Assembly: GCA_016867395.1 (NCBI GenBank)
Contig: VGJS01000016.1
Span: forward strand, 1 to 64,000
From: Candidatus Handelsmanbacteria bacterium
Lineage (GTDB): Bacteria; Latescibacterota; UBA2968; UBA8231
Direction: 5' to 3'
DNA length: 64,000 nt
A program made the position numbers and the translations under genes. Position 1 is the first letter of the stretch; every line of letters starts with the position of its first letter. Positions 1 through 64,000 of this stretch are shown here, in pieces. The notes under the pieces were generated by a model that ran no database searches, was not told where the DNA came from, and was given only the letters and a program-made list of their open reading frames with translations.

Positions 1-393
1 CAGCGGTTCGACAATCTCGATCGCACCATCGACCTCTTGCGCGAGGTCTGCGATTGGGGGGTGGAGTCCCTTTCCCAACCGGAGAAAAAAGAGGCCATCC
101 AACGCTTTGAGGTGGCTTTTGAACTGGCATTGAAGACACTAAAGGATTACCTGGAGGAGGGTGGGGTAGTCATTAACCCGCTCACCCCGTGCAAAGTGAT
201 TAAGGAGGCTTTTGCCGCCAGGCTGCTCGAAGACGCGGAGGTCTGGATCGACATGATGCTCCACCGCAACCTGCTCTTCCACACCTACGACCTCAAGGTG
301 TTTTAGGCCGTGCTCCAGGCCGTGGTCGGAAACTATTATCCGCCACTGGCCCCTCTGAAGGACTTCTTTCGGGAAAAAAAGGGGGAGGGGTGA
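1..393 (+). pseudogene. HI0074-type nucleotidyltransferase substrate-binding (HEPN-fold) protein, 5'-truncated and with an in-frame stop
   Basis: The reading frame is open from base 1, so the start lies outside the window. The translation contains the family-typical segment IQRFEVAFELALKTLKDYLE, followed by GVVINPLTPCKVIKEAF and a WIDMMLHRNLLFHTYD stretch, as in the HI0074 family of small helical proteins that pair with a minimal nucleotidyltransferase (HEPN/MNT toxin-antitoxin-like modules). A TAG at 304-306 interrupts the frame. The same frame then continues with 28 sensible codons (AVLQAVVGNYYPPLAPLKDFF...) up to a TGA at 391-393, matching the expected C-terminal helix. I therefore read it as one gene broken by a nonsense mutation. 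Its stop overlaps the GTG of the next gene, the usual arrangement for this pair. Family call is fairly firm; whether the shortened protein still works is unknown. Confidence 0.7.
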
Positions 394-722
394 AGGAGAC
401 CGGCCTTACTCCGCACGAGCGGGAGCTGAGACAGGGGGTGATTCGCCGGGGGCCGGCCATCCGCGAGGTGGTCCTGTACGGCTCCCGAACCAAGGGGAGC
501 TTTAGACCCGAATCGGATATCGACCTGGCCCTGCTCGGCATCGAGGTTGAGATGCAGGCCGCAGCCATAGTGGAGGAACTTGAAGAGCTGCCCCTGCCCT
601 ACAGGTTTGATGTGAACGTCCGTAGCGTGATCACCCACCCTCCCGTGGAGTAACATATCTGGCGGGTCGGTATCACCCTCTACCAGCGCGATTCTTCCAA
701 GCAGGAGGAAGGCAGGCGCTAG
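390..722 (+). pseudogene. Minimal nucleotidyltransferase (MNT) domain protein, with in-frame stop near the C-terminus
   Basis: Starts at GTG 390, overlapping the TGA of the preceding partner gene by four bases. It contains the nucleotidyltransferase signature GSRTKGSFRPESDIDLAL, with the G-S loop and the D-x-D metal ligands, followed by a short beta-rich stretch ending DVNVRS. A TAA at 651-653 stops translation after 87 residues. In the same frame the sequence goes on with HIWRVGITLYQRD to a TAG at 720-722, and that segment resembles the normal last strand of these proteins (usual length about 100-110 aa). Both members of the pair therefore carry a single in-frame stop close to the C-terminus. 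The catalytic motif is intact, so a shortened protein could retain activity. Confidence 0.7.
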
Positions 723-735
723 CGAGAGAGCCGCA

Positions 736-1753
736 ATGAAAGGGTTCTTACTGCTCATCGCCGGGGGAGTGGCGACTGCGGTTCTTCCCACCCTTGCCGG
801 CACCCTCTCCGAACAAGCGCTGCTCGACCGGGTGCAGGCCCGCCATGAACAGGCCGGGGACCACCTCCGGCGCTGTGGCACCCCGCTGATCGTCGAGGCC
901 CGCCAATCCATCCGCGATCCTGCTCTCCGCGCCACTTGGGAAAAATGGGGACAGGTGGGCAGCGCCGGCCTCGGCTATTCCGACCGGGTGTTGCTGCAGC
1001 AGACGGCGCGAGGGTTGGCCCCGGCGGTCTCCGAGTTCGCGGTGTGGAACTATTTCACCGGACCTCGCCACCGGCCGGGACAGTTTTACGCCGAAGGGGA
1101 GAAGTACCTGGCGGTGCGGGCCCGCAGCCCAGACACGCCCGGCAAGGTGGCGGTGCAGGAGCGCGATTTCCTCGATCACCTGGCCAGCGCCTACCTGCGG
1201 CTAAAGCCCCGCCAGCGGCCAGGAGGACTCGCCCTGCAATTTTCCCTGGAGCGGGGACAGTGGCGGGTCCAGCTACTGCTTATTGGGCCCAATTCCCTTC
1301 ACATCCAGACCCTCGGTGCGGAGCCGGCCCAGGTAGCCGGCTGGGAAGTACTGCGAGGTGGTGCTGGTGCTGCGTTCCGCCAAATAGGAAGGACTGGGGT
1401 ACGGGTACGAACTCTATCTGGAATACGACCCGGACCCCATCGACCTGCCCGTCCCCCTGGCCCTGCGCCTGGGTTCCGGCTATCCCAATCCCTTCCATCC
1501 CGCCCATCACCCCCGCATCACCTTCCCTTTTTTCCTGGACCAGGCCAGCGCCGCCATCACCTTCTCCATCTTTGCCGCCGACAGAAGCCTGGTGCGGCGC
1601 TACGACCTGGGACCCCGTGCCGCCCGCGTCCATACCCAGGGGTGGGATGGGCGCAACTAAGCGGGCCAAGGGGTGGGGTCGGGGATGTACTACGGCCTGC
1701 TCCAGACCTCCCAGTCCCTCGCCCGCCAGACCTTCGTCCTCGTCCGCGATTAA
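736..1753 (+). pseudogene. Decayed secreted protein with a C-terminal FlgD-like domain
   Basis: ATG at 736 opens with a signal-peptide-like segment (MKGFLLLIAGGVATAVLPTL). The frame reads sensibly to about 1350 (…AQVAGWEVL), where it must shift to continue as CEVVLVLRSAK. In the new frame there is a TAG at 1385-1387, then YGYELYLEYDPDPIDLPVP and SGYPNPFHP, then GWDGRN, a TAA at 1658-1660, and GVGSGMYYGLLQTSQ up to the final TAA at 1751-1753. The 'YPNPF…GWDGR…G-Y-Y' order is that of the FlgD-like beta-sandwich at the C-terminus of the three intact secreted proteins downstream. So this is a relative with one frameshift and two internal stops. The N-terminal part is not recognised. Confidence 0.65.
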
Positions 1754-1902
1754 TTATTCTACAGAAGGGCGGATACACTACAGAACCCCCCTTTTCCCGC
1801 CGATGCTAACAAGAGGGGTGGAACGGCCTTTGCTAACACCCCGATGGGTTGCGCCGATCCGGCAGTCAGAGCGCCGGCAGGGGAACAAGGGGTGGGGAGG
1901 AG

Positions 1903-1934
1903 TCCGGAAACGGGAAAAAAGTGCCGTGTCCGGA
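1903..1934 (+). promoter_or_regulatory. Hairpin in the leader of the cohesin/dockerin operon
   Basis: An 11-bp stem (1903-1913 pairing with 1924-1934, one A-G mismatch) encloses a purine-rich 10-base loop, 39 bases before the ATG at 1974. It lies in the 220-base gap between the decayed gene and the operon. The gap also repeats a short purine-rich 'AACAAG…GGGGTGG' string at about 1808 and 1884. No riboswitch class was recognised. It could be a processing or translational control hairpin, or chance in GC-rich DNA. Confidence 0.3.
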
Positions 1935-1973
1935 GCGGGGAATCTTTGCAGTGCGCCGAACAGACGAGGCTTG

Positions 1974-4900
1974 ATGTCCAGAACCCTGATCCTCTTCATC
2001 GCGTGGTTGGGCGGCACCGGCCTGGCCCAGGGCCAGAGCGCCGAGGTGCAGCCGTCCCAGTTGCGGCGCATCCCGGTGGCCGGGGTGGGCGAGGGCCGGT
2101 ACTGGCAGCAACTGGTAATCACCCTGGACCACGACGACGGTCCGAGCGATTCCACCCTGACGGTCCGCCTGCCCTCAGCCTTCAAGGTGCTCGACCTCAA
2201 CGGGAACGAAAGGGTGGAGGACGAGGTGCGGGTGGTGTACAGGGCCGCAGGCGGGGAGGTTCCTGCCTTTGAGGTCTCTGCGGGGCTGAGCAGCGATCAG
2301 GTACTGGTCCTGCGTAGCAGCGGGCCGGCGGCGGCAGGGGGCAGGGTGTACCTGCAATTCCCGGTGGTGGTCAACGCCATCCCCGAGGTGCCCGTGGTGG
2401 GCTACGGCCCCATCACCTTTGCCGACGAGCGCGAACTGGACCTGGAGGCCGGCCCGGGACTGAGTTTCTTCCTCGAAGAGGACTTCCTCGCCGCCGGCTC
2501 CCTGCAACTGGTAGAACTGGCCCCATCACTCTTCGCCGGGCCCGATACCAGCACCAGCGGCCCGGGCACCTATTACCCGGACGTCCCCGAAGTGCTGGCC
2601 CTGGATCTGCCCGACCTGGTCTTCGACGGGGGGGTCTCGACCAGCAGCTTCCTGCTGGGCCCGGGCAACGGCGACGACAGCGACGACGTAGGGTACCGTT
2701 TCTACCTCTCCACCAGCGAAAATCTCAAACACCTCAGCCCAGAGGTGGCGCAGGAGGCGCGCCTGGCCGACGGCAGTGTGTACGTGGAACGCGAGGGGGT
2801 AGGCCGGCCGGTGCAGTTGCTGACCCGCGACCTGCCCGAGGGGCGCTATTTCGTCTACGCCACCGCCGACGTGGTGGGCGGGGTGGTGCTGGGCCGCAGC
2901 CGGGCCCTGCAGGTGCGCCACGTTCCGCGCATCGAGCAGGTGGGGCCTTTGGGCGGTTCGGCCGAACTCGACGCGGGCCTGCTGCAGGACAGCGAGGGCG
3001 CGGTGCTCGGCCCTGGCCCCCACCAGGTGGAACTGGGCTTTGCGGTGGAGGACCACGACGACGTGCCGGTGGTGAGGATGTTCTACAGCCAGGACCCCGG
3101 TCTGGGCGCCCTGGACATCGAGTTGAGCGAAGGGGCGGTCAGCGGTTTGGCCCGGGCCACGGCGATTACCACCCCCGTGGGTTTGCAGCAGCGTGAAGGC
3201 AGCGTGAACTGGGACGTGCTGGAGCCGCTGCTGGTCCCCGCGGGGTCCTATTACATATACGCGCTGGCCAGCGACCTGGGCAACCACGTCCTGGGCCGCA
3301 GCGAGGGGATGGTCGCTGTGCGGCACTCGCCCTACCTGCGCCTCGACCCGCTGAACGACGAGGGAAGCGCGGCGGTGGAGACCGGCGGCATCCGCCCCCA
3401 GCGGTACCTGACCCTTACCTGGGGCCGGAGCGGCAGCGACGGGGACCAGGACCCCGATGACGACGCCCGCATCGCTCTCTACTACAGCACCATTCCGGCC
3501 CTGACCGCCGCCACCACCGGTTTCTCCCTGCCCGGGGGGGCCGAGGAGTTGTTGGCCGACCTGGGCCGCAACACCCAGCCCATCGCCACCGGCCTGAGCG
3601 AGGATCCCGACCAGCGCCTCGACAACCAGTACACCTGGGACCTATGGTCCCTGCCGGCGTCCGGCCAGCCCGTGCCTGCCGCCGGCCAGGTCTATTACGT
3701 GTACGGGGTCATCAGCGATGGGGTCTCCAAGCGCCTGGCTCAGATGAACGGAGGCCGGCCAAACGACGCGGCTTCGCGCCTGGTGTTCTCCCACGCCCCC
3801 GGCCTGCGGCCCCTGCAGCCCCTGACCGAGACCCTGGTGCAACCGGGTCGGGCCGGCCGGGTGTCCTGGGAGGACGTGGACCTGGACCACAACGCCCGCA
3901 TCCGGGTCCTGCTCAGCCCCGCGGACCTGGGGCCGGTAAGCGACTACGCGGCGGTGTATTCGGGCGCGGCCCTGGTGGCCAATTCCGCCGACGGCCAGCC
4001 CCCGGCCGCGGTGAACGGGGTCTATGATCTGGCCGAGGACAGCCCCGCCAACTACTACGACCTGAGCACCAGCCCTTTCCCCATCCCCGACGGGCCTTAT
4101 TACGTGTACCTGGCCGCCGAGGACCGGGGCAGCTTCGGGGCCGGCTCGCGGGCCTGGCGGGCCCCCGGGCAGGTGCGGGTGGAGAACAGCGGCGAGGCCC
4201 CCGCCGAGATCTTCAGCCTGAGGCCCCAGGTCTTCAGCCTGGGGGCCGGGCAGCGGCAGACCTTTGAGCTGCGCCTTAACGCCGGCGGCGTCCAGGCGGA
4301 CCTGGCCCTGGCCACCCTGAGGGTGGACAGCAGCGCGGTGGCGGTAGTGGACCAGGACGAAACCATCGAGGGAATCCAGCCCTTTGCTCTGGCCGAGGGG
4401 TATGTGCCGGCCCAACTGATCGCCAACCAGATGCAGGTCGCCGAGGGGGACAGTCGCCTGCTGTTGAGCATGGCCTATTTCGACCCGGTGGGCGGCATCC
4501 CCGGTCTGAACGGCCGGACCCCCCTGGTCCGCTTGGAATTGGAGAGCCTGCAAGCGGAGGGGCAGATCCTGGTGGAGTTGCTAGGAGAGAGCGGCGCGGG
4601 CCTGGCCTCGCGCCTGGAGCGCGACGGCAGACCGGTGATTTCCCCGCCCGATGGGGCGCTGGCCGAGGGGGCGGTGGTGACGGCGCGGGCGACGCTGCGC
4701 GGGCGGCTGAGCCTGGAAGGACGCCCGGCCGCCGGGGTCAGGGTGGAGTGCAGCCTGCGGTCCTGGGGACAGCACGCGCCCCTGGGCGACGAGGTCTTTG
4801 CCGCGGCCAACGACGCGGACCCAGAGCTTGCCGGGATACAGGTGGAACTGGGCGGGGAGGGGGTCTTTGAACTGCGCCAAGCACCTCCGGGCCGGTACGA

Positions 4901-5897
4901 CCTGCATTTTCACCGCGACGGTTTTCTGGACGCCTGGGTGCCTGGCCTGGAGCTGGTGCCGGCCCAGGCTATAGAAGGGCTGCGGCCCGCCACGCCGGGG
5001 GCCGACACCCTGATGCTGGCCGGCGATGTGGCCGGGTACCTGGAAGAAGGCGGCAGCCAGCCCGATAACGAAGTGACCCTGGCGGACTGGGATTTCGCCG
5101 CCAGCCACTACGGCACGGAACCGGTCCCCGGTGATCCGGGGGAGCGGGCCGACCTGACCGGGGACGGCCGGGTGGATATCCGCGACCTGTCCCTGGTGGG
5201 GGCCAACTTCCTCTCCCGTGGGCCCCGCCCCGTGTACAAGGCGGTCGGCTCCGCCGGGGCAGTGTATCTGTCCCTGCGCTTGGATACCTCCGGGCCGGAG
5301 ACCGAACTGTGGGTGGAGGGGGAGGGCCTGGAGGCGGTCCAGGCGGCGCAGGTGGAATTGATTTTGCCGGAAGGACAATGGGCGTGGATACAGGAGCCCC
5401 TTCCGCCCGGCAACGCCCTGGCCGCCTATCACCCGGAGGGGGAGGGATTGTGGGTGGGGGTGAGTCGGATGGGGCGCGAACCGGGGTTGGGGCCGGCGCT
5501 GCTGCGGGGCCGACTGCGGGCCCTGGTGGACCAGCCCGCTCCCCCGTTACTGGGCGAGGTATTGCTGCTCGACCCGCGCCAGCAGGCCCTGCCGGTGGCA
5601 GCGGCGGGGGTGGCGCCGGCGCAGCAGGCGCTGATGCAGAACTACCCCAATCCATTTAATCCCGAAACCATCATCGAATTCGCCCTGCCCGTGGGCGGGC
5701 CGGCGCGCCTGGAGGTCTTCGACGCCCTGGGCCAGCGGGTGGCCTTGCTGTTGGATGGGTCGGTGGCCGCCGGCCGGCACACCCTGCGCTGGGACGGCCG
5801 CGACCTGCGGGGAAGACCCGTGGGCAGCGGGGTGTACTTCTACCGGCTGCACAGCGGCGCGTACGAGCGGGTGCGGCGGATGGTGCTGCTCAGGTGA
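1974..5897 (+). CDS. Giant secreted protein: about 130-aa YYVY modules, cohesin-like, carboxypeptidase-regulatory-like, dockerin-like and C-terminal FlgD-like domains
   Basis: 1307 aa from ATG 1974, which begins a clear signal peptide (SRTLILFIAWLGGTGLAQG). The frame is open much further upstream but there it overlaps the decayed gene and has no signal peptide. Residues about 195-740 hold roughly four diverged modules, each closing with a pattern such as GPYYVYLAAED followed by a G-R-S strand. About 742-895 resembles a cohesin fold (RQTFELRLNAGG … LLLSMAYFDP). About 900-1000 is a carboxypeptidase-regulatory-like sandwich. About 1012-1080 is dockerin-like, the second half being canonical (DLTGDGRVDIRDLSLVGANF), the first half weak. 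Residues 1219-1307 form the FlgD-like domain (QNYPNPFNP … LRWDGRDLRGRP). The stop overlaps the GTG of the next gene. Role inferred: surface scaffold or adhesin. No enzyme domain seen. Confidence 0.75.
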   Translation: MSRTLILFIAWLGGTGLAQGQSAEVQPSQLRRIPVAGVGEGRYWQQLVITLDHDDGPSDSTLTVRLPSAFKVLDLNGNERVEDEVRVVYRAAGGEVPAFEVSAGLSSDQVLVLRSSGPAAAGGRVYLQFPVVVNAIPEVPVVGYGPITFADERELDLEAGPGLSFFLEEDFLAAGSLQLVELAPSLFAGPDTSTSGPGTYYPDVPEVLALDLPDLVFDGGVSTSSFLLGPGNGDDSDDVGYRFYLSTSENLKHLSPEVAQEARLADGSVYVEREGVGRPVQLLTRDLPEGRYFVYATADVVGGVVLGRSRALQVRHVPRIEQVGPLGGSAELDAGLLQDSEGAVLGPGPHQVELGFAVEDHDDVPVVRMFYSQDPGLGALDIELSEGAVSGLARATAITTPVGLQQREGSVNWDVLEPLLVPAGSYYIYALASDLGNHVLGRSEGMVAVRHSPYLRLDPLNDEGSAAVETGGIRPQRYLTLTWGRSGSDGDQDPDDDARIALYYSTIPALTAATTGFSLPGGAEELLADLGRNTQPIATGLSEDPDQRLDNQYTWDLWSLPASGQPVPAAGQVYYVYGVISDGVSKRLAQMNGGRPNDAASRLVFSHAPGLRPLQPLTETLVQPGRAGRVSWEDVDLDHNARIRVLLSPADLGPVSDYAAVYSGAALVANSADGQPPAAVNGVYDLAEDSPANYYDLSTSPFPIPDGPYYVYLAAEDRGSFGAGSRAWRAPGQVRVENSGEAPAEIFSLRPQVFSLGAGQRQTFELRLNAGGVQADLALATLRVDSSAVAVVDQDETIEGIQPFALAEGYVPAQLIANQMQVAEGDSRLLLSMAYFDPVGGIPGLNGRTPLVRLELESLQAEGQILVELLGESGAGLASRLERDGRPVISPPDGALAEGAVVTARATLRGRLSLEGRPAAGVRVECSLRSWGQHAPLGDEVFAAANDADPELAGIQVELGGEGVFELRQAPPGRYDLHFHRDGFLDAWVPGLELVPAQAIEGLRPATPGADTLMLAGDVAGYLEEGGSQPDNEVTLADWDFAASHYGTEPVPGDPGERADLTGDGRVDIRDLSLVGANFLSRGPRPVYKAVGSAGAVYLSLRLDTSGPETELWVEGEGLEAVQAAQVELILPEGQWAWIQEPLPPGNALAAYHPEGEGLWVGVSRMGREPGLGPALLRGRLRALVDQPAPPLLGEVLLLDPRQQALPVAAAGVAPAQQALMQNYPNPFNPETIIEFALPVGGPARLEVFDALGQRVALLLDGSVAAGRHTLRWDGRDLRGRPVGSGVYFYRLHSGAYERVRRMVLLR

Positions 5898-8800
5898 TAA
5901 AAAAGAACTCGACCCCCCTCGTCCTGGCCCTGTGGCTGGGGCTTTTGGCCCAGGCGGTGCAGGCGGTCTCCATCGCCGTGCAGCGGCCGGGGGGGGAGAC
6001 CGACTTTGTCGGCCGCCTCGGCGAGGTGCTCGACCTGGAGGTGCGGGTGGACGCCGGGGGGGCGCAACTGACCGGCTTCACCTTCTTCCTCTCCTACGAT
6101 CCCCAGGTGCTGGGCCTGGTGCCGGCCAGGGTGAACGCCGAGGGCGAAGCCGAGCCTTTTTCGCCCGGCGAATACCTGCAAGGGTTGGTGCTGCTCAACG
6201 CGGTGGAGGAGTTGGAGGGCGAGAACCTGCTGGGATTCTCCACGGCCGTGGGGGTGCAGCGTTCGCCGCGCAGCGGGGCAGGGGTGGCGGCGCGTTTGCG
6301 GCTGGAGGTGCTGCGCCGGCCCGTCGGGGAACAGACCAGAGTGCGCCTGGTGGCCGGTGGGCCGCGCCACGTCTCCCACTACGTCGCCGCCGACCAGCGC
6401 GGGGTGGAACAGCGCTTTGCACCGCCCCTGGGCCAGTTGGCCATCAGGGTCACGGGTTTCCGGGTCCGGCCCCTGCCCGACCTGAGCCTGGTGGCCGGGG
6501 AGGAGCGGGTGGTCTTTGACCTGGATGACTACACCGAAGAGGACGGCCCCCAGGTGCTGTGGACCGCCTCGCGCCTGAGCGAGATCCCCACCCAGATCGA
6601 CCCAGAGACCGGCTTGGTGACCATGGCGCCGGAACCAGGGCTGGTGGGGGAGCGCCGGATGATCTTCACCGCCCTTGAAAGCGCCGAGGGACTGACCGCC
6701 GCCGACACCATCCGCATCGCCGTGTACTCGCGGCCCCGCATCGAAAACCTGCCCGACACCCTGCTCTTTCCGGAGGACGGGACCCATCAGCGCCTGGACC
6801 TGGACGCCTTTGTCGAGGACCTCGACGACCGCCCGGTGTCCGACTCCCTGACCTGGAGCGCGGCGGGGGCCACCCAGGTGCGGGTGGAGGTGAACCCCGC
6901 CTCCCACGTCGTCCTGCTCAGCGCCGCGCCGGACTGGCACGGGGAGGAACTGGTGTCCCTGATCGTCCAGGACCGGGAGGGCCACGCCGACACCGCCCTG
7001 GTGCGGATTGTGGTTTTCCCGGTCAATGACCCGCCGGTGGCGCTGCGGCCCGGCCCCATCTACCCGCAGCAGGGCGGCGAGCCGGTGCGCATCCCCCTGG
7101 CGGAGTTGGTGGCCGACAAGGACGACGAACTCAACACCCTGCAGTTCGAACTTGAAACCGAGGGCGGGGTCAGCGCCCAAATTAGCGGTGAGGCCCTGCT
7201 GGTCAGCGGCGAGGCCGAGGGCCGCGGCCTGGTGCGTTTCACCGCCCAGGACACCAGCGGTGCCCGCAGCCAGGGGCAGCAGGTGGCGCAGGTCACCCCG
7301 TCGGGCCAGACCCTGGCTCCCCAGATCGAAGCCGCTCCCTTGGTGCGCTTCCCGGCCGGGGGGGCGGGAAACCTGCCCCTCGACAGCCTGGCCTGGGACG
7401 ACGGGCGGGCCGAGGAGTTGGAGTGGCAGGCCAGCGCCGACCCGCCGCTGCGGGCCGAGGTGGTGGACGGGCAGTTGCAGGTGCGCGCCGAGGCGGGCTT
7501 CTCCGGCAAGGGCGTCGTGACCTTGCGGGTGCGCGACGCACAGGGCAACGAGGACGAGGTGATGCTGGAGGTGGAGGTGATCGCCGAGGGCCAGCCCCAG
7601 GGGCCCCGCCTCGAGCTGCCCGGCAAGATCGGCCTGGTGGTGGGCCAGTGGCGGGCCCTGGGATTCGACGAACTGGTGGCTGATCCCGATGACGCCGACA
7701 GCCAGCTTAGCTGGACCTGGCAACTGAGCCCGGCTGGAACGCTCACTGACAGCCTGGACCTGCCCGGCCGCCGCCTGTACGTGCGGGCCGAAGCGCAGGT
7801 GGAGCCGGCCTCGCTGACCCTGGCCGTGGCCGATCCCCAGGGCAACGGCGACCAGGGGAGCATCCCCCTGCTGATCACCCGCCCGGGGGAGGGCCCCAAG
7901 CTGCGCGCCTTTGACCCGGTGACCCTGGACAACCTCGAAGCCGAGACCCGCCTGGACCTGGACGAATACGCCTTTGACGGGGAGGACGGCGAGGGGGAAT
8001 TGGCCTGGACCCTGGCCGCACCGCCAGGGGTGGAGGTAGAACTGGACCCGGCCAGCCACCAACTCCGGGTGCGGCGGGCCCCCGACTCCACCGACACCAG
8101 CTCCACGGTGCAGGTGGCCCTGCAGGTGCGCGACACCGAGGGCAAGAGCGCCAGCGCCCTGCTCCAGGTGCAACTGCCCCCGGTTTTTGAGCTGAAGCCG
8201 TTCCCGATCCTCCGCTTCTACGCCAACCAGGCCGATACCACCCTGGTCCTCGACGGGTACGTCATCGCCTCGGGGGCCCTGCCCTCGCTGCGGTGGAGCG
8301 CCGGGCCGGCGGAAAAGCTGCGGGTGCAGATCGGGGCCAACCCCCCGCACCGGGTGCGGCTGGAGGCCCTGGACCAGAAGCTGCAGGGCAGCGAGACCCT
8401 GGTCTTCACGGCCGTTGACCCCACCGGGCGACAGCGCCAGGGCCAGGCGGTGGTCGAGATCAGGAGCCCCGGCCTGGCCCCCCAGGTGCGGCCCTTCCCG
8501 CGCCTCCAGTTGCGGCAGGGGGAGGCCAACACCGAATTGCGCCTCGACGAGTACGTGATCGACGACGACCCGGACTCGGCCCTGGTGTGGTCAGCCAGTT
8601 TCGCGGCGAGCCTGGACGTGGCCATCGACCCGCTGAGCCGCGCGGTTACGCTGAGCACCCAGAGCGCCCAGCCCGCCTTGGAGCAAGTGAATTTTCTGGT
8701 GGTGGACCCGGCCGGCAACGCCGCCGCCGGGGTGCTGGAGGTGGCGATCATCCAGGCCGGCGAGGTGCCCCGGCTGTCGGCTCTGCCGCAGATCCGCCTC

Positions 8801-9979
8801 CAGGCCGGCGGGCCGGAACAGCGCCTGGGATTGGACCCCTTTGTCAGCGATGCGGACACCCCGGACGAGAACCTGGTCTGGGAGGTGGCGGCCGAGCAGG
8901 GGGTGGTGGCCCGCATCGAGAACCGCCAACTGGTGGCCGCGGTGCCGGCCGGCCAGGAGGGCCGCACCCTGGTGCGGCTCAGGGTGCGCGACCCCGAGGG
9001 CAACCAGGCCCAGGGAGTGGTGCAGATCGAGATCGAGGTGGACAGTCAGCCCCCGGAATTGCAGTTGCGGGTGGCACGCCACGGGCTTTTCGCCGACCTG
9101 CTCCAGGTGGAGGTCCTGGCCGGAGAGGAATTGCGCGAAGCGCCCCAGTTGCTGGCCGGCCAGCAGGGTTTGGAGGTCGAGGCCGCCGGCGAGAAGCGCT
9201 ATCTCGGCTACTACCGGATCCCCAGGGCGGGGGGGGAGCAGTTTGTGGACCTTTTGGCCATTGGCTACGACCTGGCCGGCAACCAGATGCGCGACACCCT
9301 GGCGGTGGGCCTGCGCTGGCTGGACCAGGAGGGCGGCAGCCTGGGCAGCCCGGACGTGCGGGTCAGCATCAACGCTGGCGACGAGGTGGCCGGGCCGGGG
9401 AACCTGGCCCTGATCTACCGCCTCGATCCGCGCCAGGTACCCGCCGGCAGCGAGGACCAGCCGGTGTACGCGGTGGATGTGGCCAGGGGCCGCGACCTTT
9501 TGCGCCCCGTTTCCCTCAACTTCTACGTGGGGGCCAATGCCCCCGAGGGCCTGGGCATCCTGCGCTGGGACGAGCAATCCCAGAGCTGGGAGGAGCTGCC
9601 CACCAGCGCCGATGCGGGCAGCGGCTGGCTGGCCACCGAGGTGGATCGCCTCGGCCTTTTGCGGGTGGGACAGGTGGCCCCGGATCAGTTGCGGGTCAGC
9701 CAGGCCCTCAGCAGTTATCCCAACCCCTTTTCACCGGCCGTTCCGGCCCGCATCGTCTACGAGGTGGAGGCGCCCGGCCCGGTGCGGGTGGAGATCTTCA
9801 ACCTGCTGGGCCAATCAGTGCGGGTGCTGGTGGACAAAAGCTTCCAGGACGTAGGCACCTGGAGCGCCACCTGGGACGGCCGCGACCAGGCCGGCCAGGA
9901 GGTGGCCAGCGGCCTGTACCTGTGCCGGATGCAGCAGCGCGATCAACTGCGGCGGCAGCCCCTGCTGCTGGTGCGCTAA
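5894..9979 (+). CDS. Giant secreted protein: N-terminal cohesin, about nine Ig/cadherin-like repeats, C-terminal FlgD-like domain
   Basis: 1361 aa, starting at GTG 5894 that overlaps the previous TGA. Signal peptide at residues 1-25 (…LALWLGLLAQAVQA). Residues about 27-190 look like a cohesin: an early extended strand, then GFTFFLSYDPQVLGL, a late GVAARLRLEVL strand and a closing RVRLVAGGP. From about 190 to 1050 come repeats of about 90 aa, each with an LDLDxYxxDxD-type acidic loop and a VRDxxGN-type turn (for example RVRDAQGNEDE and RVRDPEGNQAQ), as in tandem Ig/cadherin-like stalks. Residues 1270-1361 are the FlgD-like domain (LSSYPNPFSP … ATWDGRDQAGQEVASGLY). It is likely a long rod presenting a cohesin at its tip. 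The partner dockerins could be those in the flanking genes; binding is inference. Confidence 0.75.
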   Translation: MIKKNSTPLVLALWLGLLAQAVQAVSIAVQRPGGETDFVGRLGEVLDLEVRVDAGGAQLTGFTFFLSYDPQVLGLVPARVNAEGEAEPFSPGEYLQGLVLLNAVEELEGENLLGFSTAVGVQRSPRSGAGVAARLRLEVLRRPVGEQTRVRLVAGGPRHVSHYVAADQRGVEQRFAPPLGQLAIRVTGFRVRPLPDLSLVAGEERVVFDLDDYTEEDGPQVLWTASRLSEIPTQIDPETGLVTMAPEPGLVGERRMIFTALESAEGLTAADTIRIAVYSRPRIENLPDTLLFPEDGTHQRLDLDAFVEDLDDRPVSDSLTWSAAGATQVRVEVNPASHVVLLSAAPDWHGEELVSLIVQDREGHADTALVRIVVFPVNDPPVALRPGPIYPQQGGEPVRIPLAELVADKDDELNTLQFELETEGGVSAQISGEALLVSGEAEGRGLVRFTAQDTSGARSQGQQVAQVTPSGQTLAPQIEAAPLVRFPAGGAGNLPLDSLAWDDGRAEELEWQASADPPLRAEVVDGQLQVRAEAGFSGKGVVTLRVRDAQGNEDEVMLEVEVIAEGQPQGPRLELPGKIGLVVGQWRALGFDELVADPDDADSQLSWTWQLSPAGTLTDSLDLPGRRLYVRAEAQVEPASLTLAVADPQGNGDQGSIPLLITRPGEGPKLRAFDPVTLDNLEAETRLDLDEYAFDGEDGEGELAWTLAAPPGVEVELDPASHQLRVRRAPDSTDTSSTVQVALQVRDTEGKSASALLQVQLPPVFELKPFPILRFYANQADTTLVLDGYVIASGALPSLRWSAGPAEKLRVQIGANPPHRVRLEALDQKLQGSETLVFTAVDPTGRQRQGQAVVEIRSPGLAPQVRPFPRLQLRQGEANTELRLDEYVIDDDPDSALVWSASFAASLDVAIDPLSRAVTLSTQSAQPALEQVNFLVVDPAGNAAAGVLEVAIIQAGEVPRLSALPQIRLQAGGPEQRLGLDPFVSDADTPDENLVWEVAAEQGVVARIENRQLVAAVPAGQEGRTLVRLRVRDPEGNQAQGVVQIEIEVDSQPPELQLRVARHGLFADLLQVEVLAGEELREAPQLLAGQQGLEVEAAGEKRYLGYYRIPRAGGEQFVDLLAIGYDLAGNQMRDTLAVGLRWLDQEGGSLGSPDVRVSINAGDEVAGPGNLALIYRLDPRQVPAGSEDQPVYAVDVARGRDLLRPVSLNFYVGANAPEGLGILRWDEQSQSWEELPTSADAGSGWLATEVDRLGLLRVGQVAPDQLRVSQALSSYPNPFSPAVPARIVYEVEAPGPVRVEIFNLLGQSVRVLVDKSFQDVGTWSATWDGRDQAGQEVASGLYLCRMQQRDQLRRQPLLLVR

Positions 9980-9980
9980 A

Positions 9981-12900
9981 ATGAAAAGACTCGGGGGCGT
10001 GTTCTTGGGCGTTGGCCTGCTGCTGGGGGGACCGGCGGGGGCCGGTCTCAACCAGTGGACCAGCAGTGGCCCAGGTGCGGCGGTCAACGCGGTGGCGGCT
10101 CACCCCTCGGTGGCGGCCCGCCTTTACGTGGCTGCGGCCGACGGGGTGTACCGCAGCCCGGACGGGGGACTGAGCTGGGAAAACACCCGGGGGCCCCTGT
10201 TGGGCCGCAATGCCCTGTGCCTGACCGTGGCCCCCGATGACGGCAACCTGCTGTATGCCGGGGCCAGCGCCGGCCTCTACCTGAGCCGCGACGCCGGTTC
10301 CCGTTGGACCCGGGCCACCCAGCCGGGCGCCGGGGTCCTGTCCCTGGCCGCCGGGGTGGAGGGCCGGGTATGGGCCGGCACCTTCGGGCAGGGGGTATAT
10401 CTCAGCAGAGACGCAGGCTCGACCTGGTCAACGGGGGCGGGGATGGCCGAGGCCATCGTCTTTGCCCTGGCCGCGGACCTGGGAAATTCAGAGTTGGTGT
10501 ACGCCGGCACCGCCGCGGGCTTGTATTTCAGCCGCGACGGAGGGCTGACCTGGGCTTTGGGGGGCGGCGCCCTCCAGGGCCTTAGCGTGAGGGCTATCCA
10601 GGTGTTGCCGGGGACTGGGCAGTTGTTGGTCGGCACCTTTGGCCAGGGAATCTTTTTCAGCGGGGATGGGGGCCAGACCTGGGCGGCCCGCAACCAGGGC
10701 CTGGAGGACCTGCAGGTGCGCGGCCTGAGCTTTGAGCCGGGAGCGGACCCGGTGTGGTACGCGGCCACCTCCAGCAAAGGGTTTTTCCGCAGTGGGGACC
10801 AAGGCCAGGTCTGGCGGGCCCTTAATGCTGGCCTGCCCGGACTGGGGGCCCGTAGCGTCCTGGCCCATCCCACCCTAACCGGGCGGGTGCTGGGTGGGGG
10901 GCCGGGCAGTGGGGTGTGGATCATCGACCAGGGGGGACAGCCCCGCCTGGAGGTGGATCGCCTTCCTCTGGATTTGGGCGAGGTGGCCGTGGGCGGGCAG
11001 CGGGCGCTGATCCTGCGCCTGGTCAATACCGGGAAGGCCGTGCTGCGCCTGTCGCGCCTGAGCGTGGGGCGTACCCCGCCCTTTGCCGTCTCCCCAGCCA
11101 CCCTCGAACTGGCCCCTGGGGCCGAAGTCAGCGCCGAGGTGCGCTTCACCCCACAGCAGCGGGGCAGCCAGCAGGACACCTTGCGGCTGCGCAGCGACGA
11201 CCCAGACGCCGGCCTGGTGGCCATCCCCCTGCGGGGCAGCGGCGTGGAGGCCGAGTTGTCCCTCAGCCCGGCCAGCCTCGACTTTGGCCAGGTGCGCCTC
11301 AGCGGTTTCCGCGACACCACGGTGGTGCTTAGCAACACGGGCAATACCGCGCTGACCTTGCGGGGAGCTTCTTTCGACAGCAGCGCCTTCGCGGTGATGG
11401 GCTTCAGCCCAAGACAACTGGGGGCCGGCCAGCGCCTGGCCCTGGGGGTGCGCTTCCGCCCCTCGCGCATCGGCCCGATTGCGGGCCGTCTGACCCTGCT
11501 AAGCGACGCGGGTCGCAACCCCCGCGCTGAGGCGGTGGTGGGGGGGACCGGCATTGCCCCGGTGCTGGCGGCGAGCCCGGCGGGCCTGGACTTCGGGGCC
11601 GGCCACCTGCAGCGGGCCAGCAGCCTGAATCTGGATCTAAGCAATAGCGGCAACAGTCCGATGAGCATCCAGCGGCTGCGCCTGGGGGGCGGGTCCTTCC
11701 AGGTGGCCGCCAGCCTGCCCCTGATGCTTGAGCCAGGGGAGGTGCGGCGAGTGCGCGTGACCTTTCTGCCTCTGCGGGCCGGCGAGCATCTCGACACCCT
11801 GGAAATTGCCAGCGACGCGGCCACCGGCATCCTGCGCATCCCCCTCAAGGGCAGCGCAGGGGGCCTAGCCTTGAGGCCACGCGCCCCGGTGGCCCTGGGC
11901 CCTGGCCCGGCGGATTTAGTGGGAGTGGACCTGGACGGGGACGGCACCCCGGACCTGGCCAGCGCCGGGGCCTCGGGCCGGGTGCAGGTCCTGCTCAACG
12001 AGGGCAGCGGCCTGTTTCCCGCCGCCCGGCAGGGGAGCTATCCCCAGGGCGAGGAGGGGGCCTGGGACGAGGTGGTGGCCCTCGACGCGGCGCCGATCTT
12101 TGCCAACGCCCCGGACCTGGTGGTGGCCGACCGGATCGCCCGCTCCCTGACCATCCTGGCCAACGACGGGGCGGGCGGCTTTGCCGGCCGCCGCCAGGAG
12201 TTGTTCGTGGGGCGGGCGGTGGCCGACGTCCATGCCGCGGACCTCGACGCCGACGGAGACGTGGACCTGGCGGTGGCCGACGGGGACGCCCCCTCAGTGA
12301 CGGTGTTCTACAATAATGGCCTGGGCAGCTTCAACGCCCGCAGTACCTACGCGGTGGGCGAGGGCCCGGTGGCGGTGGTGGCGGCCAATCTCGACGAGGA
12401 CGGCCACCGCGACCTAGTGGTGGCCATTGCCCAGGGCAACGCGATCTCGGTCCTGCGCAACAACCGCCTGGGCGCTTTCCTGCCCCGCCAGGACTACGCG
12501 GTGGACGGAGCCCCCGGCAGCCTGGGGGTGGGGGACGGGGACGCCGACGGGGACGAGGATCTCCTTGCCGGGATGGCGGCGTTGCGGCGCGTGGCGCTTC
12601 TGCGCAACGACGGGCAGGGGCGTTTTGCCGCCGGCCCGGCCCTCGACCTGCCCGCCGCCCCGGTGGACCTGGGCCTGGCCGACCTGACCAGCGACGTCTT
12701 CGGCGACCTGATGGTGGTCAGTGGGGAGCGGCCCTACGGGGTCTTTCTGGAGAACGACGGGGGCAAGGGTTTTGCCGTGCGCGACACCCTGGCAACCAAC
12801 AGCCCTCTCTGGCGGGTGCAGGTCCTGGATCTGGACGGGGACGGCCACCGCGACGTTGCCGGACTAAGCGCCGTGGCCGGCCAGGTACAGGTTTTCATCA

Positions 12901-14831
12901 ACGCCGACACCACCCGCCGGCAGGACCAGCCCCGGCCGCCCACCTCGGTGCGGGCCCAGGACGCCTCGCCCGACCTGGGCCGGCGCATCGAGGTGTTGTG
13001 GCAGGCCCCGGACTTGGACGAGCAGCTCCAGCGCACCACCCAGTACCTCGTCTTCCGGGCCAGCGCTCCGGAGGGGCCCTTTGCCGAGTTGGGCCGGGCC
13101 GTGGCCGGGGCGCGGCGTTTCGTGGACGTGAGCGCCGCCCTGGGCGATACCTTCTACTACTACGTGCAGGCCGGCAACAGCCTGCTCCAGTCCCCGCCCT
13201 CCGACACGGTGATGGCCGTTTCCCAGCCTTCGCCCTTCTTTGAGTTGGAGGTGGTGGACGAGGCCCGGCTGAGCGTGGGTGACACCCTCAGGGTCAAGGC
13301 TTTTGTCACCCCGGCGGACCAGGACCTGGCCGGGCTGTCCCTGTACCTAAGCTACAGCGACAGCGCCCTGCAACTCATCCCGGAGGGGGAGGCCCCCTTC
13401 CGGCTGGCGCCGGGCCTGGCGGGGGCGGCGGTCTTTGAGAACCGCCGCCGGCGCGGGGCTGAGCACCAGCTCGACCTGTCCTTGGGCAACGTGGAGTTGC
13501 CGGCCGGGGTCTCGCCGGTGCTGTTGGGGGAGGTGTGGTTCCAGAGCCGCGGGGACAGTCTGGTTTTCCTGGTCATCGACGACCAGCCCGAGCGCAACCG
13601 ACGCAGCGCGGTGGTGGCCGCCGGCAGTGGGGAGTTGCTCCTGCCTTTCATCGCCGACACCACCCGGCTGACCATCCGCGACTACGCCCTGCGCGGCCGG
13701 GTGCAGCCTGAAGGGTACGCCGGCCCCCTCGACTCCCTTCAGGTGACCCTGTCTCTCTACGGGGCCGGCGGTGGCGAACTGCAATCGGCCCTCAACGACG
13801 AAGACCGCCTGCGGCCCGGCATCCAGCGCACCCTCGATGCAACGGGGGAATTCCGGCTGGCCCAGGTGCCGCGGGGGCGGTATCAGGTATTCGCCAAGCC
13901 GCCCGCCCATCTGCGGGGACAGACCCTTGGCGATACCGTCAGCGTGGGGGATTCGCTGGGGACCCGGCTCGAATTCCGCTGGTTGAGCGCCGATTCGACC
14001 ACCAGCCAGATCCTGCCCGCCGGAGACGCCACGGGCGACAACCAGATCAACCTGGCTGATTTTGGCCTGCTGGTCCGCTACTTTGGGGCCGGCGCAGGCG
14101 GCGCCGACTGGGGGCTGGCCCGGCGCAGCGACTTTAACGGCGACGGCCTGGTGAACTTCGACGATTTTAGTCTGTTGGCCCAGAACTTCGGCCAGGTGGG
14201 CATGGGGCCGCGCGGGGTGGCCCGCAAGCGGGGCAGCGGCGTTTTCTGGCAGGAAGGGGAGGTGTTGTGGGCGGAGGTGAGGGAGGACCTGGCCGGCTTT
14301 GCCCTCAGCGGGCCGGGGCTGGAGGTGGACCTGGTGGGCACCCCCTGGGACGGGAACGCGCTGCGGGTCCAGGTCAGGAGCATCGGGGGCCGCAACACGG
14401 TTGCCGTGGCGTTGCGGTCGGGCGGGGCGGTGGTGGGGGCCGGGGCGCTGGCGCGGGTGCGGGCCGGGCGGATGGAGGAGGCGCAGGGGCTTACTGCCGA
14501 CGGGCAGGTGCTGGAACTGGTGCGGGGAGGGCCGCGGCCGGCGCAGAGCAGCCTGAAGGCCAACTACCCCAACCCCTTCAACCCCAGCACCCAGATCCGC
14601 TTTGCGGTGGGCGGGGCCGGAAGCACCCCGGTGCCGGTGCGCCTGGAGGTCATCGACCTGCTGGGGCAGCGGGTGCGCACCCTGGTGGCGACTCCGCTAA
14701 GCCCCGGCGAGCACCGGGCCGAGTGGGATGGCCGCGACCAGCAGGGTCGCCCGGTGGCGGCAGGGGTGTACTGCTGCCGATTGCAGGTGGGGGACTTGGT
14801 GCAGACCCGCAAGCTGCTGCTGCTGCCCTGA
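9981..14831 (+). CDS. Giant secreted protein: BNR repeats, ASPM/Hydin-type Ig, FG-GAP, FN3, cohesin, dockerin and C-terminal FlgD-like domains
   Basis: 1616 aa, one base after the previous stop. Signal peptide 1-22. Residues about 25-315 carry at least five Asp-box motifs (S-x-D-x-G-x-x-W, e.g. SRDGGLTW and SGDGGQTW) of a BNR/sortilin-type propeller. About 320-630 contains three ASPM/Hydin-like Ig units (LDFGQVRLSGFRDTTVVLSN). About 635-980 has FG-GAP repeats (DLDGDGTPDL, DLDADGDVDLAV). About 985-1085 is FN3-like. About 1087-1235 is cohesin-like (LAGLSLYLSYSDSALQLI). About 1348-1410 is a full two-part dockerin (GDATGDNQINLADFGLLVRY, then DFNGDGLVNFDDFSLLAQNF). Residues 1528-1616 are the FlgD-like domain. 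Having both cohesin and dockerin in one chain suits head-to-tail assembly. Confident on domains, not on role. Confidence 0.78.
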   Translation: MKRLGGVFLGVGLLLGGPAGAGLNQWTSSGPGAAVNAVAAHPSVAARLYVAAADGVYRSPDGGLSWENTRGPLLGRNALCLTVAPDDGNLLYAGASAGLYLSRDAGSRWTRATQPGAGVLSLAAGVEGRVWAGTFGQGVYLSRDAGSTWSTGAGMAEAIVFALAADLGNSELVYAGTAAGLYFSRDGGLTWALGGGALQGLSVRAIQVLPGTGQLLVGTFGQGIFFSGDGGQTWAARNQGLEDLQVRGLSFEPGADPVWYAATSSKGFFRSGDQGQVWRALNAGLPGLGARSVLAHPTLTGRVLGGGPGSGVWIIDQGGQPRLEVDRLPLDLGEVAVGGQRALILRLVNTGKAVLRLSRLSVGRTPPFAVSPATLELAPGAEVSAEVRFTPQQRGSQQDTLRLRSDDPDAGLVAIPLRGSGVEAELSLSPASLDFGQVRLSGFRDTTVVLSNTGNTALTLRGASFDSSAFAVMGFSPRQLGAGQRLALGVRFRPSRIGPIAGRLTLLSDAGRNPRAEAVVGGTGIAPVLAASPAGLDFGAGHLQRASSLNLDLSNSGNSPMSIQRLRLGGGSFQVAASLPLMLEPGEVRRVRVTFLPLRAGEHLDTLEIASDAATGILRIPLKGSAGGLALRPRAPVALGPGPADLVGVDLDGDGTPDLASAGASGRVQVLLNEGSGLFPAARQGSYPQGEEGAWDEVVALDAAPIFANAPDLVVADRIARSLTILANDGAGGFAGRRQELFVGRAVADVHAADLDADGDVDLAVADGDAPSVTVFYNNGLGSFNARSTYAVGEGPVAVVAANLDEDGHRDLVVAIAQGNAISVLRNNRLGAFLPRQDYAVDGAPGSLGVGDGDADGDEDLLAGMAALRRVALLRNDGQGRFAAGPALDLPAAPVDLGLADLTSDVFGDLMVVSGERPYGVFLENDGGKGFAVRDTLATNSPLWRVQVLDLDGDGHRDVAGLSAVAGQVQVFINADTTRRQDQPRPPTSVRAQDASPDLGRRIEVLWQAPDLDEQLQRTTQYLVFRASAPEGPFAELGRAVAGARRFVDVSAALGDTFYYYVQAGNSLLQSPPSDTVMAVSQPSPFFELEVVDEARLSVGDTLRVKAFVTPADQDLAGLSLYLSYSDSALQLIPEGEAPFRLAPGLAGAAVFENRRRRGAEHQLDLSLGNVELPAGVSPVLLGEVWFQSRGDSLVFLVIDDQPERNRRSAVVAAGSGELLLPFIADTTRLTIRDYALRGRVQPEGYAGPLDSLQVTLSLYGAGGGELQSALNDEDRLRPGIQRTLDATGEFRLAQVPRGRYQVFAKPPAHLRGQTLGDTVSVGDSLGTRLEFRWLSADSTTSQILPAGDATGDNQINLADFGLLVRYFGAGAGGADWGLARRSDFNGDGLVNFDDFSLLAQNFGQVGMGPRGVARKRGSGVFWQEGEVLWAEVREDLAGFALSGPGLEVDLVGTPWDGNALRVQVRSIGGRNTVAVALRSGGAVVGAGALARVRAGRMEEAQGLTADGQVLELVRGGPRPAQSSLKANYPNPFNPSTQIRFAVGGAGSTPVPVRLEVIDLLGQRVRTLVATPLSPGEHRAEWDGRDQQGRPVAAGVYCCRLQVGDLVQTRKLLLLP

Positions 14832-14940
14832 GGTCGGTCCGGGGATGCCCTTTTGGCGCTCATTGGATATTCGCGTGACCGGGGCAATCCGCTGCGCTGT
14901 TACCTAGATCGATCGGTAGTTCCCTTTCGGCGAGGGCGGC

Positions 14941-16291
14941 GTGGCGCGAGGCGCTGTGGAACACCACCGGGACTGGCGGCGCTGGGCGCGGATCTCTCTG
15001 GCTCTCTCCGCGCTGGTTCATTCGTTCCTCCTCTTCGCTCTCGAACTTACCTACGCCCCGGACCTGTCCCCGCCGCGCTACCGCGTCCGCCTCGAACCTC
15101 TCACTGCTTTCACCTATTCAGAGCCTCCCGTAGCCCTCGCTCCCGAACGACTTCCCCTGCCCACCATTTTGCCCGAGGGCGAGGTCGGCCCCGGGGCAGG
15201 CGCCCTCTTTCGGCATGGAGGGCGGGTTTAAGGGCAAGGGTCCCGCTCCCGGCATAGCGGGGGTTGAGGGGTTGCCCTTGGGAGCGGGCGCTGGCCCTGG
15301 GGAAAAGGCCGGCGTCTTTGTGATGCCAGCCCTGCACGCACCAGACCTCGATGCGCGGGGTATCGAGAAGCTGCGACAGGAGGAGGCGGAGCGGGAGCAG
15401 TACGCCCGCTTCCACCTGCTGGACGCCGACACCACAGACGAAGACTCGCGGCGCCAGAGCCGGGCCAAACGGATCATCGAGCGGGCCACCGCCGCGATGG
15501 GTGGCAGGGGGGCGCTGGGAAGGATCGGGGAAATGAAGGCGCGGTTGTGGATAGAGGCGGATGAGCATTGCTCAAATGCTGGGGTGGCAAACGTGCCCCC
15601 CTACGCCTACCCGGTGGCCCTCTGGCAGTACACTGTGTAGGGGTCTTTCACCAACCAACGCGTCGAGGTAAAGATCTCCCTCAACCCCGATGTGCCCAAC
15701 ACCATCGCCCTGGTCCGCAATCCCTGCCTTATCCAACCCAACTACTAGCAGCTCTTCGAGGTCTGCTGGGCAGGATATGCCCCGTCGGTCTCGGTATCCA
15801 TCGGCAGGCTGCGTGAGAAGTGGAGGCGGCCCGCTGGCAGTTCACCGAACACTTTTTGGGAAGGGGTGGAGATCTACTACCGGGGCAGCGAGGCATTTGA
15901 GAATCCCTATCCTGACCACCAGCGGGACATAGGGTCAGCAAGTGAACGCCGGCAGGTGGACGTGGTCCAGGTGGTGGGCGAGCGCTACGGCCAGCGTCAA
16001 GAGGCGTTCTTCGACGAGGAGACGGGGTTGTTGCTGGCGCTGCGGGAAGGGCTGACTGCGGAGGAGCAGCGATGGCACATGAAGCGCTGCGCCAAGGAGC
16101 CGCCGGTGTGGACCACAATCTACGGCAACTACCAACCCATCCACGGGGTGCTCACCCCGCACCGGTTGGTGCGCGGCAGCAACCAGTTGCCGTGGGCCGT
16201 GGCCATCCATCTGAGGATTGCGTACAGTGGCAACGAGCCGGACCTCTCAGAGCCGGGCCAAAAGAGGGGAACACAGTGCGGTGCGCTGTAG
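14941..16291 (+). pseudogene. Decayed envelope protein with TonB-like N-terminus and LolA-like periplasmic domain
   Basis: GTG at 14941 starts a TonB-like N-terminus: a basic cytoplasmic segment (HHRDWRRWAR), one membrane helix (ISLALSALVHSFLLFALEL) and a proline-rich stretch. Near 15200 the frame must change to continue with GAGAGPGEKAGVFVMP and a charged helix, then IIERATAAMGGRGALGRIGE, the start seen in LolA-like outer-membrane lipoprotein-sorting relatives. In-frame TAG codons follow at 15638-15640 and at the end of …CLIQPNY (about 15746), with coding sense resuming each time (GSFTNQRVEVKISLNPD; QLFEV). A pair of compensating shifts is likely near 15800-15860, since another frame reads EVEAARWQFTEHFLG there. 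The last part (VEIYYRG … YGNYQPIHGVLTPHRLVRG) is in one frame to a TAG at 16291. Multiple lesions make it a pseudogene. Confidence 0.6.
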
Positions 16292-16450
16292 TTTTTCCGC
16301 CCCTGCCAATCGCCTTTCGATGTTCCGCTCCAGTTCCTCTTGATGATCCCAGTAATAGGCCAGGGCCGAGTGAATCTGCCCCAAGGTCAGATAACGAAGC
16401 TGTGATCGGTGAGGGACATGCGGGTTGCCGTGATGGCAGAAGGTGTTCAC
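16247..16450 (-). pseudogene. DUF433-like antitoxin-family fragment
   Basis: The minus-strand frame from GTG 16450 contains RYLTLGQIHSALAYYWDHQE and then ELERNIERRLAGAEKLQ. This matches the C-terminal helix pair of DUF433 proteins (usually 'YPHLTLxxVHAALAYYxDHxEEI'). The N-terminal half of the family (the 'GxPxIxGTRI' section) is missing or scrambled upstream. The 3' end runs into the tail of the opposite-strand pseudogene. Full DUF433 proteins are about 75-110 aa and are commonly encoded beside PIN-like toxins; none is seen here. I read it as a remnant. Confidence 0.45.
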
Positions 16451-16488
16451 GAGAACCTGACACCCCTGGATTATTTGGGTAATCTACC

Positions 16489-17283
16489 TTATCGCCGCAG
16501 CGACGCAGTTTCCTTCAGGAACCTCTCCTTTTCCAGTTTCCCTCCCGCAGCCCCGGCCTTGGCGATCATCTTCTCGATGCGCTCGATGCGCTCGGGGGTG
16601 GGCGGGTGGGAGGCGAAGAGTTTCTCCAGGTCGCTGGGCCGGCTCTTCTCCAATTGGTCGAGCTTGGTGAAGAAGGTCAGCAGGGCCTTGGGATCATAGC
16701 CGCAGGCCGCCAGGTACCTGAAGCCGTATTCGTCGGCCTCGCGCTCGTCGTCGCGGCTGAAGCGGGCCAAGGCCCCGGCCCCGGCCAGGCCGGCGGCCAT
16801 CTCGGCCAACTGCCCTGCCTCCTCGCCCAGGGTCAAATGGGTTAAGAGTTCGAGGCCGTACTGGGCGGCCACGTGGTTGGCCGAATGCCGGCCCACCACG
16901 TGGCCGATCTCGTGGGCCAGCACCCCGGCCAGTTCGGCTTCGTTCTGGGCGGCCTTGAGCAATCCCGAGTACACGTACACGTACCCGCCAGGAATGGCAA
17001 AGGCATTGACCTGTTTGAGGTCGTCGATTACCGTCACCTTGTACTCCACCCCCGGCCGATCCCCCAGGCTCTGCTGGGCGAGGGGGGCCACCACTTGGCG
17101 CACGTACGCCTGCACCTTGGCGTCGGCCAGGGGTTTCTCCTGTTTCTCGACCTGGGCGGCCAGTTTGCGGCCCAGGTCCAGTTCGGTCTCCTCGCTGATC
17201 AGGGCCAGGCCCAACTGCTGGCGCACCGCGGTGCAGTCGGACAGGGAGAGGGCCAGGACCAGGGGGAAGGCGGCGACTTTCAT
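16489..17283 (-). CDS. M48-family zinc metalloprotease, periplasmic (BepA/LoiP-like)
   Basis: 264 aa with the zincin motif HEIGH at residues 124-128 (VLAHEIGHVVGRHSANH). The third zinc ligand is a glutamate near 182 in EREADEYG, and a conserved NAFAIPGGYVYVYSGLL stretch precedes the active site, as in periplasmic M48C peptidases that act in outer-membrane protein quality control. The N-terminus has a hydrophobic segment ending at Cys17 (ALSLSDC). The aspartate at -1 is atypical for a lipobox, so lipidation is possible rather than certain. It sits 18 bases downstream of the SDR gene on the same strand and may be co-transcribed with it. The chain ends soon after the SHPPTPERIERIEKM segment typical of the family, and no TPR extension is present. 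Confidence 0.88.
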   Translation of the reverse strand: MKVAAFPLVLALSLSDCTAVRQQLGLALISEETELDLGRKLAAQVEKQEKPLADAKVQAYVRQVVAPLAQQSLGDRPGVEYKVTVIDDLKQVNAFAIPGGYVYVYSGLLKAAQNEAELAGVLAHEIGHVVGRHSANHVAAQYGLELLTHLTLGEEAGQLAEMAAGLAGAGALARFSRDDEREADEYGFRYLAACGYDPKALLTFFTKLDQLEKSRPSDLEKLFASHPPTPERIERIEKMIAKAGAAGGKLEKERFLKETASLRR

Positions 17284-17301
17284 GGTCTTTATCCTTCTGG
17301 G

Positions 17302-18243
17302 CTAGCGGCGGGCGGTGGGGCGGCGGTCGACGTGGGTCTTGAGCTGGGGGTGTTCGAGGATATAGTCCTTGAGGTCCATGATGACGTTCTCCTGAAGCTG
17401 GACGCTCAGGCCCCCGTCCACCGGCAGCACCACCCCGGTGATGAAGGCCGCCTCGGGGGAGCAGAGGAAGGCGACGGCGCCTGCGATGTCGCCGGGGACC
17501 CCGGTGCGGCGCACGGGGTAGTGCAGCTCGAAGAGGTGGAAACCCGCCTCGTCGCCGTTTTGCCGCCACATCTCCTCCATGCGCTCGGTGACGATGTGGC
17601 CGGGGGCGATGGCGGTGACGGTGATGCCCTGCGGGCCGAAGTCCACCGCCATCTGGCGGGTCAGGCCGATCACCGCGGCCTTGCCCGTCTCGTAGACCAG
17701 GGAGCGGGGGGCCTGGAGGATGCCGTGGACCGAGGAGATGTTGACGATGCGGCCCACCTCGCGCGGTGGGGGATCGCCGTGGCGCAGGCCATCCCCCTGC
17801 CAGGGACCGGGGTCGTAGCCTGGGGGCGGCCCGGATTCGATCATGGCCGGCACTGCGTGCTTGGCGCCCAGGACCAGGGCCCCTACCAGCAGGTCCATGC
17901 CCTCGCGCCAGGCCCTGGGGTCCACATCCACGGCGCTGCCCGCCCGGTCCCGGCCCCCGCCATAGGCGTTCTGGACCAGGATGTCGAGGCGGCCGAACTC
18001 GCCCACGGCTCTGGCGACCATGGCCTTGGCGGTCTCCACCTGGGAGACGTCGCCGATCATGCAGGCGGCCATCCCACCGGCCTGGGCGATGGTCTGGGCA
18101 TTGGCCGCGGCGGCCTGGGCATCGACATCGACGATGAGCACCCGGGCGCCGGCGGCGGCCAGGCGGAGGGCGGTGGCCCCGCCGATGCCCTGTGCACCCC
18201 CGGTGACGATGGCGGCCTTGCCGGTGAGATTGCCTGATGACAT
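17302..18243 (-). CDS. Short-chain dehydrogenase/reductase (SDR) family oxidoreductase
   Basis: 313 aa. Cofactor loop TGGAQGIG at residues 14-21, an acidic residue after the second strand (LIVDVD) that favours NAD(H), a catalytic serine in VNISSVHG and the YxxxK pair as YETGK near residue 195. The usual C-terminal 'TG.VLPVDGG' is present. Two departures from the common 250-aa form: an insertion between the fourth helix and the NISS strand (about 25 residues rich in Gly/Pro/Asp), and a C-terminal tail of about 30 residues after VDGGLSV ending in arginines. Substrate cannot be told from sequence. The upstream flank carries the palindromic repeat at 18273-18459, so any promoter would lie in or beside it. 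Confidence 0.85.
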   Translation of the reverse strand: MSSGNLTGKAAIVTGGAQGIGGATALRLAAAGARVLIVDVDAQAAAANAQTIAQAGGMAACMIGDVSQVETAKAMVARAVGEFGRLDILVQNAYGGGRDRAGSAVDVDPRAWREGMDLLVGALVLGAKHAVPAMIESGPPPGYDPGPWQGDGLRHGDPPPREVGRIVNISSVHGILQAPRSLVYETGKAAVIGLTRQMAVDFGPQGITVTAIAPGHIVTERMEEMWRQNGDEAGFHLFELHYPVRRTGVPGDIAGAVAFLCSPEAAFITGVVLPVDGGLSVQLQENVIMDLKDYILEHPQLKTHVDRRPTARR

Positions 18244-18272
18244 AATTCCTCTTTTTGGGGTGAGATGCTATT

Positions 18273-18459
18273 GCGTCGGGGAGCGACCCGCTCCAGCCTC
18301 TCCCAAGGCGCGTCCTTCGCCCGCGCTCGCTAGCCCTACCCCGCCGCCCTGCCCGCGCAACGCCCCATACGCTGGGGCGTTGCGCGGGCAACCCTTCCAC
18401 TCGTCCTCCCCTTCCCAGCCATTCCACGAGAAAGGCTTCCGGGGGCATCTCCCCACCGC
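18273..18459. repeat. MITE/REP-like palindromic element, copy 1
   Basis: About 187 bases with imperfect terminal inverted repeats: the left end starts GCGTCGGGGAGCGACCC and the right end, read on the other strand, starts GCGGTGGGGAGATGCCCC. Each end is followed inward by an AGCCT-YTC block. The first 40 bases match the first 40 of the element at 21607 with about four differences, and the right arms (GAAAGGCTT-Y-CGGGG) also match. The centre differs: this copy has a perfect 18-bp-stem hairpin (18350-18390). It fills the gap between the SDR and MOSC genes. No coding sequence was seen in it. Confidence 0.6.
18350..18390. repeat. Perfect 18-bp stem hairpin with TACGC loop
   Basis: Bases 18350-18367 are the exact reverse complement of 18373-18390, with loop TACGC at 18368-18372. 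The inner part, CCCCA-TACGC-TGGGG, recurs almost unchanged at 54231-54245 with loop TACGT. No T-run follows on either strand, so it is not a typical intrinsic terminator, although it lies between two minus-strand genes. Confidence 0.6.
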
Positions 18460-18474
18460 TTTTCGGTAAGGAGT

Positions 18475-19134
18475 CTATTGTTCCAGCGGAAATCCCGCGC
18501 TTAATAGCCGCGTGGCCAGGGGCTGGCGCCACTCTGGGGAGAGGTGGGGCAGGCGCAGGGCGAGGAGGCATTCCTCGAAGCCCTCTTCCTCGAAATAGGC
18601 CAGTTGCCAGAGCCGGCGCACTGTGAGGTTTTCGGGGGCGTCGTCGACCAAGGCGATAGAGTCGCCCTCCTGCACCCGCCCTTCCTCCACCACCCGCAGA
18701 TAAATCCCGAGCCGGCCGCTTTGGAAGAAGATGGCGGGGAACTTGCTCATGCCCACCCGGATGCCCAACTTGAAACAGGGCTTGCGCGGCTGGGTGACCT
18801 GCAGGAGCGCGGTGCCCGCGCGGTAGAGGCCGCCAATGTGGACCTGGTCTTCGAGCAGGCCCTCGGTGGTGAGGTTTTCCCCGAACTGCCCGCAGGGGAG
18901 GGGGCGGCGCTTGAGGATGTCCTCCCAGTGGGCGTAGTGCTCGCAGGGATAGGCATACACTGTTTTGCAGAGACCACCGTGGTTCTCTGGGTCGGCCTGG
19001 CCGTCGCCCTCCAGGCCGGCAAAGCGCACCTGCACAGGACCCGCTACCGGCTCCTTGAAGATCCCGGTGTGCACTGTCCTGCCCTCGTGCATTACCTCTC
19101 TGGGCAGGGAAACGCTGACCGCCCGCAACCTCAC
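18475..19134 (-). CDS. MOSC-domain protein (YiiM-like)
   Basis: 219 aa from the GTG at 19134, whose bases overlap the TGA of the upstream serine hydrolase gene (four-base overlap). It opens with RLRAVSVSLPREV, then GIFKEPVAGPVQVRFAGLEG, DxxNHGG-type residues (DPENHGGLCKTVYAYP), the family segment CGQFGENLTTEGL and a conserved cysteine in TQPRKPCFKLG. These are hallmarks of MOSC domains of the YiiM group, which bind sulfur or molybdenum cofactor and can reduce N-hydroxylated compounds. The C-terminal 60 residues form the helical tail common in YiiM-like proteins. No signal peptide, so cytoplasmic. Translational coupling to the hydrolase gene is likely. Confidence 0.85.
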   Translation of the reverse strand: MRLRAVSVSLPREVMHEGRTVHTGIFKEPVAGPVQVRFAGLEGDGQADPENHGGLCKTVYAYPCEHYAHWEDILKRRPLPCGQFGENLTTEGLLEDQVHIGGLYRAGTALLQVTQPRKPCFKLGIRVGMSKFPAIFFQSGRLGIYLRVVEEGRVQEGDSIALVDDAPENLTVRRLWQLAYFEEEGFEECLLALRLPHLSPEWRQPLATRLLSAGFPLEQ

Positions 19135-20648
19135 TCGGCCTTGCCCTCCAGCGCGGGTCGCTTGGTCTCGCCGAAGGAGACGTTGGCCTCGTACTCGTAT
19201 AGCAGTTTGCCCTGGCTGAAGGTAAACTTCAGGGTGGGGCAGTAGGGGGTCTGGTAGTAGCTCAACTTGGCCGTGTAGGTGCTGTCGCTGGTCCAGGCTC
19301 CGGTGGCGGCCACCACCTCGGACTCTTCGCCTGCCAGCGTTGTGACGCCCTGGGCCCAGGTCTGGTGGCCGCAGGCGATGGAGTGAGCGCCCCGCTCGTT
19401 GCGGAGGGTGATGGTGTCCTGGGCCTCGCCGAACTCGAGGGTGACGGCCTCGATCTTCTGGTCGTTCTCGGGGAAGTGGTAGTGCTGGCCCGAGATCTTG
19501 GCGGCCAGCGGGGAGGTGGGTTGGCCGGCCTGGTGGGCTAGGGTTAGGGATTTGAGTTTTTGCTGGAGGGCCTCGTGGGCCTGAGGATCGGCCGGCAGCG
19601 GGCTGGGCTTCATGGAGGTCAGCACCTGCTCCCAGACCAGGTTGAGCACGGCCTGCATGTCCTTGACCCCGGCAGTGATGGCCAGGACCGCGTCCTGCTC
19701 CGGAAAGACGATGCAGTACTGGCCAAACACCCCGTCGCCGCGGTACGCCCCGTGCCGGCAGCGCCAGAACTGGTACCCGTAGCCCTGCTGCCAGTCCACG
19801 GTGGGCATGCCGCTGTTGTCGGCGTGGGCAGCGGTGGCCTCTACCACCCAGCCTTCGGGCAGCAGTTGTCTTCCCTGCCATTTCCCTTTTTGCAGATAGA
19901 GCTGGCCGAAGCGGGCGATGTCCCCGGTGGTGATAGCCAGGCCAAAACCGCCGTAATTGACGCCCTGGGGGGAACTGCCCCAGGTAGGGTGCTGGATGCC
20001 CAGGGGGCCGAAGAGGCGGGGTTGCAGATAGTTGAGCAGGGTCTGGCCAGTTACCCTTTGCACGATGGCCGAGGCCATATACGTGGCCCCGGTGTTGTAC
20101 ACGAATTGGGTGCCGGGCTTGTGCTCCACCGGCAGGGAGAGGAAAGCGCGGGTCCAGGTGCTGTCCTTGCTGTCGAAAAGCCAGTCCAGAGTGTCCTCGG
20201 CGTGGCCGCTCTCCATGGAGAGCAGGTCCTGCACGGTCATGGCCGCCAGGTTGGTGTCGGGCTGGGCCGGGGCCTCGTCGGGGAAGAAGAAGAGCACCTT
20301 GTCGCTGAGCCTGAGTTTGCCCTCGGCCGCGGCCAGGCCCACGGCGGTGGCGGCAAAGCTCTTGCTGAGGGAGTAGACCTGGTGCGGCTGGTCCGGGGCA
20401 TAGGGCGACCACCACCCTTGGGCCACAATGTGGCCGTGGCGCACCAGCACGAAACCGTGCAGGGCGTCGAGGCGCTTCTCGGCCTCCTGCACGAAGATTA
20501 GCAGGTCTTTGGCGGAGATGCCCTGGGCTTCGGGGGGGCTGTGGGGCAGCATGGCAGAGTACTCCGGGTCAGTGTCAGGGTCAGCGGCCCGGGCAGGCAG
20601 CTCCAGGGCGAGCAGGGCAAGTGCGAAGAGGGCCGACAAGGGCTTCAC
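19131..20648 (-). CDS. Secreted beta-lactamase-fold serine hydrolase
   Basis: 505 aa with a signal peptide (KPLSALFALALLALELPARA). The nucleophile motif S-x-x-K is SLSK at residues 93-96 (VYSLSKSFAATAVG). A tyrosine motif follows in QFVYNTGATYMASAI, and TVQDLLSMESG is the usual third landmark of the class C/AmpC-like, esterase and D-aminopeptidase group. The last 150 residues form a separate beta-rich domain. In such proteins the substrate may be a peptide, ester or beta-lactam; sequence alone does not decide. It is divergent from the creatininase gene and is followed with overlap by the MOSC gene. Confidence 0.85.
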   Translation of the reverse strand: MKPLSALFALALLALELPARAADPDTDPEYSAMLPHSPPEAQGISAKDLLIFVQEAEKRLDALHGFVLVRHGHIVAQGWWSPYAPDQPHQVYSLSKSFAATAVGLAAAEGKLRLSDKVLFFFPDEAPAQPDTNLAAMTVQDLLSMESGHAEDTLDWLFDSKDSTWTRAFLSLPVEHKPGTQFVYNTGATYMASAIVQRVTGQTLLNYLQPRLFGPLGIQHPTWGSSPQGVNYGGFGLAITTGDIARFGQLYLQKGKWQGRQLLPEGWVVEATAAHADNSGMPTVDWQQGYGYQFWRCRHGAYRGDGVFGQYCIVFPEQDAVLAITAGVKDMQAVLNLVWEQVLTSMKPSPLPADPQAHEALQQKLKSLTLAHQAGQPTSPLAAKISGQHYHFPENDQKIEAVTLEFGEAQDTITLRNERGAHSIACGHQTWAQGVTTLAGEESEVVAATGAWTSDSTYTAKLSYYQTPYCPTLKFTFSQGKLLYEYEANVSFGETKRPALEGKAE

Positions 20649-20686
20649 GGCGCACTTCTGATGAGAAGGGGAGAAGGACAGACGGG

Positions 20687-20692
20687 TATAAT
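20687..20692 (+). promoter_or_regulatory. Possible -10 box in the divergent gap between the hydrolase and creatininase genes
   Basis: An exact TATAAT lies in the 136-base gap between two divergent genes. No good -35 is seen 16-18 bases upstream, so the assignment is weak. Confidence 0.2.
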
Positions 20693-20784
20693 AACCGGGA
20701 TCGAGAAGGCATCAGCAAGCCCAGACTGCGGGATCGATGCGGGGCGCTTTGGATTCTGCGGCAACTCGACACCGGAGCTTGCGT

Positions 20785-21600
20785 ATGAACCCCCGCGAGG
20801 AATACCGGTACAACCGCCTGACCTGGGCCGAACTGGACGAGGCCATCGCCCTGCAGAAGGTGGTGATCCTGCCCACCGGCTCCACCGAGCAGCACGGGAG
20901 GCATCTGCCCCTGGACGTGGACGTGTTCCTGGCCGAGTCGGTGTGTTTGGAGGTGGGACGACGCGCCGCCGAACGGGTGCTAGTGCTGCCGCCCATCGAC
21001 TACGGGCTCAACATGCACCATATCGATTTCCCGGGGACCATCCACCTTGAGCCCGAGATCTTCGTCGACTTCTGCCTCAACATCACCAAGAGTGTGGCGT
21101 ACCACGGCTTTGAGAAGATCCTCCTGGTCAACGGCCACGGCTCCAATGCCCCGTTGGTGGAACTAGTGGCCCGCAAGACGGTGCTGGCCACCCACTCCCT
21201 GTGCTTTGCCTGTGGCTACTTCGCCTTTGCCACCGACGCTTTTGCCAAGGTCAAGGAGACCGAGGTGATGGCTCATGCCGACGAGTTCGAGACCTTGCTC
21301 TACCTGCACTTGGCCCCGGAGCGGGTGCAGATGGACCAGGCGGCCGAGGACAACGACCGCATGGGGAAGTAGGAAAGCTCGGACAGCACCTCGCGCTACG
21401 CGCGCTTCGTCGACTACTGGGGCCGCTGGAACAAGCTGGGGGTGCACGGAGATCCGACCAAGGCCACCCCAGCCAAGGGAGAGGTGATCTTCGAGGCGGC
21501 GGTGATTGGGCTGGTAGAGTTCGTTGACGAGATCAAGGCCGGGCCCATCGAGAAGAGGTCGGACCAGCACCGGGGGCGGTGCAGTCGCAGGTGCGCTGGT
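20785..21600 (+). pseudogene. Creatininase-family amidohydrolase, interrupted by an in-frame TAG
   Basis: ATG 20785 begins MNPREEYRYNRLTWAELDEA, the normal family start. Metal-binding and catalytic landmarks are present: GSTEQHGRHLPLDVD, DYGLNMHHIDFPGT, LLVNGHGSNAP and MAHADEFETLL. A TAG at 21370-21372 stops the frame at about residue 195. The same frame continues with ESSDSTSRYARFVDYWGRW, GVHGDPTKATPAKGEV and a final helix FVDEIKAGPIEK, exactly the C-terminal third expected of a 250-260 aa creatininase. The rest of the frame then runs directly into the repeat at 21607, so the original stop may have been removed. Some creatininase relatives act on mycofactocin or Fapy-type substrates; the specific one is unknown. 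Confidence 0.75.
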
Positions 21601-21606
21601 AGGGGG

Positions 21607-21757
21607 GCGTCGGGGGGCGACCCACTTCAGCCTTTCCCAAGGCGCGGACTTGCCGCCCTGCTTGCTCATCGCTCCGCTCTCCCCGCCACCCCTCCCGGGT
21701 CCTTCCTTTCCCGACCACTCCCCCGGGGAAAGGCTTTCGGGGTCATCCCCCCGCCGC
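21607..21757. repeat. MITE/REP-like palindromic element, copy 2
   Basis: About 150 bases. Left end GCGTCGGGGGGCGACCC; right end, read in reverse, GCGGCGGGGGGATGACC. AGCCTTTCCC blocks lie inside both ends. The left 40 bases and right 30 bases match copy 1 at 18273-18459, while the centre is different and lacks the long hairpin. It starts just after the broken creatininase gene. Its right arm supplies the last codons and the TGA of the rhomboid gene on the other strand. Confidence 0.6.
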
Positions 21758-22798
21758 CAGCGCCCAGGCCCAGGCGAGCAAGATGGAGGATAGAGTAGCA
21801 GTACCCAGGAGGGTCTGAATACACGAGGGCAGGGGGGTGGGCAGCCGGCGCCAGCCCAGGCCGAGGAGCAGGCCGGCGGCCAGGCCGGTGAGGTGGGCGA
21901 GCACATCGGTGCGCTCGCCGGCAGTGCCGAGGAAACCAAGCAGCAGGGCCCCAATGACCAGGGGGGCCCACTGGCGCCAGCGCGAGGGCCGGCGTCTGAA
22001 TTGCAGGGCTGAAAGCAGGCCGACGGCGCTGAAGACCGCGGTGGAGGCGCCGATGAAGCGGTGGCCGGCCGGGTGGAGCGAGGCGCTGAGCAGGTTGCCC
22101 GTCGCCCCGGCCAGGAGCACCGCGAACCAGGTCGCCCCGGCTCCCAGTTGCCGGCAGAGCAGAAAAGCGAAGAAGGTGCAGAAGAGCAGGTTGCTCAAAA
22201 GATGGGCTTCGTCGGCGTGCAGGGTGAGGGCGGTGAGGGCGCGCCACCACTGGCCTGTGGTGATGAGGTCGGCGTCACCCCGCCCCGCCTGCCACCAGTC
22301 TAGGCCAAAGGTGCGGGTGCGCCCCAGATAAAATACCGCCACCAGCAGGCCGGCGTATCCCACCAGGCTGTGGAGGCGGCTGGGGGCCTCGGTGGGCAGG
22401 GATTCGGGCGGGGGCGGCCAGCCCTGGTTCTCGCGCTCGTAGAGGGCCAACTCCGCGGCGGCCCGGCCGGCGACCCCTTCCTCGACCAGCAGGGCGTAGG
22501 AATCGTCGCTCTCCTGCACCAGCAGGTAGTAGTCGATGCCCAGGGCGGCCAGGAGCAGGGCCCGCTCGGCGCAGGGATCGAAGCGGGTGGCCCGAAAGAG
22601 GGCGGTCCAGGCGGGGGAATCGGGCGGGGGCGGGTCCAATTCGGCGGCGTCCGGAAGGGGTGGGGGAAGATAGGGGGAGCCAAAAAGGGGATCAAGGCCG
22701 GGAAATTGTGATCCGGCGCACGGTGCCTCAGGGCGCGTTGCCGAATAATAGGTAGAGGAGAAGGTGGCGAATATGGGCAAGTATTCGCTGATCGTCAT
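21743..22798 (-). CDS. Rhomboid-family intramembrane serine protease
   Basis: 351 aa from ATG 22798. TTG codons at 22843 and 22780 are alternatives, and none has a clear Shine-Dalgarno sequence. About 170 N-terminal residues are soluble and proline-rich. The rhomboid core follows: TGQWWRALTALTLHADEAHL with the LLSN pattern of the second helix, the catalytic serine in RFIGASTAVFSAVG, and the catalytic histidine in DVLAHLTGLAAGLLLG. At least six hydrophobic segments are visible. GASTA replaces the commoner GASGA around the nucleophile. The last residues (LAAGG) and the stop are encoded by the palindromic repeat. The 5' end overlaps the start of the divergent pilus-type pseudogene by 26 bases. 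It cleaves membrane proteins within the bilayer; the substrate is unknown. Confidence 0.8.
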   Translation of the reverse strand: MTISEYLPIFATFSSTYYSATRPEAPCAGSQFPGLDPLFGSPYLPPPLPDAAELDPPPPDSPAWTALFRATRFDPCAERALLLAALGIDYYLLVQESDDSYALLVEEGVAGRAAAELALYERENQGWPPPPESLPTEAPSRLHSLVGYAGLLVAVFYLGRTRTFGLDWWQAGRGDADLITTGQWWRALTALTLHADEAHLLSNLLFCTFFAFLLCRQLGAGATWFAVLLAGATGNLLSASLHPAGHRFIGASTAVFSAVGLLSALQFRRRPSRWRQWAPLVIGALLLGFLGTAGERTDVLAHLTGLAAGLLLGLGWRRLPTPLPSCIQTLLGTATLSSILLAWAWALAAGG

Positions 22799-23829
22799 CG
22801 CCGGCTTTGTGGCTGCCTTCGGCTGGATCAGGGCCAACCTCAACGAGGTGAACGGCCTTTTCTCCGAAAATTTCCTGGAGTTCTACGACCCCAGCGCGTC
22901 TCCCTGCTCTCGGCCACCTCGGCGGCCCTCAGCGACAGCCTGAGCTGGCGGGCCGGGTACACCAACCTCTCCCTGGGGGACGGCACCGGGGGGCGATCCT
23001 GGACGACAATTTCACGGACAACACCCTGAACGCGGGCAATGTGCGGATCACCGCCGGGTGCACCACAGTAGCGCCACGGATACGGTGGTGGTGCTGGTGT
23101 CCATCTCCTCGGCGGGCATCCCGTCGGGGGTGCGCGGCGGGGTCACGGCCAATTCCACCGTGACCACCCTGGGCAACCTGATCATCGATGGCCGGGACCA
23201 CGACCTGAACGGCACACTGATCGCCGGGCACGGGACGATGGGGGTAAGCATTACCCAGACCTATAAACGGGGCGGCAACTCAAAGGCGGGAGGCACCGCG
23301 GCCGGGATGGATTACGCCCCGGCCAAGCCCGCCTGGTGCTGTCGTCGAACAGAACGCGGCCTACGCCTTTCCCGCTAGCCCGGATTCGGTGTGCGGCTAC
23401 GCCTCGGGCACCCTCAAGGCCCTGGCCCACTCCGGGGCCAATGGCGCCCAATACGCCACTAATCCCGCCAATCTGACCTTTCCCCTCTCATGGGTGACCG
23501 ACGTGGAACCGGCCAACGGGGGCACCTGGCAGTCCACAAGTTTCGGCGCCAGCACCGGGGTGCTGGTAGGGCACAACGGCGCCAGGAACGCGGTTATCAA
23601 GAACCTTCACTACGCGATCCTCATGGGGTTGATCATCGCCGACGACATCGACAAGGTCCCCACCACCCTAATCGGCGAGGTGATCTCCCTGACCACCTCG
23701 TCCTCTGGCAACTGCATCGGCAATGGAAACAGGGAGATCCTCTACAACAACGCGGCGCTGCTTCAGTCTGCCTCCGTGGCCGCGGGAGGAACGGGGGGGA
23801 CCATGAACGTGCTCTCGTGGCTGGAGTGA
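22773..23829 (+). pseudogene. Decayed PilX-like pilus/surface protein
   Basis: ATG 22773, preceded by GAGGAGAAGG, opens MGKYSLIVIAGFVAAFGWIR, a short N-terminal membrane helix typical of PilX-like minor pilin relatives found in FCB-group genomes. Sense then moves between frames: after FYDPSA it continues as RVSLLSATSAALSDSLSWRA, then ILDDNFTDNTLNAGNVRITA, then VVVLVSISSAGIPSGVRGG with TTLGNLIIDGRDHDLNGTLI, and finally GYASGTLKALAHSGANGAQY to SGNCIGNGNREILY and a TGA at 23829. At least three or four frameshifts (about 22900, 22990, 23060 and 23340) are needed to join these. The long second half looks like a repetitive beta-helical or exported domain. Gene clearly dead; family resemblance is from memory. 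Confidence 0.55.
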
Positions 23830-24168
23830 AGGGCGCAGAACAAATTTGACCCCGCTCCTTTTAGCGCGCTATATTGCTGGCGTACAGCGCCATAGTCCTG
23901 CGCAAACCTGCCCTGGGATCGGTCTGCACACCTTTCACCGCTGGGAAATTTCCCTTAGCAGCGGTGCCTGTAATGGGCGTCAATTCCGGCACCTACGAAG
24001 TAATTTGGTATCACGTAGTATTGGCTGACTCGCTTCATCTGGTCATCCTTCTCTGTCAAACCAGACTGAAAGGGGGTGAATGCTTGTAGAGGAGATGCAG
24101 TCCGCACGCGTTAGGTCGCCCTGCAAGGGGTTCTACATCCCATCCATTCCATCAAAGCAACACAGCTC
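23830..24168. other. 339-base stretch without a supportable gene
   Basis: Lower in GC than its surroundings. It holds a possible sigma70-like promoter (TTGACC at 23846-23851, 18-base spacer, TATATT at 23870-23875) and a nested palindrome (GGGAAATTTCCC at 23943-23954 inside ACCGCT…AGCGGT at 23937-23965). Short frames of 60-70 codons exist but show no family feature. It lies between two decayed pilus-type genes and probably contains the old promoter of the second one. Confidence 0.4.
23846..23875 (+). promoter_or_regulatory. Possible sigma70-like promoter
   Basis: TTGACC, an 18-base spacer and TATATT. It points toward the decayed prepilin-like gene 290 bases downstream. Confidence 0.3.
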
Positions 24169-24506
24169 ATGGGCCAAACGCAGATCCTTCTGATCATCCG
24201 GGCGGTGATCATCATCGGTATCGCGGTCACGTAGGCATCACCCAGTTCGGCGAAAGCTAGCTGGCCGCCAACCGGGACGCAGTGGCCGGCGACTGCCAGC
24301 GCGTCGTTGCCCTGTCCCAGCCGTGGGCCAAGAAGCCGACCAGCCTGGGCGGGGGCGGCAATGCCTTCACCGGCCGGACCCTGGCGGCCCTGGGTATCAG
24401 CGGTAGCAACGCCAATGGCACCGTCGCCCCAATGGTGGACTACGAGGATACCAGCACCTGCACTGGCACCGAGAAGACCAGCGCCGGTGCCGGCCCCGGC
24501 TGCTGA
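24169..24506 (+). pseudogene. Decayed prepilin-like small protein
   Basis: ATG 24169 gives MGQTQILLIIRAVIIIGIAV, a short N-terminal membrane helix of the kind found in small pilin-like proteins. A TAG follows, then sense moves by one base: GITQFGES, an in-frame TAG, LAANRDAVAGDCQRVVALSQ, KKPTSLGGGGNAFTGRTLAA, LGISGSNANGTVAP and a C-terminal cysteine-containing tail to TGA 24504-24506. The order 'helix, ANRDAV…, W-x-K-K/R-P-T-S-L-GGGGN-x-F' matches a family I recall from KSB1- and Latescibacterota-type genomes. Two stops and one frameshift make it a pseudogene. Its neighbour at 22773 is also pilus-like. Confidence 0.5.
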
Positions 24507-24860
24507 TCGTCGATGACGAGGCCGAGATCCGCCAACTGTTAGGAGAATTCTTCTCCACCCGCTAAGAGGTGAGCACAGCCCAGGACGGCCGGGAGGCCCT
24601 GGCCCTGGCGGATCTGCCCGACCTGATCCTGCTGGACCTGCGCCTACCACAAATCGACGAATACCAGGTCTGCCGCCAGCACAAGACCCGCACGGAGACC
24701 CAGCGCATCCCCATCGTCATGCTCACGGCCATGAGCGCCATCCGGGACAAGGTGAAGGGGCTAATGTACGGGGCGGACGAGTACCTGTCTAAGCCCGTGC
24801 GTGGACCTGGAGCGCCTGGGCGAGGTGGTGGGCAGGATTCTGGCCAGGGGCCACGACTAA
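24498..24860 (+). pseudogene. Decayed response-regulator receiver domain
   Basis: The receiver fold is plain: LLIVDDEAEIRQLLGEFF with the acidic pair, DLILLDLRLPQIDEYQVC with the phospho-acceptor aspartate, IPIVMLTAMSA with the conserved Thr, and GADEYLSKPV with the Lys. A TAA at 24562-24564 (after FFSTR) breaks the frame early. A shift after SKPV is needed to read the last helix as DLERLGEVVGRILARGHD, ending at TAA 24858-24860. No start codon is seen before LLIVDDE, and the 5' end overlaps the tail of the prepilin-like remnant. No output domain follows, so it would have been a single-domain (CheY-like) regulator. Confidence 0.7.
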
Positions 24861-24891
24861 CTGCGGGGCTGGCCGTCGAGGAGGCAATTCC

Positions 24892-27348
24892 ATGCACCGG
24901 ATAAAACTCGAAGTGCGCGAGAGCCGGGGCCTTGCCCGGCGGCAATGGCCCCTCCACCGCGGGGTGCCCGTGCCGCCGGGGGAGGTGACCACCCCGGACC
25001 AGCTGTGGGTCGAGGATCCCCAGGGCCAGCCGGTGCCGGCGCAGTTCCGCGTCCTGGGCCGTTGGCCGGACCACAGTCTCAAGTGGGTGCTGGTGGACTT
25101 TCGGGCCGAGGTGGGGGCCAATGGAACCGTCCTTTACCACCTGTGCTGCGGGGGGGAGAATCCAGAAGCACAGGGCGTAGCTCTGAGCCTGGAAGAGGAC
25201 GAGAGGCAGATCCGCGTGGACACCGGGGTTTTGCGCTTCGCCCTGAGCAAGGAGCGCTTCGGCCTGCTGGAGGAGGTGGAGTTCGCCGGCCGCCGGCCGG
25301 GCGGGAACGGGGAGGCGTGGGTCCGGATCTGCGAGTCCTGGTCGGACGGCGGGCTGAAGCGACGGATCTACGGGATGGGGGGGGATTGCCTGGCTTCTCT
25401 ACCCCGGGATGTCTACCAGGTGAGCATTGAGGAAGCCGGGCCTCTGCGGGCGGTGATCCGCTGCGAGGGGGCCTTTGAGGCCGATCTGCCCATGCACCAT
25501 TATGCCGGGTACCGGCCCTTCCGCCTTGTCGTGCGGATCTATGCCTATGCCGGCCAGCCGTACGTGAGGGTGCTGCACACGGTGGTGGTGGCCTGTGATC
25601 CGCGGCAGACCGAGGTGGAACAGATCGGGGTGCGCCTGACCCTGGGGTGCGCCGAGCGCTTCTGGGTGGGAGCCAACCGCGTGGTTGAGGGGGTGTTGCG
25701 AGAAGGGGAGGTGCTGCTGAGTCAGGGGGCGGACAACTATTTTTCTTTGGAACGGCAGGGGATCAAATTGGCCGAGGGGGAAAGGGCCGAGGGGTGGATA
25801 GCGGCGGAGAACGGAGAGGTGGGGGTGGGGGTGGCGCTGCGCCATCTGGCCGAGGAATACCCCAAGGCCCTCAAGGCCAGCAGCCGGGGGCTCGAAGTCT
25901 TCTTATGGCGGGACCCGGAGGGGAAGCGCCTGCATTTCCGGCGCTATGCCGAGGAGGTGGCCTGGCACGAGGGGGAGGGGGTGTACGCGGACGGGATGGG
26001 CTCGGCCAAGACCAGCGAGTTCTTCGTCGCCTTTTACCGGCCGGGGGACGATCCGGTCCCCCTCCTGCGGGGTCTTCTGGCCCATCCCCATGTGGCTGTG
26101 GACCCCCAATGGATGGCCCGCTGCCAGGCAGCCGGCGGCTTTGCCCCGCGGGACGAGCAGCGCTTCCCCGCCTCGGAGCGGATGATGGCCGGCTTTCTGG
26201 ACTGGCTGGAGCGGAACATCCGGTTGGGGCGGTGGTACGGATTCTTGGACTGGGGGGACGCCCTGGTGGCCTGGGACGAATCAGCCGGGGACTGGCGCTT
26301 CCATGGGAGGTGGGGCTGGTGCAACAGCGAGTGGGACCCGCGCCACGGAGTGTGGGTCCAGTACCTGCGCACCGGGGAGGCGGGCTACTTCGCCCTGGGC
26401 GAGGCCATGACCCGCCATTCGGCGGACGTGGACACCTGCCACTTCCATCCCCTGCGGCCCTACCGGATGGGCGGGTGCTTCCGCCATAGCGTGGACCATT
26501 TTGGCGACGAGCCCACGGCCTCGCACACCTTTGTCGACAATTGGGTGGATTATTACTACCTCACCGGGGACCTGCGCACCCTGGAGGTGCTGCGCGAAAC
26601 CGGCACCTTCTTCCTGCGCTACAGCTGGACCGAGGATCCCCGCTTTAGCTTCAGCCTGCGCAGCATCGCCAATGTCCTGCGCGGGTTGCTCCAGGTGTAC
26701 GAGGTCACGGGTGAAGATCGCTTTAGACAGCGGGCCGAGGAGGTCTACGAGGTGATTGCGCGGGGCCAGAACGAGGACGGCAGCTGGCACAAGCGCTTCC
26801 AGGTATCCACCCCGGACAGGCTGCCGGACCAGGCCCCGTACGGCATGGCCACAGAGGGCACCACCCTGGCGGTGGAACTGGGCACGGCCGCTCCCTTCAC
26901 CGACGAGGAGTACCGGACCCTGGGCGGCGGCTTCACCGGCCTAAGGAGGGTGCTGCCCCATGAGGAGCAGAAAGGGTACCAGACCCATTATCTGATGATC
27001 GGCCTGGAAATGCTGCACCGGCTGACGGAAAGGGAGGAAGTGGCCCAGGTCTATCTCCGGGCGGTGGACTGGTTCTGCGGGAACAGCTTCGACGCCGGCT
27101 TCGCCGTACGGCAGCACTACGGCGGGATCATCTGCCGGCACCTGGGCTATGCCTGGCGGCTGAGCGGGGAGCGGCGCTACCTGGAGATGGGGCGGGCCGT
27201 GCTGCGCCACCTGATCGAGTCCCAGGACCACAGCGAGGACACCAGGAAGCGGGGCGCCGTGGGATTGAGCCCGATGTACGTGAGCCTGCTCTTTTTCGGG
27301 GTGCCCTATCTGTTGGGCGCCCTGCAGGAGGCGGGCATGGAGGATTGA
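24892..27348 (+). CDS. PcRGLX/YetA-like protein (exo-rhamnogalacturonan-lyase family)
   Basis: 818 aa from ATG 24892, with GAGGAGG upstream. The N-terminal about 100 residues form the RIFT-barrel-like part (PLHRGVPVPPGEVTTPDQLW … WPDHSLKWVLVDFRA). A large beta-sandwich follows (about 100-400), then an alpha/alpha-toroid-like C-terminal half rich in Trp, His and Tyr (GFLDWGDALVAWDES, GWCNSEWDPRHGVWVQY, SHTFVDNWVDYYYLTGD). That three-part order is the PcRGLX/YetA family, of which the fungal member is a rhamnogalacturonan exolyase (PL26). Bacterial members are mostly uncharacterised, so lyase activity is inference. No signal peptide, which suggests an intracellular oligosaccharide substrate. Four bases separate it from the uronate-dehydrogenase-like gene, implying one transcript. 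Confidence 0.75.
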   Translation: MHRIKLEVRESRGLARRQWPLHRGVPVPPGEVTTPDQLWVEDPQGQPVPAQFRVLGRWPDHSLKWVLVDFRAEVGANGTVLYHLCCGGENPEAQGVALSLEEDERQIRVDTGVLRFALSKERFGLLEEVEFAGRRPGGNGEAWVRICESWSDGGLKRRIYGMGGDCLASLPRDVYQVSIEEAGPLRAVIRCEGAFEADLPMHHYAGYRPFRLVVRIYAYAGQPYVRVLHTVVVACDPRQTEVEQIGVRLTLGCAERFWVGANRVVEGVLREGEVLLSQGADNYFSLERQGIKLAEGERAEGWIAAENGEVGVGVALRHLAEEYPKALKASSRGLEVFLWRDPEGKRLHFRRYAEEVAWHEGEGVYADGMGSAKTSEFFVAFYRPGDDPVPLLRGLLAHPHVAVDPQWMARCQAAGGFAPRDEQRFPASERMMAGFLDWLERNIRLGRWYGFLDWGDALVAWDESAGDWRFHGRWGWCNSEWDPRHGVWVQYLRTGEAGYFALGEAMTRHSADVDTCHFHPLRPYRMGGCFRHSVDHFGDEPTASHTFVDNWVDYYYLTGDLRTLEVLRETGTFFLRYSWTEDPRFSFSLRSIANVLRGLLQVYEVTGEDRFRQRAEEVYEVIARGQNEDGSWHKRFQVSTPDRLPDQAPYGMATEGTTLAVELGTAAPFTDEEYRTLGGGFTGLRRVLPHEEQKGYQTHYLMIGLEMLHRLTEREEVAQVYLRAVDWFCGNSFDAGFAVRQHYGGIICRHLGYAWRLSGERRYLEMGRAVLRHLIESQDHSEDTRKRGAVGLSPMYVSLLFFGVPYLLGALQEAGMED

Positions 27349-27351
27349 GAG

Positions 27352-28044
27352 ATGCGCGTGTTGATCACCGGTGCGGCCGGCGCTATCGGCTCGACTCTGG
27401 CCAAAGGCTTGCAGGCGCGCCACCTGTTGCGTGGCCTGGACCGGGTGCCCATGCCTCTGCTGGAGGATGCGGTGGTGGGCGACGTGGTGGACTTAGCCAC
27501 CGTGCTCACGGTTGCAAAAGGCATGGAGGCCATCGTCCATCTGGCCAATGTGGGGCCCGACTGGGAGGAGTGCCTGCAGAGCATGATCGGCACCTACAAT
27601 GTTTTGGAGGCCGCCAGGCAGTGCGGGGTGCGGCGGATTGCGTACGCCAGCCGGGCCGGGCTGCTGCCCAGGAGCTTTTATCCCCGGACCCTCCAGCGCA
27701 CGGTAGAGATGCTGCCCAAACCGGAGAGCTATTATTCGGTCACCAAGGTCTTCGGCGAGAGCCTGGGCTACATGTACTCCGTCCAGCACGGCCTGGAGGT
27801 AGTGGCGGTGCGCATCGGCAACTTCAACCGGGAGCGGGACCAACCTAGGGACCCCCATCACCTGAGCCACGGGGACTGCGTGCGGCTCTTCGAGCAGGCC
27901 CTCATCCACCCGGGGGTGAAGTACGAGGTAGTCTTCGGGGTCTCGGACAGCGACTGGCCCCTTTACGACTTAGAGCAGGGTCGCCGGGCCATCGGCTATT
28001 ATCCTCAAGATTACTCCCGCCCGCTAAAGGACCAGTGGCAATGA
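27352..28044 (+). CDS. NAD-dependent epimerase/dehydratase-family protein, uronate-dehydrogenase-like
   Basis: 230 aa. NAD-binding motif ITGAAGAIGS at residues 5-14, then GDVVDLATV, HLANVGPDWEECLQ, GTYNVLEAAR, a YASRAG strand and the catalytic YxxxK as YYSVTK. The closing VRIGNF segment is that of small extended-SDR proteins such as uronate dehydrogenase, which oxidises galacturonate or glucuronate to the aldarolactone. The position directly after a rhamnogalacturonan-lyase-like gene supports a uronate substrate, but this is inferred from context. Family members usually run 250-270 aa; this one is slightly short. The stop overlaps the ATG of the following oxidoreductase stub. Confidence 0.75.
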   Translation: MRVLITGAAGAIGSTLAKGLQARHLLRGLDRVPMPLLEDAVVGDVVDLATVLTVAKGMEAIVHLANVGPDWEECLQSMIGTYNVLEAARQCGVRRIAYASRAGLLPRSFYPRTLQRTVEMLPKPESYYSVTKVFGESLGYMYSVQHGLEVVAVRIGNFNRERDQPRDPHHLSHGDCVRLFEQALIHPGVKYEVVFGVSDSDWPLYDLEQGRRAIGYYPQDYSRPLKDQWQ

Positions 28045-28145
28045 GCCAGTACTTGGTGGGGCTCATCGGCTGCGGCCGCAAGGGCACCCAGCACGCCAGG
28101 GCCTACCAGATCATCACCGCGTTGCCGCTGGAGTGGTTTAGGTAA
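28041..28145 (+). pseudogene. Gfo/Idh/MocA oxidoreductase, reduced to its first 22 or so codons
   Basis: ATG 28041 overlaps the preceding stop and starts SQYLVGLIGCGRKGTQHARA, the classic N-terminal Rossmann strand-loop-helix (GxGxxGxxHARAY) of Gfo/Idh/MocA dehydrogenases. After ARAY, at about 28106, the sequence becomes the 3' end of the opposite-strand DUF6785 gene, and the frame ends at TAA 28143-28145. About 300 codons are missing. This looks like a deletion or rearrangement junction, or an assembly join, exactly between the two genes. Confidence 0.65.
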
Positions 28146-30052
28146 TCGATGAAGTACCAGACCCCGGCGGTGACAAACTGGCCCAGGATCAGGCCCAGGA
28201 AAAGGGGGCGGGTTCGCAGGTAGAGCCCGGGTCCCCCGTAGCGCAGTACCACGGTTTTCAGCAGCCAGGCCAGGAAGACGCTGAAGAACATAGTGCCGAA
28301 GACTGCGCTGATGGGAAAGCCCAGGGGGTGGAAGGGCCACCACAGGAAGCGCTGGCGGGCCAGCATCAGCAGGCCCATGATGGTGGCCCCGATGGCCGTG
28401 TACCCCCAGTTCTCCCAGTGGGGTCCCTCGGAGGTCTGCATCCGCGAGGCAGCGTTGTCGAAGGGATAGCGGGCCGCCCCATCGAAGAAGAACTGGTCGG
28501 TGTTGATGCCCCCGTACTGGTAGGCCAGCACGAGGATGGACCAGATCGAGCACACGAGGGTGACCCCGATGGCCGCCATCATCGCCCAGAAGACCAGGCG
28601 CCGCCTCTTCCGGATGGTCTCCTCGACCAGCTTGAGGCCGTTGGCGCAGGAGGCCATCACAAAGGTGAGGATGTCGCTGGCCCAGATGTAGGTGAAGGCC
28701 AGGGCGATGATGCCCGAGGGGCCCAGGGCCCGGGTTCCCAGGCCGGCGGCCACGAAGTCCGAGGCGATCATAGGCGCAAAGATAAAAGCAACCCCCCCCT
28801 CGGCCACCACACGGGTGATGCCGACGAAGAGGACGATGGCGAAGAAGATGTAGACCACGGCGACCCAGCCAGGCAGCCCGGACATCCACAGCCACACCCC
28901 CATAAAGAGCAGGCCGCCGGCCAGGGTGAGCAGGGCCGCCCGGTAGGAGAGGATCTCACCGGCGTCGTCCGCCGCCGCTTTTCCCCAGGCCTGGCGCCAG
29001 ACCTGCCCGAGGTGGCCGCGGGCGGTCCACAGGCCAAAGAGCACCAGCACAATCACCGCGCCAAAGCCCTGGTGCACCACGATGGTCCCGGTGTAGGCGC
29101 TGTACACCCCCAGGGCCGGATCGATCTTCTGGAAGCCGAGGATGTTAAAGACTCCCTGCTGGACAGTGTTGAGCAGGTAGAAGAAGCACGCGCCAAAGGC
29201 GATGTCCCGGTTGACGAAATAGGAGAAGCCAAGCATCTGGAAGCTCAGGTTGACAGGGATAAGGACGGTGTTGCGAAACAGGGAGATCTCGGTGCCCATG
29301 GTCAGGCGGGGGACAAAGGGGAAGTAGTGGTTCAGGCCGTTAAGGCTCTGGAGCAGGGCGGGGATGGCGAAGCCCAGCCACATCAACCCGCTCTTGAAGA
29401 AGGGCTTGACTAGCGAAGGCCGGGCATGGTCCTGGATCATGGAGAGGGGGACCTGCACTAGGGGAAATATCAGGCGCTCCCCTTCGATCCACTGCTTGCG
29501 CAGGATGACCATGCTGGAAATCATCACCAGGTAGAGGGCCAGGACAAAGGGAAGCCAGCAGGCCAGGGGGCGCAGCCAGAGCCCCCAAGGGATGGGCTCC
29601 CCCTTGGGCGCCCCCTCGTAAAAATGCTGGATCTCCGCCAACTCGTAGTGGGGGATGATCCAGTCGGGGATGAAGGGCACCAGCAGTTCGTTCCAGTTGT
29701 TCTCGGGGGTGGCGTAGTAGATTACGCTGGTGATGTCGGGCAGGAGGAAGGCGCTCAGCCCCCATTCGGGGATGGCGGTGGCCACAATCCACATGATGTA
29801 GATCAGGGCCAACTCGGCGCGGTTGAGCATCCACGCGCGGCGCAACAGGCCCAGGGCGGTGTTGCCGAAGAGCACCAGGAAGAAGAAGAGGATGATGGCC
29901 GCGGGGGTGTTGAAGTAGGAGGCGATGCGCGAGCCGTGCAGCACCATGTTGCAGTACGGCACCCCCGCGCCGATGACCGCGCAGCCCAGGGCGCCGACGA
30001 GCAGAGCGCGCAGGGTAGGGGCCTGGCTGAGGGGCGCGAACAGGGAGGGCAT
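28103..30052 (-). CDS. DUF6785-type polytopic membrane protein
   Basis: 649 aa with about 14-16 hydrophobic helices (for example PAAIILFFFLVLFGNTALGL, FVLALYLVMISSMVIL, VAVVYIFFAIVLFVG). Loop signatures PEWGLSAFLLPDITSVIYYA, WNELLVPFIPDWIIPHYELA and FEGAPKGEPIPW-like (YEGAPKGEPIPWGLW) are those I associate with the DUF6785/DUF6784 family, common in Latescibacterota, Lentisphaerota and Planctomycetota and distantly like oligopeptide transporters. No ATP-binding motif. Transport of a sugar or peptide is only a guess. It lies 12 bases after the parvulin gene on the same strand, and its 3' end abuts the truncated oxidoreductase. Confidence 0.72.
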   Translation of the reverse strand: MPSLFAPLSQAPTLRALLVGALGCAVIGAGVPYCNMVLHGSRIASYFNTPAAIILFFFLVLFGNTALGLLRRAWMLNRAELALIYIMWIVATAIPEWGLSAFLLPDITSVIYYATPENNWNELLVPFIPDWIIPHYELAEIQHFYEGAPKGEPIPWGLWLRPLACWLPFVLALYLVMISSMVILRKQWIEGERLIFPLVQVPLSMIQDHARPSLVKPFFKSGLMWLGFAIPALLQSLNGLNHYFPFVPRLTMGTEISLFRNTVLIPVNLSFQMLGFSYFVNRDIAFGACFFYLLNTVQQGVFNILGFQKIDPALGVYSAYTGTIVVHQGFGAVIVLVLFGLWTARGHLGQVWRQAWGKAAADDAGEILSYRAALLTLAGGLLFMGVWLWMSGLPGWVAVVYIFFAIVLFVGITRVVAEGGVAFIFAPMIASDFVAAGLGTRALGPSGIIALAFTYIWASDILTFVMASCANGLKLVEETIRKRRRLVFWAMMAAIGVTLVCSIWSILVLAYQYGGINTDQFFFDGAARYPFDNAASRMQTSEGPHWENWGYTAIGATIMGLLMLARQRFLWWPFHPLGFPISAVFGTMFFSVFLAWLLKTVVLRYGGPGLYLRTRPLFLGLILGQFVTAGVWYFIDYLNHSSGNAVMIW

Positions 30053-30064
30053 CTTCAGCAGTGT

Positions 30065-31729
30065 TTAATGCGGTGCCTCCGGCAGGCGCACCTGGCCGAG
30101 TGCTTCGGGAAAGAGGCGGACCTGGGCGGCGTATTTCTCGCGCAGAGCGGCGACCAGGACGTTGAAGAGTTCCTCCTCCTTCTGGTAGCGCAAGGTGGCC
30201 CCGGCCTGTTCCCTGACCGCCGCGAAGGGCTGTGCCTGGCCGCCGCTTTTCTCCAGCAGGCGGAAGACCGAGTACCCTTCCTTGGCCGCCACCGGACCCA
30301 CTAGCTGCCCCGGTTCGGCCCCCAGGGCGCGGGGCACCAGCTCGCCGTGGGCGGTTTCCTCGTAGGAGTGGAGGTGGAGCCTGCCCTCGTTCTCCACCGC
30401 GCCGGGGCGCTGGCTCAGGTGGACTAAAGAGGCCAGGTCAGCGCCCTCATCCAGGTGCCGGCGTACCTGCAGAGCCTGTTCCTGGTCGGGCAGGAGAATC
30501 TCCTGGATCACCAACTCGGCGGGAGCGCTGAAGAGCTTGGGGCTGTCTTGGTAGAAACGCCGGGCCTCCTCCTCGCCAACGCTGATCTGGTCGCCGATGG
30601 CCCTCTGGCGCAGGGTCTTGAGCAGCAACTCGATAATTATGCGTTCCTTCCAGGCGAGGAAGGCCGGGGTATCCAGGTCTCCTTCCCGGCGGGCGGCCTC
30701 GGCGAAAAGAAAGTCCGGCAGCACCAACTGCCAGGCGGCGCGAACCACTTCGGTGCTGTCGCCCAGGCCGGGCCGGACCCCCGCCTGGCGAAAGACCGCC
30801 AGGTAGTCGCCGACGCTCACCTGCCCGCCCGCAAAGGTGTAGAGCGGGGTGGCGGCTTCCCAGGGGAAAAGCGGCGGAAAGAACTGCGCGCCAGACTGTT
30901 TGGCCACCAGGATCTCCAGTCCATCGCCTTGCAGCATGAGGTCGAATTGGTGGGCCAGTTCCTCGGCTGCCGCACGGCTTTCGCGGGCCAGCTTCTCCTT
31001 CCAGAGCCGGCGGTAGATTTGCGGGCGGTAGAGGGAGAAATCCGCGTCCCGCTCCTCGTCAAAACGGATTAACTGGTAGGCGCCCCGCAGGGGCAGCGGC
31101 GGGGAAGGTTGGCCGGGAGAGAGGGTGTCGAAAAGGGCTGGGGGGATGTGCAGACGCTCGGCCCAGGTCCGGTTGATGAAGCCCATGTAGCCTCCCTTGG
31201 CGGCCCGGTTCTTCTCCAGGGAGTGGGCCTTGGCCAGGGCGGCGAAACTCGACCCCCACCGCAGCGCCGCCTCCAGTTGCTCGGCCTCGGCCCGGGTCTG
31301 CACCACCAGCCGGCTGAGGGAGCGCTCGCGCGCCATTCCCGCCGCGGCGAAGTGGGTCTTGAGTTCCTCCTCCGCAACGCTGATCCGCCGGTTGAGCCGG
31401 GCCTCGCGGTAAGCCTTGACCGCCTGGAGGCGGCAGGCTGCTTCGAGCTCCGCCACCAGGGCGCCGGTGGTATCCAGGCCCATGGCCCGGGCTTCGCGGA
31501 CCAGCAGCTTCTCGTCGATCAGGGTCTGCAGGTAATCGAGGCGCGCCTCCTGGCCGGCTTTGGTCGAGCGCAACCCGGGCAACAGCGAGGCGGCGAAGCG
31601 CTCCACCTCCTCGGCGGCGATGAACTCCTCGCCCACTTGGGCGACGGGGCGCTCCGGGGCGCGGTCTCCAGCGCAGGCGGCCAGCGAGAAGAGCAGGGCC
31701 CACCACCAGGGGCGTTGCGGCCGCATCAT
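30065..31729 (-). CDS. Periplasmic peptidyl-prolyl isomerase, SurA/PpiC (parvulin) type, lipoprotein
   Basis: 554 aa. A signal peptide ends in a lipobox (LFSLAACAGD, Cys19). A SurA-like N-domain (residues about 25-125) follows. Two parvulin-type regions are visible: about 128-230 (SLSRLVVQTRAEAEQLEAAL … AKGGYMGFINR) and about 400-505 (LVIQEILLPDQEQALQVRRH … GELVPRALG … VFRLLEK). Such proteins chaperone outer-membrane proteins through the periplasm. Its ATG overlaps the TGA of the upstream outer-membrane protein gene, so the pair is translationally coupled and the isomerase may serve that protein. The catalytic pattern is weak in the first domain. Confidence 0.8.
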   Translation of the reverse strand: MMRPQRPWWWALLFSLAACAGDRAPERPVAQVGEEFIAAEEVERFAASLLPGLRSTKAGQEARLDYLQTLIDEKLLVREARAMGLDTTGALVAELEAACRLQAVKAYREARLNRRISVAEEELKTHFAAAGMARERSLSRLVVQTRAEAEQLEAALRWGSSFAALAKAHSLEKNRAAKGGYMGFINRTWAERLHIPPALFDTLSPGQPSPPLPLRGAYQLIRFDEERDADFSLYRPQIYRRLWKEKLARESRAAAEELAHQFDLMLQGDGLEILVAKQSGAQFFPPLFPWEAATPLYTFAGGQVSVGDYLAVFRQAGVRPGLGDSTEVVRAAWQLVLPDFLFAEAARREGDLDTPAFLAWKERIIIELLLKTLRQRAIGDQISVGEEEARRFYQDSPKLFSAPAELVIQEILLPDQEQALQVRRHLDEGADLASLVHLSQRPGAVENEGRLHLHSYEETAHGELVPRALGAEPGQLVGPVAAKEGYSVFRLLEKSGGQAQPFAAVREQAGATLRYQKEEELFNVLVAALREKYAAQVRLFPEALGQVRLPEAPH

Positions 31730-34413
31730 TCGCCCAGTCCTGCGAACACCGTGATGAAAGACTCGCTGGTGGTGGTGCCCTGTTGGCCGCGCGGGTTGCG
31801 GTGATCCAGTTTCAACCCCAGCTGGGTGATCAGGTTGTAGCCCTGGTAGGCCACGGAATTGGAGAACTGCAGAGCCAGGACCCGACTAACAAAGTCGTTC
31901 CGCTCGTCCTTCAGGTCTTTGAACCAGAGCAGTTCCGTGCCGCCCTCGATAAAGGTGTGGTTGAGCAGCGGAAAGCGGCCGATGAGGGACAGTAGCTCGT
32001 TCACTTCCTCGCGCTGGCGAGCGCTCACCAAGTCGCGCGACTGGTGGCGGTACTCGCTCTTCCAGCGCGGTTCGAGTTGGATGCGGCCGATGGCCAGACG
32101 GTAGCCGGCCTTGTTAATCAGCCCGAAGAAGTGCTCGTCCGACTTGAAGCCGCGCAGCTGGCGCTCCTGGCGGTCGAGCAGGACGTGGGTGAGGTCGAAT
32201 TTGAGTTGGTGGGAGAATTTCAGCTCGCGTATCCCGGTGTAGTCGAAGCCCAGCCAAAAGGAGTTGCTCCAGGCATTCGCGAAGAGCAGCGGGTCGGCGA
32301 CGCGGCGCAGTTCGCCCTCGGACTCAGCGGTGAGGTACACCCACTGGAAGAGGTTCTCGGGGATCTGGTCTTTGGTGCGCTTGGCCAGGTCGAAGAAGCG
32401 CAGGCGGCCCAGGCCGGGGTAGTCCCTTTCCACGGTGGCCATGAAGTAGTTGGTCCGGTTGCGGCGGTCCTCGGAGAGCAGCCGTTCGTCGATGCGGCCG
32501 GCCAGCAGGCGGACCTCGGGGGTGAGGTAAAAGCCGGTGTAGGCGTTGTAGCCCTGGTGGTCTCGCCGGTAGGGGTAGTCGGGATCCTCGTCGTTTTCGA
32601 AGCGGTCCACCCAGCCGTTGTTGTTGGCGTCGATGCCAAAGAGGTATTCGGGGCGGTCCACGTTGTAGCGCAGAAAGGGCTCCTCGTAGTCGGGGATCTC
32701 GTTGCGGCGCCGGCTGCGGCGGTTGTCGTTCTGGTTGAAATCGGAGATGAAGTCATTGTTCTCGTCCCAGCCGGGAAAAACCTCGTTGTCGCCGGTCAGC
32801 CAGTCGATGCGCTGGTTGTCGGGGAAGCGGTCCTGGTCGTCGTTGTCGTCGACGAACTCGAAGAGGCGGCGGGTGTCGCCGTAATCGACAAAGCCCGGCC
32901 GCGGGGTGTCCTGGGCGACCAGGCTGGTGGTAGAATAGTTGTTGTCCATACTGAAGGCCTCGCCCATGGCGAAGAAGGGATAGTCCTGCTTGGTCAGGTT
33001 CATCATCCAGGCTGGGGCGGCCCGCTTGCCGACCACCCCGGAAACGCCGTCGTGGGTGACCAGGTTGGGATTGGGGTACATGCGATACCTGTAGGAGAGA
33101 TCATATTCGCCGTAGAAATTGCACCCCAGCACGTTGCGCACCTCGACGGTGCCGCCGTAGATCTGGTTGGCCGTGGGCAGCCCGTAATCGAAGCTCAGGA
33201 TGCGCAGGTTGGAGTTGTCCCTGACGTTGCCCGGGGCGCGGGCGACCAACAGGGGCACGGACTGCTCGCCGGCTGAGCCCACCCCGCCGGTGCCGCGCGA
33301 GGTCTGGCGGTCCGAGTTGGCCCACACCTGGTAGTCGTTGCCTACCGCCAGTCGGAAGCGGAGCGCGGTGATCTCGGATTTGTCGCCGTGGGCATTGGAG
33401 ACAAAGTCGGGGCTGTCCAGGTCATAGCGGATGCGGATGGGCTCCCGGCCGTCCGCGGCCAGAAAGCCGGCGCGCTGGAACCCGCCCTCGATCACCGGCT
33501 CGAAGCCGATCTCTCTAGCGCTTTCGGAGAAGCCGTCCAGGTAGGTGACGGTCAAGTCCGACCCTCCCTGGAAGTAGGAGGCTCCGCCCACCCCGTCCTC
33601 GGGCGAATCGTCGCGCAGGATGACCTCCACCCAGGAGACGGGGCGCTCGTTCTGGTCCACGGTCAGTTCGCCCTTAATGAGGCTGCTTTCGAAGCTCGAC
33701 AGCTGGGTGTGGGACTGGTGGCTGTTGACCATGGTGGCGCCGAGGGTGACGAAGTCCCCGACCTGCACCGTGGCCCGGCCCCCGAAGAGGGAGGTGTTGT
33801 TGGTGAAGCGGATGGGTGGGTCGGCGGCACTGCCCCCCGGGGCGTTGACGCGGGAGTAAAGGATGGTGGCGGCGTACTTGTCCGAGGCCAGGTCCCATTG
33901 CAGGCCGTCGAACTGGGGTTTGGAAAAGGTCATCGGGGTCAGGGTGGTGCGCAGCCGGTTGCTAATGCTGAGGGCATAATAGTACTGGCCCCGGGCATCC
34001 GAGGAGATCACCAAGCTGTTAAACCAGCTGGAAAACCGGGAGTCCTTAAATAGGGAATTGCCGAACTGGTTCTGGGGCTGGGTCTGGGTGTGGTCGTAGA
34101 TCAGCCAGCCGCGGGTGACAAAACGGCCGTACAGGTCGTAGAAGTAGTCGCCCTGCAGGTTGATGTCCACGTAGCGCTGGAAGAGGTTACGGGCGTAGTT
34201 AGTGTACTCCCACTGGCGCCACTGGTACTCTCGGTACAGCTCCTGGGGCACGTACCACCGGCGCACGGCCGGGTCCAGGGCGTTGAAGAGCACGCCCGGC
34301 CCCTGGAGGGTGAGGATGGCGGTGCCTTCGGTGGCGCCGGCGCGGGGGCCGCGGCTCTGGGCCATGGCGGCGCTGGCACAGAGGAGGAACGCCCACAGCA
34401 GCCATTTTTTCAT
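31726..34413 (-). CDS. Large outer-membrane beta-barrel-like protein
   Basis: 895 aa from the ATG at 34413, which has an AAGGGAGAG ribosome site and starts a signal peptide (KKWLLWAFLLCASAAMAQS). An upstream in-frame start would add 21 charged residues and is unlikely. The chain is rich in aromatic and alternating strands (GQYYYALSISNRL, YGEYDLSYRYRMY, FWLGFDYTGIRELKFSHQLK) and ends in strands (GYNLITQLGLKLDHR … SFITVFAGLGE), as expected of a barrel. A central acidic segment (DDNDDQDRFPDNQRIDWLTG … GWDENNDFISDFNQND) looks calcium-binding. I do not recognise a named family; similar long proteins occur in FCB-group candidate phyla. It is encoded between the discoidin-type protein gene (16 bases) and the parvulin gene (overlap). 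Confidence 0.6.
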   Translation of the reverse strand: MKKWLLWAFLLCASAAMAQSRGPRAGATEGTAILTLQGPGVLFNALDPAVRRWYVPQELYREYQWRQWEYTNYARNLFQRYVDINLQGDYFYDLYGRFVTRGWLIYDHTQTQPQNQFGNSLFKDSRFSSWFNSLVISSDARGQYYYALSISNRLRTTLTPMTFSKPQFDGLQWDLASDKYAATILYSRVNAPGGSAADPPIRFTNNTSLFGGRATVQVGDFVTLGATMVNSHQSHTQLSSFESSLIKGELTVDQNERPVSWVEVILRDDSPEDGVGGASYFQGGSDLTVTYLDGFSESAREIGFEPVIEGGFQRAGFLAADGREPIRIRYDLDSPDFVSNAHGDKSEITALRFRLAVGNDYQVWANSDRQTSRGTGGVGSAGEQSVPLLVARAPGNVRDNSNLRILSFDYGLPTANQIYGGTVEVRNVLGCNFYGEYDLSYRYRMYPNPNLVTHDGVSGVVGKRAAPAWMMNLTKQDYPFFAMGEAFSMDNNYSTTSLVAQDTPRPGFVDYGDTRRLFEFVDDNDDQDRFPDNQRIDWLTGDNEVFPGWDENNDFISDFNQNDNRRSRRRNEIPDYEEPFLRYNVDRPEYLFGIDANNNGWVDRFENDEDPDYPYRRDHQGYNAYTGFYLTPEVRLLAGRIDERLLSEDRRNRTNYFMATVERDYPGLGRLRFFDLAKRTKDQIPENLFQWVYLTAESEGELRRVADPLLFANAWSNSFWLGFDYTGIRELKFSHQLKFDLTHVLLDRQERQLRGFKSDEHFFGLINKAGYRLAIGRIQLEPRWKSEYRHQSRDLVSARQREEVNELLSLIGRFPLLNHTFIEGGTELLWFKDLKDERNDFVSRVLALQFSNSVAYQGYNLITQLGLKLDHRNPRGQQGTTTSESFITVFAGLGE

Positions 34414-34429
34414 GCCGAACTCTCCCTTG

Positions 34430-36817
34430 CTAATAGACCACCGCGATCGCGCCCGCCTTTTCCTCGGCCCGGGCATCGGCCCGGATCTTCACCCGGAACA
34501 GATAGAGGCCCGGAGGCACCACCTGCCCCCTGCCGTCGGTGCCGTCCCAGGGGACGGCATAGCGGCCGCTGGGGACCCCGATAGCGTGGAGGGTCCGGAG
34601 GTAGACGCCGGCCAGGGTGTAGAGCTGGACCGACAGCGAGGCCGGTTCGGTGACCTTGAGCACGTCGTAGCGGATCTCGGTGCGGTCGTTGCGGCCGTCG
34701 CCATTGGGCGTGAAGGGGTTGGGAAAGGCGCTAACCCCGCTCAAGAGCTGGCCGCTCAGGTCGATTAGCACGGTGAGCCCGGAGAGGTTGTCGGCGTCGC
34801 CCTCGCCCAGGCTGGCCACATTGCCGGCCACCGCCGGCTGGGGCAGTCCCGCGCTCTGCTCGTCGAAGGCCCAGCCCTCAAAGGTGGTGCCGTAACGCAG
34901 GACCGCGGTAGCGAAGCGGAGTTGGAGCACCGAGTTACTGTTGGCGACCCGCGGGAAGCGCACCCGGAAGCGGTCCTCGCCGACGGCCACCAGAGCAAAA
35001 TCCCCTTTCTGGAGGGGCAGATTCAAACCCTCCACTGGCTCGCCGAAGGCCTGGGAGGCTCTAACCTGGCCGTCGGCCTCGAGCAACCGGATCTCGACCA
35101 AGCGCTGGATGGGCACCGGGGTGCGGATCTCGAAGCTGTCGAAACCCAGGTCGCCGGCCGGGTCGATCAGGGGGCGCACCGCGTAAGTAAACTCCACGTT
35201 TTGGTCCGGGGCCACCTCGCGGGGAAAGATCTCGGCCAGCAGTTTCTGGGCTAGGGGAGGGGTGGAGACTTCGAAGCTCAGGGAGTCGAGGCTCTGGGCC
35301 GCGTCGAGATCGCTTTCGAAGCGGACCTCGAACTGGAAATAGCGGCGCGGGGCGGGTGAGGTGATCTGGACGCCTTGCTGCCCTCCTTCGGCCGGATAGG
35401 GCGCCGACCAGGGGCTCCAGTGCTCGTTGTCGTCTAGAATCGGCCCGCGCTCCTCAGCGGGCAGGGCGTTGTAGGTGGCGGCGGTCAGCAGATTGCCCTT
35501 CCGGTCATAAGGCACCTCCTCGTCGATATTGGCGCGCCGGAAGTACTGGGCCCCGCCTTCCGCGATCCAGGCCCTGACCGCGCGGCTCAGGCCTTTGTAG
35601 ATATCCGGGGGGATCTGGGTCGCCCCCAGCGAGACCGTGTCCTGGGCCTCGGCAGCGGCTGCCTCGTACGCGGCGCGCCCGGGCTGGGGCTCCCCCCCGA
35701 CCAGGGTGTAGCTGGCGCCGGCACCCTCCAGCCAGTCCTTCACCTCCAGGACCAGGGCCCGGTACTCCGTCGGCGAGAGGCGCCGGGAGGGCAGTTGCAC
35801 CGGCATCAGCGCCCCGCCCACCTCGGCCCGCTCGTAGGAGATTTGGTCCAGGGCAAAGCGGAAAGGCTCCTCGCTCAGCCCGCGCGAGGTCACTGTGCGG
35901 GTGAAGATCAGGGTGGTGGGCACGGCGCCGGTGCGGGTGCGCACGAAGAGGCGCGACTTGCGCGGATCGCCAATGGCCTGGGCGGCCCAGCGGAGCCGGC
36001 CCCAAACCGCCTTCTTTTCTCCCAGGTCGAAGACATCGGAGAGGAAACGGCTGGCGGGTACGTACCCCCGCCCGTACAGCTCGATCTCGTCCACCTCGAA
36101 ACCCACCGTGGTGAGGGAGGTCAGGCGCAGGTGGCGGACGAACTGGAGCGGGATGGCGACCTGGGTGTCGGACTGGGTGTTGTCCTCGTCGCGGGCTATC
36201 AGGGTCCACAGGGGCGAGCCGGACTCGGTGAGATTGGCCGGAGTGCCGTCGCTGACGCTGAGCTCGTAGGCCTTGAGGAAGTCGCTGGGGAAGAAGGAAC
36301 TGGGGAAGAAGCGGATGCGGTCGATGCCGAAGCGCTCGCCCAAGTCGATGTCGATGTGCTCGCCCAGGGGGTTGACGTTCCTCTTGGTGGGCGAACTCTT
36401 GCGCACGTACACCGTCTCGCTGCCGTCGATGATGCCCCCCAGGATCCGGTCCAGCTCGGCCGGGGCGATGTCGCCGACGTTGGGCGAGGAGATGAGGGGA
36501 AGGCCCCCCTGTTCGCGGATGAGGTCAAAGACGTTGCGCGCCGGATCGATCTGAGTGGGAGAGATCCGGCCCGGCGCGGATTCAAAGTCGACGATCCCGC
36601 CCGGGGCATTGCCCTTGCCGGCGCTGCGCGCGGTGAGGGGAAAATCAGGGGGCAGCGCAGGAGGCGAGCTTTTTTCATCCCCCCCCCCTTGCTGCCAGGG
36701 GTGTTCCGCGCCGCCGATGACGATGGTCTGCACTGCCAGTCCCTGGTGCGCGAAAATCAGCGCTCCGCACCAAAACCAAAATCGGATTAGATAGAGGAAA
36801 AATCTGCCAAAGTTCAT
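34430..36817 (-). CDS. Secreted discoidin-type protein A with 'YNALP…RGP' motif and C-terminal NPFTPNGDG domain
   Basis: 795 aa from ATG 36817, giving a signal-anchor-like N-terminus (NFGRFFLYLIRFWFWCGALI … GLAVQT). Residues about 120-260 resemble an F5/8 type C (discoidin) sandwich (IDIDLGERFGIDRIRFFPSS … VDEIELYGRGYVP). A second sandwich and linker follow. The unit TYNALPAEERGPI leading to WSPWSAPY lies near residues 445-470. Then comes a module shared with the two plus-strand relatives (PRRYFQFEVRF … AEIFPREV … DLGFDSFEI). Residues about 700-795 are the FlgD-like C-terminal domain (AFPNPFTPNGDGRND … PWDGTDGRGQVVPPGLYLFR), ending IAVVY. It leads a minus-strand operon with the barrel-like and parvulin genes. 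Surface adhesin or component of an outer-membrane complex, by inference. Confidence 0.7.
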   Translation of the reverse strand: MNFGRFFLYLIRFWFWCGALIFAHQGLAVQTIVIGGAEHPWQQGGGDEKSSPPALPPDFPLTARSAGKGNAPGGIVDFESAPGRISPTQIDPARNVFDLIREQGGLPLISSPNVGDIAPAELDRILGGIIDGSETVYVRKSSPTKRNVNPLGEHIDIDLGERFGIDRIRFFPSSFFPSDFLKAYELSVSDGTPANLTESGSPLWTLIARDEDNTQSDTQVAIPLQFVRHLRLTSLTTVGFEVDEIELYGRGYVPASRFLSDVFDLGEKKAVWGRLRWAAQAIGDPRKSRLFVRTRTGAVPTTLIFTRTVTSRGLSEEPFRFALDQISYERAEVGGALMPVQLPSRRLSPTEYRALVLEVKDWLEGAGASYTLVGGEPQPGRAAYEAAAAEAQDTVSLGATQIPPDIYKGLSRAVRAWIAEGGAQYFRRANIDEEVPYDRKGNLLTAATYNALPAEERGPILDDNEHWSPWSAPYPAEGGQQGVQITSPAPRRYFQFEVRFESDLDAAQSLDSLSFEVSTPPLAQKLLAEIFPREVAPDQNVEFTYAVRPLIDPAGDLGFDSFEIRTPVPIQRLVEIRLLEADGQVRASQAFGEPVEGLNLPLQKGDFALVAVGEDRFRVRFPRVANSNSVLQLRFATAVLRYGTTFEGWAFDEQSAGLPQPAVAGNVASLGEGDADNLSGLTVLIDLSGQLLSGVSAFPNPFTPNGDGRNDRTEIRYDVLKVTEPASLSVQLYTLAGVYLRTLHAIGVPSGRYAVPWDGTDGRGQVVPPGLYLFRVKIRADARAEEKAGAIAVVY

Positions 36818-36951
36818 TGCTCGACGCTTTCCAGAGTATTCCGCCGCAGCGGTCTCAGGGAAGCAAATGGATGAAGCGCTGGCAGCCGAAACCGACCCTG
36901 CTGCGCAACTGAAAGTATAGGTCGGGGTCTTAAGCTTTGTCAAACTTTAAC

Positions 36952-36980
36952 TTGACAACCCCATACCCGGTCGCAATATT
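36952..36980 (+). promoter_or_regulatory. Sigma70-like promoter for the CBM9-like gene
   Basis: Exact TTGACA at 36952-36957, a 17-base spacer and AATATT at 36975-36980. It would give a leader of about 165 bases before the ATG at 37151. Confidence 0.5.
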
Positions 36981-36999
36981 TTGCTACAAAATTATCCGC

Positions 37000-37016
37000 A
37001 CCCTTGTTACAAGGGT
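37000..37016 (+). promoter_or_regulatory. Palindrome just downstream of the promoter (operator or leader hairpin)
   Basis: ACCCTTG-TTA-CAAGGGT, a perfect 7-bp inverted repeat, begins about 20 bases after the -10. A weak GGCC…GGCC hairpin and five T residues (37036-37040) follow, so an operator or a small attenuator is possible. Confidence 0.35.
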
Positions 37017-37150
37017 GTTGGCCGCGTCTTGGCCGTTTTTCCGAAAAGGAGGTGGTAGGGGACAGCCGAAAGCCGCAAGGGATATGCCGAGCGATGCAGT
37101 CACGAACTCAAATGAACCCAATCTGCGCGTAAAGCGTACGAGGACGAGCG

Positions 37151-38071
37151 ATGACAAAAAAGAGACAGCCTTGGTTGCCCCTTGCGATCCTGGGGCTGGC
37201 GACTACGGCCTGGGCCCACGTGCCCGCCGATCGCATCTTTCTGGCCTTCCAATGGCCTGACAAAGCCATGCCGATCATTGACGGCAAGCTCGACGAATGG
37301 AGGATTGTCCCGGAAGTCTACGTGATTAAGCCCGAGGACACCCACGAGTCCCTTTACAGCAATCCTATCGATAAGTCCGACCTGGATTTTCGCGGCATCA
37401 TCGGGTACAACGACGCCAGCGACAAGATCCTTGCCGCCACCCAGGTCTTCGACGATTTCCACGAGCGCGACAACACGGACCCGGGCAGCTGCAACTGCGC
37501 GGACGACAACTTCGAGTTTTGGATCGACGGCGACCACGCCGGCTCCCCCTACGTAGCCGAGTACGGCACCGCAGAAGGGGCCAGCGCTGAGGAGCGCGAG
37601 CGGGCGACCAACTCCACTCTGCAGTGGTGGTCCATCGCCGTGCCCCCGGTGGGCGACCGGGACGTGCAGAGCGGCAATACCGGCCAGTGGCAGGACGACC
37701 CGCCCCACTTCGATTTCGCCTGGTCCTTTAAGGGCGAGCAATTCGGCGAAAGTACTTATTACTACGAGATGTCCTTCACAGTGTGGGATGATATGGACTT
37801 CCGTGGCCCGGCCACTAGCACTCCCAGCACCCTGGAGGAGGGCGAGATCATCGGCATGAACTGGATCGTCTCGGACTACGACGGCGCCAAGGCCCAGCGC
37901 GTCAACGCGGACGGCAGCACCACTTATGACGGGTACTGGATCACCGGCGGCCCCTGCTGCGACGGGGTGAACGCCAGCGACTTCCTGCTGGCCCCTCTCG
38001 AAGAGGGAGTGTTTAAGGGCACCGCGGTGGAGACCAATACCTGGGGGCGGATCAAATCCCGCTTCCAGTGA
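37151..38071 (+). CDS. Secreted CBM9-like (carbohydrate-binding, DOMON-type) protein
   Basis: 306 aa, ATG 37151 with GAGGA upstream. Signal peptide to about residue 22 (LPLAILGLATTAWAHV). The body has the CBM9-like order: IIDGKLDEWRIVPEVYVI at the start, a DLDFRGIIGYNDASDKILAA strand pair, FDDFHERDN, DDNFEFWIDGDHAG and, near the end, GMNWIVSDYDG. Such modules bind reducing ends of glycans or, in related families, heme or sugars. No catalytic domain is attached. It is followed by a strong terminator, so it is probably transcribed alone from the promoter at 36952. The cysteine pairs (SCNC, PCC) are unusual for a periplasmic or surface CBM9 and could form disulfides. Confidence 0.7.
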   Translation: MTKKRQPWLPLAILGLATTAWAHVPADRIFLAFQWPDKAMPIIDGKLDEWRIVPEVYVIKPEDTHESLYSNPIDKSDLDFRGIIGYNDASDKILAATQVFDDFHERDNTDPGSCNCADDNFEFWIDGDHAGSPYVAEYGTAEGASAEERERATNSTLQWWSIAVPPVGDRDVQSGNTGQWQDDPPHFDFAWSFKGEQFGESTYYYEMSFTVWDDMDFRGPATSTPSTLEEGEIIGMNWIVSDYDGAKAQRVNADGSTTYDGYWITGGPCCDGVNASDFLLAPLEEGVFKGTAVETNTWGRIKSRFQ

Positions 38072-38114
38072 GCCGCCGCTGGCTGCGCCGGCGTTTCAGG
38101 GGTAGTTGAAACTG

Positions 38115-38153
38115 CGAGCGAGGGAGGCCGCGGCGGCCTTCCTCGCTCGTTTT
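38115..38153 (+). terminator. Strong intrinsic terminator after the CBM9-like gene
   Basis: A GC-rich stem of 9 bp (38115-38123 with 38141-38149), extended inward by an AGGCCGC/GCGGCCT arm, is followed by TTTT at 38150-38153. It separates the CBM9-like gene from the discoidin-type gene starting at 38186. Confidence 0.8.
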
Positions 38154-38185
38154 ATGTCTCGGGCTGCGACGAGGAGGCAAGCGGT

Positions 38186-41100
38186 ATGGAAGGGGCGAAG
38201 GCGGTGAAGGCGCGGAGTGGGCTCGTGGTGTTCTTCCTGGTCCTCGTCGGGCAGGCCTGGGCCCAGGGCTTCAGGCTCGAGGGCCAGAGGCTGGTGGTGA
38301 GTGCCCAGCAGGAGTGGCAGCAATGGAGCCTGGGGGACCTCCAGCAGCCCCTCGGCGAGATCCGGCAGGACGTGGTGGAGGTGGGGCCCGAGGGCAGGAT
38401 CAGCCCCCGTCTCATCCAAAAGCGCATCGACGCCGTGAGCGGCGCGCCCACCTTTAGCCATTTCATCGAGGGCAAGACCAAGGACTTCTACACCGACGTA
38501 TTTCAGACGGGCAACGACCTCTATGCCCGGGGCGGCATTAAGGGGGCCGGTTCGAATCTGTCCCTGGCAGCCTGGGCCATCGACAGGGGCGAAGACCGCC
38601 TGAGGACCTTCTGGGAGCCCGACTTGGACCGCCCTTCCAGCGACTGGTGGCTGGAGATCGACCTGGGGCGCCTGGTCTCGGCGGAGAAGGTGATCGTCCG
38701 TTTTGTTGGCGAAGAGCTGGGCGATCCCTTCCTGCAGTTCCGGGTCCTGGTCTCCAACGGCGACTTTGCCTTTGGCAACCGCCAGACCCTGGAGTACCGC
38801 TCCATTGGCGGCACCACCCAGGGCATCCGCGACCAGCGGCTCTTCGAGTTCCCTCTCAGGCCGGATGCCAGGGCGGATCCCGAGTACACCGGGTCGCCCA
38901 TCCAGTACGTGCGCCTGGTGGTCACCGAGAGCAGGAAGGGCAGGGCGGCCCGGGTGAGCCGGGCAGAATACGAGGCCCTGCCGGCCCAGCAGCGGGGCGA
39001 GGTGGTCTATGTCCTCAAGACCTTCGACGGCGCCCAAATCGAGTCCACCCGCACCGAGTTCGAGGGAGTGGCGCCCGAGCGGCAGGGGGAGGTGCGCTAC
39101 TTCCGCCGCGAGCGACCGCGGCTGGCCGACGTGGAGGTGACCTCGGTGGGCGACAACGTGGCCCTCGGCATCCCCCAGCGCGGCGGTAGGATCGAGGTGA
39201 GCGGCCTGGAAGGCCATATCCCGGCCAATGCCTTCGACGGGGACTACCGCTCCTACTGGAAGGCCCAGACCTTTCTCGAAGCAGGGCCGGGGAGTGAGCG
39301 GGGAGGCCTGCTCACGGTGGATCTGGGCACTCAATTCTGGATGGATTCCTATCGCGTCATTCCCCAGCGCGCCCTGCTGGGGTACACGGTCCGGGTTTCG
39401 GATGGGGCAACGGCCTCGGACGGCTCCCTGCTATGGGAGCCCATCAGCCCGCCGGAACGCACCATCAACAACTCGTCGATTCAGCGCTTCGTCGATTTCT
39501 TCGAGCCGCGGCGGGTCCGCTACTTCGAGTTCAAACACGTCGATGGCACTGGACAGGCCTCCGGCCAGTACGGGGCCCAGTACGAGATCGGGGAGATCCA
39601 GCTCTTTGGCGAGGGCTTTATCCCGGAGGTGACCCTTACCTCGCCGCTGATCGAGCTGGGGGGAACGCGCAACCTGACCAGCGTCGAATGGGCCGGCGAG
39701 GCGCCGCCGGGTACCAGTATCGAGATCCGCACACAGACCGGCAACGAGCTCATCCCGGTCAAGCACTTTTTCGACAAGGGGGGCAAGGAGGTCACCCGCG
39801 ACAGGTACTACAACCAGCTGGCCGCCTTCCAGCGCGGCGACTCCACCGAGACCTTCACCGCGGGGGTGGACTGGAGTCCGTGGAGCAAACCCTACGAACG
39901 CTCGGGGGATCCCTTCCTCTCACCCACCCCAAGGCAGTACCTCAAGCTCCAGGCGCGCTTGCGCTCGCAGGGGGCCAACGCCTATGCCACGCTGGACTCA
40001 CTGGTGGTGCGGTTCACCGATCCCCTGGCCCGCCAGATCCTGGCCGAGGTGTCCCCCCAGGTCGAGGTCAAGAGCGTCGAGGTGGATACCTTCTCTCTGT
40101 ATCTGCATCCTCTATTTGTCGATCAGCCGGCGCGGCTGCGCAGCGGGCGCTTCGACGAGATCCTGGTGAAGGCCTCGCACCAGACCGGGATGGAACTGGT
40201 TGAGCTGGGCATAGGGAGCCAGAAAGATCTTCTCGCCGGCTTGGGAGAGCGCTACCGACCCGATGCCCAGGGGCGCTGGGTTAATGCCGCTGGGGCGGCC
40301 CTCGACCTCCGGCCCACCCAGGCGGATTCCCTTTGGGTCCACCTGCCGCGTCTTTTAGACCGGGATCCAGAACGCCCCCCAGTCTACCAACGCATCGCCC
40401 AGGAGGGCGACGAGGCCCCCCTCAACAAGCAGGGGGGAAACCTCACCGCCAAGGAGTACCACCTGCTGCCGCCCGGCGAGCGGGGCAGCATCAAATACTT
40501 CCGGGTCAACGGCACCGACGAGGACGGCGGGCAGGTGCTGGAGGAAGTGGACGAGGGGGCCTATGCCGGGCTCAATTTCGAGGAGCAGGGCCCGGTGCGC
40601 TACTATCGCCTCCTCTTCTTGGGTGAGGAGGTGGAACTGGACCCACAGGGCAATCCCCTGACCCAGGCCACCTACAACGCCCTGCCGGCCAGCCGCCGCG
40701 GCCCGGTGTTTGTGGAGGGGGAGACCGCTGTGCTGCGCTTCCGTTCCCGGATCTTCCTGAACGGCACCAGCTTTTCGGCCGCGGTGGCCCGCGCCGACCT
40801 CCCCGGCTCCTGGCAGCAGGCCTCTCCGGGAGACGCGGTGAAACGACTCCAGGGCAGCGGCACCTCGGTGTTCATCCCCATCGAGAACCGCGTACTCCAC
40901 AGCCTGGAACTGGTTCCCAATCCTTTCACCCCCAACGGCGACGGGATCAACGACCGCCTGCGCCTGGTGGCCGCGCTGCTGAAGATCGATGCGCCGCGCC
41001 GGATCGCGGCCCGGTTCTTCACTCTGAGCGGAACATCGGTGGCCGAGGTCTCCGGCCTGGTCACCGGCGGACAACAGGTGCTGGAATGGGACGGGCGCGG

Positions 41101-41209
41101 TCCCGGGGGGAAGCTGGTGCCGCCGGGGATCTACCTGTGTCGCCTGCACGTGGATACCGACCAGGGGGAGAACAACGAGCTGGTCCGGCTGGTCAGCGTG
41201 GTGTACTGA
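38186..41209 (+). CDS. Secreted discoidin-type protein B with repeated 'Y-x-x-LP…RG' motifs and C-terminal NPFTPNGDG domain
   Basis: 1007 aa, ATG 38186 with GAGGAGG upstream. Signal peptide to about residue 27 (GLVVFFLVLVGQAWAQ). Two discoidin-like sandwiches are visible: about 120-250 (WWLEIDLGRLVSAEKVIVRF) and about 340-480 (GGLLTVDLGTQFWMDSYRVI … YEIGEIQLFGEG). The short motif recurs at about 257 (RAEYEALPAQQRGEVVY), 290 (EFEGVAPERQGEVRYF), 537 (RYYNQLAAFQRG … WSPWSKPY), 753 (KEYHLLPPGERGSIKYF), 790 (GLNFEEQGPVRYY) and 826 (ATYNALPASRRGPVF). Residues about 910-1007 form the FlgD-like domain (LVPNPFTPNGDGINDRLRL … LVPPGIYLCRL), ending VSVVY. It is the longest of three related proteins and is three bases from the next gene. 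Function unknown; likely exported surface protein. Confidence 0.7.
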   Translation: MEGAKAVKARSGLVVFFLVLVGQAWAQGFRLEGQRLVVSAQQEWQQWSLGDLQQPLGEIRQDVVEVGPEGRISPRLIQKRIDAVSGAPTFSHFIEGKTKDFYTDVFQTGNDLYARGGIKGAGSNLSLAAWAIDRGEDRLRTFWEPDLDRPSSDWWLEIDLGRLVSAEKVIVRFVGEELGDPFLQFRVLVSNGDFAFGNRQTLEYRSIGGTTQGIRDQRLFEFPLRPDARADPEYTGSPIQYVRLVVTESRKGRAARVSRAEYEALPAQQRGEVVYVLKTFDGAQIESTRTEFEGVAPERQGEVRYFRRERPRLADVEVTSVGDNVALGIPQRGGRIEVSGLEGHIPANAFDGDYRSYWKAQTFLEAGPGSERGGLLTVDLGTQFWMDSYRVIPQRALLGYTVRVSDGATASDGSLLWEPISPPERTINNSSIQRFVDFFEPRRVRYFEFKHVDGTGQASGQYGAQYEIGEIQLFGEGFIPEVTLTSPLIELGGTRNLTSVEWAGEAPPGTSIEIRTQTGNELIPVKHFFDKGGKEVTRDRYYNQLAAFQRGDSTETFTAGVDWSPWSKPYERSGDPFLSPTPRQYLKLQARLRSQGANAYATLDSLVVRFTDPLARQILAEVSPQVEVKSVEVDTFSLYLHPLFVDQPARLRSGRFDEILVKASHQTGMELVELGIGSQKDLLAGLGERYRPDAQGRWVNAAGAALDLRPTQADSLWVHLPRLLDRDPERPPVYQRIAQEGDEAPLNKQGGNLTAKEYHLLPPGERGSIKYFRVNGTDEDGGQVLEEVDEGAYAGLNFEEQGPVRYYRLLFLGEEVELDPQGNPLTQATYNALPASRRGPVFVEGETAVLRFRSRIFLNGTSFSAAVARADLPGSWQQASPGDAVKRLQGSGTSVFIPIENRVLHSLELVPNPFTPNGDGINDRLRLVAALLKIDAPRRIAARFFTLSGTSVAEVSGLVTGGQQVLEWDGRGPGGKLVPPGIYLCRLHVDTDQGENNELVRLVSVVY

Positions 41210-41212
41210 GCC

Positions 41213-43441
41213 ATGGCGTTCAAGGAACTGGTTTCCAGGTGCTGGCGCTCTTTGTGGGGGCGGGCGGCCCTCCTGCTCGTCTTCGCCTGGGGCTGGCGGC
41301 TGGTCTACCTGGGGCAGATGGCGTCCCGGAACCCCTGTTTCGACGCCCCGGTGGTGGATGCCCAGACCTATTTCCAGCAGGCCCAGCAACTGGCCACCGT
41401 CTTCAGCCTGGGGGATCAAGCTTTCTGGCAATCGCCGCTCTATCCCTCGTTTCTCGGGCTCCTCTACCGGCTCTGGGGCGCCGATTTCTACGCCTTCCGC
41501 CTGGTCCAGTTCGCCCTGGGCGGGCTCAGCGCCGCGCTCCTGTATCTGCTGGGCCGGCGGCTCTTCTCCGAGTGGGTAGGCCTGGTGGCCGGCGCCCTGC
41601 TGGCCCTCTACGGCCCCCTGATCTATTTCGAGGGGGAGCTCCTGCCCCCGGTGCTGGCCGTCTTGCTGAACCTGGGGCTTTTGCTCCTGCTGGGCGGGAC
41701 CCGGATTCTCCGCCGGGACATCCTTTGTTTCGGGGCCGGGCTCCTGCTGGGCCTGTCCGCCGCGGCGGTGCCCAGCGTCCTGCCCTTTGGGGCCGGCGCC
41801 GCAGGTTGGCTGCTGTGGCAGGAGGGCCGGTGGGGCAGGCGCCTGCGGCGGGCGGGCCTGTTCGCCGCCGGCGTCCTGCTCGTTATCGGTGGCCTCACCC
41901 TGAGGAATTACTGGGTCAGCAGCGACTGGGTGGTGCTCTCCGCCAATGTGGGGCTCAGCTTTTACCTGGGGAACAACCCCGAGTACGAACAGACCGTGCG
42001 CATCCGGCCGGGAACCGACTGGTACGAGTTCATCCAGCAACCGCAGCGGGCCGGCCTGGAGAAGGCCTCCGAGAAATCGGCCTACTTCTGGAGCGCCGCC
42101 TTTGCCTTCATCCGCCAGCAACCCCTCGCGTACCTGGAATTGCTGGCCCATAAGCTGCGGCTTTTCTGGCAGGGGGGCGAGTTGGGGCGCAACACCGACG
42201 TCTACTTCGCCAGGCGCTACTCGCCCCTGCTGGCGGCCCTGGTCTGGCAGCGGGGGATCGCCTTCCCCTTCGGGCTGCTGGGCCCCCTGAGTTTGTTGGG
42301 GCTCTTCCTGGCCATCCGCGCCAGCAAGGCGCCCTTGCTGGTGCTCTTTGTCCTCAGCTACACCGGGGCGGTGGTCGCCTTTTTCGTCACCGATCGCTAC
42401 CGCCTGCCGGTGGTCCCCGCCTGCCTCCTTTTGGCCTGCTGGGCCGGGGTGTGGTTGAAGGAGCGCTTCGCCGCCCGTCAGTGGCGGGCCCTGGCCCCGG
42501 CCCTGGCGGTTTTGCTGCTGCTGGGCTGGCAGCTCAACGCCGGGGCTCAGATTATGCAGGACGACGCGCAGGAGCATTTCTACGCCGGGCTAGCGTGCGC
42601 GCGCAAGGGCTTGCTTACCCGGGCCACCGGCGAACTGCAGGTCGCCCTGCAGCTGAATCCGGGCCACTACGACGCCCGCTGCAAGCTGGCCGAGCTGGAG
42701 GCGGAGCTGGGCAATCGCGACCAGAGCTTGGCCCATTACCGCTTCCTGGTCGAGCATTTTCCGCACCGCCCGGGCCCTCGGCACAACCTGGCCGGTCTGT
42801 ACCTGGAGAGCGGCCTGACCGACACGGCCCTGGTCCTGTTCCGGGAACTGGTCTCCCTGGAACCGGGGCAGGCCCGCTACTACTACGGCCTGGCCGGGGC
42901 CTACCGCCAGAGCGGGCGCCTGGCCGAGGCCGAGGCCGCTTATAGGCGGGCCCTGGAGCTGGATCCCGAGCACTTCGAGGCGCACTACAACCTGGCCTAT
43001 GTCTTCGACCTCCAGGGCAAAGGCCAGGAGGCAGAGGCGGAGTACCAACGGCTCCTGGAGCGGGATCCCCAGCACCGGGACCTGCGCAACAACCTGGGGG
43101 TAGTGTACCTCAAGCGCCGCGCCTTTGCCGAGGCCGCGGCCCAATTCGAGCAGGTGCTGGCCCGGCAGCCCAGCCACCGGCGGGCCTGCCGCAACCTGGC
43201 CATCGCGTACGAAGGCCTGGGCCGTTACTCGGAGGCCGTGCAGCTCTACCAGCGCCTGGTGGACAATGGCGAGGAGGAGCAGGTCCACAACCACCTGGCA
43301 CGGCTCTACACCAAGCTGGGCGACCGGGCGGGCGCCGCCCAGGAACGGCGCAAGCAGCAGATTTTGACGCGCGGAACGGAATATTCCCGGCTCGTCCGCG
43401 ACCAGTTCGAGCAGTATTTTGAAGGAGGACTGCCGCAATGA
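41213..43441 (+). CDS. GT-C-type membrane glycosyltransferase with C-terminal TPR domain
   Basis: 742 aa. The N-terminal about 445 residues hold around ten transmembrane helices and the ArnT/PMT-like layout: a first-loop acidic motif (CFDAPVVDAQTYFQQA), then QSPLYPSFLGLLYRLWG and an RLVQFALGG helix, and later NPEYE and VTDRYRLPVVP. From about 455 to 715 come six or more TPR units (LAEAEAAYRRALELDPEHFEAHYNLAYV). PMT-like enzymes move sugars or other groups from polyprenyl carriers to proteins or lipids on the outer face. The TPR part would sit outside the membrane and may recruit the target. The gene lies between two discoidin-type protein genes and overlaps the next by four bases, so glycosylation of those proteins is an attractive inference. 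Confidence 0.75.
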   Translation: MAFKELVSRCWRSLWGRAALLLVFAWGWRLVYLGQMASRNPCFDAPVVDAQTYFQQAQQLATVFSLGDQAFWQSPLYPSFLGLLYRLWGADFYAFRLVQFALGGLSAALLYLLGRRLFSEWVGLVAGALLALYGPLIYFEGELLPPVLAVLLNLGLLLLLGGTRILRRDILCFGAGLLLGLSAAAVPSVLPFGAGAAGWLLWQEGRWGRRLRRAGLFAAGVLLVIGGLTLRNYWVSSDWVVLSANVGLSFYLGNNPEYEQTVRIRPGTDWYEFIQQPQRAGLEKASEKSAYFWSAAFAFIRQQPLAYLELLAHKLRLFWQGGELGRNTDVYFARRYSPLLAALVWQRGIAFPFGLLGPLSLLGLFLAIRASKAPLLVLFVLSYTGAVVAFFVTDRYRLPVVPACLLLACWAGVWLKERFAARQWRALAPALAVLLLLGWQLNAGAQIMQDDAQEHFYAGLACARKGLLTRATGELQVALQLNPGHYDARCKLAELEAELGNRDQSLAHYRFLVEHFPHRPGPRHNLAGLYLESGLTDTALVLFRELVSLEPGQARYYYGLAGAYRQSGRLAEAEAAYRRALELDPEHFEAHYNLAYVFDLQGKGQEAEAEYQRLLERDPQHRDLRNNLGVVYLKRRAFAEAAAQFEQVLARQPSHRRACRNLAIAYEGLGRYSEAVQLYQRLVDNGEEEQVHNHLARLYTKLGDRAGAAQERRKQQILTRGTEYSRLVRDQFEQYFEGGLPQ

Positions 43442-45393
43442 AAGGCAAGGGGCTTCTGCACCTGGCACTGGCGGGTATATGGATTGCGCTGGGCCTGGGC
43501 CTGCAACCGGCCCAGGGGCGCGCCTTGCTGGTGATCGGCGAAACGGATGGTCCCTGGTCCGTGGAGCCAGGGCTGACCGTGGACCGGCGCGCCTGGATCG
43601 AAGCGGCGGCCCGGCGGCCCGAGTCCTTCTATCCTCAAGGGGGGGGCCTGGAAATGCTGGACACCTCGGGGACGTACATCGCGCCGTTCCTAGTGACCCC
43701 GGATTACAACCTCAGCCTGGGGTACCTGGAGCGGGGTGGCTGGGAGCGCACCCGCATCGGGGAGCGGGACAAGCAGTTCTTCCGCGCCCTGGACGGGGAC
43801 ATCTCCACCTTCTTTTTCTTCGCCGCCGACATAAGGGGCTACGGCAGCGTGTGGCCCACGGTGGACCTGGGAGGGGTCTTTCCGGTCAACCGGATCCTGT
43901 TCTACACCCACCCTGACCGCAAGGAGCAGTACGCGGACTATTTCACCCTTTACCTCAACGACGGCGATCCGGCCAAGCTCGACCGAGACGGGATCCCAAT
44001 CTGGGAGGGGATCCGGCAGGAGACAGAGAACAAGAACCCGGTGGTGGAGACGGTCTTTCCCGTTCGCCCGGTGCGGTACGTCTCCCTCCTGTCCCAGGCC
44101 TTCTACAGCGCCTCCGGGGGAGTGAGCCGCCCCAAGCCCTGGGAGATCGCCGAGTTCGAGATCTACGGCGAAGGCTACGTCCCGGAGGCCAGCTACGTCT
44201 CGGAGATCATCGACATCTCCCAGGTCGCCCCGGAACTGCCGGGCAGGGAGGCCAGCTGGGGGCGGCTGCACTGGCAGGGTCGGGCCGATCCGGGTGCCAG
44301 GGTGTCGATCCGCACCCGCACGGGCCGGGACGACGATCCCAATGTCTACTGGTGGAACACCGGCCGTGGCGACGAACTCTCCACCCTGAATGTCGATGGC
44401 ACACCCCTGAACTACGACGACTACCTCAAGGTCCCCAATACCCAGCGGGGTCCCGTTACCTACGACACCGAGAACTGGAGTTTCTGGTCGCCGCCCTACG
44501 ATTTCGATCAAGGGAACGCCGGGGCCCCCATCGTGTCGCCCGGGCCGCGGCGCTACCTCCAGTTCCGGGTCGATTTCTCCTCCACCACCACCGCGGGCAG
44601 CCGGCTGGAAGCCCTGGGCTTCGACTTCTCCAAGCCGCCCGGCGCCCAGGCGGCAGTCGCCGAGATCTTCCCCCGGGAGGTGGCGGCCGGGGTGGACACC
44701 ACCTTTACCTATTTCCTGCGCCCCACCCTTGGGGAGTCAGACTTGGGTTTCGACAGCCTGGAGATCGAGACCTTCGTGCGGCCGACCCGGGTACGCACTG
44801 TGCGCATCGAGGGTCAGCCGGTGGACCTGCAGGTCTACCCGCCGGAGCTCCTTGACCACGGGCTGGTAGTGCATTTCCCCCGCTTCGGCCCCCAGGACAC
44901 CCAGAAGCTGCTGGAGGTGGTCTTCGATGCGAAGGTGGTGCGTTACGGGACCGAATTCAGCGGCCGGATCTACGACCGGGAGCGGGATGAGGTGCGCCAG
45001 CTGGTGGACTCCGGGGACGCGACCAACGCCTACCGCGGCACGGGGGTTTCGGTGACCATGCCCTTTTCCGACCAGATCATTGGTTCGGTGCGGGTCGAGC
45101 CGTCCCTATTCACGCCCAACGGCGACGGGATCAACGAGCAGGCCAGCATCTCTTATGCCTTGCTCAACCTCACCGCTCCGGTCCAGACCAGCCTGATCAT
45201 TTACGACCTGTCCGGCCGCCAGCTCCGCCGGGTGCAGCAGGGCGTCCTGCAGAGCGGCATCTTTCAGTGGGCCTGGGACGGCCGGACCGGCGATGGCGCC
45301 CTGGCCCCGCCGGGCAATTACCTGTACCGTATACTTGTGAAGGCCGACGCCCGCGACGCCCAGCACCTCGGGATCATCGCCGTGGCCTACTGA
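43438..45393 (+). CDS. Secreted discoidin-type protein C with one 'Y-x-x-x-P…RGP' motif and C-terminal NPFTPNGDG domain
   Basis: 651 aa, ATG 43438 overlapping the previous stop (ATGA). Signal peptide to about residue 26. A discoidin-like region spans about 110-245 (VDLGGVFPVNRILFYTHPDR … AEFEIYGEGYVPEASYVSEI), then a sandwich (EASWGRLHWQGRADPGARVS) and the motif DDYLKVPNTQRGPVTYDTEN leading to WSFWSPPY near 325-350. The shared module follows (PRRYLQFRVDF … AEIFPREVAAG … DLGFDSLEIET), then the FlgD-like domain from about 550 (VEPSLFTPNGDGINEQASIS … WAWDGRTGDGALAPPGNYLY), ending IAVAY. It is the most compact of the three relatives and shows their minimal common architecture. In the C-terminal signature the usual PNPF is SLF. 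Confidence 0.72.
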   Translation: MKGKGLLHLALAGIWIALGLGLQPAQGRALLVIGETDGPWSVEPGLTVDRRAWIEAAARRPESFYPQGGGLEMLDTSGTYIAPFLVTPDYNLSLGYLERGGWERTRIGERDKQFFRALDGDISTFFFFAADIRGYGSVWPTVDLGGVFPVNRILFYTHPDRKEQYADYFTLYLNDGDPAKLDRDGIPIWEGIRQETENKNPVVETVFPVRPVRYVSLLSQAFYSASGGVSRPKPWEIAEFEIYGEGYVPEASYVSEIIDISQVAPELPGREASWGRLHWQGRADPGARVSIRTRTGRDDDPNVYWWNTGRGDELSTLNVDGTPLNYDDYLKVPNTQRGPVTYDTENWSFWSPPYDFDQGNAGAPIVSPGPRRYLQFRVDFSSTTTAGSRLEALGFDFSKPPGAQAAVAEIFPREVAAGVDTTFTYFLRPTLGESDLGFDSLEIETFVRPTRVRTVRIEGQPVDLQVYPPELLDHGLVVHFPRFGPQDTQKLLEVVFDAKVVRYGTEFSGRIYDRERDEVRQLVDSGDATNAYRGTGVSVTMPFSDQIIGSVRVEPSLFTPNGDGINEQASISYALLNLTAPVQTSLIIYDLSGRQLRRVQQGVLQSGIFQWAWDGRTGDGALAPPGNYLYRILVKADARDAQHLGIIAVAY

Positions 45394-45423
45394 CCCCCCT
45401 TTCTTGCCTGAAAGAGGTGAACG

Positions 45424-46482
45424 GTGTCCCCTCTTCCCCGGCGCCGCAGGTGGAGGCATCCGGCTGCGCCCCTGGCGGTAGTCCTGCTGTGGTGCGGTTG
45501 CCGGGGCAGTGGCGAGGCCCCGCCCCCCTCGCCGGGCCTGGAGCTCCACAACCGCCTGGGAGAGCAGCGCCTGGGAGAGCAGCGTTACGCCCTGGCCCGG
45601 GAGGCTTTTGAAAAAGGACTGGCCAGGTCCGAGGATTCGGTGCGGGCGTACACCGGACTGACCCGCGCCTACTTGGGAATGGGAGAGGAGTCCCTGGCCG
45701 GAAAGATGCTCAGGCAGGCCAGCCGGCTCGACACGGGCCGGGCCGAGGTCTGCTACGCCGGCGCCGAGTACTGTCTCAGCCAGTACCTGAAAACCCACCA
45801 GGGCCCCCTGCTCGAAGAGGCCCTGCGCCAGGCCCGCCGGGCCGCGCAGATCTCGCCCGGGGAGAAGGTCTACCACTACGGCCTGGGCAATCTCTACACC
45901 CACTGGGGAGACCTCGATTCGGCCGAGGCTGCCTACTGCCGGGCCCTGGCCGTGGACCCGGGGCTGAAGGCCGCCGGCCAAAGGCTGGCCAGCCTCTATA
46001 AGTACCAGGGCCGCCCGGCCGAGGCCGAGGCGCTCTACCGGCGCCAGCTAGAAGGCGATCCAGAGGACCTGGAGGCCTTGTGCCAGTTGGCCATCCTCTG
46101 CCGGGGGGAGGGAAGGTTGGACGAGGCGCGTGCGCTGCTGGAGCAGGCCGTGCGCCTGGACACGACCTCGGCCCTGGCCTGGCTCAACCTGGGCCAGCTC
46201 TACCTGGCCGAAGGTCGGATTCAAGAAGGCGAAGAGGCCCTGGCGCGTTTCCAGGCCCTGGGCAAGGGCGACGCGGCCGGACTGCTGTCCCAGGCCGAGG
46301 CCCAGCCCCGGGATCCCCGGGCCTGGCTGCGCCTGGCAGAGGTCTACGGGCGGGACGGCCACTATACCGGCGCCGAAGAAGCCTATGCACGGGCCCTGGT
46401 CCTGGACCCGGGGCTGGAGGCGGCGAGCGCGGGACTGGAGAAGCTCAAAGCCCTCCCGGCCCAATCCCGGGACGGACGATGA
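45424..46482 (+). CDS. TPR-repeat protein, probably exported
   Basis: 352 aa starting at GTG 45424, with AAAGAGGTGAACG before it. An arginine-rich start is followed by a hydrophobic segment ending in cysteines (PLAVVLLWCGCRG), a signal peptide or weak lipobox. At least seven TPR units occupy residues about 40-335 (GDLDSAEAAYCRALAVDPGL, GRPAEAEALYRRQLEGDPED, GRLDEARALLEQAVRLDTTS). TPR arrays serve as protein-protein scaffolds. It overlaps the CRTAC1-like gene by four bases. TPR and CRTAC1-like proteins are often encoded as pairs in related phyla, which suggests they work together. A direct tandem 'LGEQRLGEQRY' occurs near residue 45. Confidence 0.75.
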   Translation: MSPLPRRRRWRHPAAPLAVVLLWCGCRGSGEAPPPSPGLELHNRLGEQRLGEQRYALAREAFEKGLARSEDSVRAYTGLTRAYLGMGEESLAGKMLRQASRLDTGRAEVCYAGAEYCLSQYLKTHQGPLLEEALRQARRAAQISPGEKVYHYGLGNLYTHWGDLDSAEAAYCRALAVDPGLKAAGQRLASLYKYQGRPAEAEALYRRQLEGDPEDLEALCQLAILCRGEGRLDEARALLEQAVRLDTTSALAWLNLGQLYLAEGRIQEGEEALARFQALGKGDAAGLLSQAEAQPRDPRAWLRLAEVYGRDGHYTGAEEAYARALVLDPGLEAASAGLEKLKALPAQSRDGR

Positions 46483-48143
46483 AGAGCCCCCTCCTCTGGG
46501 CCCTGTGCCTGTGGTCGTGCAAGGCTCCGGTGCCCGAGCCAGCCCCGGCGCCGGTCCAGGTCTTTGTGGACGTGTCCCGCCAAGCCGGCCTGGACTGGCA
46601 GCACCATTCGGGGGGGCCGGAGAAATGGCACATCCTCGAAGCTAAGGGCGGGGGGGCGGCCTTGCTGGACTACGACGGCGACGGGTACCTGGATATCTAC
46701 CTGGTGAATGGCTCGTCCCTGGAGAGGCGCGACGATCCCCCCTGGCGCGACGCCCTTTTCCGCAACAACGGCAAGGGCGGCTTTGCCGAGGTCACGGTCC
46801 AGGCCGGCCTGGGTGACACCAGCTGGGGCATGGGGTGCGTGGCCGCCGACTACGACAACGACGGGGACACGGACCTGTACCTCACTAATTCCGGGCCCAA
46901 CAAACTCTATCGCAACGAGGGGAAAGGGGGATTCAGCGAGGTCTCGGTCAGCGCTGGAGTAGGGGATCCGGCCTGGAGCACCGGGGCGGCCTTCGGGGAT
47001 TACGACCGCGACGGGGACCTGGACCTGTACGTGGCCAACTACGTGGATTTCGATCCGCACCTGCAGCGCCGGAACCGCCCGTTTTGCCAGTGGCATTCGG
47101 TGGAGGTGTTCTGCGGCCCGCGCAGCCTGCGGGGCGCCGCGGACCACCTGTACCGCAACGAGGGAGACGGGCGTTTCAGCGAGGTCACGGCGGTGGCCGG
47201 GGTGGAGGACCGGGGCCAGTACTACGGGTTTGCGGTGCTCTTCGGCGATTACGACGTCGACGGCTGGCCGGACCTGTTCATCGCCAATGATTCGACCCCC
47301 AACCTGCTCTATCACAACGAGGGGGCGGGCCGCTTCCGCGAGGTGGCCCTCCAGGCCGGGGTGGCGTACAACATCGAAGGCAAGGGACAGGCCTGCATGG
47401 GGGCGGCCTTCGGGGACTACGACAACGACGGGTACCTGGACCTCGTCGTCACCAACTTCGCCGACGACTACAACACCCTCTACCGCAACCTGGAGGGGCG
47501 CTTCTTCCTCGACGTCACCATGAAGGCCAAACTAGCGGACAAGAGCCTGCCCTACGTGGGGTGGGGCACCTGCTTCCTCGACTACGACCACGACGGGGAT
47601 CTGGACCTCTTTATCGCCAATGGCCACGCCTACCCCCAAATCGACCGGCTTCGCCTGAACGAGGAGACCTACCGGCAGCCTGCCCAACTCTTCGCCAACC
47701 TGGGGGACGGCACCTTCGGCGAGGTGAAGGGGGTGGCGGCCCTGCGGGAGCGCCGGGTGAGCCGGGGCGCCTGCTACGGGGATTACGACGAGGACGGGGA
47801 CCTGGACCTGCTCCTCCTCAACCTCGACCATTACCCCACCCTGCTACGCAACGAGGGGGCCGCCGGCCACTGGTTCATGCTGCGCCTGGTCGGCCGCCGG
47901 AGCAACCGCGACGGGGTGGGGGCGCGCGTCAGTCTTTCTGCCGGAGGCCGTCGACAGGTGCGCGAGGTCATCGCCGGCTCGAGTTTCCTGGGCGGGCAGG
48001 ACCCGCGGGTCCACTTCGGCCTGGGACCATACGCCAGGGTGGACAGCCTGGAGGTGCGCTGGCCTTCCGGCGCGGTGGACCGACTCTATGGGCTGGAGGC
48101 GGACCGCCACCTGGTGCTCGAAGAAGGCGCTTCATTGAGATAA
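46479..48143 (+). CDS. CRTAC1-family secreted FG-GAP/VCBS-repeat protein with ASPIC/UnbV domain
   Basis: 554 aa from ATG 46479 (overlapping the preceding TGA). The short N-terminus has a possible lipobox (LCLWSC). Seven calcium-type FG-GAP repeats are visible, each with a D-x-D-x-D-G core: DYDGDGYLDIYLVNG, DYDNDGDTDLYLTNS, DYDRDGDLDLYVAN, DYDVDGWPDLFIAND, DYDNDGYLDLVVTNF, DYDHDGDLDLFIANG and DYDEDGDLDLLLL. They form an integrin-like seven-bladed propeller. The C-terminal 100 residues match the ASPIC/UnbV domain (VGARVSLSAGGRRQVREVIA … VRWPSGAVDRL). Such proteins are extracellular and bind calcium; the ligand is unknown. No FlgD-like tail, unlike the three discoidin proteins upstream. Confidence 0.88.
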   Translation: MKSPLLWALCLWSCKAPVPEPAPAPVQVFVDVSRQAGLDWQHHSGGPEKWHILEAKGGGAALLDYDGDGYLDIYLVNGSSLERRDDPPWRDALFRNNGKGGFAEVTVQAGLGDTSWGMGCVAADYDNDGDTDLYLTNSGPNKLYRNEGKGGFSEVSVSAGVGDPAWSTGAAFGDYDRDGDLDLYVANYVDFDPHLQRRNRPFCQWHSVEVFCGPRSLRGAADHLYRNEGDGRFSEVTAVAGVEDRGQYYGFAVLFGDYDVDGWPDLFIANDSTPNLLYHNEGAGRFREVALQAGVAYNIEGKGQACMGAAFGDYDNDGYLDLVVTNFADDYNTLYRNLEGRFFLDVTMKAKLADKSLPYVGWGTCFLDYDHDGDLDLFIANGHAYPQIDRLRLNEETYRQPAQLFANLGDGTFGEVKGVAALRERRVSRGACYGDYDEDGDLDLLLLNLDHYPTLLRNEGAAGHWFMLRLVGRRSNRDGVGARVSLSAGGRRQVREVIAGSSFLGGQDPRVHFGLGPYARVDSLEVRWPSGAVDRLYGLEADRHLVLEEGASLR

Positions 48144-48158
48144 AAAGGAGTAAAGAAG

Positions 48159-48530
48159 ATGGGCAAGTGGCTGCTGGCGGCAGTGCTGGCCTGCGGCTCC
48201 CTGGGGGGCTGCGGCGGCCAGAAGCTCAAGGACGCCGGGGTAGAGGGCAGCGCCGACGAGATCCTCTTCGTCAACGACACCCCGGAGAACACCTACCACA
48301 TCACCGTGGTGGGGGTCATTAACACGGACTTCACCCTCAGGGGCTCCACCCGCAAGGCGGTGAAGGTCGCCCAGGATGCGGCCTCGCTGAAGGTTAACAT
48401 CGAAAGGACAGAGGGAGAGATCGGCCGGAGTCGGTTTTCGGTGCTGGCCAACCCGGGGGAAACCGTGCGCATCTTCGTGGAGCACGACAGCTTTCTGGAC
48501 CGGGACGAGGTCAAGGTGGAGGTGGGTTAG
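48159..48530 (+). CDS. Small lipoprotein of unknown function
   Basis: 123 aa, ATG 48159 preceded by AAAGGAG. The signal peptide ends in a good lipobox (LGGCGG, Cys19). The mature part is a beta-rich stretch (DEILFVNDTPENTYHITVVG … KVNIERTEGEIGRSRFSVLA … ETVRIFVEHDSF) that could be a single sandwich domain. No family recognised. It is 15 bases after the CRTAC1-like gene and 3 bases before the transglutaminase-like gene, so it joins the two operon segments. Confidence 0.65.
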   Translation: MGKWLLAAVLACGSLGGCGGQKLKDAGVEGSADEILFVNDTPENTYHITVVGVINTDFTLRGSTRKAVKVAQDAASLKVNIERTEGEIGRSRFSVLANPGETVRIFVEHDSFLDRDEVKVEVG

Positions 48531-48533
48531 GAG

Positions 48534-49766
48534 ATGAGCCGTCTCTGCCACAGCGAAAAAGGACACGTGATCCCCACCCAGGGCGAGGAGTTGACTCGTT
48601 TCCGGCGGGCCCGCAAGGTGCTGGAGTTGCCGGCCACCGCGGCACCGGCGGTGTTGTACTTCCTGGCCCGGCCCTGGCCGGATACCCGTGAGCCGCTGCG
48701 GCTCCAGGTCAACGGCACCCCGCTTCCCCCCATTGCTCCTGCGGCAGCCGGGGACACCTGGTACCAGGTGCCCCTGGCCGCGGCAATGCTCAAGCCGGGC
48801 TCCAACACCTTCGAGTTCTGGACGGAGGCCCAGGCGATGAATGCCTGGTCCCTGGCCCTGGAGGGAGGCCATGCCCAGCCGCAGAGCTGGGTCAGTGACG
48901 ACGGCGGCGTGAACTGGCGCAATGAGGGGATGGGTTGCCTTTGCGCCCAGCGCGGGGAGTACCTGCTGCGGGTGCGCCTCGCCGAGGGCAAAGACCCCGC
49001 CCCGCCGGCCCTGGTGTGGGAGGACCCACGGCATCCCAAGGTGGCGGCGCTCCGGGAGGCGCTGCCTGCCCCCGTGCATCGCGCCGCGACCCCATTAGAA
49101 AAGGTGCAGGCCCTCTCCACCTGGCTGGCTTCTAGTTGGGAGCACACCAGCTCGGGGCGGGCGGCCCAGTACACCCCCTGGGATGCCCTGACCATCCTTC
49201 AGTGGGGGCCGCACCAGCGAGGCCACCACGGTCAGCGGCCCATCGCCATGTGTGTCCACTACGCCGCGGCCCTGGTCAGTTGCTGCCAGGTGCTGGGCAT
49301 CCCGGCCCGCTGCGCCGCGGTGACCGGGGGGATCAATACCGGAGACGGCCACTTCGTCGCCGAGGTGTGGTTTCCCGAATACAGCAAATGGGTGATGGTG
49401 GACCCCAACAGCGACAGCATGGCCTGGAAGGGAGGGGCGCCTCTGTCCATTTCCGAGATCCAGCAGGAGGGGGCGGGCCTGGGGGCCTTGTTGCGCTTCG
49501 GGCCTGGGGCCGAGTTCCAGCGGGGCTTTCCCCACATGGTGGAATTCGCCGAGAAGATCCTGAAAAAAGGGACCTGCTTCCGCCACCGCAGCGCCTGGTG
49601 GCGGGCCGATCTGCTCTCCCGGCCCGAACTGAGCCCGCCGGGCCACGGCTCCACCTCCTACTGCGAGACTGGGCTGGTGTGGCCCGAGGAAGAGATGGAC
49701 CGGCTGGGGATGTTTCCCCATTTTGCCGGCCCCGAGTACTTCGCAGCGCCGCCGGCCCTGAGCTGA
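48534..49766 (+). CDS. Transglutaminase-like (papain-fold) protein
   Basis: 410 aa. The catalytic triad is recognisable: Cys in RPIAMCVHYAAALVSCCQVLG, His in GDGHFVAEVWF and Asp in WVMVDPNSDS, as in the transglutaminase-like superfamily (most bacterial members are proteases or amidases). A beta-sandwich of about 150 residues precedes the domain (PLRLQVNGTPLPPI … NTFEFWTEAQAM). No signal peptide, so cytoplasmic as it stands. It opens the catabolic run and is followed 13 bases later by the mannosidase gene. A role in trimming glycopeptides would fit beside GH38, but that is inference. Confidence 0.78.
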   Translation: MSRLCHSEKGHVIPTQGEELTRFRRARKVLELPATAAPAVLYFLARPWPDTREPLRLQVNGTPLPPIAPAAAGDTWYQVPLAAAMLKPGSNTFEFWTEAQAMNAWSLALEGGHAQPQSWVSDDGGVNWRNEGMGCLCAQRGEYLLRVRLAEGKDPAPPALVWEDPRHPKVAALREALPAPVHRAATPLEKVQALSTWLASSWEHTSSGRAAQYTPWDALTILQWGPHQRGHHGQRPIAMCVHYAAALVSCCQVLGIPARCAAVTGGINTGDGHFVAEVWFPEYSKWVMVDPNSDSMAWKGGAPLSISEIQQEGAGLGALLRFGPGAEFQRGFPHMVEFAEKILKKGTCFRHRSAWWRADLLSRPELSPPGHGSTSYCETGLVWPEEEMDRLGMFPHFAGPEYFAAPPALS

Positions 49767-49779
49767 AGAGAGGATCGCG

Positions 49780-52323
49780 ATGAAATACATCGTCCATTAC
49801 GTGCCCCACACCCACTACGACGCCGAGGTCTTCCTCACCCGCGACGAGACCTTCGAGATCGGCTACTCCGTGGCCCTGGGGGCCCTGGCAGCGATGCGGG
49901 CCGATCCCCAGTTCAGGTTCGTGCTCGACCAGACCTGCTACATTGAGCCCTTCCTCCGCGCCCATCCCGAGGAGCGGCCCTTCGTCGAGGAGATGATCAG
50001 GGAGGGCCGGCTGGAGATCACCTGCGGCATGCACGCCATGCCCGACGTCAACATCCCCTCGGGGGAGTCCTTCATCCGCCAGGTCATCGCCGGCAAAGGC
50101 TGGTGCCGGCGGGAGCTGGGGGTGGAGGTACGCACCGGCTGGCTCCTGGACACCTTTGGCCAGCACCCGCAGATCCCGCAATTGATGGCAAAGTGCGGCT
50201 TTGATCACAACGTCTTCCAGCGCTTGGGCGAATTCGACGGGCCCACCGAATACTGGTGGCAGGGCCTGGACGGGACCCGGCTCTTCTGTCACTGGGAGCG
50301 CAGCACCTACTGCGTGCTCTTCCCGGCGCCGGGTAACCTGCACGAGTTCAAAAAGTTCGCCGATCTGCGCCTGGCCCTGCTTAAGCAGCACGCCCAGACC
50401 CCGCACCTCTTGGCCGTCAGCGGGGCGGACCTGAGCCACACCCAGCCCGAGATCGGCCGACTCTTCGCCGAGTACAACCGCGCCTTCGACGATGTGGAGT
50501 TTCGCATCGCCACCCCCGCCGAATACTACGCCCAGATCAAGGACAGCGTCCAGTTCCCCATCCACGAAGGGGACCGCAACCCGGTTTTCCAGGGTTGCTA
50601 CAGCGCCCGCATCGCGGTCAAGCAGTGGAACCGCCGGGTGGAGCACGCCCTGGTCGATGCAGAATTGGCCGATGCCCTGGCGGCGCTCTTGGGCGGCGAT
50701 TCCCAGGCGAACCGACTGGCGCAGACCTGGGAAGGAGTGCTCTTTAACCAGTTCCACGACATCATCTGCGGTTCCCACGTGGACGTCGTGTACCACCACA
50801 CCATCGACCGCTACAAAGTGGCCGACGCCGGGGCCAGGGAATGCCTGGAGACTTCCTTCGACCATTTGGTCAGCCAGGTCGACACCAGCGGCGAGGGCAT
50901 CCCGGCGGTGGTCTTCAACCCCCTGAGCTGGGAGCGGGACGATGTGGCCCAGTGCCGGATCGGGTACAGCGCACCGAATGTCTTTGAGGTGGAGGTGCGC
51001 GACAGCGCCGGCCACGTGGTGCCCAGCGACCTGGTCGCCTGCGAGCGGTACCCGGGCGGGGGGATTAAGCGGGCCACGGTGCTTTTCATCGCCCGTGGGG
51101 TGCCCTCTCTGGGCTACGAGGTGTACCGGGTGGTGCCGACTGCTGCTCCGCCGGCCAAGTCCACCCTCTCCACCAACCAGATCACCTTTATCACCGCCGA
51201 CGTGCACACCGACGTGATCGAGAACGAGTTCTTCCGCCTGGAGATCGACTCGTGGACCGGGGCCATCCGCAGTTTGCGCGACAAGCGCACTGGCTGGGAG
51301 GTGATCGACCCGGCCCGGCCGTACGGGGGCACGGTGGTCCGGGAGCTGGACAACGGCAACTTCTGGGAGTACAATGGCCACTGCAAGGGCGACGCCCTCT
51401 ACCCCATGAACCGCCTGCACCCCTTGCCGGCCGAGGGGGACAGCCGCGCCGCCTTCTCCCACCACTACGGGGGGGACGGGCGGGTGAGCCGCGGTTTCGC
51501 CCGGATGGACTACCACGTGAACTTCGCCTTTGGCAAGGGGCACTTCTCCACCCGCATCCGGCTCTGGGCCGGCCTGCCGCGCATCGACATCCATACCACC
51601 CTGCTCAACCAGGACGAGCGGGTGCGCTACCGCATGGCCCTGCCCACCAATCTGCCAGAAGGGGCCATCACCCAGGAGATCCCCTTTGGGGCCATCGAGC
51701 GGCCCGCCGGGGAGTTCCCGGCCCAGCACTGGATGGACTACGGGGACGGGAAGCAGGGGGTGGCCGTGCTGAACCGCGGCCTGCCGGGGAACAACGTCGA
51801 GGGCGGGGTAATGCTGCTCTCCCTGCTCAAGTGCACGGCCCTCAAGGAGGGCTACGGCGAGGGGGGCGGCTGGAACTTCAAGACCAAGACCTCCGACGGG
51901 TACGAGCTGGGGGTGCAGCACGAGTTCGACTACGCCCTGGTCCCGCACCAGGGCGACTGGCGGCAGGGGCAGCTCACCCGGCGGGGCATGGAGTACAACC
52001 GGCCGCTGGTGGTGCTGAAGGCTACCAAACATCGGGGCCGGCTGCCCAAACGCTGGAGCCTGATTGAAGTGCAGGGCGAGAGCGTGGCGGTCTCGGCGCT
52101 GCGGGCCACGCCAGGGGGCACGGTGGTGCGGGTGTACGAGACCGAGGGGCGCAAGCAGGCGGCCAAACTGCGCTTCGCCTGGCCCTTGTGCAAGGCAGAG
52201 GAGACTAACCTGATCGAGGAGGAGGAACGGCCTCTGAGTTGGTCGGGAGATACGCTGGACTTCGAACTGGGGCCTTTCGAGATCAAGACCTTTAGGGTGG
52301 GCCTGTGCTCCGGGGGCGCCTGA
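49780..52323 (+). CDS. GH38 alpha-mannosidase
   Basis: 847 aa, ATG 49780 after GAGAGGA. The family zinc motif H-x-H-x-D is at residues 10-14 (VPHTHYDAEVF, H10, H12, D14). The nucleophile Asp is D124 in GWLLDTFGQHPQIPQL, and a further zinc His lies in NQFHDIICGSH. A beta-rich C-terminal half (from about 450) follows as in the family. No signal peptide, so it acts inside the cell on imported alpha-mannosides. GH38 enzymes remove alpha-mannose with retention. Downstream genes (PfkB, aldolase, D-lyxose/D-mannose isomerase) fit metabolism of the freed sugar. YD replaces the more usual WD in the zinc motif. Family assignment is firm; linkage specificity is not. Confidence 0.88.
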   Translation: MKYIVHYVPHTHYDAEVFLTRDETFEIGYSVALGALAAMRADPQFRFVLDQTCYIEPFLRAHPEERPFVEEMIREGRLEITCGMHAMPDVNIPSGESFIRQVIAGKGWCRRELGVEVRTGWLLDTFGQHPQIPQLMAKCGFDHNVFQRLGEFDGPTEYWWQGLDGTRLFCHWERSTYCVLFPAPGNLHEFKKFADLRLALLKQHAQTPHLLAVSGADLSHTQPEIGRLFAEYNRAFDDVEFRIATPAEYYAQIKDSVQFPIHEGDRNPVFQGCYSARIAVKQWNRRVEHALVDAELADALAALLGGDSQANRLAQTWEGVLFNQFHDIICGSHVDVVYHHTIDRYKVADAGARECLETSFDHLVSQVDTSGEGIPAVVFNPLSWERDDVAQCRIGYSAPNVFEVEVRDSAGHVVPSDLVACERYPGGGIKRATVLFIARGVPSLGYEVYRVVPTAAPPAKSTLSTNQITFITADVHTDVIENEFFRLEIDSWTGAIRSLRDKRTGWEVIDPARPYGGTVVRELDNGNFWEYNGHCKGDALYPMNRLHPLPAEGDSRAAFSHHYGGDGRVSRGFARMDYHVNFAFGKGHFSTRIRLWAGLPRIDIHTTLLNQDERVRYRMALPTNLPEGAITQEIPFGAIERPAGEFPAQHWMDYGDGKQGVAVLNRGLPGNNVEGGVMLLSLLKCTALKEGYGEGGGWNFKTKTSDGYELGVQHEFDYALVPHQGDWRQGQLTRRGMEYNRPLVVLKATKHRGRLPKRWSLIEVQGESVAVSALRATPGGTVVRVYETEGRKQAAKLRFAWPLCKAEETNLIEEEERPLSWSGDTLDFELGPFEIKTFRVGLCSGGA

Positions 52324-52324
52324 A

Positions 52325-53254
52325 ATGAGCGTCGAGGTGGTCTGCGCCGGGGTGCTGGTGGCCGACACCTTTGTGCCGCCCCTGCCCCGGCTGCCGGCCG
52401 AGGGGGAGTTGATGGCCACCGGCGGCTTCTGGCACGATTCGGGCGGGTGTGCGGCCAACACCGCCACCAGCCTGGTCAAGCTGGGGGTGCGGGCCGGGGT
52501 GGCCGGCGCGGTGGGCCAGGATGCGGGCGGGGATTTCGTCGCGCGGGATCTCAAGCATAAAGGGGTGGATATCGCCGGACTGCGGCATGTGTCCTCGCCC
52601 ACCTCGGAGACGGTGATCCTGCCGGTCAGCGGCCAGGATCGGCGCTATGTACACACCTTTGGGGCCAATGCGGATTTCCGGGTGGAGGATATCTCGCGCG
52701 AACAGGTGGCCGGGGCCGAGGTGCTGTGTTTGGGAGGATACTTGATCCTGCCTGGTTTCGATCCGGGGGCATTGAGGGAGTTGCTGGCCTTTGCCCGGAA
52801 GCAGGGGGTGAAGACGGTGCTGGACGTGGTGGTGACCCAAGGAGGTGGGGGCTGGGAGGCGTTGGCGCCGGTATTGCCGGAGGTGGACTACTTCACCCCC
52901 AACGACCACGAGGCGCAGTTGCTCTCCGGGAAGGTGGAGCCCCGCGCCCAGGCCGAGCGGTTGTTGGCGGCCGGCTGCGGGATGGCGCTGATCACCCGGG
53001 GGGAGAAGGGGGTGTTGGCGGCGCACGGGGATGAGGTGCTGGAGCTGCCGGCCTTTGCCCTGCCGGTGGTGGATGGCTCGGGGGCGGGGGACGCCTTCGC
53101 CGCCGGCCTGATCGCCGGATTGCTGCGCGATTGGGAGCTGCGCGACTGCCTGCGGCTGGCCAGCGCCCTCGGCGCCTCGGCCTGCACCAAACTGGGCTGC
53201 ACTCCCGGGGTCTTCACCTGGGAAGAGGCCGAAACCTTCCTGAGGGACCACTGA
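52325..53254 (+). CDS. PfkB-family sugar kinase
   Basis: 309 aa. Ribokinase-fold signatures: GG-type motif near the N-terminus (SGGCAANTATSLVKLG, residues about 39-54) and the anion-hole/catalytic motif DGSGAGDAFAAG near residue 250, with the catalytic Asp in GAGD. The substrate-lid segment is short. It starts one base after the mannosidase stop and its TGA overlaps the ATG of the aldolase, so the genes are translationally coupled. Fructose (made from mannose by the downstream isomerase) or fructose 6-phosphate are the likely substrates by context; sequence alone cannot decide. PfkB enzymes act in the cytoplasm with ATP. Confidence 0.87.
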   Translation: MSVEVVCAGVLVADTFVPPLPRLPAEGELMATGGFWHDSGGCAANTATSLVKLGVRAGVAGAVGQDAGGDFVARDLKHKGVDIAGLRHVSSPTSETVILPVSGQDRRYVHTFGANADFRVEDISREQVAGAEVLCLGGYLILPGFDPGALRELLAFARKQGVKTVLDVVVTQGGGGWEALAPVLPEVDYFTPNDHEAQLLSGKVEPRAQAERLLAAGCGMALITRGEKGVLAAHGDEVLELPAFALPVVDGSGAGDAFAAGLIAGLLRDWELRDCLRLASALGASACTKLGCTPGVFTWEEAETFLRDH

Positions 53255-54147
53255 TGCCGCTGGTGACAATGACCGAGCTTGTCTCCGGAGCACAGGCCGG
53301 CGGGTACGCGGTGGGGTACTTCGAGGCGTGGGACAACTATTCGCTGGAGGCGGTGATGGAGGCGGCCGAAATGGAGGGGGCTCCGGTAATCCTGGGCTTT
53401 GGCTGCATGATGGCCGAGGAGGAGTGGTTGGACAGGGGGGGAATCGAGGTGCTCGCCGGCATGGGGCTGCCCCTGGCCCAAAGGGCGCGGATGCCGGTGG
53501 CGCTGTTGCTGAACGAGGCGCACAGTCTCGACCAGGCCAAAAGGGGGATCGATGCGGGATTCAATGCGGTGATGGTGGACAGTTCGGCGTGGTCCTGGGA
53601 GCAGGCGGTAGCAGGGATGGGCGAATTGGTGCAGTACGCCCATGCGCGGGGAGCCAGCGTGGAAGCGGAACTGGGACGGCTGCCCGACGCAGTGGAGGGC
53701 GGGATCGACGATTCGGCGGCGGCCCTAACCGATCCGGCCCAGGCCGCAGAGTTCTGCCGGCTGACCGGCATCGACTGCCTGGCGGTCTCGGTGGGGAACG
53801 TGCACCTGCTCACCGCTGGGTACGCCCCAGTGGACCTGGACCACCTCGAAGCCATATACAAGGAGGTACGCCTGCCCCTGGTGATGCACGGGGGCACCAG
53901 TTTCCCGCCACAGGCCGTGCCCAGGGCCATCGCCGGCGGGGTGGCGAAGTTCAACGTGGGGACCATCCTGAAAAAACGCTTTCTTGACGCGGTCCGGGGC
54001 CGGGTGGCTGTCTGGCCGGCGAGTGTGGACCCGCACCAGGTGTTGGGTTCACATAAAAAGGCGGACCTGCTGAACATAGGTAAACAGGCAATGGCCGCCG
54101 AGGTGCGCCGGCTGATCCAGCTTTACGGCGGAAGTGGGAAAGGGTAA
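53254..54147 (+). CDS. Class II fructose-bisphosphate aldolase-family protein with catalytic Asp replaced
   Basis: 297 aa. TIM-barrel class II aldolase of the KbaY/GatY type: MPLVTMTELVSGAQAGGYAV at the start, EAELGRL, and AGGVAKFNVGTILKKRFLDA near the end. The three zinc histidines are present at H90, H184 (SVGNVHLL) and H212 (VMHGGTS), with spacing close to that of tagatose-bisphosphate aldolase. The residue before H90 is Ala (LNEAHS) where the family has the proton-transferring Asp (LDHG). Overlap with the PfkB gene argues for a role in cleaving the phosphorylated sugar, but the missing Asp suggests altered chemistry or a different substrate. It is followed by a 143-base gap before the dehydrogenase genes. 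Confidence 0.8.
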   Translation: MPLVTMTELVSGAQAGGYAVGYFEAWDNYSLEAVMEAAEMEGAPVILGFGCMMAEEEWLDRGGIEVLAGMGLPLAQRARMPVALLLNEAHSLDQAKRGIDAGFNAVMVDSSAWSWEQAVAGMGELVQYAHARGASVEAELGRLPDAVEGGIDDSAAALTDPAQAAEFCRLTGIDCLAVSVGNVHLLTAGYAPVDLDHLEAIYKEVRLPLVMHGGTSFPPQAVPRAIAGGVAKFNVGTILKKRFLDAVRGRVAVWPASVDPHQVLGSHKKADLLNIGKQAMAAEVRRLIQLYGGSGKG

Positions 54148-54225
54148 CACTGGCACAGCGGCGGGAAAAAGGTCCTGGAGGATTCTCCCGTGGAGTGGTC
54201 TTGGGGATAGGCAGCAAGTCTTACG

Positions 54226-54250
54226 CCGCACCCCATACGTTGGGGCGCGG
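54226..54250 (+). promoter_or_regulatory. Hairpin in the leader of the 2-oxoacid dehydrogenase genes, sharing a core with the 18.35-kb hairpin
   Basis: CCGC-A-CCCCA pairs with TGGGG-C-GCGG (one A-C mismatch) around loop TACGT, 41 bases before the ATG at 54291. The core CCCCA-TACGY-TGGGG recurs at 18363-18377. No T-run follows, so it is not an obvious terminator. It lies in the only sizeable gap of the catabolic run. Confidence 0.4.
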
Positions 54251-54290
54251 AGGGGAGAACGGAGTAACACCAGCCAATTCTGAGGAGCTT

Positions 54291-55268
54291 ATGGCGAAGA
54301 AGGATTTCGACGGACTGACCACCGCGCACCTGCGGGCGCTGTACCGCAAGCTGGTGCTCCTGCGCCGCTTCGAGGACCGGGTGTACCAGCTCTTCCTCCA
54401 GGGCGAACTCGCCGGCACCCTGCACCAGTACCAGGGGCAGGAAGCCGTGGCCGTAGGGGTGTGCGACTGCCTCAACAGCGACGACTGGATCACCTCCACC
54501 CACCGGCCCCACGGCCATGCCCTGGCCAAAGGCGTCAGCAGCCGGGCGGCGATGGCCGAGCTGTACGGCAAGGAGACCGGCTGCTGCCGGGGCAAGGGCG
54601 GGTCCATGCACTTCGGCGATCCGGAGGTGGGCATGCTGCCGGCCATCGCCATCGTCGGGGGCGGGAACACCGTGGTCACTGGCCTGGGCTTGGCCTTCAA
54701 ATTGAAAAAGACCCAACAGGTGGCGGTGTGTTTCTTCGGGGACGGGGCCACCAACGAGGGGGCCTTCCATGAGGGGCTCAACTTCGCCGCGGTCCAGCAG
54801 CTGCCCATCGTCTTCGTCTGCGAGAACAACCTCTACGGAGCTTCGACTCCATACCATCAGGTTTCGCCGGTCAAAGACGTGGCCGAGCGGGCCGCCGCGT
54901 ACCGGGTGCCGGCCCAGATCGTCGACGGCATGGACGTGCTGGCCGTGCGCCGGGCCACGGCAAAAGCCGTGGAGGCGGCCCGCCAGGGCAAGGGGCCCAC
55001 GCTGCTCGAATTCAAGACCTATCGTTTCACCGGGCACAGCCGCAGCGACGCGCGGGGATACCGCACCAAGGCCGAGGAGGTAGCATGGCTCTCCCGCGAC
55101 CCCATCCCCGGGCTGGGGCAGGCCCTGGTGAAGGCCGGCAGGCTTGAGGAGAAGGACCTGGCCGCCCTTGAGGAGGAGGTGAACGCCGAGCTGGCGGATG
55201 CTGTGGAGTTCTCGCGGCAGTCCCGCGATCCTACCCCGGCCCAGGCGTACGAGGACGTGCTGATATGA
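54291..55268 (+). CDS. pdhA: Pyruvate/2-oxoacid dehydrogenase E1 alpha subunit
   Basis: 325 aa from ATG 54291, with GAGGAG seven bases upstream. The frame is open further up, but that part includes the hairpin. The thiamine-diphosphate motif runs from GDG at residue 150 to NN at about 180 (GDGATNEGAFHEGLNFAAVQ … ENN). Other landmarks are RRFEDRVYQLFLQGELAGTL, HRPHGHALAKG and YRFTGHSRSDARGYRT, which carries the phospho-loop-like site of the family. The E1 heterotetramer decarboxylates a 2-oxoacid and acylates lipoyl groups of E2. Its stop overlaps the E1 beta ATG. Pyruvate or acetoin are both possible substrates, as AcoA and PdhA cannot be parted by eye. Confidence 0.85.
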   Translation: MAKKDFDGLTTAHLRALYRKLVLLRRFEDRVYQLFLQGELAGTLHQYQGQEAVAVGVCDCLNSDDWITSTHRPHGHALAKGVSSRAAMAELYGKETGCCRGKGGSMHFGDPEVGMLPAIAIVGGGNTVVTGLGLAFKLKKTQQVAVCFFGDGATNEGAFHEGLNFAAVQQLPIVFVCENNLYGASTPYHQVSPVKDVAERAAAYRVPAQIVDGMDVLAVRRATAKAVEAARQGKGPTLLEFKTYRFTGHSRSDARGYRTKAEEVAWLSRDPIPGLGQALVKAGRLEEKDLAALEEEVNAELADAVEFSRQSRDPTPAQAYEDVLI

Positions 55269-56308
55269 GCAAAAAGAAGCAAGAGACCGCCGGCGAGCGC
55301 CGGCTGACCATCGCCGAGGCCCTGCGCGAGGCCATCGCCGAGGAGATGCGCCGGGAGGAGTCGGTGTTCCTCATAGGCGAGGACATCGGCGTGGAGGGTG
55401 GCTTCGGCGGGGCCTTCGGGGTGTACCTGGGCCTGCCCGAGGAGTTCGGGCACGGGCGGATCATCGACACCCCCATCAGCGAGAAGGTGATCGCCGGGGC
55501 GGCCACGGGCGCGGCACTGATGGGCATGCGTCCCATCGCCGACATGCAGTACTCGGACTTTCTCTTCGAGTGCATGGACGAGTTGGTCAACCAGGCGGCC
55601 AAGATGCGCTACATGTCGGGCGGCAAGCTCAGCGTGCCGATGGTCATGCGCGCCCCGGTGGGCACCACCAACCGCGGGGCCCAGCACGGTCAGTGCCCGG
55701 AGAGCTACTTCGTCCATGTGCCCGGGCTTAAGGTGGTCTGCGTCTCGGACGCTTACCACGCCAAGGGCCTGCTCAAGAGCGCGGTGCGCGACCCCAACCC
55801 GGTGCTGATCTTCGAGCACAAGCTGCTCTACGGCAGCAAGGGCAGGGCCATGGCCGGGGGGATCGAGCTGACCTGCCATGTCCCCGAGGAGGAGTACCTC
55901 TTCCCCATCGGCAGGGCGGTGGTCAAGAGGCCGGGGGAGCAGGTGACGGTGGTGGCCACCCACATCAGCCTGTACCGCTGTCTGGCTGCCGCCGAGTTCT
56001 TGGCCGTGGAGGGGATCTCCTGCGAGGTCATCGACCCCCTCACCCTCAATCCGCTCGACACCGAAACCCTGTGGGCCTCGGTGCGCAAGACCGGCAGGTT
56101 GGTGATCGTCCACGAGGACACCCTCACCGGGGGTTGGGGCGCCGAGGTGGCGGCGCGGGCGGCGGACGAGTGCCTCTTCAGCCTGGAGGCGCCCATCAAG
56201 CGCATCGCCACCGCCGACGTGCCCCTGCCCTTCGCCCCGATCATGGAGCAGGAGGTGGTGCCCACTACCGAGAAGATCGCCGCAGTCATCCGCGGCCTTT
56301 TCCGCTGA
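55265..56308 (+). CDS. pdhB: Pyruvate/2-oxoacid dehydrogenase E1 beta subunit
   Basis: 347 aa, ATG 55265 overlapping the E1 alpha stop (ATGA). Typical landmarks: ALREAIAEEMRREESVFLIG, EDIGVEGGFGGAFGVYLG, DTPISEKVIAGAATGAALMG, MRPIADMQYSDFLFECMDEL and MVMRAPVGTTNRGAQHGQCP. The C-terminal transketolase-like domain (VIDPLTLNPLDTETLWASVR … VVPTTEKIAAVIRGLFR) is complete. It has the usual length for the family (325-350 aa). It pairs with E1 alpha to form the decarboxylase, and the glutamate in IGEDIG contacts thiamine diphosphate in known structures. The E2 gene follows 10 bases later. Confidence 0.88.
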   Translation: MSKKKQETAGERRLTIAEALREAIAEEMRREESVFLIGEDIGVEGGFGGAFGVYLGLPEEFGHGRIIDTPISEKVIAGAATGAALMGMRPIADMQYSDFLFECMDELVNQAAKMRYMSGGKLSVPMVMRAPVGTTNRGAQHGQCPESYFVHVPGLKVVCVSDAYHAKGLLKSAVRDPNPVLIFEHKLLYGSKGRAMAGGIELTCHVPEEEYLFPIGRAVVKRPGEQVTVVATHISLYRCLAAAEFLAVEGISCEVIDPLTLNPLDTETLWASVRKTGRLVIVHEDTLTGGWGAEVAARAADECLFSLEAPIKRIATADVPLPFAPIMEQEVVPTTEKIAAVIRGLFR

Positions 56309-56318
56309 GGTGGCTGGC

Positions 56319-57569
56319 ATGGCCCACCAGATCCGCATGCCGGCATTGGGACAGACCTCGGACGAGTTGCGGGTGATCCGCTGGCTCAAGGCCGAGGGCG
56401 AGGCGGTGAAGATCGGCGAGCCACTCTTGGAGGTGGAGACCGACAAGGCCACCCTGGAAGTGGAGGCGGCGCAGGGCGGGGTTTTGCTGAAGATCCTCTG
56501 CCGCGAGGAGGAGAGCGCCGAGGCGGGGGCGGTGATCGCGTACGTGGGGCAGGCGGGGGAGCGGCTGCCCGAGATGAAAACGGATACCCCCGAGGTCGCG
56601 GCGAGGGAGGTCGCAAAGCCCGCGCCCCAGCCGGCAACCAAGGTGCTGGCCACCCCGGCGGCCCGCCGGCTGGCGCGGGAGCATAACATCAACTTATCGA
56701 CTGTCCGGGGCGGCGGGCCGGAAGGGCTGATCGAGACCCGCGACGTGCAGGCCCTGGTCGGGGCGCCGGCGGCGAGGATCAGCCCATTGGCGCGGAAGCT
56801 GGCGTGGGAGCATGGCCTCGATCTGGCGACTGTCCGGGGCAGCGGGCCGGGCGGGCGCATCGAGAAGATGGACGTGGAAGCGCTCCAGTCCCGCCCGGAC
56901 GAGGAGCCGGTGCCCAGGCATCGCCAGCTCATCGCCCGGCGCCTGGTGCAGTCGGCGCGGGAGATCCCGCAGATCCGCCTGAGCACGACCGCGAACATGG
57001 AGGCGGCCCAGGAGTTGGTCCGGGAGCAACGCGGCGCCGGCCTGGCGGGCTTCAGCTACACTCACCTGCTGCTGCGGTCCTTAGCCAGGGCCCTGCGCGC
57101 CCATCCCCAGCTTAACCGGGTGTGGCTGGAAGAAGGGCCGCGCTACCGCAAATACCGCCGGGCCGACGTAGGGCTGGCTATCGCCTCCGAGGACAATCTG
57201 TTGGTGGCCACTATTTCTGAGCCGGATCGCCTCTCCCAGGATGAGCTAGTCGCTCAGGTGGGGGCAGCGGTGGAGCGGGGCCGGCGGGGCGCCCTCGTGC
57301 GACAGGACCTGGCGCCGGCGGCCCTCACCCTGAGCAACCTGGGGATGTACGGAGTGGACGAGTTCGAGGCCCTGGTCGATCCGGACCAGGCCGGCATCCT
57401 GGCGACAGGCCGGGTCGCCGAGCAGGTGGCGGTGATAGACCGGGGTATCCGAGTGGTGCCGCAGATGAAGCTCTCCCTCAGCGTCGACCACCGGGTGGCC
57501 GACGGGGCGCAGGCCGCCCAATTTCTCCAGACCCTGCGCCAAATCCTCGAACAAGGAGCACAAGGATGA
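56319..57569 (+). CDS. pdhC: Dihydrolipoamide acyltransferase (E2) with two peripheral-subunit-binding domains
   Basis: 416 aa from ATG 56319. A GTG three codons upstream is possible, but ATG has the better spaced GAGG. Domains in order: one lipoyl domain with the lipoylated lysine in ETDKATLEVEA (residues 1-80), then two E3/E1-binding domains (ATPAARRLAREHNINLSTVR near 112, and ISPLARKLAWEHGLDLATVR near 155), then the catalytic domain with the active-site DHRVADG near residue 390. It transfers the acyl group to CoA at the core of the complex. No dihydrolipoamide dehydrogenase (E3) gene is in this window. The stop overlaps the ATG of the isomerase gene. Two binding domains are fewer seen than one. 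Confidence 0.85.
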   Translation: MAHQIRMPALGQTSDELRVIRWLKAEGEAVKIGEPLLEVETDKATLEVEAAQGGVLLKILCREEESAEAGAVIAYVGQAGERLPEMKTDTPEVAAREVAKPAPQPATKVLATPAARRLAREHNINLSTVRGGGPEGLIETRDVQALVGAPAARISPLARKLAWEHGLDLATVRGSGPGGRIEKMDVEALQSRPDEEPVPRHRQLIARRLVQSAREIPQIRLSTTANMEAAQELVREQRGAGLAGFSYTHLLLRSLARALRAHPQLNRVWLEEGPRYRKYRRADVGLAIASEDNLLVATISEPDRLSQDELVAQVGAAVERGRRGALVRQDLAPAALTLSNLGMYGVDEFEALVDPDQAGILATGRVAEQVAVIDRGIRVVPQMKLSLSVDHRVADGAQAAQFLQTLRQILEQGAQG

Positions 57570-58249
57570 AACGCTCGCGGATCAACGCCATCTTGCGCGA
57601 AGCCGACCAGTTTCTGCACCAGCGGCAGTTCCACCTGCCGCCCTTTGCGTACTGGACCCCTGCCCAGTGGGTCCAGAAGGGAGAGGAAGCGCAAGAGATC
57701 GCCGATAGCCGCCTGGGCTGGGACATCACCGACTTCGGCCAGGAGGACTACGAGCGGGTCGGGCTCTTTGTCTTCACCCTGCGCAACGGGACACCCGGCA
57801 GCCAGGGCAAGACCTACGCTGAGAAGATCCTGGTGGTGGGGGTGGACCAGGTCACGCCCATGCACTTCCATTGGAGCAAGATGGAGGACATCATCAACCG
57901 GGGTGGCGGCAAGCTGGCGGTGCAACTATCCAACGCGGTCGACGAAAAACCGGCCGACACGGAGGTGAAGGTGAGCCTCGACGGGGTGGAGCGCACGGTG
58001 AAGGCCGGGACCACTGTCCACCTGGAGCCGGGGGAGAGCATCACCCTGGAGCCGTACTGCTACCATAGGTTCTGGGGTGTAGGTGAGCGGGTGCTGGTGG
58101 GGGAGGTCTCCAAGGTCAACGACGACCATACCGACAACCGCTTCTACGAACCAGTGGGACGCTTCCCCGCCATCGAGGAGGACGAGGAGCCCCTGCACCT
58201 GTTGGTCAACGATTACGAGCGCTACTACCGGGCGGGTCGCGGAGGATGA
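57566..58249 (+). CDS. D-lyxose/D-mannose isomerase (cupin fold)
   Basis: 227 aa, ATG 57566 overlapping the E2 stop. Metal ligands of the D-lyxose isomerase family are present: PMHFHWSKMEDIINRGGGK gives H100, H102 and E107, and H167 lies in YCYHRFWG. The start (INAILREADQFLHQRQFHLP) is the family N-terminal helix. These manganese enzymes interconvert D-lyxose with D-xylulose and usually also D-mannose with D-fructose. With a GH38 mannosidase and a PfkB kinase in the same run, mannose to fructose is the likely physiological reaction here (inference). Placement inside a pyruvate-dehydrogenase operon is unusual. Confidence 0.87.
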   Translation: MKRSRINAILREADQFLHQRQFHLPPFAYWTPAQWVQKGEEAQEIADSRLGWDITDFGQEDYERVGLFVFTLRNGTPGSQGKTYAEKILVVGVDQVTPMHFHWSKMEDIINRGGGKLAVQLSNAVDEKPADTEVKVSLDGVERTVKAGTTVHLEPGESITLEPYCYHRFWGVGERVLVGEVSKVNDDHTDNRFYEPVGRFPAIEEDEEPLHLLVNDYERYYRAGRGG

Positions 58250-60159
58250 GGATTGCGCCGTACGGCTCCTGGAAATCGCCGATCCGCAGCCAGGTCCTCG
58301 TCGAAGGGGCGGTGGGCCTGGGCAGCGTACGCCTGGCCGGGGAGGGGATCTGCTGGATCGAGTCGCGGCCCGGCGAAGGGGGGCGCTGCGCCTTGATGCG
58401 GCGCCGGGCCGACGGACAGGTCGTCGAATGTGCGCCGGACCTCAACGTCCGCACCAGGGTTCACGAGTACGGGGGCGGGGCGTACGCGGTTGAGGGGCAG
58501 GTGGCATACTGCGCCCACTTTGCCGACCAGCGGCTCTACCGGGTGATCGCCGGGCAGACGCCGCAGCCCCTCACGCCACAGGTTGCCTGGCGCTACGCCG
58601 ATGGAGTGGTGGACCCGCGCCGGCAGCGCCTCTACTGCGTGCGCGAGGACCACACCGGTAACGGGGAGGCAGTCAACACGGTTTGCGCGGTGGACCTGCG
58701 CACGGGCGAGAACCAGGTGCTGGTCGCGGGGAACGACTTCTACGCCTTCCCCCGCCTCAGTCCGGACGGGTCGCGCCTGGCCTGGACCGCCTGGAACCAC
58801 CCCAACATGCCCTGGGACGGCTGCGAGTTGTGGGTGGGTGTCTTCGCTGGAGACGGGCGCCTGGGCGAGGTGCAGTTGGTGGCCGGCGGCCCGGAGGAGT
58901 CCATCTTCCAGCCCGAGTGGTCTCCCGAGGGGGTGCTGCACTTTGTCTCGGAGTGGACGGGCTGGTGGAACCTGTACCGCTGGCGGGAGGGAAAGGTAGA
59001 GGCGCTGTGGCCGCTGGAGGCGGAATTCGGCAGGCCGCAGTGGGGCTTTTCCCCCTCGACCTACGCCTTTGTCTCGGTGCGGGAGCTGATCTGCACCTAT
59101 ACCAGCCAGGGGTGCTGGCATTTAGCCCGGCTTGACACGCAGACCGGTGAGGCAAGGCAGTTAGAAACCCCGTACACCGAGATCGCCGAGCTGCGGGCCG
59201 GCCCGGGCTTCGCGGTCTTCATCGGCGGCTCGCCCACTGAACCGCGCGCCCTGGTTCGCCTGGATTTGAAGAGCGGAGAAATAGAGGTGCTGCGCCGCTC
59301 GCGGCAGTTGGACCTGGCCCCTGGGTACCTCTCCATACCGGAGACCGTCGAATTTCCCACGACTGATGGCTTGACTGCGCACGGATTCTTCTACCCGCCG
59401 GCCAACTGGGATTTCGCCGCCCCGCCGGGGGAGAAGCCGCCCCTGCTGGTGATGAGCCACGGCGGGCCCACCGGGGCCACCGACACGACCTTTGACTGCG
59501 AGATCCAGTACTGGACCAGCCGCGGTATTGGGGTGTTGGACGTCAACTACGGGGGAAGCACCGGGTACGGCCGGGCGTACCGCCAGCGCCTCGACGGGCA
59601 GTGGGGGATCGTAGACATGGAGGACTGCGCCAATGGGGCGAGGCACCTGGTGGACCAGGGCCTGGCGGACGGGCAGCGGCTGGCCATCACCGGGCGCAGC
59701 GCCGGGGGCTACACCACCTTGTGCGCCCTCACCTTCCTCGTTATATTTCGGGCGGGAGCCAGTTATTACGGGATCAGCGACCTGGAGGCCATGGCCCGCG
59801 ACACCCACAAGTTCGAATCGCGCTACCTGGATCGGCTGATCGGGCCCTATCCAGAGCGGCTGGATCTGTACCGGGCACGCTCGCCCATCAATTATACCGA
59901 CAAACTCTCCTGCCCGCTGATCCTGCTCCAGGGTCTGGAGGACAAGGTGGTGCCGCCCAACCAGGCCGAGATGATGCTGGAGGCCATGCAGGCCAAGGGC
60001 CTGCCGGTGGCGTACCTGCCCTTTGCGGGCGAGCAGCACGGCTTCCGCCGCGCCGAGACCATTGTGCGGGCCATCGAGGCGGAACTCTACTTCTACTCGC
60101 AGGTCTTCGGCTTTAAACTGGCCGAGCCGGTGGAGCCAGTGGCCATCGAGAACCTCTGA
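58246..60159 (+). CDS. S9-family serine peptidase (acylaminoacyl/dipeptidyl-peptidase type)
   Basis: 637 aa, ATG 58246 overlapping the isomerase stop. Residues about 1-370 form a beta-propeller (RLSPDGSRLAWTAWNHPNMP). The alpha/beta-hydrolase domain follows with the oxyanion segment SHGGPTGA, nucleophile Ser484 in GRSAGGYTT, catalytic Asp in GLEDKVVPPNQA (about 563) and His in GEQHGFRRA (about 597). No signal peptide, so cytoplasmic. Such enzymes clip dipeptides or acylated residues from short peptides. With the mannosidase and the transglutaminase-like protein upstream, breakdown of glycopeptides is a possible theme, not shown by the sequence. Confidence 0.88.
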   Translation: MRIAPYGSWKSPIRSQVLVEGAVGLGSVRLAGEGICWIESRPGEGGRCALMRRRADGQVVECAPDLNVRTRVHEYGGGAYAVEGQVAYCAHFADQRLYRVIAGQTPQPLTPQVAWRYADGVVDPRRQRLYCVREDHTGNGEAVNTVCAVDLRTGENQVLVAGNDFYAFPRLSPDGSRLAWTAWNHPNMPWDGCELWVGVFAGDGRLGEVQLVAGGPEESIFQPEWSPEGVLHFVSEWTGWWNLYRWREGKVEALWPLEAEFGRPQWGFSPSTYAFVSVRELICTYTSQGCWHLARLDTQTGEARQLETPYTEIAELRAGPGFAVFIGGSPTEPRALVRLDLKSGEIEVLRRSRQLDLAPGYLSIPETVEFPTTDGLTAHGFFYPPANWDFAAPPGEKPPLLVMSHGGPTGATDTTFDCEIQYWTSRGIGVLDVNYGGSTGYGRAYRQRLDGQWGIVDMEDCANGARHLVDQGLADGQRLAITGRSAGGYTTLCALTFLVIFRAGASYYGISDLEAMARDTHKFESRYLDRLIGPYPERLDLYRARSPINYTDKLSCPLILLQGLEDKVVPPNQAEMMLEAMQAKGLPVAYLPFAGEQHGFRRAETIVRAIEAELYFYSQVFGFKLAEPVEPVAIENL

Positions 60160-60202
60160 GCGGAGGCCGGCCGATCCGCCATTCACAGCAGGAGGAAATC
60201 CG

Positions 60203-60637
60203 ATGAAAACACCTGCCGCGATCCGCACCGCTCTGCTGGCCTGTGCCTGCGCCATCTGGGGGGGCTGCGCCCCGGGCGGCATCTTCCCCGCGCTCAACCT
60301 CACCCAAGTAGGACTTGAGGCGGGCAACTATCAACTGGTGGCCACCAACGTCGCCGGCGAGGCCGAGGCGGCCTACCTGGTGGGCCTCTCCTTCTCCAAC
60401 GGCATGATGGCCCAGACCCTGGCCCTCGCTCGGGTGAAGGGGACGGGTCTGCTCTACAAGGAGGCCATCGAAAACCTCTGGAAGAACTACGAGGCCCAGC
60501 ACGGAAAACCCGAGGGTAAGCGGCTGGCTCTGGTGAACGTGCGCTACGACGCCGATCCGCTCAACCTGCTGGTCTATTCGCGGATGCGGATCTCGGTGCG
60601 GGCGGACGTGGTGGAATTCGAGGAGGATGAGGATTAG
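60203..60637 (+). CDS. DUF6567-type lipoprotein
   Basis: 144 aa from ATG 60203 with AGGAGG eight bases upstream. Lipobox IWGGC at Cys22. The mature chain (LNLTQVGLEAGNYQLVATNV … AEAAYLVGLSF … GLLYKEAIENLWKNYEAQHG … KRLALVNVRYDADPLNLLVY … VRADVVEF) follows the pattern I recall for DUF6567 lipoproteins of FCB-group bacteria. Function is unknown. It is the last gene of the run before a terminator. The 43-base gap from the peptidase is larger than the others in the operon, so it may have its own promoter. Confidence 0.65.
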   Translation: MKTPAAIRTALLACACAIWGGCAPGGIFPALNLTQVGLEAGNYQLVATNVAGEAEAAYLVGLSFSNGMMAQTLALARVKGTGLLYKEAIENLWKNYEAQHGKPEGKRLALVNVRYDADPLNLLVYSRMRISVRADVVEFEEDED

Positions 60638-60667
60638 GCCGGCCCGAGTACCTGGATACAATAACAG

Positions 60668-60706
60668 AAGGCCCGCCCCCCCCCTTGGGGAGGCGGGCCT
60701 TTCTTG
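60668..60706. terminator. Bidirectional intrinsic terminator between convergent genes
   Basis: AAGGCCCGCC (60668-60677) pairs exactly with GGCGGGCCTT (60692-60701), loop C-rich, followed by a short TTCTT. The mirror A residues before the stem serve the opposite strand only weakly. It sits between the lipoprotein gene and cstA, which converge. Confidence 0.7.
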
Positions 60707-60726
60707 TCCAGGGAAGCCGGTCGGTC

Positions 60727-62484
60727 TCAGGCCAAGACCGGCGCTGCCCGTTCCTGCGGGGGCCTAAGGGTGCGCCAGGTGATCAGGGCCTCGGCGATCA
60801 GCCACAGGGTCAGCCCCACCAGGGAGACGGTGATGGCGAACTGGAAGTGGCGCAGGGGGTCGATGGCCCCTCCCCCCTGCCACAGGCTCAGGTACGGGCC
60901 GATGGAGAGCAGCAGGCTCCACAGGGTCATGGCCATCATGAAGAGGGTGGGGCCCAGGGCCAGCCAGTAGGGTTTGCCCTGCCGGGCCAGCCAGACAGTG
61001 ATGCCCAAGAGGGTGAGGGCAGCCAGCAACTGGTTGCTGCTGCCGAAGATGCCCCAGAAGACCTGCCACAGGGGCAGGGGCTTGCCGGCAAACTCCACCC
61101 GGGGGATGGCCAGGGCCAGGGCCGGCAGCACCAGGGTGAGGGCGGTGGCCAGCACGGCCTGGGCCCGCGAGGCCCAGCCCAGCAGTTCCATCAGCACGTA
61201 GCGGGCCAGGCGGGTGCAGGCGTCGAGGGTGTCGAAGACAAAGGTGGCGAAGCACAGAAGTGCGAACTGGTAAAGCAGGGCCCGGGCGTCCACCCCGGCA
61301 GGCAGCAGGGGGGAGAGGGCGTGGTTGGCAAAGGTGGCGATGCCCTTGGCGTAGATGGCGCTGGGGCCGCCCCCGGGCTGGGCCAGGATCATCAGGGTGG
61401 CCAGGCTCAGGCAGGCGAAGAAGGCTTCGAGGAGCATGGACCCGTACCCCACGGCCCGGGCGTCGCGCTCGCGGCGGAGTTGTTTGCTGGTGGTGCCGCT
61501 GGCCACCACGCTGTGGAAGCCGGAGCAGGCCCCGCAGGCCACGGTGATGAAGAGGATGGGGAAGAGGGGGGCGGCGTTGCCAAAGGAATCGGTGGCCTCC
61601 CAGCCCTTGAAGAAGGGCTGGGCGATGTGTAGGTCGCCGGCAAAGGCCCCCACGGCAATGCCCAGCACCCCGGCGGCCATGACGATGTAGAGGAAATACC
61701 CCCCCAACTCGCCCCGGGGTTGAAGCAGGGCCCAGACCGGGGAGAGGGCCGCGGCGAAGCAGTAGGCCAGCAGCAGGTAGCCCCAGACCACCTGAAGGTT
61801 GGCCCCCGGCAGCAGGGCCCCAAGATCGATCGGCAGGTACGGGCCTACGACGATGGCGACAAAGACCAGGGGCAGGAAGATGAGCTTGGCCCGCACCGGA
61901 CCCAGAGAGGTGTGGCGCAGGGCCAGGCCCATGAGCACGGCCAGGCCCAGGTATAGGGCCGAGGAGGTGGCCACCGCGGGCCCTGGGGCGTCGGCGCCGG
62001 AGTCGCTGGGGGGGGCCACAAAGGTGCCGGCGGTCACGTCGGTGAAGGCGATGATCACGTAGACCAGGGCGAACCAAATGAAGACGAGAAAGAGCAGGTG
62101 GGCCCGGGGGTTCATGTACTCGCGCACCACCTGGGCGATGGAGCGGGCCCGGTGCCGCACGCTGGCCACTAGGGCGGTGAAGTCGTGGATGCCGCCGATG
62201 AGGATGGAGCCCAGAATGACCCACAGCCAGGCCGGGCCCCAGCCAAAGTAGAGCCCGGCGAGGATGGGACCGACGATGGGGCCGGCCGCGGCGATGGCCG
62301 AGAAGTGTTGGGGCAGGAGGTAGGAGGCGCGGGCCGGCTCGTAGTCGAGGCCGTCGCGCAACTGGTGGGCCGGGGTATCCTCGGTGTCGCTGAGGCTGAA
62401 GAGGTCGGCCAGCCTGCGGCCCACCAGCCGGTAGGCCAGGGAAAGGATCAAGGCGGATAGGACGAGGAAGAGCAGCAGGTCCAA
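60727..62484 (-). CDS. cstA: CstA-family carbon-starvation protein / peptide or pyruvate transporter
   Basis: 585 aa from a TTG at 62484 that has a strong AAGGAGG spaced by five bases. Family motifs: YLLPQHFSAIAAAGPIVGPI, GSILIGGIHDFTALVASVRH, ACGACSGFHSVVASGTTSKQ and FATFVFDTLDACTRLARYVL, with about 15-16 transmembrane helices. CstA proteins import peptides in starvation; the relative BtsT imports pyruvate. The order rpiA then cstA on the same strand, nine bases apart, suggests one transcript. The start codon's ribosome site overlaps the rpiA stop region. It converges with the peptidase/lipoprotein operon. Confidence 0.9.
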   Translation of the reverse strand: MDLLLFLVLSALILSLAYRLVGRRLADLFSLSDTEDTPAHQLRDGLDYEPARASYLLPQHFSAIAAAGPIVGPILAGLYFGWGPAWLWVILGSILIGGIHDFTALVASVRHRARSIAQVVREYMNPRAHLLFLVFIWFALVYVIIAFTDVTAGTFVAPPSDSGADAPGPAVATSSALYLGLAVLMGLALRHTSLGPVRAKLIFLPLVFVAIVVGPYLPIDLGALLPGANLQVVWGYLLLAYCFAAALSPVWALLQPRGELGGYFLYIVMAAGVLGIAVGAFAGDLHIAQPFFKGWEATDSFGNAAPLFPILFITVACGACSGFHSVVASGTTSKQLRRERDARAVGYGSMLLEAFFACLSLATLMILAQPGGGPSAIYAKGIATFANHALSPLLPAGVDARALLYQFALLCFATFVFDTLDACTRLARYVLMELLGWASRAQAVLATALTLVLPALALAIPRVEFAGKPLPLWQVFWGIFGSSNQLLAALTLLGITVWLARQGKPYWLALGPTLFMMAMTLWSLLLSIGPYLSLWQGGGAIDPLRHFQFAITVSLVGLTLWLIAEALITWRTLRPPQERAAPVLA

Positions 62485-62493
62485 GGGGCCTCC

Positions 62494-63177
62494 TTAAGGT
62501 CGTTCCATCACCCGGCAGGCGCCGTCCTCGTGCCCAACGATGACGATGTCGGCCATGTTGACGAAGAGGCCGTTCTCCACCACTCCGGGCAGGTGGTTGA
62601 GCCAGGACTCGGTTTTAGCCGGGTCGGGGATGCCCTTGGGGAAACGGCAGTCGAGGACATAATTGCCGTTATCGGTGACGAAGGGCCCGCCCCCTTGGGG
62701 GCGCAGGCGCAGGTCGCTGAAGATCTTCTCCTCGACGAGGAAGCGCTGCACCACGGGCCAGCCGAAGGGCACCACCTCCACCGGCAACGGCGCGCGGGTG
62801 CCCAGTTCGGATACCAGCTTGGAGGGGTCGACGATGATGATGCGGTGGGTGCTGGCCGCGGCGACGATCTTCTCCCGCAGCAGGGCCCCGCCCAGCCCCT
62901 TGATGAGCTGGAGGGTGGGGTCCACCTCGTCGGCCCCGTCGATGGTCAGGTCCACCACCGAGTTTTCCTCCAGACTGATTAGCTCGATGCCCACCTGTTT
63001 GGCCAGGCGGGCCGAGGCTTCGGAGGTGGGGACGGCCTGGATCTGCAAGCCCTTGGCCACCCGCTCGCCCAGGGCGCGGATCAGGTGGACGGCGGTGGAG
63101 CCGGTGCCCAGTCCCACCACCATGCCGCTGTTGACGTATTCGGTGGCCTTCTTGCCGGCAACTTCCTTGGGGTCCAT
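62494..63177 (-). CDS. rpiA: Ribose-5-phosphate isomerase A
   Basis: 227 aa from ATG 63177 (MDPKEVAGKKATEYVNSGMV). Family motifs: GLGTGSTAVHLIRALG (substrate loop), IDGADEVDPTLQLIKGLGGA with the catalytic aspartates, LLREKIVAAAS and the nucleotide-like KLVSELGTRAPLPVEVVPFG. Near the end, GVVENGLFVNMADIVIVG matches. It interconverts ribose 5-phosphate and ribulose 5-phosphate in the non-oxidative pentose phosphate pathway. Length is normal (about 220-235 aa). The GNAT gene ends 11 bases upstream. Confidence 0.95.
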   Translation of the reverse strand: MDPKEVAGKKATEYVNSGMVVGLGTGSTAVHLIRALGERVAKGLQIQAVPTSEASARLAKQVGIELISLEENSVVDLTIDGADEVDPTLQLIKGLGGALLREKIVAAASTHRIIIVDPSKLVSELGTRAPLPVEVVPFGWPVVQRFLVEEKIFSDLRLRPQGGGPFVTDNGNYVLDCRFPKGIPDPAKTESWLNHLPGVVENGLFVNMADIVIVGHEDGACRVMERP

Positions 63178-63188
63178 CTGGGGCCTCG

Positions 63189-63656
63189 TTACAGGCGCAT
63201 GAGGTAATGGATCTGGCAGGCCACTTCGACAAAACCCGCGCTGGGGTAGAAGCGGGAGCCGATCTCGTTGTGGGCCAGGGTTTCGATCTTGGCCGCCTCC
63301 ATGCCCTGCCCCCGGAAGTACTCCAGGGCGTGCTCCAACAGCTGGCGGCCAAGGCCGCGGCCCTGGTGCTGGGGCAGCACCGCGGTATTGGGAATCCAGC
63401 CGATCCGGCTCTCCGGGTCGAGGCGGGTGGTAATGTAGCCCAGCACCTGCCCCTCTTCCTCCCAGACAAAGACCCCCTTGGCCCGCTCCCCCTCCACGTC
63501 GGCGTCGATGTGGCGCAGCTTGCGCCAGCGCCAATCGCGGTTGCCGATGGGCCCGAACTGCGCGTCGATGCTGGCGTCGATGGAGACTTTGGCAAAGCAG
63601 AGAGCGGTGATCTCCTTGAGGGCCTCCAGGTCCGCAGGGCGATAGGGCCGGATCAC
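63189..63656 (-). CDS. GNAT-family N-acetyltransferase
   Basis: 155 aa from GTG 63656, which overlaps the TGA of the upstream gene. Fold landmarks: IRPYRPADLEALKEITALCF at the start, FVWEEEGQVLGYITTRLD (strand 4), the acetyl-CoA motif A as VLPQHQGRGLGRQLLEHALE and the closing NEIGSRFYPSAGFVEVA. These show a complete single-domain GNAT. The substrate (a protein N-terminus, amino acid or antibiotic) is not determinable. A longer upstream start would have no RIRPY-type beginning and would overlap the previous gene heavily. Confidence 0.85.
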   Translation of the reverse strand: MIRPYRPADLEALKEITALCFAKVSIDASIDAQFGPIGNRDWRWRKLRHIDADVEGERAKGVFVWEEEGQVLGYITTRLDPESRIGWIPNTAVLPQHQGRGLGRQLLEHALEYFRGQGMEAAKIETLAHNEIGSRFYPSAGFVEVACQIHYLMRL

Positions 63657-64000
63657 GAGGCCGCCGAGGAGGAGAGGGCCACCGGCTCGATGTCTAAAGT
63701 GCCGGGGGCCCGGCTTGGAGGCCGCTGCTCCAGCAACTCGGCGGCCCGGCGGCGGGCGGCGGCCATCTTGGGCTCGCGCACCGCGCGGTAGCCGCGCACC
63801 TCCTCGGGCAGTTCGAGCACCTGCACCCAGGTGCGGTACTCGGCCTCGCTCTCGTAGGCGAAACCCTTGGCCAGCCCGCAGTACCACTCGCGGAATTCCA
63901 CCTCCTCCACGTGCCACCAGGAGGAGAAGAGCCGGCGCAGGAACCTCATCCGGCCCAGCAGGCGCAACTGCCAGTCGCGGGTCTTAATATCTGGACGGAA
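63653..64000 (-). CDS. Probable C-terminus of an indolepyruvate ferredoxin oxidoreductase beta-like protein (partial)
   Basis: The frame is open to the window edge, so the 5' part is missing. The visible 115 residues begin FRPDIKTRDWQLRLLGRMRF and continue LRRLFSSWWHVEEVEFREWY, then GLAKGFAYESEAEYRTWVQV, LELPEEVRGYRAVREPKMAA and an Arg-rich helix. The order 'K-T-x…LRLL-x-x-L/M-R…W/F-R, helix, RGY' resembles the C-terminal helical domain of IorB-type beta subunits of 2-oxoacid:ferredoxin oxidoreductases. This is a resemblance from memory, not a firm match. Its stop overlaps the GNAT GTG. Confidence 0.45.
   Translation of the reverse strand, partial: FRPDIKTRDWQLRLLGRMRFLRRLFSSWWHVEEVEFREWYCGLAKGFAYESEAEYRTWVQVLELPEEVRGYRAVREPKMAAARRRAAELLEQRPPSRAPGTLDIEPVALSSSAAS

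Follow-up and report, generated by a model that had tools for sequence, protein, structure and literature searches.

The window, i.e., the whole stretch of 64,000 nucleotides analysed here, contains two operons that both start from one divergent region. On the minus strand, the gene of protein A (34430..36817) comes first and is followed by those of an outer-membrane beta-barrel of 895 aa (31726..34413), a lipoprotein with two PPIC (parvulin) domains (30065..31729) and a DUF6785-DUF6784 multi-pass permease (28103..30052), the successive intergenic distances being 16, -4, and 12 bp, so that the barrel and parvulin genes overlap by 4 bp. On the plus strand, a CBM9-like protein (37151..38071) is followed by protein B (38186..41209), a PMT_2-type membrane glycosyltransferase with C-terminal TPRs, hereafter PMT-TPR (41213..43441), protein C (43438..45393), whose gene overlaps that of the glycosyltransferase by 4 bp, a TPR protein, and an ASPIC/FG-GAP protein. 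A preliminary description had called open reading frames for A, B, and C and had named a barrel, a parvulin, a CBM9-like protein and a membrane glycosyltransferase with TPRs beside them, all of which are indeed present. The CBM9-like assignment draws on relatives, 8 of 25 matching CBM9_1 (PF06452; best E-value 5.2e-9) and the window member itself being without a match, as well as on a profile match to the CBM9 of a xylanase (1i82) at 4e-4. The permease is a recurrent partner at other loci; DUF6785 had no relative in the PDB or NCBIfam, and a literature search found no paper on it.

Further genes surround the two operons. Behind the TPR protein, positions 46500-48143 encode FG-GAP and UnbV/ASPIC domains, and ASPIC relatives occur in 17/43 long barrel loci. 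Next comes a sugar-catabolic cluster adjoining the cassette (49780-63534), with a GH38 alpha-mannosidase, a PfkB kinase, a class II aldolase, a D-lyxose isomerase, a 2-oxoacid dehydrogenase set, and a ribose-5-phosphate isomerase. Near the permease lies a PcRGLX-like protein (exo-rhamnogalacturonan-lyase type; 24892-27345), possibly a polysaccharide-degrading enzyme. Farther away (936-14831), three consecutive very large proteins (1653, 1361, and 1616 aa) carry FlgD_ig-type ends, the third also showing HYDIN/ASH Ig domains and FG-GAP repeats, with a dockerin type I match above cut-off.

Surface proteins, type IX secretion genes and the barrel

Proteins A and C each comprise one discoidin-like domain, a WS sandwich and a FlgD/CHU_C C-terminal domain, while B is composed of two discoidin domains, a WS sandwich, a C-terminal module and a FlgD/CHU_C domain. 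All three had been presented as discoidin proteins, which stands for B (PF22633, 32.4 bits for a Pfam cut-off of 27.8) and is weak by sequence in A and C. A fold search with the model of B relates its discoidin domains to fucolectin, to CBM32, and to the b1b2 pair of neuropilin. As such, B shares with F5/8 type C proteins (discoidin, CBM32) both the fold and, with neuropilin b1b2, the tandem arrangement but differs from them by strand-strand-helix loop units belonging to no described family. The FlgD-like end reported earlier is borne out, FlgD_ig passing its Pfam cut-off in A (27.8 bits) and C (40.2 bits), and CHU_C scoring 24.2-26.8 bits in A, B, and C, i.e., slightly under its cut-off of 27. 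CHU_C is found at E<=1 in 30/30 B-type proteins (best 8e-10), and the last residue is Tyr in 29/30 B-type relatives. Regarding the peptides AEIFPREV and DLGFDS(L/F)EI, formerly ascribed to all three proteins, they are exact in A and C only, the equivalents in B being AEVSPQVE and SGRFDEIL. Pfam detected neither SLH nor any S-layer family in the three proteins. A short PDB match of A to gamma-glutamyltranspeptidase (E 0.006) was absent for B and was dropped. Dozens of A/B/C paralogues are encoded in the same genome; at another locus (L032:9028-12756), a B-type gene is broken over several frames, apparently as a decaying copy or through assembly error.

Genes of the type IX secretion system (T9SS) are found in the same genome, namely SprA (SprA_N), PorV and a PorU-like C25 peptidase. 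Considering these genes together with the FlgD/CHU_C ends, A, B, and C are probably T9SS cargo. On the curated type B model (TIGR04131, cut-off 35 bits), they score 20.7, 13.0, and 24.2 bits, respectively, and are thus termed type-B-like only. Elsewhere in this genome (G000:C3:114890-117830), a PorV-like gene directly adjoins the PorU-like C25 peptidase gene, a pair which indicates a T9SS with attachment machinery in the lineage.

The barrel was modelled with a mean pLDDT of 77 and exhibits ~24 long strands, a well-modelled domain (residues ~240-410) inserted between strands 6 and 7, and an acidic, Asp/Asn-rich loop (residues ~490-618) that is poorly modelled and strikingly conserved in sequence. 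This segment (DDNDDQDR...DENNDFISDFNQND...DANNNGWVDRFENDEDPDYPY) appears to resemble repeated calcium-binding loops. Foldseek retrieved only generic large barrels, namely MtrB, SlpA, the FimD usher, and LptD, at TM 0.17-0.26, and with a TM of 0.18 the SlpA match says no more than that the protein is a large barrel. In ushers, a domain is inserted between strands 6 and 7, as in the barrel model. Beyond being large barrels, though, MtrB, FimD and LptD have no sequence relation to the protein and their partners are absent from the cassette. In Pfam, the barrel has no match at E<=1, including to Plug and TonB_dep_Rec domains, while Plug proteins are present elsewhere in the genome; PF11751 (PorP_SprF) is matched neither by the barrel nor by any protein of the genome. 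For the barrel, no energy-coupling partner could be identified. About 20 such barrels are encoded in this genome, and as many as 64 first-look candidates per genome in relatives.

A motif unit inserted in sandwich loops

The recurrent motif singled out in the preliminary description, here written [YF]xx[LVI][PAN]xxx[RQ]G, occurs once in A (DRKGNLLTAATYNALPAEERGPI; 35438..35506, minus strand, in a WS-domain loop), six times in B and once in C (NVDGTPLNYDDYLKVPNTQRGPV; 44389..44457, plus strand), the strict form YxxLPxxxRG accounting for one, three and one copies, respectively. In shuffled sequences, 0.03-0.04 occurrences per protein are expected by chance, i.e., ~0.1 for A, B, and C together. 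AlphaFold predicts B with a mean pLDDT of 86 and gives the units an ordered structure. Each unit, ~30 residues long, consists of two strands, the second of them short, followed by a helix, and is inserted in a loop of the sandwiches, with the consensus DK-x-G-x-E-[VI]-[TSD]-xxx-[YW]-xx-L-xxxx-[RQK]-G-x-[VI] and a spacing of 28-37 residues when in tandem.

From an alignment of 30 B-type proteins, the two-discoidin type has six fixed loop sites, all on the plus strand in B. Sites 1a (38951..39004) and 1b (39020..39094) form a tandem in the first discoidin domain and are present in 27/30 and 26/30 proteins, respectively; site 2 (39773..39841), present in 28/30, lies in the WS sandwich and runs into WSxWSxxY (WSPWSKPY in B); sites 3a (40424..40492), 3b (40517..40597), and 3c (40640..40708) are three tandem units that the long form carries in its C-terminal module. 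At sites 1a, 1b, and 2, the Tyr/Trp, Leu, and Gly of the unit are conserved. Units are 39% identical to those at the same site in other proteins vs. 27% to those at other sites of their own protein, and in 100/119 cases the closest relative is the same site of another protein; the module thus spread early and was kept thereafter. As such, it provides an example of a single short module fixed in loops of one and the same protein, in three distinct domains. At another locus (L059:1630-4926), two added units sit at a new loop (TYWEPSTLVTKADYNDLTPAVKGP...), so the module is able to enter new sites.

The eight copies in A, B, and C served to build a profile, which was iterated on the discoidin-FlgD family and run over the 78 named loci and the genome of the window, a set of 6826 ORFs that includes spurious ones. 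It returned 116 units in 71 proteins, 114 of them in discoidin-FlgD proteins with the same C-terminal domain, as anticipated, and the remaining two in a broken copy. In all sequence searched, the motif is limited to these surface proteins, and since the loci were chosen for carrying genes of the family, this confinement is a specificity within those loci rather than across all life. The motif is nonetheless no signature of the whole family, being carried by 56/70 two-discoidin proteins vs. 11/152 other members, and a detectable unit is missing from about 14/70 of the former. In agreement with the initial impression that no named domain has this pattern, no family in Pfam, NCBIfam or the PDB covers it, the best PDB match of the profile having an E-value of 0.59. 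Partial matches to Phage_tail_C (PF24243), COX_ARM and Apelin were below cut-offs and inconsistent, and were dropped: for Phage_tail_C, the window unit aligns over 10 residues of a 26-residue model (13.4 bits for a cut-off of 23.7), with weak matches in 3/30 B-type relatives. A phage collection searched with the site-3 stretch of B and a plasmid collection searched with B gave no match.

Recurrence of the cassette in the phylum

The 78 named loci retrieved by scanning genomes for the barrel come almost exclusively from MAGs labelled Latescibacterota or Gemmatimonadetes. A discoidin-FlgD protein is encoded in 74 of these 78 loci, directly adjacent to the barrel on the same strand in 68, and the PMT-TPR glycosyltransferase in 29. 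Of the 43 long loci, 35 encode a B-type protein, 34 the parvulin, and 33 the CBM9-like protein; 24 combine all four partner types, in line with the conserved neighbourhood formerly suspected. The expectation that the motif always stands beside a barrel does not hold: in the genome of the window, where A/B/C paralogues and barrels are mostly side by side, 7/22 motif proteins have no barrel in the stretch examined, three of them being on short or cut contigs. As regards the DUF6785 permease, 23 copies occur in the 43 long loci vs. 8.7 expected from genome density (~2.6-fold), and it abuts cassette genes by 4-17 bp at several other loci; a simpler gene-level comparison (7/70 flank genes vs. 2/69 background, p=0.17) is not significant. 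Glycoside hydrolases are absent from the commonest families in the flanks of cassette loci.

In a set of 64 genomes from the phylum, 39 encode the barrel, and the motif is found in 34 of these 39 vs. 0/25 barrel-negative genomes (Fisher 3.6e-13), a contrast to be read with the relatedness of the genomes in mind, independent events being far fewer than genome counts. Copy numbers of motif and barrel correlate among genomes (rho 0.84). Both occur in families f1, f5, f6, f8, and f9, the barrel alone in f7, and neither in f2, f3, f4, and f10. SprA is found in 60/64 genomes. PorP/SprF is found in 14/25 barrel-negative vs. 2/39 barrel-positive genomes (p=7e-6, uncorrected for relatedness), almost confined to the barrel-free family f4 with two weak matches in f9; the matches being weak and nearly all from one family, the split between barrel and PorP/SprF may be lineage history. 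TonB-dependent receptors occur in every genome examined, and their counts show no drop with barrel presence of a kind that would mark replacement. In a Mantel test, the divergence of the barrel correlates weakly with that of its neighbours and no better for the adjacent C-terminal domain (rho 0.15) than for non-adjacent ones (0.25), which gives no support to specific barrel-cargo pairing.

Possible roles: capture, shuttling or coat

In the best reading, a complex of secreted proteins would capture a glycan or another solute on a dedicated barrel, working much like SusCD or SprB/SprF and belonging to neither, and the locus would be one of many copies of a trans-envelope capture cassette in Latescibacterota; we hold this tentatively, at somewhat less than an even chance. 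From their families, A, B, and C would be exported by the T9SS through their FlgD/CHU_C ends; once at the cell surface, discoidin domains and the CBM9-like protein, judging by their folds, would bind a glycan or another solute, which might then pass through or onto the dedicated adjacent barrel. The lipoprotein parvulin could help in folding the barrel or the cargo in the periplasm, the PMT-TPR enzyme may add O-glycans to the surface proteins, and, in about half of the long loci, the inner-membrane permease DUF6785-6784 would complete the route to the cytoplasm. The motif insert would most likely serve as a contact surface for partners in the complex. A bolder version, where the 24-strand barrel imports the substrate from T9SS-exported discoidin proteins docked by the strand-strand-helix inserts, as a third, undescribed multi-copy capture machine of Latescibacterota besides the SusCD/TonB-dependent and PorP/SprF ones, is rather improbable.

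Compared with SusCD and polysaccharide utilisation loci (PUL), the cassette likewise associates a multi-copy outer-membrane barrel with surface binding proteins, along with an inner-membrane permease in half of the cases and, at the window copy, adjoining sugar-catabolic genes including GH38. It differs in that the barrel has no Plug/TonB-dependent receptor match, no SusD match was found in the cassette proteins scanned, the surface proteins look T9SS-exported instead of being lipoproteins, and glycoside hydrolases are not enriched in the flanks examined; unlike in a classical PUL, they are not among the top flank families, and the ligand may thus not be a polysaccharide. With SprB/SprF and PG1035/PorP, it shares the FlgD/CHU_C-type C-terminal domain, the T9SS core, a cargo gene beside a barrel gene and several pairs per genome, but the ~24-strand barrel of 895 aa is without a PorP_SprF match, the cargo scores fall short of the curated type B model, the cassette additionally has genes for CBM9, parvulin, PMT-TPR and permease, and barrels reach ~20 to 60 per genome.

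Import-type capture is ranked first, as the cassette has binding domains, occurs in many copies and is accompanied by a permease in about half of the long loci. Against it stand the weak co-divergence of barrel and neighbours, the non-significant gene-level permease test, the lack of an energy-coupling partner and the ubiquity of TonB-dependent receptors, which leaves such a cassette no uptake gap to fill. A close second is a barrel acting as a functional substitute of PorP/SprF, i.e., a shuttle or anchor taking A, B, and C from the T9SS translocon for display or adhesion, with transport secondary, a reading that is itself on the unlikely side. Its standing stems from precedent, type B cargo in Flavobacterium often being genetically linked to cognate PorP/SprF shuttles (PMC12618676) and such cargo binding PorP-like barrels, as in SprB/SprF and PG1035/PorP (PMC9143113), as well as from the near-exclusion of barrel and PorP/SprF in a phylum where SprA is nearly universal. 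Conversely, the barrel is far larger than PorP/SprF and lacks PF11751, one barrel serves several cargo proteins, FlgD-tailed cargo is also encoded far from any barrel, families f2, f3, and f10 have neither barrel nor PorP/SprF, and the C-terminal domain shows no preferential co-divergence with the adjacent barrel. Import-type capture and a shuttle or anchor are mutually compatible.

Two further possibilities bear on the coat and on the motif. A structural coat built of discoidin proteins and barrel, serving as a surface layer or adhesive device of a generic type with no import, in which the many cassettes provide antigenic or receptor variety, would account for the large numbers of paralogues, the sandwich-rich cargo, the PMT-TPR glycosyltransferase and the loose Foldseek resemblance to SlpA, but this resemblance is uninformative at its TM, Pfam detects no S-layer family in A, B, and C, and the permease is enriched near cassettes; we consider it quite unlikely. 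The units themselves could be neutral loop insertions duplicated in one protein family with no role of their own, as hinted by their absence from some two-discoidin proteins and by the extra pair in one lineage; their retention at sites 1a, 1b, and 2 in 26-28/30 proteins with conserved residues, their same-site kinship and their ordered models make this unlikely, if less so than a mere coat. Surface display or adhesion, the function initially put forward, thus remains one of three candidates, T9SS export, which had gone unnamed, being the clearest mechanistic element.

Parts of these types are known; no description appears to exist of the barrel family, the insert module or their arrangement. 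A literature search for Latescibacteria with discoidin proteins or T9SS found no paper linking them, and, in its passages on outer-membrane uptake, a 2015 single-cell analysis gives only non-specific porins and TonB receptors (PMC4454575). The main result, more than the motif itself, is the locus, where barrel, discoidin proteins, CBM9-like protein, lipoprotein parvulin and PMT-TPR recur together. It points to a T9SS route outside Bacteroidota, where PorP/SprF is missing and another barrel may stand in. Repeated ~20 to 60 times per genome, the barrel family and its partners are probably central to the lifestyle of these bacteria, and they make the cell surface of a widespread, uncultured group accessible to study at the level of genes.
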